23,024 bases of DNA from a virus: IMG/VR virus record IMGVR_UViG_3300027847_002746, positions 1-23,024 of that record; one strand, given 5' to 3'. The position numbers were made by a program, and so were the translations under genes. Each line of letters starts with the position of its first letter. Position 1 is the first letter of the stretch. Shown here piece after piece: positions 1-23,024 of this stretch. The notes under the pieces were generated by a model. That model was not told where the DNA came from. It saw nothing but the letters and a program-made list of their open reading frames with translations, and did no database searches.

Positions 1-2
1 AT

Positions 3-1871
3 AGTTTTCTCGGTAACCTGTTGTCTGGTGGTATCAAAGCTGCTGGAGAATTTGAACAGACATTCGTCTCAATGGAGACTATGACTGGATCGGCAGAAGA
101 AACAGAAGAGACTCTCGCTGGGCTGACTGACTTTGCCGCCAAGACTCCATTCGAGATGCCGGGCATCCTCAGCATAGCTAACCAGATGATCACATTTGGT
201 GAACGCGGTGACGAGTTGATGGATACTATGGGCTTACTTGCGGACGCCTCCGGAGGTACAGCACCTAAATTCCAGCTACTGGGCAACGTATTTAATCAGG
301 TGCGAGGCGTCGGTAAACTGATGACGCAAGACTTCCGTCAGTTGTCGACGCAAGGTATTCTGAGTTTGACGGACATTGCCGATCATTTCGGAACAACGAC
401 AGAAGAGGCTCAGGAGAAACTGAGCAATGGGTCTATCAGTTTCGATGATTTCCGAAATGTGATGAAAGGGCTGACTGAAGAGGGAGGTCGCTTCTATCAA
501 ATGGCTGAGAAGCAATCGCAAACGCTGATTGGTTTACAGTCTACTCTTACCGATGCTTGGGACATCAACGGGCGGATACTTGCATCGTCCGTCGTGCCTG
601 CTATGAAGACGCTGCTCAACGTCAAGATTGCGATTGTTGAGTTTATGGGAGAGCTGATCAACAAGAATCCGCAAATGGCGTCTGGAATGATAGTCGGAGC
701 GAAAGCCGCTGCTGGGCTGGGTACTGCTCTGTTCACTGCTGCTGGAGGTTTCTTCCTTGCGACCAAAGCTGCCAAGTTGTTTGGTATTGGACTGCGTGGT
801 GTTTTGATTGGTAGTGGTTTCGGTATTGCAATAGTTTTGGTAGGGGCTGCTCTTGGAGCAATGGTTGGATATTTCTCTTCTTTAGAACAAGGGACAACCG
901 CCTATACCGTTGTCAGTGAATCATTAGTCATAGTTTGGGAGAATCTCAAAGAGGCTGGGCTGATTCTTTGGGAGACTTTTGGCGAATTGGTAGAAGAGGT
1001 TTTAGGAGTCACTCTACCAGATGCGGCTAATCTTGGAGCTGATTCTGTTCTCACTATGATCGAAAACGTATCAGGTTGGATGATCGATGTGTCCAACTCC
1101 ATCATCGACGCTGCAAACATCCTCGCTTTCAACTTTCGCAATGCAAGTGAGCTCGCACAGATTGCAATGATCGATTTCGCATTGTATCTGATAGACTTCT
1201 TTGCGATGAGTAATACGGAAGTGACGACAACGGGCGGTATCTTTGTCGGTATGTGGAAAGCGGTTGGTGCATTCTTCAAATCGTGGGTTACGAACATCAT
1301 CGGCGGATTGAAAGAGATCAAGCAGTTTGGAGAAGCTCTTTGGACTTCGATGGAGGCTGGAATGGATGCGTTATGGTCGGGCGGCAACCCGTTCGAGGCG
1401 ATGCAGGACGCGTTCATTGAGACGCTCTCTGCACAAGAAGACGTTGAGAGTGGCGGCAATCCGTTTTCGGAGATGGTTAAGGCGTACAAAGAAGGCAAGG
1501 ACGAATTTGTAGATGAGATGAATGAGGAGGGTGGGGGAACTTCCGCTTTACTCGCTGAAAAGAAACGGCTGCAAGATCTGATCGCCGCAAACGAACTAGA
1601 GAGATCTAATCTCAAGAAGAAGGACAAGGAGCAGAAGAAGGACAAGAAGAAGGACGAGGAGAAGAAGAAGGACAAGGGTGGGGTGGATGCTCTCCTTGAC
1701 GCGGGTAGATTTGGATTTGAAGCGTTTGGAACCAAGCTCCAGGATGCTGTGCTGAAGGGCAAGGGCGATGATCAGCAAGCGAAGATGGTTGACCTGCTCG
1801 GTAAAGGAAACGAGACACAGAAGAAGTTGTTGGACGAAACGAAGAAGAAAAAAGGAGCTTTGGGTAAATGA
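3..1871 (+). CDS. tail tape measure protein (5'-truncated by window edge)
   Basis: The reading frame is open at the left edge (position 3), so the true start lies outside the window. About 622 residues are visible. The N-terminal part (roughly visible residues 1-190) has the look of phage tape measure proteins, with the segment AAKTPFEMPGI and a stretch around RGVGKLMTQDFRQLSTQG. A Gly/Ala-rich hydrophobic region at about 220-290 could form membrane-spanning helices. The C-terminus is a Lys/Asp/Glu-rich charged stretch (about 525-560) suited to a helical rod. Tape measure proteins set tail length and take part in DNA passage. The stop overlaps the next start (ATGA). The family call is from pattern recognition; tail type (sipho or myo) cannot be told. 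Confidence 0.85.
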   Translation, partial: SFLGNLLSGGIKAAGEFEQTFVSMETMTGSAEETEETLAGLTDFAAKTPFEMPGILSIANQMITFGERGDELMDTMGLLADASGGTAPKFQLLGNVFNQVRGVGKLMTQDFRQLSTQGILSLTDIADHFGTTTEEAQEKLSNGSISFDDFRNVMKGLTEEGGRFYQMAEKQSQTLIGLQSTLTDAWDINGRILASSVVPAMKTLLNVKIAIVEFMGELINKNPQMASGMIVGAKAAAGLGTALFTAAGGFFLATKAAKLFGIGLRGVLIGSGFGIAIVLVGAALGAMVGYFSSLEQGTTAYTVVSESLVIVWENLKEAGLILWETFGELVEEVLGVTLPDAANLGADSVLTMIENVSGWMIDVSNSIIDAANILAFNFRNASELAQIAMIDFALYLIDFFAMSNTEVTTTGGIFVGMWKAVGAFFKSWVTNIIGGLKEIKQFGEALWTSMEAGMDALWSGGNPFEAMQDAFIETLSAQEDVESGGNPFSEMVKAYKEGKDEFVDEMNEEGGGTSALLAEKKRLQDLIAANELERSNLKKKDKEQKKDKKKDEEKKKDKGGVDALLDAGRFGFEAFGTKLQDAVLKGKGDDQQAKMVDLLGKGNETQKKLLDETKKKKGALGK

Positions 1872-2857
1872 CAGTCCAAACAGACAATCCATACACCTGG
1901 AGACTCACAACGTCCGGAGGGATCCCATACAAGTTTCTTGGCATGAGCGGCAGTTTCGATCCAGAGGAAGGAGAAATACAATGGTCAGCATTGATTCTTG
2001 CCACTCATCTATCTGCTGTGCTTACAGAGCTCTTCCCTCCAGCATTGATAATTGGTAGCGTAGTCATTCCGCGTGGTGGTTTCATGCCTGGATTGCCCAG
2101 CATGGTCGCCAACAATATCTCGTTCGAATCGCAAGACGGTGAAAAGCCGATCGATCCATTCTCGTTTGACTCCTCCGCAGTATTTGGAACGTATCACGGT
2201 AGCATCAAAATCATTGTGACGTTTGGGCCATCAGGTACGTCCGGTGGATCAGATCCTCAAGATCCAAGAACGTTTCTAGAGATCACATCCAAAGCAGGTG
2301 GGGACTTTATCTTCAGTCCTGCTGAAGGCGGCAAGCTAGAAGAGGAAAAGAACGACACTGGCGAAGTGGATCCTGAAACTGGAGAAGTAGATGAGGACGA
2401 TGTCGAGCCTGCTGAGGGAAGTGGCGACTCGAAGAAGGTTGTCCGCACTCCCAATCTCCCTTCTACGATTTTAGTTCCGACAACTGAGTGGAACATTACG
2501 TGGAAACAGATTCCCTTCGATCACTTCAAAAATGTCGTCATCCATCGCTTGCGAAAGCTTAACGGCAAAGTCAACTCTCTCCGCATACCTTGGCTGTACA
2601 ACGCAACTCCTGAGACGCTGCTGTTTGCGGGCTTTGACTATTCCGAAAAGTACACCTGGCGAGACGACAAGGTAGCAACACCTCCAATTGACGTGACGTT
2701 CAAGCTGCTGGAAAAGCGAGTGCTCTGGAAGAATACGATCGTGGGGCACAACCATGTCTGGGAGCCCGGTAAAGGATGGAGACGTCTGTATATTGGAGCT
2801 GATTCGACAGATGCTCCGTATGAAGACACAGACATGAACTTTCTCTTCAAGGCCTAA
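1868..2857 (+). CDS. hypothetical tail-region protein, 329 aa
   Basis: I do not recognise the family. The gene starts with an ATG that overlaps the tape measure stop by four bases (ATGA), so translation is probably coupled. The protein has a mixed, beta-like N-terminal part (1-150), a strongly acidic linker (about 158-190, rich in Glu/Asp with Gly and Pro), and a C-terminal part with many aromatic residues (KYTWRDD, HNHVWEPGKGW). There is no signal peptide or membrane segment. Its place directly after the tape measure gene is where distal-tail or tail-hub proteins usually sit, so a structural role is inferred from position only. Confidence 0.7.
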   Translation: MTVQTDNPYTWRLTTSGGIPYKFLGMSGSFDPEEGEIQWSALILATHLSAVLTELFPPALIIGSVVIPRGGFMPGLPSMVANNISFESQDGEKPIDPFSFDSSAVFGTYHGSIKIIVTFGPSGTSGGSDPQDPRTFLEITSKAGGDFIFSPAEGGKLEEEKNDTGEVDPETGEVDEDDVEPAEGSGDSKKVVRTPNLPSTILVPTTEWNITWKQIPFDHFKNVVIHRLRKLNGKVNSLRIPWLYNATPETLLFAGFDYSEKYTWRDDKVATPPIDVTFKLLEKRVLWKNTIVGHNHVWEPGKGWRRLYIGADSTDAPYEDTDMNFLFKA

Positions 2858-2859
2858 GC

Positions 2860-3576
2860 GTGACAGCTCTTCCAAAGAAAAAAGAAGGCGATCAACTTGG
2901 TGCTGAGCACGTCAACGAATTGTCTCGTGCTGCGGAGATGTTCCTCAATCAAGGTGCATCTAATCCTCGTGCCTTTCCAATGCGTCAAGTCGAGGTGACG
3001 GAAACAGATTACGATGGCGATACAGATCTCTACACCTGTGTGCCTCGTTATTACGATGGGGATGGATGGGTAATAGACGACGAGACAGTGATTGGATATC
3101 CGTTCGATCCGTCTGCTGACGAGAATGTTTCGTACTCGGTTGGTGATAAGGTAGCAGCCTATTTTGACGATCAACGGTCCGCGTACATCCCTATCAAAAG
3201 CGGAGGTGGGACAGGGGCATCGGCATCTGTATCGCATTGCGGTTGCGAAGTTGTTACGAATCCTGATATTGAAATTAACGGTAAGAAGGCGACGTACACT
3301 GTTGCGATACCACTCGGACGGATTGTAGAGTTCCAAGAGTGCGGGATATTGGTATTGAAGGGCGCCACGTACACCTTGAATAATACGGGCACTCGATCTA
3401 CCCCTACTGAGATTTGGGCGTACACTGTCGCGGCTTCTGATTTTGATGTTTTCAATTATGCTGGCAACGCTGCGACAACAGATGATCCAATCGAAGGAAC
3501 GATAACGTGGAACCCGTTCTTTGATCCAAAGGCAAAAGTCATCATCGATGTGGCGGCGGTTATCTCTAGCCCATAG
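2860..3576 (+). CDS. hypothetical protein, probably virion-associated, 238 aa
   Basis: The chosen start is GTG at 2860, two bases after the preceding stop (TAAGCGTG); no ATG lies nearby in frame. The N-terminus is lysine-rich and polar (PKKKEGDQLGAEHVNEL), followed by an acidic Tyr-rich region (YDGDTDLYTC, YYDGDGWVIDD) and a Gly/Ser linker (about residues 111-119) before a beta-like C-terminal half containing CGCE. Family unknown. The domain-linker-beta layout and position among tail genes suggest a small tail or adhesion-related protein, but nothing in the sequence proves it. Confidence 0.65.
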   Translation: MTALPKKKEGDQLGAEHVNELSRAAEMFLNQGASNPRAFPMRQVEVTETDYDGDTDLYTCVPRYYDGDGWVIDDETVIGYPFDPSADENVSYSVGDKVAAYFDDQRSAYIPIKSGGGTGASASVSHCGCEVVTNPDIEINGKKATYTVAIPLGRIVEFQECGILVLKGATYTLNNTGTRSTPTEIWAYTVAASDFDVFNYAGNAATTDDPIEGTITWNPFFDPKAKVIIDVAAVISSP

Positions 3577-3584
3577 GGTGGACG

Positions 3585-5384
3585 ATGCGAGTTGAGTATA
3601 GCGTAGACAAAGAATACTGGGACAATCATGCGTCTACAGAAGTGACGCTAGAAGATCCCGGAGACAGTATCGAGCCTGAAAACTGCACGGTATGCGTCAA
3701 TCCATCTGCGACAGTCAAACCGACTTCTGGATGCTTCAGTTGCCCAGAACCAAACCCGTATGAGAACATTCCATCTGTAATCTCGTTTGAGCTTGATGGA
3801 GAGATTACTGGGGCGGCTGTGCAAGGAGATGGGCCTCCTAATTTCGTTCAGTCTCTCATTCATGCTCACAGCAAAGAGTGGGAGTTAGAAGACACGACTG
3901 AAGGAATAGGCAACCCCGCTTCGTCTGGTACGCTGCACAATCCTTGGTTTCAAGATGAGCTGATGGATCAGATGAACTTGGCTTTCAGAGCGAGCCATGG
4001 GGTTTGGCACCAAAGCTTCCAACCACTGCGATGTGATTGGGCAAGCAACCTTGCCACATATTACGTCAATTTAGATATCCAAGACTCTCTTGAAACGACC
4101 TACCAAATTATCTCACTGGACAATCCTGACCCAACCATCTTGAATGCCTGTGCAACATCGGGTCCTCCTTCTCAGTACAACGCTACCTGGATGACTAAGG
4201 TGGCTACGCGAGTCCCTTTGTCTGAATCAGGGCACAATTACAGACTCGCAACCTACCGCCCACCTCAAAACATCGCCGACCTCTGGGCAGTGCGAAGAGT
4301 AAGTAGTCAAAACCCAGACATGGGACCTAATCTATCACCGGAAAAGGATGAAGACTTCCAGTTCTCTTATCTTCGTTATCAAGAAATCTTTCCAGAGGAG
4401 ATGGCTAGCCTTCCTGATGAGTTTGGTCCTGGGTTTGTTGATGACCCTGCCTCATCTTTTAGGTACCTGCCACGCCCAGAAGTGCTTGCTGGTTTGAGCA
4501 TGCCTGTTCAGCCTGATTTTGGAACACGAGCACAATCTGCCTGGCGGATTAGAACTGCAGGTTGGTATGGGTACCAATGGAAGTTTCGTGATAAGAAACT
4601 TCACCTACTAGCTGCTCCCAAACCCACCACGATGAAATTCACGATAACAAGAGCTGGGGCGACACGCTGGGAGCTTAGATTTGGCGGGCAGAGTTTTCTA
4701 CCTTTTATAGGTGCCGATCCTTTTCAGTTAGGTGGTTTTTTAGGAAGCTCTGTTGCTGATGGATCTGTACAGACGCTGTTTTTACGTTGCCCTTCTTTCC
4801 CACCAACCGACCCTCGAGTGCCGAGTTATATTCAGCATTTCGAAAACTATGGACGTGGTCAAGAGGCACATGACATCTATCCTCTTATAGATGGGGTAGA
4901 CGCCACGCTCTTTCCTACCAATGGTGGGCGGTGGTCGATGATCAGAGCGAACGCCGGTAGGATAGGTATAGTAGGCAATCCAGATCCTCTGCTTACCGAC
5001 CCTGCTATCTATACCTCACTCAATCATCCGCTGCATTGGCCAGGTGGGGTAACTGAATATTTGGAGAAGATGAACCCAGAGGTCGGGTACGTTTCAGATG
5101 GGCCGGGTCGGAGAATCAATTTTGGCAATACTGCTGAGAACAATAATTTCAGAGATGTGTTCTCCGATCTTCTTGTTCCTCCTGTTTTGAACTACCCTGC
5201 GGGGAACGTCGGTGTTCACGGCTCTACTCTTGCGACTTGGAATGTGAACTTAGATTGCACCGTTCGTGACTGTATTGGTTACGATTTGACACTAGAGTCG
5301 TCTTGGAATGATAACTCAGGTGTTGGCGTCAGTTGGTTTCCAAATTCATTCCCCACTACCGGAAAACTGTTCTTCTCAAAATGA
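3585..5384 (+). CDS. large hypothetical structural protein, possible fibre or receptor-binding candidate, 599 aa
   Basis: ATG at 3585 follows the upstream stop by eight bases, with AGGGTGG just before it as a ribosome binding site. The N-terminal 60 residues hold two Cys pairs, C34-x2-C37 and C50-x2-C53, like a small zinc ribbon, then a Pro/Gly/Trp-rich body with no repeats or membrane segments. I do not recognise the fold. Length, aromatic content and position late in the tail gene block fit a receptor-binding or fibre-like protein, as inference only. Its N-terminus (VEYSVDKE) resembles that of the next gene product (VTYSIDKE), suggesting a shared attachment peptide. The stop overlaps the next ATG. 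Confidence 0.65.
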   Translation: MRVEYSVDKEYWDNHASTEVTLEDPGDSIEPENCTVCVNPSATVKPTSGCFSCPEPNPYENIPSVISFELDGEITGAAVQGDGPPNFVQSLIHAHSKEWELEDTTEGIGNPASSGTLHNPWFQDELMDQMNLAFRASHGVWHQSFQPLRCDWASNLATYYVNLDIQDSLETTYQIISLDNPDPTILNACATSGPPSQYNATWMTKVATRVPLSESGHNYRLATYRPPQNIADLWAVRRVSSQNPDMGPNLSPEKDEDFQFSYLRYQEIFPEEMASLPDEFGPGFVDDPASSFRYLPRPEVLAGLSMPVQPDFGTRAQSAWRIRTAGWYGYQWKFRDKKLHLLAAPKPTTMKFTITRAGATRWELRFGGQSFLPFIGADPFQLGGFLGSSVADGSVQTLFLRCPSFPPTDPRVPSYIQHFENYGRGQEAHDIYPLIDGVDATLFPTNGGRWSMIRANAGRIGIVGNPDPLLTDPAIYTSLNHPLHWPGGVTEYLEKMNPEVGYVSDGPGRRINFGNTAENNNFRDVFSDLLVPPVLNYPAGNVGVHGSTLATWNVNLDCTVRDCIGYDLTLESSWNDNSGVGVSWFPNSFPTTGKLFFSK

Positions 5385-5656
5385 GTTTCACAGTCACTTA
5401 CAGCATAGACAAAGAGCAGGTATCGTTGATGGGGACATCCTTCGTGCGGAAGGAGACGTTCCCAGAAAAGGTGATAGCTGCTACCTATACTTGGAGAGAT
5501 TTGAGACCATCTCCTCCTGCTGAAATCTACCCTGCAAATCACAGCGGTACAGTTGTGCGAGGACACTGTCATAAGGTTTGCGTCTTCCCAGTCAAGCCTG
5601 ACGAAGAGTTTTGGCTCGACCCCTGTCCAGACGAGAGTTCTTCCTCATCATCATGA
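5381..5656 (+). CDS. small hypothetical protein with Ser-rich tail, 91 aa
   Basis: ATG at 5381 overlaps the upstream stop (ATGA). The in-frame reading extends upstream, but this overlapping start fits the packing of the operon better. The protein begins with SFTVTYSIDKE, which resembles the start of the upstream 599-aa protein. It has one Cys pair around GHCHKVC and ends in DESSSSSS. Function unknown; the similar N-termini hint that both proteins dock on the same partner. The gene overlaps the following ATG by four bases. Confidence 0.65.
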   Translation: MSFTVTYSIDKEQVSLMGTSFVRKETFPEKVIAATYTWRDLRPSPPAEIYPANHSGTVVRGHCHKVCVFPVKPDEEFWLDPCPDESSSSSS

Positions 5657-6099
5657 AACTAGGCAAAGCGACAACCAAAGTCCTTTCGTCTGTCGGCGTT
5701 ACTAAAGAACGCGTCGCAAAAATCGCCACGAAAACTGGTTTGATTAAAGAGGGAGAGGATTGTGGATGCGATGGACGAGAAGAGTGGTTGGATGATTTTG
5801 GAGACGGTGTTGTCAATTTCTTTAGTGCGAGCGATAAGTACCCAGTACAAGATGATGAAGGACCTCCGCCTGAGCCCTTAAATCCACGACCTAAGAGGAA
5901 ACTGAAGGTCCCGCTACGAGATGGAATGGCTTCGTTTCCTGAGGGAACGTTTCTAGATGCGAGGGGTTTGTCCAGTTTTGAAGCAGAGCTGCTCTACAGT
6001 GTCTACGGAGAGAGAATTCGCGGAGTGTTTCTGTATGTTGAAGACCCGATAGATTGGTTTCAAGATTTGTTCCTCGCAGTGACATTCGATGAAACTTGA
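5653..6099 (+). CDS. hypothetical protein with CGC motif, 148 aa
   Basis: ATG at 5653 overlaps the previous stop (ATGA). The N-terminal part is basic and helical (MKLGKATTKVLSSVGVTKERV) and leads to EDCGCDGREEWLDDF. A short Cys-x-Cys followed by a charged Arg/Glu stretch and Leu resembles a motif I have seen in small proteins near phage tail or head genes; I cannot name the family. A Pro-rich linker (PPPEPLNPRP) precedes a compact C-terminal region (KVPLRDGM to the end). It overlaps the next gene by 11 bases. A virion role is inferred from position. Confidence 0.6.
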   Translation: MKLGKATTKVLSSVGVTKERVAKIATKTGLIKEGEDCGCDGREEWLDDFGDGVVNFFSASDKYPVQDDEGPPPEPLNPRPKRKLKVPLRDGMASFPEGTFLDARGLSSFEAELLYSVYGERIRGVFLYVEDPIDWFQDLFLAVTFDET

Positions 6100-6649
6100 A
6101 TTTGTCATTGAGATTGAAGCAGTGCAGCTTCTGAAAAGAACGCTGGTGTGGAGGTATCACGACGAGACAAGTGAGTACAGTGACGACGCGACAGGTGAAT
6201 GCGAGAGCACGTCCATCTGTCCAGTTGCTAAGAAGGAAATTCAGTTTGTGTTTTCGGATTTGTTTTTTGCTCAGTCTGGACAAGACAATGATCTCGTTTT
6301 CGTGATCACCAATCTCTCTACCCAGCCTATCTGGCGTATCGACTTGCTGCTGTATCCTGCCCCTGTTGCCTTTTACGACGACGACAAATTCAATCACGAG
6401 AGAGAATCCATTGACATGGATTGGCTCCATTTGGGAGCGGAAGAATCAAAAACACTCTACGCCAACTATGCCCGCGTTGATTATGGCGATCAGTTTATGG
6501 GATGGGCAAGATACGAAGATATAGATGAACCAGAAAGTGACGAGTCGTCTGGACAAAGCTCCATGTCTTCGTCAAGCGTAGTTCCGGCAGAGTACTGTTA
6601 TTCCAATCGTGATTCTTACGACACTGTGGGTTTCGTTGTTCAACCATAA
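6089..6649 (+). CDS. hypothetical protein with acidic, Ser-rich C-terminus, 186 aa
   Basis: ATG at 6089 lies inside the end of the previous gene (11-base overlap). The first 140 residues look beta-rich (MKLEFVIEIEAVQLL, VFVITNLSTQPIWRIDLLLY), then comes an acidic and Ser-rich segment (DEPESDESSGQSSMSSSS). Family unknown. It closes the run of probable structural genes; an 11-base gap separates it from the first glycan-type gene. Small secreted-looking composition without a signal peptide would fit a virion decoration or tail accessory protein, but this is a guess. Confidence 0.6.
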   Translation: MKLEFVIEIEAVQLLKRTLVWRYHDETSEYSDDATGECESTSICPVAKKEIQFVFSDLFFAQSGQDNDLVFVITNLSTQPIWRIDLLLYPAPVAFYDDDKFNHERESIDMDWLHLGAEESKTLYANYARVDYGDQFMGWARYEDIDEPESDESSGQSSMSSSSVVPAEYCYSNRDSYDTVGFVVQP

Positions 6650-6659
6650 TGAGTGATTC

Positions 6660-7481
6660 ATGTTCTTTACTCGCAAGGGCGAAGTGATTTCGCTTACCGA
6701 TCATTTGGGTAACGTCCCTGCCGTATTCATAATCGGTGGAGGCCCGTCCGCGAACGAGTTAGAGCTCGAGAAGCTCAACCAACGCGGCGTTTGGAGCCTC
6801 GCAATCAACAACGTAGCAGGACATCCTCGCTTTTGTCCATCAGCGTTCATCTGTGCTGACCCGCCAAAGAAGTTTCACACAGGGATTTGGCTCGATCCAA
6901 ACGTGATGAAGTTTATCCCTCGCCCAAAGTTGAAGGTTGGACGCGGAGGAATACGTCGCAAGGTAGGCGAGGAATTTGAAGCGACCGGTTTCAGTGCTTG
7001 CCATTGTCCAAACGTATGGGCAGTAGATCGCCGCACCTGGTTGGAGCCTGACGATACGTTCTTTACGGACAAGCAAGCGAGCTGGGGAAATTTGAATGCA
7101 GGATGCAAGCGTACCGGACAACCGAAGACTGCTTGCACATTCCTTCTCGCTCTCCGCATTGCACATGAGCTGGGAGCACGCCGCATTCATCTAATTGGCG
7201 TTGATTTCAAAATGTCAGAAGGTTCTGGTTACTCCTTCGCACAGAAACGAGATCAAGGAGCTATTACTACGAATAACAACCAGTTCAATGTCGTAGGGAA
7301 CTGGTTAGGACAGATGGCAAATGAAGGCGTATTCGAGAGAGCAGATCTGAAAGTATTCAACACCAATCCAGATGCTGCGTTATCCTGCTTTCCTCACATG
7401 CCGTTTGAGGACGCTTTGACAGACTGCTTGGAAGGATTTCCTGAGCAGCCGTTTGATTTAGAAGGATGGTACGAGAAATGA
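6660..7481 (+). CDS. DUF115/MptE-like Rossmann-fold protein (putative glycan-modifying enzyme)
   Basis: The N-terminus contains VFIIGGGPSANELELEKL (about residues 22-39): a beta strand, a Gly-rich loop with GGGPS at 26-30 and a following helix. This is the signature of the DUF115/6-hydroxymethylpterin pyrophosphokinase MptE-like superfamily, which includes proteins encoded near glycosylation loci and in phages. A second strand-like segment, RRIHLIGVDF, fits the fold. At 273 aa it covers the core domain only. The ATG at 6660 was chosen because the ATG at 6649 leads to a quick stop in another frame. It starts the surface-chemistry cluster. The exact substrate is unknown. Confidence 0.75.
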   Translation: MFFTRKGEVISLTDHLGNVPAVFIIGGGPSANELELEKLNQRGVWSLAINNVAGHPRFCPSAFICADPPKKFHTGIWLDPNVMKFIPRPKLKVGRGGIRRKVGEEFEATGFSACHCPNVWAVDRRTWLEPDDTFFTDKQASWGNLNAGCKRTGQPKTACTFLLALRIAHELGARRIHLIGVDFKMSEGSGYSFAQKRDQGAITTNNNQFNVVGNWLGQMANEGVFERADLKVFNTNPDAALSCFPHMPFEDALTDCLEGFPEQPFDLEGWYEK

Positions 7482-7511
7482 GACGTCCTTATACTGAAGA
7501 GGATTACGAAG

Positions 7512-7922
7512 ATGAGTACTGGTACGAGGAGTCAATGGGTAGACAAGGTGTGGGGGAAAGTGACAACGATAGTGCCAGCGAGCGGGTACTTCCGAGCAGA
7601 CGAAAAAAGAAAGGCGCACCAGCTGATGAACAAAGGGTGCTGCACCTCACTCCATTTCCACGACACCTGGAATGATTTTATTGTTGTGAGTGGTGAGGTA
7701 AAGCTGCTGATCGATTTCCCACATCGAACGGACGGTGTGATATTGACTCCAGGGTTTTCCTTTCGTATCCCTGCCTGGGTCCCACACCAACTGCAAATTG
7801 TGGAAGATGCTGTGGTGATCGAACTCTACGGCGAAGTGATGCCCGTAATCACCCGCTTGACTACAGGGAAGGCAGACGTGCTAGATCAGATAGAGAAAGA
7901 AGGCTTCAATGTCGTCACTTGA
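7512..7922 (+). CDS. cupin-domain protein
   Basis: The 136-residue protein has a single cupin core. Motif 1 is SLHFHDTWNDFIVVSGE (His48 and His50, with an acidic residue in place of the usual Glu), motif 2 is PGFSFRIPAWVPHQLQI (with a conserved-position His). KVWG near residue 12 resembles the start of sugar-nucleotide-related cupins. The ATG at 7512 has GAAGAGGA upstream; a different-frame ATG at 7478 overlaps the previous stop but its frame ends at 7675 and lacks the cupin. Neighbouring glycosyltransferases suggest a role in sugar metabolism (epimerase, isomerase or binding), which is inferred. Confidence 0.8.
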   Translation: MSTGTRSQWVDKVWGKVTTIVPASGYFRADEKRKAHQLMNKGCCTSLHFHDTWNDFIVVSGEVKLLIDFPHRTDGVILTPGFSFRIPAWVPHQLQIVEDAVVIELYGEVMPVITRLTTGKADVLDQIEKEGFNVVT

Positions 7923-8682
7923 TTACCAAACCGTTATTGGAGTTGACGCTGCACATCTCCCTCATTTGCGTTTGGCATGGCCTACGTGGCAGCAGTTCCA
8001 TCCGGATGTGTGCGAGCACGTTACGGCGTTTGTTGATGATCCAGAAACAGAAGATATCGTGAAGGCAGAATTCCCTTCTATCAACGTCGTCCCTTTCTTG
8101 CCGAAGACAGCAAAGTATTTTGAGGACGGAACTCGCTGGACCATTGCTCAGCGGCAGAAAATGTTGGCTGGCTTCCTTTACACTGCGGCAGAGTACGTGA
8201 CAGCACCGTACTGGCTGAAATTAGATTTGGATGTACTAGGCACCACGTCAAAACACACCTGGCCAGACACCAGACTGTTTGGAGACACGCCTGCTATAGT
8301 TGGCCATCGTTGGGGGTACACAAAACCTGCCAACCAGATGGAAATTTTGGACAAGTGGGCTGAGTCTCAAGGCTATTGGCCTACGCCGCCTCTCAATTTA
8401 CATCCATCGAAAGGATGCAGCAGCGTATCACATCCACGCATCATTTCGTGGTGCTGTTTCTTCAACACAGATTTCACTCGTTACTGCAAGGAGCTCGCAG
8501 TGCGGACAGTTGGATACGGAAGTATGCCTGTCCCCTCGCAAGATGGATTCATGTTCTACGTTGCAAATCGAACGAACCAACTCGTCCATCGTGTCAATAT
8601 GAAGAGCATGGGGTGGGTACACTGTTCGAAGCTCTCGCAGATGGAAGAAAAGATCAAAGAAAGAGAGATGCAAATTGGATAA
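7909..8682 (+). CDS. putative glycosyltransferase, GT-A-like
   Basis: A 257-residue protein with an N-terminal beta-strand region, then YWLKLDLDVL (about residues 101-110) holding an Asp-x-Asp (106-108) of the type that binds the metal and nucleotide sugar in GT-A enzymes. A later SQDGFMFYVANR-like segment may supply the acidic residue near the acceptor. It has no membrane segment. It overlaps the cupin gene by 14 bases and its own end overlaps the next gene. The family cannot be named, and the sugar is unknown. Confidence 0.7.
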   Translation: MSSLDYQTVIGVDAAHLPHLRLAWPTWQQFHPDVCEHVTAFVDDPETEDIVKAEFPSINVVPFLPKTAKYFEDGTRWTIAQRQKMLAGFLYTAAEYVTAPYWLKLDLDVLGTTSKHTWPDTRLFGDTPAIVGHRWGYTKPANQMEILDKWAESQGYWPTPPLNLHPSKGCSSVSHPRIISWCCFFNTDFTRYCKELAVRTVGYGSMPVPSQDGFMFYVANRTNQLVHRVNMKSMGWVHCSKLSQMEEKIKEREMQIG

Positions 8683-9577
8683 GACAATTGTCTACCTCAT
8701 ATCGGGTCGAGCACACCTGCCAAACTTGGTGATCTCGATCCTCGACCTGCGTACTATTGCCGGATGGAAGGGCAACATCGAGGTTCACGCCTGGCCTGAA
8801 TCTCTGGACATCGTGAATGAAATCGCGACTGACAGACGACTTGACATCTCCGTCCACGAGAGGAAGCCAAAGTACCGTGGTAAGAATGCTCAGTTTCTCG
8901 ACAAAACCAAAATGATGCAGCAGCTTACCAGCAAACGACCAACAGAGTCATTCATCTATCTGGATGCCGATACCTCTCCTGTCAAGCCGATAGACGAGTT
9001 GTTTGAGATGCTCGAGTATTACTCGTTCATCACGACCCAATTCAATCTGTGGACGATAGGGAAGGGAACGATTCAGAAACGAGTCGCACGACTGCTGGAA
9101 CACAATCACATGCCTCGCAAGATGGTCATCGATTGTATTGCGGATTTCGACTTCCCCTCTCTTAACGGAGGGATCTGGGGCGTGAGAGGTGAATCCAAAG
9201 CGTTGGCAGCGTGGTCCCATTGGACGGACTTGCACAAAACGACTCTCTTCATAGCTGACGAGGTCTGCCTCCACCCAGTCGCTCACGATCTACGCGAGAC
9301 TGACGCCTGTGGCGTTGCTACTGGAGGTCTGTGGAATGCGTCGTCGAAGTATTTGCCACGCAGCACAAACCGTTCTGACGTGAAGATATGGCACTTTCAT
9401 GGTGATTCGAATTTGCGTCCAGACAAATCCCCATTAGGCTTTGAGCTGTGGTGGCCTCGCTACTTGTTCGCATTAGAGAACAAAGTGGGCAAGATCGACG
9501 AATGGTGGAATGCAATCAACAACAAGCATCTCCGTCGTCGCGAAAAGGAAGCTGGTTTTGATACTTGTTCTTGGTAA
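8675..9577 (+). CDS. putative glycosyltransferase, GT-A-like (nucleotide-diphospho-sugar type)
   Basis: TTG at 8675 is the chosen start: it overlaps the previous stop by eight bases, has AGAGAG upstream and gives MDKTIVYLISGRAHLPNL, a good first beta strand of a GT-A fold. IYLDADTSPVKP (about 94-105) carries the Asp-x-Asp (97, 99), and LNGGIWGVRGES resembles the acceptor-side Gly-Gly region of GT8-like and related transferases. KIWHFHGD near the C-terminus supplies a conserved-looking His pair. Length 300 aa. A second transferase next to a different one suggests sequential addition of sugars. Confidence 0.75.
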   Translation: MDKTIVYLISGRAHLPNLVISILDLRTIAGWKGNIEVHAWPESLDIVNEIATDRRLDISVHERKPKYRGKNAQFLDKTKMMQQLTSKRPTESFIYLDADTSPVKPIDELFEMLEYYSFITTQFNLWTIGKGTIQKRVARLLEHNHMPRKMVIDCIADFDFPSLNGGIWGVRGESKALAAWSHWTDLHKTTLFIADEVCLHPVAHDLRETDACGVATGGLWNASSKYLPRSTNRSDVKIWHFHGDSNLRPDKSPLGFELWWPRYLFALENKVGKIDEWWNAINNKHLRRREKEAGFDTCSW

Positions 9578-9587
9578 GGAGTTTTTG

Positions 9588-10235
9588 ATGGACCTCGCAG
9601 CACGCAAAGAAGAAGCTTTCAAGAAATTGCCCAACGAGCAAAACGTGGGCATTGAGGGCAAGAAACAGATGGCGTTTACCAAGTCTTGGTTCCGCTATCG
9701 CAATCAGAAGACGTGGAGTACGTTCCTGCTTCCGAAATACGGCGGAATGGATCCCGTCAAGATGGTTCAGATCGGAGTGTTTGAGGGTATGGACCTGGTG
9801 TGGTGCTTGCAAAACATTCTGAAGAATCGCGAGTCACACGCCGTTGCCATCGATCCTTGGGAGCCAACTCGCAAGCTCAAGAAAGATAGAATGAATCAGG
9901 TCGAAGCGAATGCTCGTGCCAATTTGTCAGTTGCTCCAGGTAAGGTGACAATCCACAAAGGTTTCAGTGCCGACGTTTTGAAGGTGCTTCCAAAAGAATC
10001 ATTCGACCTCGTTGTAGTCGACGGCGATCATAACTCGGACGCTGTTTACAAAGACGCGATGCTTTCACTGCCGTTGCTGAAGAAGGGCGGCTGGATGCTG
10101 TTTGACGACGTCCGTAATCGACGCGAGAAGGCAGATCACGTCCAAGCTGGTTTGGATGATTTCAAAGCAGACTTCGGAGACAGGGTTGAAGAAGTTTGGT
10201 TTCATCGTCATTGTGATTGCTTAGAAAAGATCTAA
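9588..10235 (+). CDS. SAM-dependent methyltransferase (Methyltransf_24-like)
   Basis: ATG at 9588 is preceded by TAAGGAG at a proper distance, which decides the start over an upstream in-frame ATG lying inside the previous gene. The 215-residue protein has KMVQIGVFEGMDLVWCL (about 58-74, the Gly-containing loop of class I methyltransferases), VAIDPWEP, and FDLVVVDGDHNSDAVYKD (139-156), the aspartate-rich strand typical of Methyltransf_24 proteins, followed by GGWMLFDDV. Such enzymes often O-methylate sugars in surface glycans. It starts ten bases after the second glycosyltransferase. Confidence 0.85.
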   Translation: MDLAARKEEAFKKLPNEQNVGIEGKKQMAFTKSWFRYRNQKTWSTFLLPKYGGMDPVKMVQIGVFEGMDLVWCLQNILKNRESHAVAIDPWEPTRKLKKDRMNQVEANARANLSVAPGKVTIHKGFSADVLKVLPKESFDLVVVDGDHNSDAVYKDAMLSLPLLKKGGWMLFDDVRNRREKADHVQAGLDDFKADFGDRVEEVWFHRHCDCLEKI

Positions 10236-10876
10236 TGAAACAGCACGAGTTCAAGAGCTACAAAGCCTATCGTCTTGCTCAAGATCGAATTACCAATCGC
10301 AAGTTGAATAAAGTCAAGTTGAGGTGCTTCGCGATTCATGAAGTGGTCGCCGCTTGTTTTGAGCATTATGGGTATCCTAGAGGAAACTGTCCCACGCAGG
10401 GGCTCTGCCACGGTGTACGAACAGGACAAGAACTGGATCTGTTTCAATTCTTTTTTGGTGGAGATTGGATTGGAACAGAGATCTGCAAACGGGCGGCTGA
10501 TCGAGACGACAGAGTGCTGCTGCAAGACTTTGATCAGATACAGAAGGGGTGGCACGATAATTTTGATGTTATCTACACCAATTCGTTTGACCACAGCCGA
10601 GACCCGCGTAATACTCTTGAAACTTGGCTGATGTCACTCAAGCCAACTGGAACACTCTACATTGAGTGGACGGAGTGGCACGATAAGCTAGGGACGCGAG
10701 GTAATTTCGCAGATTGCTTTGCCGCAACAGATGAAGAGTATCGAGAGTTATTTGAAGAGCAGGCTGTTGTTCAGTCTGTTCTATCTGTTACTGGTCCCGA
10801 TGAATGTCTCAGGAAGATATTCGCCATTAAGAGGAAGCCGAGCTGTGCAAAAGGCATTGATCAGGATGATTCGTGA
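10235..10876 (+). CDS. methyltransferase-like protein (class I SAM fold)
   Basis: ATG at 10235 shares one base with the previous stop (TAATG). The 213-residue protein contains GLCHGVRTGQELDLFQFF, then GTEICKRA, DFDQIQKGW and FDVIYTNSFDHSRDP followed by LKPTGTLYIEWTEWHD. The last two segments match motif positions of type-11-like methyltransferases (Asp strand and post-motif loop with Pro-x-Gly). The usual Gly-rich motif I (G-x-G) is weak, so substrate or even activity is uncertain. Its coding region overlaps the next gene by about 30 bases. Confidence 0.7.
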   Translation: MKQHEFKSYKAYRLAQDRITNRKLNKVKLRCFAIHEVVAACFEHYGYPRGNCPTQGLCHGVRTGQELDLFQFFFGGDWIGTEICKRAADRDDRVLLQDFDQIQKGWHDNFDVIYTNSFDHSRDPRNTLETWLMSLKPTGTLYIEWTEWHDKLGTRGNFADCFAATDEEYRELFEEQAVVQSVLSVTGPDECLRKIFAIKRKPSCAKGIDQDDS

Positions 10877-11420
10877 CGCGGTTGGTGAACCAAAAACAGG
10901 AGTAGAGGTAGGTGTCTACAAAGCTGAGACATCCGTTGCTTTGATTAAGGCGTTCGTTGATTGTCGTCTCTACTTTGTTGATATGTGGAAGGCATGGGAC
11001 GAAGGTTCTACCTATCACAAAACGCACAAACGAACAGGCAAGCTCACGCAAGATGAGTGGGACAAAATCAAAGATCTCGCCTGGGATAAAATCCAACATC
11101 TCAATCGGGTGGGGGATCGAAATATCGGTAGGGGTATCACCAATCACTGCCTCATCTTCACACTGCCGTCAATCAAGGTAGCAGCAGCATCCAAAGACAA
11201 GGAATACGATTTTGTCTTTATCGATGCGAACCACTCATACCAATCCGTCAAAGAGGATCTCGATGCGTGGCTTCCGAAGACACGTGGCATTATTTGTGGT
11301 CACGATTTCGGAGGCACGTACAAGGGTGTCCAGAAAGCAGTTGAAGAGAAGTTTGGGAGAGACAAAATCATCTCCCCAGGGAAGCGTCTTTGGGGCTACA
11401 TCGTAAAGGATGAAGAATGA
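10845..11420 (+). CDS. SAM-dependent methyltransferase (Methyltransf_24-like)
   Basis: The start was set at GTG 10845 because GAGGA lies about nine bases upstream; the frame is open further upstream but overlaps the previous gene deeply. GVEVGVYKAETSVALIKA is a clear SAM-binding loop, LYFVDMWKAW the second strand, and YDFVFIDANHSYQSVKEDL the acidic strand, followed by GIICGHDFGGTY. About 191 aa. It resembles the gene product at 9588-10235, so the two may have arisen by duplication. Probable targets are sugars of a surface polymer, inferred from neighbours. The stop overlaps the next ATG. Confidence 0.8.
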   Translation: MQKALIRMIRDAVGEPKTGVEVGVYKAETSVALIKAFVDCRLYFVDMWKAWDEGSTYHKTHKRTGKLTQDEWDKIKDLAWDKIQHLNRVGDRNIGRGITNHCLIFTLPSIKVAAASKDKEYDFVFIDANHSYQSVKEDLDAWLPKTRGIICGHDFGGTYKGVQKAVEEKFGRDKIISPGKRLWGYIVKDEE

Positions 11421-11977
11421 TTAGATACAAGGGTTTTTCTTTCTGCTCAGCACCTCGTACAGCAACCACATGGACCATCGATGTACTCGGTAGGCTTGGT
11501 ATCGAGCCTGTTGAAGGTCGTGCGTCTGCAAAGCATCAGCCGTGGCCAAAATACGAGAGTCAGATACAATTGTCGATGGTTCGGCATCCGTACACCTGGC
11601 TCAAATCATATTACTTTTCTCTTGGTGGAGGACACGTAGACGTTCCTGCTGTTGACAATGTCTTCAAGATGCACTCTCGCGAGTCCAAATCTTTTACCGA
11701 GTTCGTCGGTAGATTAGATGAGGGTGCTGTGGGGACGATGTTCGATACTTACAAGGCAGGCTCAGTGCTCCGTATGGAGGATCTCCCTCATTGTCTGTTT
11801 GATTTTCTCGCTCCTTTCGGCTTCAAAGTGGATGAAGGAATACTGAAAGGATTGAACCCTCTCAATCAAACATCTTGGCACAGGTTCAAAGAAGTCGCGA
11901 AGATAGATGATAAGAAGCTTCGTGCAATCGTCACTCGTAAAGAAGAGGACTTTTGCGACACCTATGATTACTGGTAG
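11417..11977 (+). CDS. sulfotransferase-like protein
   Basis: APRTATTWTIDVL (residues 12-24) near the N-terminus is like the 5'-phosphosulfate-binding loop of PAPS-dependent sulfotransferases, and MVRHPYTWLKSYYFS (53-67) is like the 3'-phosphate-binding Arg/Ser motif (R55, S63). Both sit in the right order. At 186 aa it is shorter than most full-length enzymes but comparable to small bacterial and phage members. Starts with ATG overlapping the previous stop by four bases (ATGA). It could sulfate a glycan made by the neighbouring transferases. The PAPS family call is good, the substrate unknown. Confidence 0.75.
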   Translation: MIRYKGFSFCSAPRTATTWTIDVLGRLGIEPVEGRASAKHQPWPKYESQIQLSMVRHPYTWLKSYYFSLGGGHVDVPAVDNVFKMHSRESKSFTEFVGRLDEGAVGTMFDTYKAGSVLRMEDLPHCLFDFLAPFGFKVDEGILKGLNPLNQTSWHRFKEVAKIDDKKLRAIVTRKEEDFCDTYDYW

Positions 11978-11979
11978 GC

Positions 11980-12174
11980 GTGAGCAAGAATCTTGAGCAG
12001 CGTTTGGATGGGATTGACAGGGCGATTGAAGACTTTGAAGATTACGACGTCACGCGTCCGTGTAAGTTCTTTCCAGGTTCCAATGAAAAGATAGCCTTCC
12101 TATGTCATAGGTGGGCGTTGAACCAACCACTCTGTCTTGAGGAGGACAATCCAGGTGACGACGAGCGCCAATAA
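11980..12174 (+). CDS. small conserved-looking hypothetical protein, 64 aa
   Basis: GTG at 11980 is two bases after the sulfotransferase stop. The product has an acidic helix (NLEQRLDGIDRAIEDFED), then PGSNEKIAFLCHRWALNQ, ending in LCLEEDNPGDDERQ. The pattern G-x-x-E-K-I-x-x-L-x-x-R-x-x-x-x-x-P-L resembles small phage proteins found beside sugar or capsid genes, but I have no name for them. Real-gene status rests on spacing, the overlap with the next gene (about 20 bases) and composition. Confidence 0.6.
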   Translation: MSKNLEQRLDGIDRAIEDFEDYDVTRPCKFFPGSNEKIAFLCHRWALNQPLCLEEDNPGDDERQ

Positions 12175-12895
12175 TTCCATCGAGATTGTCACGCATTGCT
12201 GGGCAGGACAAACAGATATCTACGCCTACCTGTTACGGTACCAGTTGTCATCACTCTTCAGTCGGACGAACGATTGCTGGGTTTCTATCACAGTGGCGTA
12301 CGCAAAAGATGATCCCAAGACTGTCCAGTGCTTGAAGGAAATGGAACCTCTGCTGACGACAAATGGCGTCCGTCTTGTGCTGCTGCCGCTTCCTCATTCC
12401 CATCTGTTCCGAAGAGCTTGTGGTAGAAACATAGCAGCAAAACAGACAGATGCCGATGTAGTGTGGTTCACGGATTGCGATTATCTCTTCCACAATCTGT
12501 CTCTGGAAGTCGCGATCGAAGAATGCGATTTAGACAGACGCTGCGTCTACTATCCGCGAACGGTAGGTGCGAACATAGATGAGCTGGCAGGCGATAGGCT
12601 GATCGAACGCTCGAGAAAAGTTCATGAAGATTGGTTCTTGGCAGACGAGAAACTGTTCGTGCCAAAACATTACGGACGAGCGATTGGAGGAATCCAAATC
12701 GTGTCAGGCGATTTGGCGAGGGAGGAGGGATACCTCGAAGGGAATGAGAGATCCAAACCGCTGGAGAAGAACGTAGATGGATTCCGTTCCTGCAGATGCG
12801 ATCAGCATTATCGCAAAGCGGTTGGCAAGAGCGTTGCAGTTGACATTCCAGGCGTGTATCGAATCCGGCATACACCAAAAGGACGGAACCTGTAG
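12155..12895 (+). CDS. putative glycosyltransferase with DCD motif
   Basis: The start is taken as GTG 12155 because GAGGAGG sits nine bases upstream; an in-frame ATG at 12137 overlaps the purine run itself. The protein (246 aa) has VVWFTDCDYLFHNL with Asp-x-Asp at 107-109, and GGIQIVSGDLAREEGY further on, typical of GT-A folds (galactosyltransferase-like N-terminal type). DGFRSCRCDQHYRKAV holds a Cys/His cluster of unknown role. It is the last gene of the cluster and its stop lies inside the convergent terminator hairpin. Confidence 0.75.
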   Translation: MTTSANNSIEIVTHCWAGQTDIYAYLLRYQLSSLFSRTNDCWVSITVAYAKDDPKTVQCLKEMEPLLTTNGVRLVLLPLPHSHLFRRACGRNIAAKQTDADVVWFTDCDYLFHNLSLEVAIEECDLDRRCVYYPRTVGANIDELAGDRLIERSRKVHEDWFLADEKLFVPKHYGRAIGGIQIVSGDLAREEGYLEGNERSKPLEKNVDGFRSCRCDQHYRKAVGKSVAVDIPGVYRIRHTPKGRNL

Positions 12896-12901
12896 TTCCG
12901 T
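12877..12901 (-). terminator. convergent hairpin terminator between the two gene blocks
   Basis: ACGGAAC and GTTCCGT form a perfect 7-bp stem (12883-12901) with a 5-nt loop that contains the stop codon of the plus-strand gene ending at 12895. Read on the minus strand, the stem is followed by CCTTTT, so it should end transcription of the HD-domain operon stopping at 12916. On the plus strand there is no T-run, so it would act weakly at best. The two gene blocks converge here with only 20 bases between stops. Confidence 0.6.
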
Positions 12902-12915
12902 TCAATCCCTGGTAA

Positions 12916-13434
12916 TTATCGTGGGTCGAGTCTGTTCATCTGCTCCACGATACCGATGCCCGTTGCTGTGGACATGAAACGCATCTCCGGAGTTATGTGA
13001 ACCCTACCCAGGTCGAGTCGATCTGCATCCCAGCAGCACGCGACATCGATGTCTGGATGTGTGCGTCCTCCGTTGTGATCTGTGAGCGCCTCTTTTAGCG
13101 TCTCCCACTCGTCGTCTGTTACCCGTAGGATGCCTCGGGTTCGTAATGTCTGAGCGAACAGTGCAGCACGGCGACCGTGTCGTGGGTCGTGCACCTCATT
13201 TTCGCGACAGCAATCGTGCAGCCACGCAAACGCCTGAGAGATTTTAGGAGACCCTCCCTCCATGTATGCAAGCATCATGCCAGCAGTGCGGACACGCTCC
13301 CAATGATCGTAGCCGTGAGCCGTGTGCTCTTGATTGAGTGGGCCATCTTCAGCACGCTGGCAGCATTCATCAAGCAAGGTTTTCCAAAGGGTGTCTGTCA
13401 TCTCTGTGGTGGACGCTTTTTTCGTCGGTGCCAT
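12916..13434 (-). CDS. HD-domain metal-dependent phosphohydrolase
   Basis: The 172-aa product has the HD-domain signature: HGYDHWERV (His40, His44), WLHDCCREN with His73-Asp74, TDHNGG, and CCWDADRLDLGRV for the C-terminal metal ligand region. Such proteins hydrolyse phosphate esters or nucleotides, for example dNTP or (p)ppGpp-type hydrolases; the particular substrate cannot be inferred. It starts seven bases after a small gene and is the last of the minus block. ATG 13434 is used, although a downstream ATG at 13401 is possible. In a phage, a nucleotide hydrolase could serve DNA metabolism or counter host defence. Confidence 0.85.
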   Translation of the reverse strand: MAPTKKASTTEMTDTLWKTLLDECCQRAEDGPLNQEHTAHGYDHWERVRTAGMMLAYMEGGSPKISQAFAWLHDCCRENEVHDPRHGRRAALFAQTLRTRGILRVTDDEWETLKEALTDHNGGRTHPDIDVACCWDADRLDLGRVHITPEMRFMSTATGIGIVEQMNRLDPR

Positions 13435-13441
13435 TTATCTC

Positions 13442-13636
13442 TCAGATCGTTTGAAGTACGGAAGAATCCGCAGTGAAGACGAGACCATCAAAAGTGTATC
13501 TCACTTTATCAGTCCCCTCGACTACGGTGAAGGTCTTCTGCTTCTTCACAACCCGATCAATAGTGATGAGCACGTCGCCTTCCAGAACGATAACGTCGCC
13601 CTGTCTCAGTTCGGTGTAGCTTCTTGGAGTAAGCAT
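13442..13636 (-). CDS. small hypothetical protein, beta-rich, 64 aa
   Basis: ATG at 13636 has AAAGGAG seven bases upstream. The product (RSYTELRQGDVIVLEGDVLI, then RYTFDGLVF) alternates hydrophobic and polar residues like a small beta-barrel or SH3-like domain. No family is recognised. It is seven bases upstream of the HD gene and probably shares its mRNA. Confidence 0.65.
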   Translation of the reverse strand: MLTPRSYTELRQGDVIVLEGDVLITIDRVVKKQKTFTVVEGTDKVRYTFDGLVFTADSSVLQTI

Positions 13637-13656
13637 CTCATTTCTCCTTTGATCGA

Positions 13657-13685
13657 ATTGTGCAAGAGGAAGATTAAAGGTTCAA
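13657..13685 (-). promoter_or_regulatory. weak sigma-70-like promoter for the HD operon
   Basis: On the minus strand TTGAAC (13685-13680) and CACAAT (13662-13657) are separated by 17 bases; each matches four of six consensus positions. It lies just upstream of the small gene starting at 13636. Position is right, but such matches occur by chance, so support is slight. Confidence 0.25.
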
Positions 13686-13704
13686 CCTGAAACTTGAATA
13701 TTTT

Positions 13705-13874
13705 GGTGAGGAGGTGTCTTCTGCACGGCACTCAGTCTAGCCGAGTGCAGCTTCTTCGAGAGGCTGTAGTGCCGGGTCCAGGTCGCCGAGTTTTACCTGC
13801 CTTTGTATCCCCGATTCGCTTCTGGATGCCTATTCAGGCACACCGCTTTACCGTGCAGAAGGCACCTCTTCTCC
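13705..13874. repeat. 170-bp inverted-repeat element with internal hairpins, no gene
   Basis: The 26-bp arms at 13705-13730 and 13849-13874 match at 22 positions as inverted copies (core CTTCTGCACGG is perfect). Between them the minus-strand sequence offers several short hairpins: GTGCCT/AGGCAT with a 4-nt loop, CAGGT/ACCTG, CAGC..TCT/AGA..GCTG, and GCACTC/GAGTGC. No start codon with a useful reading frame is present. It lies between the gene stopping at 13877 and the promoter of the 13636 gene. It could be a structured RNA, a MITE-like element or a processing site; flanking target duplications were not seen. Confidence 0.55.
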
Positions 13875-13876
13875 TG

Positions 13877-14092
13877 TTATACGATTTCGCATCTTGCACA
13901 TCGCGTGCCTGTGCAGTTTCCGGCGATTCCTCGATGATCTGACACGTTGGCCCCATCGAGAGTAAGAATGTTCACGATGCCTTTTTTCTCCAATCCTTTG
14001 GCTGCTCTGACGTCCGTTGTCCGCCCAACGCCATTTACCAGGGTTCGGCGGATTGTCTTCAGTGCGTTGAGTTGGTTGCTTGAAAGTTTCAT
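13877..14092 (-). CDS. small winged-helix-like hypothetical protein, 71 aa
   Basis: ATG at 14092 lies behind AGGAAACAGGAAACACAG, giving a purine-rich ribosome site, so the longer upstream frame is not used. The product (LSSNQLNALKTIRRTLVNG, RAAKGLEKKGIVNIL) looks like a small winged-helix DNA-binding domain, with a C-terminal Cys pair CARCEIV and a further Cys in GNCTGTRC that could hold zinc. Expressed from promoter copy A. A phage regulator is plausible but not shown. Confidence 0.65.
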   Translation of the reverse strand: MKLSSNQLNALKTIRRTLVNGVGRTTDVRAAKGLEKKGIVNILTLDGANVSDHRGIAGNCTGTRCARCEIV

Positions 14093-14134
14093 CTGTGTTT
14101 CCTGTTTCCTGTTTGCTGTCCACGTCACACAACA

Positions 14135-14163
14135 AGTATAACACAGGTTGTGGAGATTAGCAG
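14135..14163 (-). promoter_or_regulatory. cassette promoter copy A
   Basis: On the minus strand CTGCTA (14163-14158) is the -35 position, followed by a 17-nt spacer and TATACT (14140-14135) as -10. The spacer carries CACAACC. The gene start at 14092 is about 43 nt downstream of the -10. The -35 overlaps the end of a UUCG-loop hairpin. Confidence 0.75.
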
Positions 14164-14177
14164 CCCCGAAGGGCTGC
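14160..14177 (-). terminator. UUCG hairpin of promoter copy A
   Basis: On the minus strand GCAGCCC-TTCG-GGGCTGC is a perfect 7-bp stem with a C(UUCG)G loop, an unusually stable form. It follows the stop at 14199 by about 20 bases. There is no long T-run, so it may act as an insulator, pause or weak terminator and shares its 3' side with the next -35. Confidence 0.5.
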
Positions 14178-14198
14178 CTTTCCCATCGATTGTGAAGA

Positions 14199-14468
14199 CT
14201 AGTACTCTTCACCTTCGTCCCAGTGTTCATCGTCTCCTTCCTCGTCATCGTCGTCAACTTCTTCTCCTTCGTCGCACACCGACATCAATGTGCGGAGCAA
14301 TGCGTTGTAGTCGCCGCTCATGCACTCATTGCACACGGCTTTGACTGCTGCTGCATTCCAACCCTGCCGCTTTGCAGCATTGCTGAACGCACCCATCAAC
14401 GCGAATGCGTTACCGTCGAGCCCAACAAGTGTCAGCTCAACTTTTTTGCAGCCTTCTGGAAGTTCCAT
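14199..14468 (-). CDS. small hypothetical phage protein with acidic tail, 89 aa
   Basis: ATG at 14468 has AAAGGAG upstream. The product has LTLVGLDGNAFALMGAF near the N-terminus, a pattern I recognise from small proteins encoded in many phage and mobile genomes, function unknown, followed by a C-terminus of almost only Asp/Glu (DDDDEEGDDEHWDEGEEY). The acidic tail hints at mimicry of nucleic acid or binding to a basic protein. Promoter copy B lies upstream. Confidence 0.75.
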   Translation of the reverse strand: MELPEGCKKVELTLVGLDGNAFALMGAFSNAAKRQGWNAAAVKAVCNECMSGDYNALLRTLMSVCDEGEEVDDDDEEGDDEHWDEGEEY

Positions 14469-14510
14469 CTCTCATCTCCTTTGTTGCGTTGTTTGTTAAC
14501 CTCTATAACA

Positions 14511-14539
14511 AGTATAACGACCACAACCGCGATTAGCTG
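14511..14539 (-). promoter_or_regulatory. cassette promoter copy B
   Basis: CAGCTA (14539-14534), 17-nt spacer with GGTTGTG, TATACT (14516-14511) on the minus strand. It drives the 14468 gene; the leader contains GAGGTTA, seen also behind copies C and G. Upstream of the -35 lies the A-rich GAAAGATGAAGAAACAAG, shared with copies E and F. Confidence 0.75.
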
Positions 14540-14567
14540 TCATGGAGTGCTTGTTTCTTCATCTTTC

Positions 14568-14742
14568 TCACTTCTTTTTTGAGGGTCGATCTGCTGGATC
14601 TTCTTCCAATTCGTCGATTTCTTTCTGTGATTCACGGTTGAGAATTGAGCGGACAGGAGTGCCGTCTTTTTTGTGATAGGTGCTGGAGTTGTGCTGCCCG
14701 TCGTTGTGCTTGCGATAGTTGGCGTTATTCGTCTCCCCCCAT
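14568..14742 (-). pseudogene. small gene disrupted by a G6 tract after its ATG (or a slippage-controlled gene)
   Basis: Just after the stop at 14743 the minus strand reads TGAATGGGGGGAG. The ATG at 14742 leads to a stop after five codons. If the six-G run (14740-14735) had five, the same ATG would open 57 codons of sensible protein (TNNANYRKHNDGQHNSS, later SQKEIDELEEDP, ending SKKK) to the TGA at 14568. No ATG, GTG or TTG exists in that frame. Explanations are a real frameshift, a sequencing error in a homopolymer, or slippage control. It would follow the 62-aa gene in the same mRNA. Confidence 0.45.
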
Positions 14743-14931
14743 TCAGCAAGATTCCATCGCCAGTTTCAAAGTCTTGAATTCTTCTGGATACTTGCAGTCC
14801 GCATTCCAGTTTGCAAATTTCCGAACGTTCAGAGCGCCCATTCCAATCAGGAATTCGCCGTAACTCCACGTTCCTTCTCCTTCGTTGTATTCCCAGATGC
14901 GTCCTTCGCTGTCTTTTCGTGTTCGTGTCAT
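14743..14931 (-). CDS. small hypothetical protein, 62 aa
   Basis: ATG at 14931 is preceded by GGAAAG. The product begins TRTRKDSEGRIWEYNEGEG and has aromatic-rich WEYNEGEGTWSYGEF and NWNADCKYPEEFKTLKL. Family unknown. The stop abuts the disrupted gene at 14742. Expressed from promoter copy C, whose -10 lies about 45 nt upstream. Confidence 0.6.
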   Translation of the reverse strand: MTRTRKDSEGRIWEYNEGEGTWSYGEFLIGMGALNVRKFANWNADCKYPEEFKTLKLAMESC

Positions 14932-14975
14932 TGTTTTGCTTTCCGTTGTTGCGTTGTTTGCTAACCTCTACAACG

Positions 14976-15004
14976 AGTATAACGACCACAACCGCGATTA
15001 GCTG
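14976..15004 (-). promoter_or_regulatory. cassette promoter copy C
   Basis: CAGCTA (15004-14999), 17-nt spacer with GGTTGTG, TATACT (14981-14976). It is nearly identical to copy B over about 50 bases and starts immediately after the stop at 15005-15007, so the -35 touches the end of the upstream gene. Confidence 0.75.
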
Positions 15005-15193
15005 TCACGGAGTGCTTCGTTTCGCTTCCTTTTCAATAAGTTTCTTCAAAGCAATCGCGGCGTCAGTTGCTTTTCTATCTCCACCGTTCAAGCAGGCTCG
15101 GCAGTACACTGTGCCGTCGCGTGCCTCATTTTCGCAGTCGCTTGTCGAGCAGATACTGTCGATCAACATCTCTTGTTTTTCAGTTAATTTCAT
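15005..15193 (-). CDS. small Cys-rich, zinc-finger-like protein, 62 aa
   Basis: ATG at 15193 follows GAAGG. The product carries SICSTSDCENEARDGTVYC and CRACLNGG, giving four spaced Cys residues plus C-x2-C, consistent with a small zinc-binding module. It begins 11 bases after the stop of the 120-aa gene and is likely on the same transcript. Function unknown. Confidence 0.65.
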   Translation of the reverse strand: MKLTEKQEMLIDSICSTSDCENEARDGTVYCRACLNGGDRKATDAAIALKKLIEKEAKRSTP

Positions 15194-15204
15194 CAGCCTT
15201 CTTT

Positions 15205-15567
15205 CTAAGAAAAAGTGATATCAGATTCGTAACGGTATGCTGTCACGACCACTTGCAGCAGTATGCCGCAGTACCGTTCAAGCTGCTGTGCAGTGCATCC
15301 GCACAGAATCTCTGTGCAGCCGCCTGTGTCGTCCGGAGTGTTGACGACCTCGCTCCGCTCAAATTCTTGATGCTGCTCTTCCAGCCCGCGTTGCAGTTTA
15401 CGGACTTTGTCGTACAGATCTCCAGCTGCGATCTGCCCGCACCCGTCTTCAATTGCGGCAGGGTTTAATCCCAAAGCCTCTCCAAGATGCTGGAAATTGC
15501 CGTTTGCGACATTGAGCTCTGGAGCGTGAGAGTCTTCTGCAGATGGGACCCAGAATGTGATGGACAT
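15205..15567 (-). CDS. hypothetical phage protein, 120 aa
   Basis: ATG at 15567 has AAGGA upstream. The product starts SITFWVPSAED, continues ELNVANGNFQHLGEALGLNP and ends with a Cys-containing region (GGCTEILCGCTAQQLERYCG). The N-terminal pattern is known to me from phage early-region hypotheticals without a function. Placed between two small genes in the copy D operon. Confidence 0.75.
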   Translation of the reverse strand: MSITFWVPSAEDSHAPELNVANGNFQHLGEALGLNPAAIEDGCGQIAAGDLYDKVRKLQRGLEEQHQEFERSEVVNTPDDTGGCTEILCGCTAQQLERYCGILLQVVVTAYRYESDITFS

Positions 15568-15581
15568 GGAGATTCCTTGAG

Positions 15582-15953
15582 TTATGCGAGCTTGAAAGCT
15601 GCCGTTGCTTTGGTGATCGAGCGTTTGGCGACAACACCCTTTTTCACCATGTGATTGAGAACTTCGTTGAATTCGTCTGCGTGTTGAAACGTGATTGCTT
15701 CCGCGACACCCAGGCGGATTTCTCCGCGTTTGCGTTCGCGACCATCGTCCAGAACCAGCACGATGTATGCTGCCACTTCTTGGACTCGCTTTAGGCGCCT
15801 GTCCATGCTTGCAGCGTCGCGAGATTCAGCTGCTGCGAAACGATCGAGGACCTCTCGCCCGGAGAGCTCGCCTGTCATCTCGCCAATCATGCAGCTTGCA
15901 AGTGCATCGAGCACATGGTTGTCAGCAGCGAAATCTGGAAGTTGTTTGGTCAT
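15582..15953 (-). CDS. hypothetical protein, possible winged helix at C-terminus, 123 aa
   Basis: ATG at 15953 follows CAGGAG at good distance; the frame is open further upstream through the promoter and was not used. The product is largely helical (DALASCMIGEMTGELSG, RLKRVQEVAAYIVLVLDDG) and ends with HMVKKGVVAKRSITKATAAF, resembling a recognition helix plus wing. First gene behind copy D, followed by two more in line. Confidence 0.65.
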   Translation of the reverse strand: MTKQLPDFAADNHVLDALASCMIGEMTGELSGREVLDRFAAAESRDAASMDRRLKRVQEVAAYIVLVLDDGRERKRGEIRLGVAEAITFQHADEFNEVLNHMVKKGVVAKRSITKATAAFKLA

Positions 15954-15992
15954 TTTGTGTCTCCTGTTTGTTGTTTCGTTTGCCTTACAACA

Positions 15993-16021
15993 AGTATAAC
16001 GTAGGTTGTGGAGCAAAGCTG
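15993..16021 (-). promoter_or_regulatory. cassette promoter copy D
   Basis: CAGCTT (16021-16016), 17-nt spacer with CACAACC, TATACT (15998-15993). The leader (AAGGCAAACGAAACAACAAA) is shared with copy E. The -35 overlaps the 3' arm of a UUCG hairpin. Confidence 0.75.
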
Positions 16022-16034
16022 CCCGAAGGCAGCT
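16017..16034 (-). terminator. UUCG hairpin of promoter copy D
   Basis: AGCTGCC-TTCG-GGCAGCT on the minus strand, a perfect 7-bp stem with a UUCG loop, followed by TTG. It follows the 22-codon frame stopping at 16050. It may end or pause the upstream transcript and forms the -35 region of the next promoter. Confidence 0.5.
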
Positions 16035-16049
16035 CGTTCCTCATCTTTC

Positions 16050-16118
16050 TCAGTCTTCTTTTTCAGCTTCTTCCAGGCTCGCAATGCTGCATAAATCGTC
16101 CAGCCAACCGTTGTCCAT
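16050..16118 (-). CDS. 22-codon ORF, remnant or miniature copy of the 16423 gene end
   Basis: ATG at 16118 has GGGAG eight bases upstream. The 22-residue product (MDNGWLDDL, then SLEEAEKED) matches the last residues of the 94-aa protein at 16423-16707 (IDNDWLGDF, then RLEEAEEED). The DNA over about 80 bases is roughly 84% identical by eye, and an ATC-to-ATG change creates the start. It may be a duplication remnant or a small peptide sharing a tail with its paralogue. Confidence 0.5.
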   Translation of the reverse strand: MDNGWLDDLCSIASLEEAEKED

Positions 16119-16150
16119 CGTACCGTCTCCCGTTGTTGTTGTGAAGTGAA

Positions 16151-16324
16151 TCAGACCTTGCCAATCATCTCGCCGCATTCGTCCCAAATTTCGATAAAGG
16201 AATATCCAGTTCCTTTCGGGCAGTGTCGGACAACATACGTCCAGTCTTCGTCTCCGCGTTGCATGTCGGCAGCGGCTTTTTCAGCGGCTTCAGGCGTGAA
16301 AAGTTTTTCAGTTCTGTCGAGCAT
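16151..16324 (-). CDS. small hypothetical phage protein, 57 aa
   Basis: Two ATGs exist: 16333 sits directly against CAGGAG with no spacing, while 16324 has nine bases, so 16324 is preferred. The product runs EKLFTPEAAEKAAADM, GDEDWTYVVRHCPKGTGYSF, IEIWDECGEMIGKV. The central W-T-Y-V-V and the Gly-Tyr-Ser-Phe-Ile-Glu-Ile stretch is a pattern of small phage proteins of unknown function. Driven by copy E. Confidence 0.7.
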   Translation of the reverse strand: MLDRTEKLFTPEAAEKAAADMQRGDEDWTYVVRHCPKGTGYSFIEIWDECGEMIGKV

Positions 16325-16365
16325 CTTCTTCATCTCCTGTTTGTTGTTTCGTTTGCCTTACAACA

Positions 16366-16394
16366 AGTATAACGACCACAACCGTGTTCAGCTG
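16366..16394 (-). promoter_or_regulatory. cassette promoter copy E
   Basis: CAGCTG (16394-16389), 17-nt spacer with GGTTGTG, TATACT (16371-16366). Upstream A-rich GAAAGATGAAGAAACAAGC is shared with copies B and F; the leader is shared with copy D. Confidence 0.75.
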
Positions 16395-16422
16395 CCACGA
16401 AGTGCTTGTTTCTTCATCTTTC

Positions 16423-16707
16423 TCAGTCTTCTTCTTCAGCTTCTTCCAAACGAGCAACGCTGGTAAAATCTCCCAGCCAATCGTTGTCGATCGCATTCTG
16501 CGACTCAGCAATTATCTCCTCTTCAAAAGGCGTCTCCCGCAGCTGAACGATCAAACGCTCAAGCCACTGCGGATTGTCTTTCAGGTCGTCAACGGTAACG
16601 GCACGGGTGCCAGACTCAGTGTCTGCAAATCGACCTGCCAGTGCGAGCAGCTCCGCAATTGCCGCTTCTCCAAAAGTGAGCTCGACTGTGATTTTGAGTT
16701 CTGCCAT
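16423..16707 (-). CDS. hypothetical protein, 94 aa
   Basis: The frame is open upstream; ATG 16716 abuts AGGAG while ATG 16707 has nine-base spacing and is chosen. The product (MAELKITVELTFGEAAIAEL) has a strand followed by helices and ends with an acidic tail, LEEAEEED. No family known. Its last 22 codons are copied at 16050-16118. Driven by copy F. Confidence 0.65.
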   Translation of the reverse strand: MAELKITVELTFGEAAIAELLALAGRFADTESGTRAVTVDDLKDNPQWLERLIVQLRETPFEEEIIAESQNAIDNDWLGDFTSVARLEEAEEED

Positions 16708-16751
16708 TGCTGTCATCTCCTGTTTGCTGTTGTTGTCCACGTCACACAACA

Positions 16752-16780
16752 AGTATAACGTAGGTTGTGTCAATTAGCTG
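16752..16780 (-). promoter_or_regulatory. cassette promoter copy F
   Basis: CAGCTA (16780-16775), 17-nt spacer with CACAACC, TATACT (16757-16752). It stands at the upstream end of the cassette run; only the repeat array and a terminator lie beyond it until 17069. The leader (GTGACGTGGACA) matches that of copy A. Confidence 0.75.
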
Positions 16781-16842
16781 CCACGAAGTGCTTGTTTCTT
16801 CATCTTTCTTGAAGAGTTTTTTCACGGAGAAGGGACTGAACG

Positions 16843-16998
16843 GAATCATTACTGATGAATCATTAGTGGCATCCCTTCATAACGGAAGAATCATTACTGA
16901 TGAATCATAACGGAAGAATCATTAGTGGCATCCCTGAATCATACTGGATGAATCATTACTGATGAATCATAACGGAAGAATCATTACTGATGAATCAT
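16843..16998. repeat. array of ten GAATCAT repeats, mostly 14-nt period
   Basis: GAATCAT starts at 16843, 16857, 16888, 16902, 16916, 16936, 16950, 16964, 16978 and 16992. Seven of nine gaps are exactly 14, the others 31 and 20. Units vary after the heptamer: TACTGAT, AACGGAA, ACTGGAT, and TAGTGGCATCCCT. The 14-nt period is not a multiple of three, and no frame is open, so it is not coding. Together with promoter F and the terminator this fills the gene-free stretch 16708-17068. Candidate origin iterons or a regulator-binding array. Confidence 0.7.
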
Positions 16999-17017
16999 TA
17001 GTGATGATGAGACCACG

Positions 17018-17044
17018 AAAAAAGGGGACCAACGAGGCCCCCTT
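17018..17044 (-). terminator. strong Rho-independent terminator of the DUF932 operon
   Basis: On the minus strand GGGGGCC-TCGTT-GGTCCCC is followed by TTTTTT (17023-17018), a GC-rich stem with a six-T tail, about 25 bases after the stop at 17069. It separates the replication operon from the repeat array. Confidence 0.85.
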
Positions 17045-17068
17045 CCAACGCTGCGCCTTCCGACCGCA

Positions 17069-18100
17069 TTAGGCGAGCATTGCGAACGCTCGTTTCATGG
17101 CATCCTGAGAGCGGACTTGGCTCACTCCGTTCAGGTTGCTTGCAGCACGACGGCGAAGCGTGTCTTCACCAGTCATTGTTCTATCGTGCTGGATGTAACC
17201 GGTGTAGGCGTTGAACGCTGTCCACCAGTTGTCGCCGCTTGTTGGTCGCTCGTTGTCAAAGCGAGCTGCGAAGGCAAGGTATCCTTTTTGTGCCTTCTCA
17301 ACACGATTTTCTTCGTGCCCAGTTTGCGGGTTCTCAGGAATGTCACCAAAATCTGCCGTGTAGCAGTTGAGGAAGAACTGCTGATAGTCTTCAACCTTGG
17401 CACTGTGCTTGGCAAGCGTGTTGAAGGCTTCCAGCTCTCCATCAATACCATTGTGGTAGAACTCGATAGCGGACTTGGCAGCAGCAATCCGATCTGCCAT
17501 CTTCGCCGTGTGCTTAACTGACATGCTCAGCACGGTATTCTTCTTGCCGCTGCGGAGGGCGGCATGGAGAGTATTTGCACACACCACACGCACCGTTACC
17601 GGGATCACTTTGAGCGGGCAGCTTCCATCGTGCCCGTTCATTGCCAGCAAGTAGGGATTGACTGGGTCGTTGCCAATTGCAACTTCTTTGCCCTTAACCA
17701 AAAACCAAACTCGCTTGCCACCGTACAGCGAACCAGCTGTCTCGATGCAGTGATTGTCCCCTCCAGCGATGTTGACAATGTCGGAGCAGAAGGCTGCCAC
17801 TTCACTGTTTTGAACAACGCAGAAGGATTTGGACGTGATGCCCAGTACGTTTTGCCCATCAGGCAGGTCGCTGCGGACATTGCAAACATGGTCGGGGATC
17901 GCGATGCGGGATTCATTGAGATCTGTTCCAGCACCTTCCTCGCCAATGTACAGCGGGCGTTGATGGACTGTCCAATCGATGCCCGCTTCCACAAGTGCCT
18001 CTTCAGGCGTAGGAGCATCTTTGACAATTGTGCCCAGCCCGTGCCAAGCTCCGCGTTCGTGCAGTACAACTCCGTCAGTTTCGGTAATTTCGTGAGCCAT
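17069..18100 (-). CDS. DUF932/TIGR03299 phage/plasmid-like protein
   Basis: ATG at 18100 has GGAG with nine-base spacing, so the frame-open extension upstream (through the leader) is not used. The 343-aa product begins AHEITETDGVVLHERGAWHG and contains WTVHQRPLY, VWFLVKG and VRVVCANTLHAAL, hallmarks of the DUF932 (TIGR03299) family common in phages and plasmids. The biochemical role is not established in the family; it often sits near replication genes, as here. It follows the primase at a 125-base gap that holds a folded leader. Confidence 0.85.
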   Translation of the reverse strand: MAHEITETDGVVLHERGAWHGLGTIVKDAPTPEEALVEAGIDWTVHQRPLYIGEEGAGTDLNESRIAIPDHVCNVRSDLPDGQNVLGITSKSFCVVQNSEVAAFCSDIVNIAGGDNHCIETAGSLYGGKRVWFLVKGKEVAIGNDPVNPYLLAMNGHDGSCPLKVIPVTVRVVCANTLHAALRSGKKNTVLSMSVKHTAKMADRIAAAKSAIEFYHNGIDGELEAFNTLAKHSAKVEDYQQFFLNCYTADFGDIPENPQTGHEENRVEKAQKGYLAFAARFDNERPTSGDNWWTAFNAYTGYIQHDRTMTGEDTLRRRAASNLNGVSQVRSQDAMKRAFAMLA

Positions 18101-18121
18101 GTCTATCGATCTCCAAAAAGG

Positions 18122-18174
18122 GTTGATGTTTGTGGCAAACAAATTCGTCTGCCTCAACTTCATAATACATCAAC
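18122..18174 (-). promoter_or_regulatory. structured leader before the DUF932 gene
   Basis: On the minus strand GTTGATGT and ACATCAAC (18174-18167 and 18129-18122) form an 8-bp outer stem around an inner stem GGCAGAC/GTTTGCC with 6-nt loop GAATTT and one G-U pair, which works only in minus-strand RNA. CCTTTTT follows at once, then the ribosome site GGAG. This resembles an attenuator or regulated leader. No known riboswitch class is recognised. Confidence 0.5.
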
Positions 18175-18225
18175 GAGAATGAAACTCACCGGTGTCCTGC
18201 TTCTTTTTCAGAAAGATATCCAAAA

Positions 18226-19119
18226 TCAGTATTCCATCAGAAATTGCTCGCGGAGCTCTTGCAGTTCGTGCTTATCAGCAGATGCTGGATCGTCGCCAGT
18301 CTCCAATTGGATGTTGATTGTCAGTCCATCAAACGGAGCCAACTGCTTCGCGAGAGCATCCGCCCGCTGCTGTGCATCCGCACTCGCATCGAAACAGATG
18401 ACGCGATTTGGATATTTGGCAAGCCGCATCACTTGCTCTTTTGTGTACGAGGTTCCGAATGTGCATCCCGATCCAGGCCCTATCGCCCACGCGTCGAAGG
18501 GACCCTCAACTATCACGACTGAGTAACGTAGCAGATGCTCTCCGTAGATGAGATGTTTGTGCGGATAGATCTCCTCTTTTTCACTTGCAGAGTGATAGCG
18601 GCGCTCTGCTGTGTCATCAATCGTCCTCGTTGTCCAGGAGACAGTCTTGCCCTTCTCGTCCATAATGGGGATGTAGATTCGCCATTGCAGTTTTGAAGAG
18701 ATACCAATGCCGCCGACCATCCAAAGTTGATGCAAGACATCTGGATCAAATCCTCGTTTAGAGAGATATTTCTCGTGTGCTGCTTGCAGTGGGCCAATAC
18801 CAGCGGGCTTGACAAGCACCTTGTCCGGGTCATAGACGACCGCCGTGTCCTCTGCCCTTGTCCGCGGTAACGAGTTCCAGAGCTTTACCGCCTCGGCGTG
18901 ACTGATGCGGCACAGCATGGCAAGAACATTGGGTCCTTTCTGGAGACCACATTGCCAGCAGTTGACGCGGTTGGTACGTTCCTCAAACCCTAGCCGATAC
19001 TTCTGCCATCCAGGTGAACAAAAAGGGCAATCCACACCGATCCATCCAGAGCGGACGTGGTGATGTTGAGTGACAAACGGTACATGGTACCGCTCTAGGA
19101 TTTGAGTGACGTTGTTCAT
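18226..19119 (-). CDS. DnaG-like primase (zinc finger plus Toprim)
   Basis: The N-terminus has a zinc ribbon, C31PFC34 and C54WQC57, and the C-terminal half a Toprim domain: VVIVEGPFDAWAIG (about 201-214, with the catalytic Glu) and RVICFDASADAQQRADALA (from 239), where Asp-Ala-Ser replaces the usual Asp-x-Asp. Length 297 aa, short for a full DnaG but fit for a phage primase without a helicase domain. Its ATG overlaps the stop of the ribbon-helix-helix gene (ATGA), so it is coupled. It would prime phage DNA synthesis. Confidence 0.85.
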   Translation of the reverse strand: MNNVTQILERYHVPFVTQHHHVRSGWIGVDCPFCSPGWQKYRLGFEERTNRVNCWQCGLQKGPNVLAMLCRISHAEAVKLWNSLPRTRAEDTAVVYDPDKVLVKPAGIGPLQAAHEKYLSKRGFDPDVLHQLWMVGGIGISSKLQWRIYIPIMDEKGKTVSWTTRTIDDTAERRYHSASEKEEIYPHKHLIYGEHLLRYSVVIVEGPFDAWAIGPGSGCTFGTSYTKEQVMRLAKYPNRVICFDASADAQQRADALAKQLAPFDGLTINIQLETGDDPASADKHELQELREQFLMEY

Positions 19120-19274
19120 TTCCTCTTCCGGGCGTTGTGGCGAGCGATTTCGTTTTCGAGAAGTTCGATCGTTCGATCACGCATGGAGATCTTTCGATCT
19201 ACGCAAACCTTCTTGAATTCGTCTCTCACGTCTTCAGGCACGCCTGGTACGTTGATTGTGCAAATCTTGCTCAT
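19116..19274 (-). CDS. ribbon-helix-helix regulator, 52 aa
   Basis: A short gene between helicase and primase with ATGA overlaps at both ends. The product has an N-terminal strand (KICTINVPGVP), a helix (EDVRDEFKKVCVDRKI) and a second helix (RDRTIELLENEIARHNARK), the ribbon-helix-helix pattern of CopG/Arc-like DNA-binding proteins. It may regulate its own operon or bind a nearby repeat such as the GAATCAT array or the promoter palindrome, as inference. Confidence 0.7.
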   Translation of the reverse strand: MSKICTINVPGVPEDVRDEFKKVCVDRKISMRDRTIELLENEIARHNARKRK

Positions 19275-20635
19275 TTCGATTCCTTTTTCATTTCGTTTAG
19301 AAGCTCTTCATAAATGTTGAAGGTGGCAACTTCTTTGTCACCATCAATTGCGGCGGATGCCACTTTTTGTCGGCTTTGAAGAATGCGACACAATCGCTCC
19401 TCAATCGTCCCTTTACCGACGATGTAATCGATCAGGATTTCTCTCTCCTGCCCGATACGCTCCAGTCTTCCCTCACATTGAAAGTGAGTGGAAGGATTCC
19501 ACCACAGCTCGACGAACGATAATCGCCGTGCTGCCTTTTGTAGACCATCAACTCCAATGCCCGCTGCCTTGATATTGCAGACAGCGAGGCGTGTTTCTGG
19601 ATCGCGTTGAAAAACATCAACCGCGAGTTGTCGATCCTTACCTGTTACTCCACCGTGAATTTGAATTGATTTGACAGAGATGTTCTTTACGAGCGACTCT
19701 CCGATGTCTCGATGGATGCACATCACCACGAGCTTCTCATCTGGATTCTCCTTCAACCAGCCGTGCATCTTTTTGCACACGGCATCTATCTTCAATCGTG
19801 CTGCAAGGCGAAGCAGGTATCCAACCTGTGCCATGCCAGCTGCCTTGAGTGATGAGTTTGCCTTCTTCGGATGCTTCTTGCGTATCCAGATGGCAAAATT
19901 GTCCCTCGCTTCTTCATACTGCTGTGGATCGGACAGCGGAGCTCTCAGTATCTGTCTCTTCAGATCAGGCAGCCCAACTATCACTCCCTTCCTGCGTCGT
20001 ATCATCCCCAGTCGCGTCAGCTTGGCGTGCAGCTCCGGCAAGTTTGAAGCTCCACTGTAATCCATTCCTTGAAATCCCATCTTGGGAGCACAAAACCTGT
20101 TCGCGTAGATTTGGAAATTGTTGAACTCCTTTGGCCAGATGATGTTGACTGTTGAGTACAGCTCCACAGGTCGATTGACAATTGGAGTGCCGCTCATTGC
20201 GAGCGTACGTCCAATCTTCCTGCTCAACTTGCGAGCAGCTTGTGTCCGTTTGCTCTGCTTGTTTGCGAGGTACTGGCTTTCATCCAGTATCATCATTTTC
20301 AGTTTGAGGGATTCGAGATATGTTCTCCAATGCGGAAGCACGTCGTAGTTGATGATGAGAATCTTCGCAGCTCCATCGATCACTCCCTTCTCAGATGGAG
20401 GAGTCCGCCCATTGCAGATCGCAGTCGTCATCCCCATCTTGTTCGCTTCACGCTGCCAGTTAATCTTGACGGCGGAAGGACAGACAATGACAGCGGGCGT
20501 CCAGTCTGGATTGCGTCGCAAACAACCGAGAGCTGTGATGGTTTTCCCCAGTCCCATGTCGTCTGCCAGCAAGCAGCTACCATCGCATTCCTCGATGCGA
20601 AGGATAGCTACTTTTTGATGCTCAAATGGTTTCAT
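19271..20635 (-). CDS. SNF2-family DEAD-like helicase
   Basis: ATG at 20635 overlaps the sigma gene stop; the open frame extends upstream but inside the sigma gene. LLADDMGLGKT (22-32) is Walker A with the SNF2-type DDMGLGKT, LDESQYLANK (117-126) is the DESQ version of Walker B, SGTP (148-151) motif III, and QCEGRLERIGQ (386-396) motif VI. Total 454 aa, the core helicase only, as in phage SNF2 proteins that translocate on dsDNA in replication or recombination. Coupled to the ribbon-helix-helix and primase genes. Confidence 0.9.
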   Translation of the reverse strand: MKPFEHQKVAILRIEECDGSCLLADDMGLGKTITALGCLRRNPDWTPAVIVCPSAVKINWQREANKMGMTTAICNGRTPPSEKGVIDGAAKILIINYDVLPHWRTYLESLKLKMMILDESQYLANKQSKRTQAARKLSRKIGRTLAMSGTPIVNRPVELYSTVNIIWPKEFNNFQIYANRFCAPKMGFQGMDYSGASNLPELHAKLTRLGMIRRRKGVIVGLPDLKRQILRAPLSDPQQYEEARDNFAIWIRKKHPKKANSSLKAAGMAQVGYLLRLAARLKIDAVCKKMHGWLKENPDEKLVVMCIHRDIGESLVKNISVKSIQIHGGVTGKDRQLAVDVFQRDPETRLAVCNIKAAGIGVDGLQKAARRLSFVELWWNPSTHFQCEGRLERIGQEREILIDYIVGKGTIEERLCRILQSRQKVASAAIDGDKEVATFNIYEELLNEMKKESK

Positions 20636-21144
20636 ATTAGTTGGAGAGCTCCCTCTATCTCCGTGAATGAATCGTTCACTTCGTTTACCGTCCAACCTTT
20701 GTCGTGCAGGTATTCTCTGATGCACGTTCGATAATTGCGAGGAGCTCCGCCCTTGCCTTCAATCGCTGTCCACAGGTCCGCGGGTGTCTCTTGAATCAGC
20801 TGCAAGACAGTTTCTGCCTCTTCGCCAACCAACGCCACCAGGTCGGGGACGATTGACTCTTCTTCTTCACGCTGCTGTGGAATGTACTCTCCGAGTGAGC
20901 TTGTTTTGATACGCCGCTTGTTGAATCTCCACTCGCCCATCAATCTCCGATAGATGGATGTTGACAGGTAGCAGTGGAACGGAGCTCCACCTGGCTTCCA
21001 CTGCTCGTAGGCAGTCATGTAGGTCAAGTTTGCAGTGGACATCAGGTCGTCAATCAGTCCGCCGTGCCTCTTTTGGAACTTGTGGCAGACGAAAAACATC
21101 AGTCTCTGGACTTCCTCGTAAGTCTCTTCGATCGGGCTTTGCAT
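20632..21144 (-). CDS. phage sigma-70-like factor
   Basis: The 170-aa product begins with a helix (EEVQRLMFFVCHKFQKRH), then GGLIDDLMSTANLTYMTAYE and FHCYLSTSIYRRLMGEWRF, matching sigma region 2 (the D-L-x-x-x-A-x-x-G-type helix and the core Y-x-x-x-I-R-like segment with basic residues). The C-terminal 60 residues may hold a degenerate region 4 helix-turn-helix (YRTCIREYLHDKGWTVNEV). It is the first gene after a sigma-70-like promoter and overlaps the helicase ATG. It could redirect polymerase to phage promoters, perhaps the CAGCT/TATACT copies. Confidence 0.7.
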   Translation of the reverse strand: MQSPIEETYEEVQRLMFFVCHKFQKRHGGLIDDLMSTANLTYMTAYEQWKPGGAPFHCYLSTSIYRRLMGEWRFNKRRIKTSSLGEYIPQQREEEESIVPDLVALVGEEAETVLQLIQETPADLWTAIEGKGGAPRNYRTCIREYLHDKGWTVNEVNDSFTEIEGALQLI

Positions 21145-21179
21145 TGGTGTCCCTTGGTTAAAGGTTAATGAACAGTTGA

Positions 21180-21207
21180 ATTATAGCGTTCATTTGAACG
21201 GTTGCAA
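21180..21207 (-). promoter_or_regulatory. promoter with palindromic operator for the sigma-helicase-primase operon
   Basis: On the minus strand TTGCAA (21207-21202) and TATAAT (21185-21180) are separated by 16 bases. The spacer contains the inverted repeat CGTTCA-AA-TGAACG (21200-21187), a good operator for a repressor placed between the polymerase contacts. The sigma gene start (21144) is about 36 bases downstream of the -10. Confidence 0.7.
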
Positions 21208-21211
21208 GTCA

Positions 21212-21607
21212 CTACGGCTTGGAAAGCATAATTTTCCGGATTGCCTCCTTGCAGGGGACAAGGTCTCCGAAGAAGAAATTGTGGCGTCGTGCCACCTCCC
21301 AATCTTTGGAGGAGATGGCTTTGTCGCCCGCTTTGCGAAAATCTTCCAGCAGCTTATCCATTGCTTCAGACCAGGTTGGTTCTCGTATGCTGCCGAGCGG
21401 AGTGATCTCCCTTCTTGTTGGGTTGATGCGGACGTTGCTGCCGCAGTTGAGACAGATGTAAACCACGTTCATGTCCGTCGCGATCTGATTCATCGGTTCA
21501 TCGAACGTCCAATTCTCGATCGTCGGAACAATTTTGATGGGCTTGGTTGCTTCGAAGATAGCGGGCTCCTCGTTGCAGTGCGGACAGGTCATTTCGTTTT
21601 TGCTCAT
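21212..21607 (-). CDS. zinc-ribbon-like hypothetical protein, 131 aa
   Basis: ATG at 21607 overlaps the upstream stop (ATGA), with GAGGAGG as ribosome site. The product has C8PHC11 and C52LNC55, forming a likely zinc ribbon with a long loop, and a helical C-terminal half (WSEAMDKLLEDFRKAG, DWEVARRHNFF). Function unknown. It ends four bases before the -35 of the sigma promoter and closes the right-hand operon; no terminator was seen in between. Confidence 0.65.
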   Translation of the reverse strand: MSKNEMTCPHCNEEPAIFEATKPIKIVPTIENWTFDEPMNQIATDMNVVYICLNCGSNVRINPTRREITPLGSIREPTWSEAMDKLLEDFRKAGDKAISSKDWEVARRHNFFFGDLVPCKEAIRKIMLSKP

Positions 21608-22008
21608 TCCGCCTCCTCGTTTTTGATATCTGACAAATGAGCAACAGCTCCACGATCCATTATCTGCTTAAGGCGTTTCCGCATTGGCAGAGAGATCGTA
21701 TCGCCTAGGTCAAGTCCGTCCGCCCACTCCAGCAGCTCGCCGACAATGTGAGCCAGCACCACAACTCGCGTTTCTTTGTAGTTGCGGTTCGCTCCGTTTA
21801 TCGCGGTGAACTCAAGACCTGAAGCGATGTCGATTTCTACTTTTGTGCAGATCTTCCGGATGAGTTGTTCTGAAGGACTAGTCTTCAATTCTCGTTTTAA
21901 GAATCTGAGGATGTGATGCATCGGCTTTTTGTCCATCTGCTTTTTGTGGAGGACGAGGCAATTCATCACGTCGAGTTTTTGGTCATCAGTCAGTTTTCGG
22001 GTTCTCAT
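21604..22008 (-). CDS. hypothetical helical protein, 134 aa
   Basis: ATG at 22008 shares a base with the stop of the 36-codon frame upstream (TAATG). The product is helical with basic segments (KLTDDQKLDVMNCLVLHKKQ, HHILRFLKRELK, SEQLIRKICTKVEIDI), possibly DNA-binding in style, but no family is recognised. Part of the 22808-21212 operon. Confidence 0.6.
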   Translation of the reverse strand: MRTRKLTDDQKLDVMNCLVLHKKQMDKKPMHHILRFLKRELKTSPSEQLIRKICTKVEIDIASGLEFTAINGANRNYKETRVVVLAHIVGELLEWADGLDLGDTISLPMRKRLKQIMDRGAVAHLSDIKNEEAE

Positions 22009-22118
22009 TATTCTTCTCCAAAGGTCAAGGAGTCTGCCTCATCAGGTGCCGGGCAACACCCCAGCACGACGCCCAGGTTGGGCGTTTCGGCATCAGCTGC
22101 TCTGCTTTGTCGTTTCAC
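22008..22118 (-). CDS. possible 36-aa ORF overlapping both neighbours
   Basis: GTG at 22118 lies inside the end of the upstream gene, and the stop shares a base with the downstream ATG. The product (SRAADAETPNLGVVLGCCPA, then PDEADSLTFGEE) is protein-like and fills the only gap in this operon. The ribosome site is weak. Two perfect or near-perfect hairpins overlap it, so the segment could also be a structured RNA. Confidence 0.4.
   Translation of the reverse strand: MKRQSRAADAETPNLGVVLGCCPAPDEADSLTFGEE
22046..22085 (-). other. two tandem hairpins in an operon gap
   Basis: On the minus strand ACGCCCA-ACC-TGGGCGT (22085-22069, perfect 7-bp stem) is followed at once by GTGCTGGG-GTGTTG-CCCGGCAC (22067-22046, 8-bp stem with one wobble). 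No T-run follows, so a simple terminator is unlikely. They lie within the 36-codon frame and just before the 22008 gene. Confidence 0.5.
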
Positions 22119-22545
22119 TGTGCAGTGCAGAAGGCGATTTGGTGTACGGGTTTTCCATCTCGTGAATCAGATAGACAGTCTCTTGGTCTGGCCAGACAAA
22201 CGGTCGTTCTGGTTGGAGGGCTTTGGCGTATCTCTGCTCCATGCCCACCCAATGGTCGGCTTCTTTTTCCGTAAAGGGCCCGTAGGTCGTATTGGGTTCG
22301 CCTTCTACAATCAGTGTGACAAGATGGTTCCGGTCGACGATCACAAGCTGGTCCTCGTCGAAGTGCCGCAGCTTGTCATCTGCAAAGCGAACCTTCCATC
22401 GTTTCACTCCGATGTGTTTCGTTTTGGAAGGCCCGACCACACGCCCCTCTTGGTCTGTTCTATCCTGGATATCGAACGGGTTGATTGGGGACTGAGCAGC
22501 GTAGTCGCGGCGGATGGATACTTTGATGCCTTTGATAATGGTCAT
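22093..22545 (-). CDS. hypothetical protein, 150 aa
   Basis: ATG at 22545 overlaps the upstream stop (ATGA). The product has strand-like segments (TIIKGIKVSIRRDYAAQSP, KRWKVRFADDKLRHFDEDQL, VIVDRNHLVTLIVEGEP) and a Trp-containing helix (EKEADHWVGMEQRYAKAL). No family known. Second gene of the copy G operon. Confidence 0.65.
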   Translation of the reverse strand: MTIIKGIKVSIRRDYAAQSPINPFDIQDRTDQEGRVVGPSKTKHIGVKRWKVRFADDKLRHFDEDQLVIVDRNHLVTLIVEGEPNTTYGPFTEKEADHWVGMEQRYAKALQPERPFVWPDQETVYLIHEMENPYTKSPSALHSETTKQSS

Positions 22546-22808
22546 ATCAGTTTCTCCAGTTCAGGGTCGAGGGGTTTTTCGTTCAGTGCGACCCATGCTT
22601 GGTTCATCAGCTCTGTGAATTCTCCGTCGTCACAGCAGTCGCCTGCCACGGAATACTGCAGCGGGCCTTCATCGCAATCGATGCAAGCCTCTTTGGGAAT
22701 GGGCCAGCCTCTGTCATTCAGTGCCCAGATGAGATGGCCCTTGTGCAGTCCATCTTCTTCGCCAATGTCGTTGATAACGTGGAAGGTGTTGTCGTATCTG
22801 TGTGCCAT
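22542..22808 (-). CDS. hypothetical protein with Cys cluster, 88 aa
   Basis: ATG at 22808 follows AAGGAG nine bases upstream. The product has CIDCDEGPLQYSVAGDCCDD, a group of four Cys residues that may bind metal, and ends acidic (ALNEKPLDPELEKLI). First gene of the operon behind promoter copy G. Confidence 0.65.
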   Translation of the reverse strand: MAHRYDNTFHVINDIGEEDGLHKGHLIWALNDRGWPIPKEACIDCDEGPLQYSVAGDCCDDGEFTELMNQAWVALNEKPLDPELEKLI

Positions 22809-22846
22809 CTCTGTGTCTCCTTGTTTGTTGCTTAACCTCTACAACA

Positions 22847-22875
22847 AGTATAACGACCACAACCAGCTTCAGCTG
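22847..22875 (-). promoter_or_regulatory. cassette promoter copy G
   Basis: CAGCTG (22875-22870), 17-nt spacer with GGTTGTG, TATACT (22852-22847). It lies 6 kb from the other copies and drives the 22808 operon, so the motif is not just a local tandem duplication. Confidence 0.75.
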
Positions 22876-22901
22876 CCTGGGAGTGCGTCCTTTTCCATCT
22901 T

Positions 22902-23024
22902 TTATGCAGATGGGCGAGGAGCTCCGTCTTCGTGTGCTGCACACATCATCAGATGGAGGGTGTATGCTTCCGCATCTTTGAGAATGCTGTCGAGCAAGGT
23001 GTCGAGATGTGATTCGAACCAGAC
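22902..23024 (-). CDS. C-terminal end of a gene cut by the window edge
   Basis: The minus strand is open from the right edge to TAA at 22904-22902, giving 40 residues (FESHLDTLLDSILKDAEAYT, then LHLMMCAAHEDGAPRPSA). Helical composition, family unknown. It precedes promoter copy G, as the other cassette genes do. Confidence 0.55.
   Translation of the reverse strand, partial: VWFESHLDTLLDSILKDAEAYTLHLMMCAAHEDGAPRPSA

Follow-up and report, generated by a model that had tools for sequence, protein, structure and literature searches.

A lineage-specific array of ten GAATCAT heptamers beside the replication genes of an uncultured phage

Results

Gene order around the array

The window (the whole stretch of 23,024 bases that was analyzed) is a single IMG/VR virus record and represents a phage fragment of ~23 kb. 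Genes to ~12.9 kb lie on the plus strand, the tail genes being followed by genes that resemble sugar-, methyl- and sulfo-transferases (labels assigned by reading the translations and judging their conservation rather than by a family search). From ~12.9 kb to the end of the window the genes lie on the minus strand and comprise small gene cassettes plus a block of replication-type genes. Read in the minus-strand direction the order is a gene encoding a sigma-70 region 2 protein (20632-21144), an SNF2-type helicase gene (19271-20725), a DnaG-like primase gene (18226-19119), a gene for a DUF932 (TIGR03299) phage-plasmid protein (17069-18106, the reading frame being open to 18163), an intrinsic terminator, the GAATCAT array, a promoter module and the small cassette genes.

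An earlier note on this DNA had described the array as untranslated, as next to a strong terminator and as neighbor to a replication operon, and each description was borne out. Stop codons are present in all six frames across the array, and the terminator of the DUF932 gene (GGGGGCC-TCGTT-GGTCCCC-TTTTTT; 17018-17042, minus strand) directly precedes it on the minus strand, although one separate scan missed this hairpin. The operon genes are those encoding the DUF932 protein, which is the nearest upstream gene on the minus strand, the primase, the SNF2 helicase and the sigma-like protein. On the other side of the array the minus-strand hexamer TATACT (16752-16757) is the putative -10 element of the next cassette promoter and lies within a repeated leader module (16718-16811; repeat families D1, D3 and D4), beyond which is a minus-strand cassette gene (16423-16707) encoding a 94-residue protein of no family. 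With the start codons we chose, no gap in the minus-strand half is longer than the 361 bp (16708-17068) in which the array lies. Flanked there by the terminator on one side and the promoter module on the other, the array is probably outside any mRNA.

The promoter-leader module precedes most of the minus-strand cassettes (14129-14166, 14477-14570, 14942-15035, 15960-16024, 16332-16425, 16718-16811 and 22813-22906). Its minus-strand sequence is GTTATACTTGTTGT, and it is adjoined by an element, CCACAACC/GGTTGTGG, found in either orientation. Two other minus-strand stretches have RNA features. Positions 22028-22092 match the Type II hammerhead ribozyme (Rfam RF02276, 45.7 bits, E 1.3e-6) and are intergenic, immediately upstream of the gene at 21604-22008. 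Positions 13700-13880, within a 240-bp gap between cassettes, are a candidate structured RNA (-70.9 kcal/mol, z -4.25) closed by 24-nt arms of 88% complementarity; Rfam gave no match at E values of up to 1. Long poly-serine C-terminal tails were seen on putative virion proteins, both in the window (5333-5656) and at another locus (L021:4402-5091 and 11699-12103, minus strand).

Anatomy and statistics of the array

Motif counting, Tandem Repeats Finder (TRF) and linker comparison delimited the array to 16843-16998 on the plus strand. The ten copies of GAATCAT that had been claimed are indeed there, exactly ten, all exact and all on the plus strand, starting at 16843, 16857, 16888, 16902, 16916, 16936, 16950, 16964, 16978 and 16992. 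The claimed 14-nt period needs qualification, since it describes seven of the nine intervals and fails for the other two (31 and 20): the start-to-start spacings are, in order, 14, 31, 14, 14, 20, 14, 14, 14 and 14. The array is built of 7-nt units or multiples of 7 nt in intergenic DNA, a 7-nt core alternating with 7-nt linkers that read TACTGAT (four times), AACGGAA (twice) or ACTGGAT (once). The intervals of 31 and 20 are accounted for by two longer linkers of 24 and 13 nt, both of which start with TAGTGGCATCCCT. Inspection of the sequence revealed a degenerate eleventh unit, TCATAACGGAA (16877-16887, plus strand), which by comparison with 16902-16915 is apparently GAATCATAACGGAA lacking GAA. 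Both inspection and TRF placed a degenerate end, TAGTGATGATGAG, at 16999-17011 (plus strand), where it resembles a TAGTGGC linker. The core is constant in 10 of 11 units and the linkers vary. TRF reported nested periods of 14, 28 and 62.

A density of ten GAATCAT copies per 156 nt far exceeds what chance would give. On both strands together the window has 13 copies versus 5.34 (sd 2.35) expected, a number reached by none of 100 shuffles, and just three of these are outside the array. No heptamer had more than five copies per 156 nt in 3000 Markov simulations matched for composition. The rest of the window lacks a second GAATCAT cluster, as does a contig of 30.7 kb from the same phage (below). 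The array is also the AT-richest 160-nt stretch of the window (0.64 versus a mean of 0.50, sd 0.037) and contains its least stable 60 nt of DNA, although, as GAATCAT is itself five-sevenths A+T, this is in part one fact counted twice. The prevailing 14-nt spacing (seven of nine intervals) equals 1.33 helical turns; successive sites would be rotated by ~120 degrees and come back into phase every 42 bp.

Relatives of the phage

The 30.7-kb contig IMGVR_UViG_3300036814_001747 (G001) is 99.97% identical to the window from 10389 to 16761. It has neither the array nor the DUF932 gene; the contig ends before the place of the array and so does not cover the site. It begins 23 nt past window position 16761, and those 23 nt (L011:1-24) are unlike the window: position 16761 is joined instead to CTGCTTGCGGGCAGCGGTTGTGG. 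The departure falls exactly at the putative -10 element of the cassette promoter, and the 23-mer beyond it has no other occurrence in IMG/VR. The divergence reflects either module exchange in the phage population or a fault at the contig end.

A search with the G001 capsid protein led to the best comparable relative, the 81.8-kb IMGVR_UViG_3300020180_000016 (G003), whose capsid is 59% identical. It has the same block in the same order: the sigma-like gene, the SNF2 helicase (37%), the primase (46-48%) and the DUF932 gene (38-40%). The DUF932 gene is followed by a terminator and then at once by a promoter module, and the 188 nt to the contig end contain no array. GAATCAT sites are scattered in G003, and the parts of it that were read contain no comparable intergenic array. 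Its other tandem repeats, of periods 9, 15 and 24, are coding-looking as a set, the individual repeats being unchecked, and it also carries a three-copy 20-nt repeat bearing a start-site-like AGGAGG...ATG. The earlier note had reasoned that the lack of a replication start signal, together with absence of the array from close relatives, would count against its reading. The comparison goes that way in part, since the array is absent at the syntenic place in G003, whereas the 99.97%-identical G001 stops short of it.

The two genomes share further features. A run of glycosyl-, methyl- and sulfotransferase-like genes lies behind the tail genes in both (window 6660-12895, plus strand; G003:C1 65947-72602; 32-54% identity). 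The sigma-SNF2-primase-DUF932 block runs with the tail genes in G003 (C1 74270-81569) and against them in the window (12.9-23 kb); one phage therefore has the block inverted relative to the other.

Searches of IMG/VR with the DUF932 and primase proteins found no close relatives, and the helicase protein found only distant ones. To address the host, the capsid was searched against 294 genomes of one phylum, giving two weak and uninformative HK97-type matches. When the array was compared with phages by BLAST, all matches were at chance level. We rejected a tie between the array and DUF932 genes, as none of 80 IMG/VR DUF932 loci (27-39% identity) has a GAATCAT array. Two of the 80, and only these, have another array upstream of the DUF932 gene, a different intergenic multi-copy array of CTCTACC/GACTCTAC in both orientations (L084:4334-4603 and L101:3674-3785); these two contigs are related to each other. 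Downstream of a pheT-like gene, a Streptococcaceae metagenome-assembled genome has a large GAATCAT/GAATCTAG array whose linkers are mixed (L193:4960-5405).

GC skew and candidate initiators

The proposal that the array marks an origin found no support in GC skew. Cumulative skew turns at ~12.9 kb, where gene direction switches, and there is no turn at the array. The skew sampled in G003 is all positive and likewise follows gene direction. Given that skew tracks gene direction in both phages, it is uninformative on the position of the origin and counts neither for nor against the array. No initiator gene was recognized in the window, which encodes several small proteins without a family. The structure predicted for one candidate binder, the protein encoded at 21604-22008, was poor (pLDDT 52).

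Discussion

The array is real, lineage-specific and intergenic, and the question is whether it serves as a binding site. It could instead be a simple tandem repeat of heptamers that arose by slippage or unequal exchange, has since decayed and has no dedicated function, which we consider a serious possibility that nonetheless falls below an even chance. Heptameric repeats are over-represented in bacterial intergenic regions, and slippage has been suggested as their source (PMC4692102); the TAACTGA arrays of Beggiatoaceae are another example (PMC4679880). The pattern of three GAATCAT copies spaced by 14 nt was found in GTDB genomes of unrelated phyla (76 stretches) as well as in IMG/VR (three unrelated contigs), where by our estimate ~0.1 would be expected in random sequence of the searched size. 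Nearly all are plain 7/14-nt repeats, and a few (L193, L162 and L158) combine 10-19 copies with linkers of mixed type. Since similar arrays are common in unrelated bacteria, the form of the array by itself implies no function. The nested periods of 14, 28 and 62 nt are a sign of successive duplications, and the lack of an array in G003 fits the same history. The invariant core was evaluated against neutral arrays simulated by tandem duplication and uniform substitution, with the number of unit types and the mean divergence matched. A 7-column block common to at least 10 of 11 units was held by 201 of 3000 neutral arrays (6.7%, p ~0.067), and thus the core is suggestive, but not significant, as a signal of selection. 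A decaying repeat would still be unusual in keeping ten cores identical while several linkers diverged. Also against slippage, the array is placed exactly in the terminator-promoter gap by the replication genes and (in the window and G001) is confined to a single locus, when heptamer families recur across a genome. Moreover, compact phage genomes seldom retain 150 bp of useless DNA.

Function could also take other forms. A cooperative operator or enhancer of the cassette promoter (~16752-16757) or of early genes would suit the distance of ~85 bp from the array to the putative -10 element downstream on the minus strand, the common facing of the sites and the four TGAT-GA-ATCA copies, which form dyads fit for a dimer. 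At least five cassettes have the repeated leader module, which argues that the phage has a common control scheme. However, the other cassette leaders lack a GAATCAT cluster, and G001, 99.97% identical downstream, has a different sequence upstream of the same -10 element; barring an assembly fault in those 23 nt at the contig end, the array would be dispensable for the cassette promoter. We consider this role unlikely. Less probable still is that the array serves a plasmid-like prophage as its centromere-like (parS/parC) site, with a ribbon-helix-helix protein binding in a 7-bp register. A single base separates AATCATT from the omega heptad WATCACW, and ATCA and TGAT alternate, oppositely oriented, from one heptad to the next, but exact WATCACW is absent from both array strands, TGAT is present in only about half of the linkers and no ParA, ParM, TubZ or ribbon-helix-helix gene was recognized among the window proteins scanned, the genome being incomplete. 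At least four contiguous WATCACW heptads are needed in omega parS (PMC9499535). We give equally little credence to an RNA element, such as a decoy or structured transcript made from the plus strand. Plus-strand RNA does fold better than shuffled sequences (z -3.4), an excess attributable to the array ends, which form an imperfect 24-nt palindrome (20 of 24 positions symmetric). In contrast, the minus strand (z 0.26) and single-stranded DNA (z -0.3) have no excess structure, the promoter scan found no promoter reading into the array on the plus strand, and no Rfam match was above chance. A cluster of GANTC (CcrM-type) methylation sites was rejected: GAATC is present in 10 of 10 cores, but the window has 94 GANTC sites versus 124 expected, and no host or methylase is linked to it.

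We slightly favor an iteron-like site over a slippage-born repeat. We put at roughly 40% the probability that the array is an iteron-like cis-acting DNA site bound by protein, its likeliest use being to initiate replication or to control initiation. The place and orientation of the array, its lack of translation, its probable lack of transcription and its low stability argue for this reading, whereas its absence from G003, the failure to recognize an initiator and the many similar repeats found elsewhere argue against it. The earlier suggestion of an iteron-like or regulator site, possibly an origin, is compatible with the anatomy (same-strand copies in untranslated, AT-rich DNA of a terminator-promoter gap) and gains nothing from the skew. 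A phage or host protein would bind the row of ten same-facing heptamers, perhaps cooperatively, and binding of an initiator to the GAATCAT copies would then open the AT-rich, weakly stable DNA of the array or DNA adjacent to it. The array would offer such a protein the sole large untranscribed-looking gap beside the replication genes, and replication may start there.

The spacing deserves comment. Iterons of plasmids are usually spaced by 17-22 bp (about two helical turns), and the 14 nt of the array is shorter. A 14-bp register, with its 120-degree rotation, is unusual for iterons and, as read from the repeat spacing, carries no demonstrated meaning here. It is conceivable, but improbable, that phages of this poorly known group have a replication-control site of a new type, in which a row of heptamers in a 14-bp register would be read by an unrecognized initiator, perhaps one of the small proteins without a family.

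If the array is a bound site, it would provide a concrete handle on replication start or its control in an uncultured phage group without a close named relative, and binding tests would have a defined target of 156 bp. A slippage repeat would instead teach caution: tidy heptamer arrays near replication genes are not by themselves origins.

Comparison with known systems

The array shares with the parS arrays of pSM19035 omega (ParB) its rows of heptads with an ATCA core (PMC9499535), but differs in having no exact WATCACW, in heptads that are not contiguous throughout and in the lack of visible partition genes. It resembles the heptameric repeats of bacteria, GGGAATC in Xanthomonas (PMC4692102) and TAACTGA in Beggiatoaceae (PMC4679880), in having a 7-nt unit or multiples thereof, an intergenic location, nested duplications and a patchy distribution. 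Those repeats, however, occupy many loci per genome, whereas the phage array is at one locus and combines invariant cores with diverged linkers. With the iteron origins of plasmids, phages and satellites, such as the PLE satellite origin (PMC7145576), it shares short direct repeats in non-coding DNA beside replication genes, AT-rich and easily melted DNA, and semi-palindromic units. It departs from them in that its units are 7 bp long and repeat every 14 bp, interrupted by intervals of 31 and 20, in having no recognized initiator and in the existence of a relative that has the same gene block without the array. For the PLE origin both binding and necessity were proven by experiment (PMC7145576).
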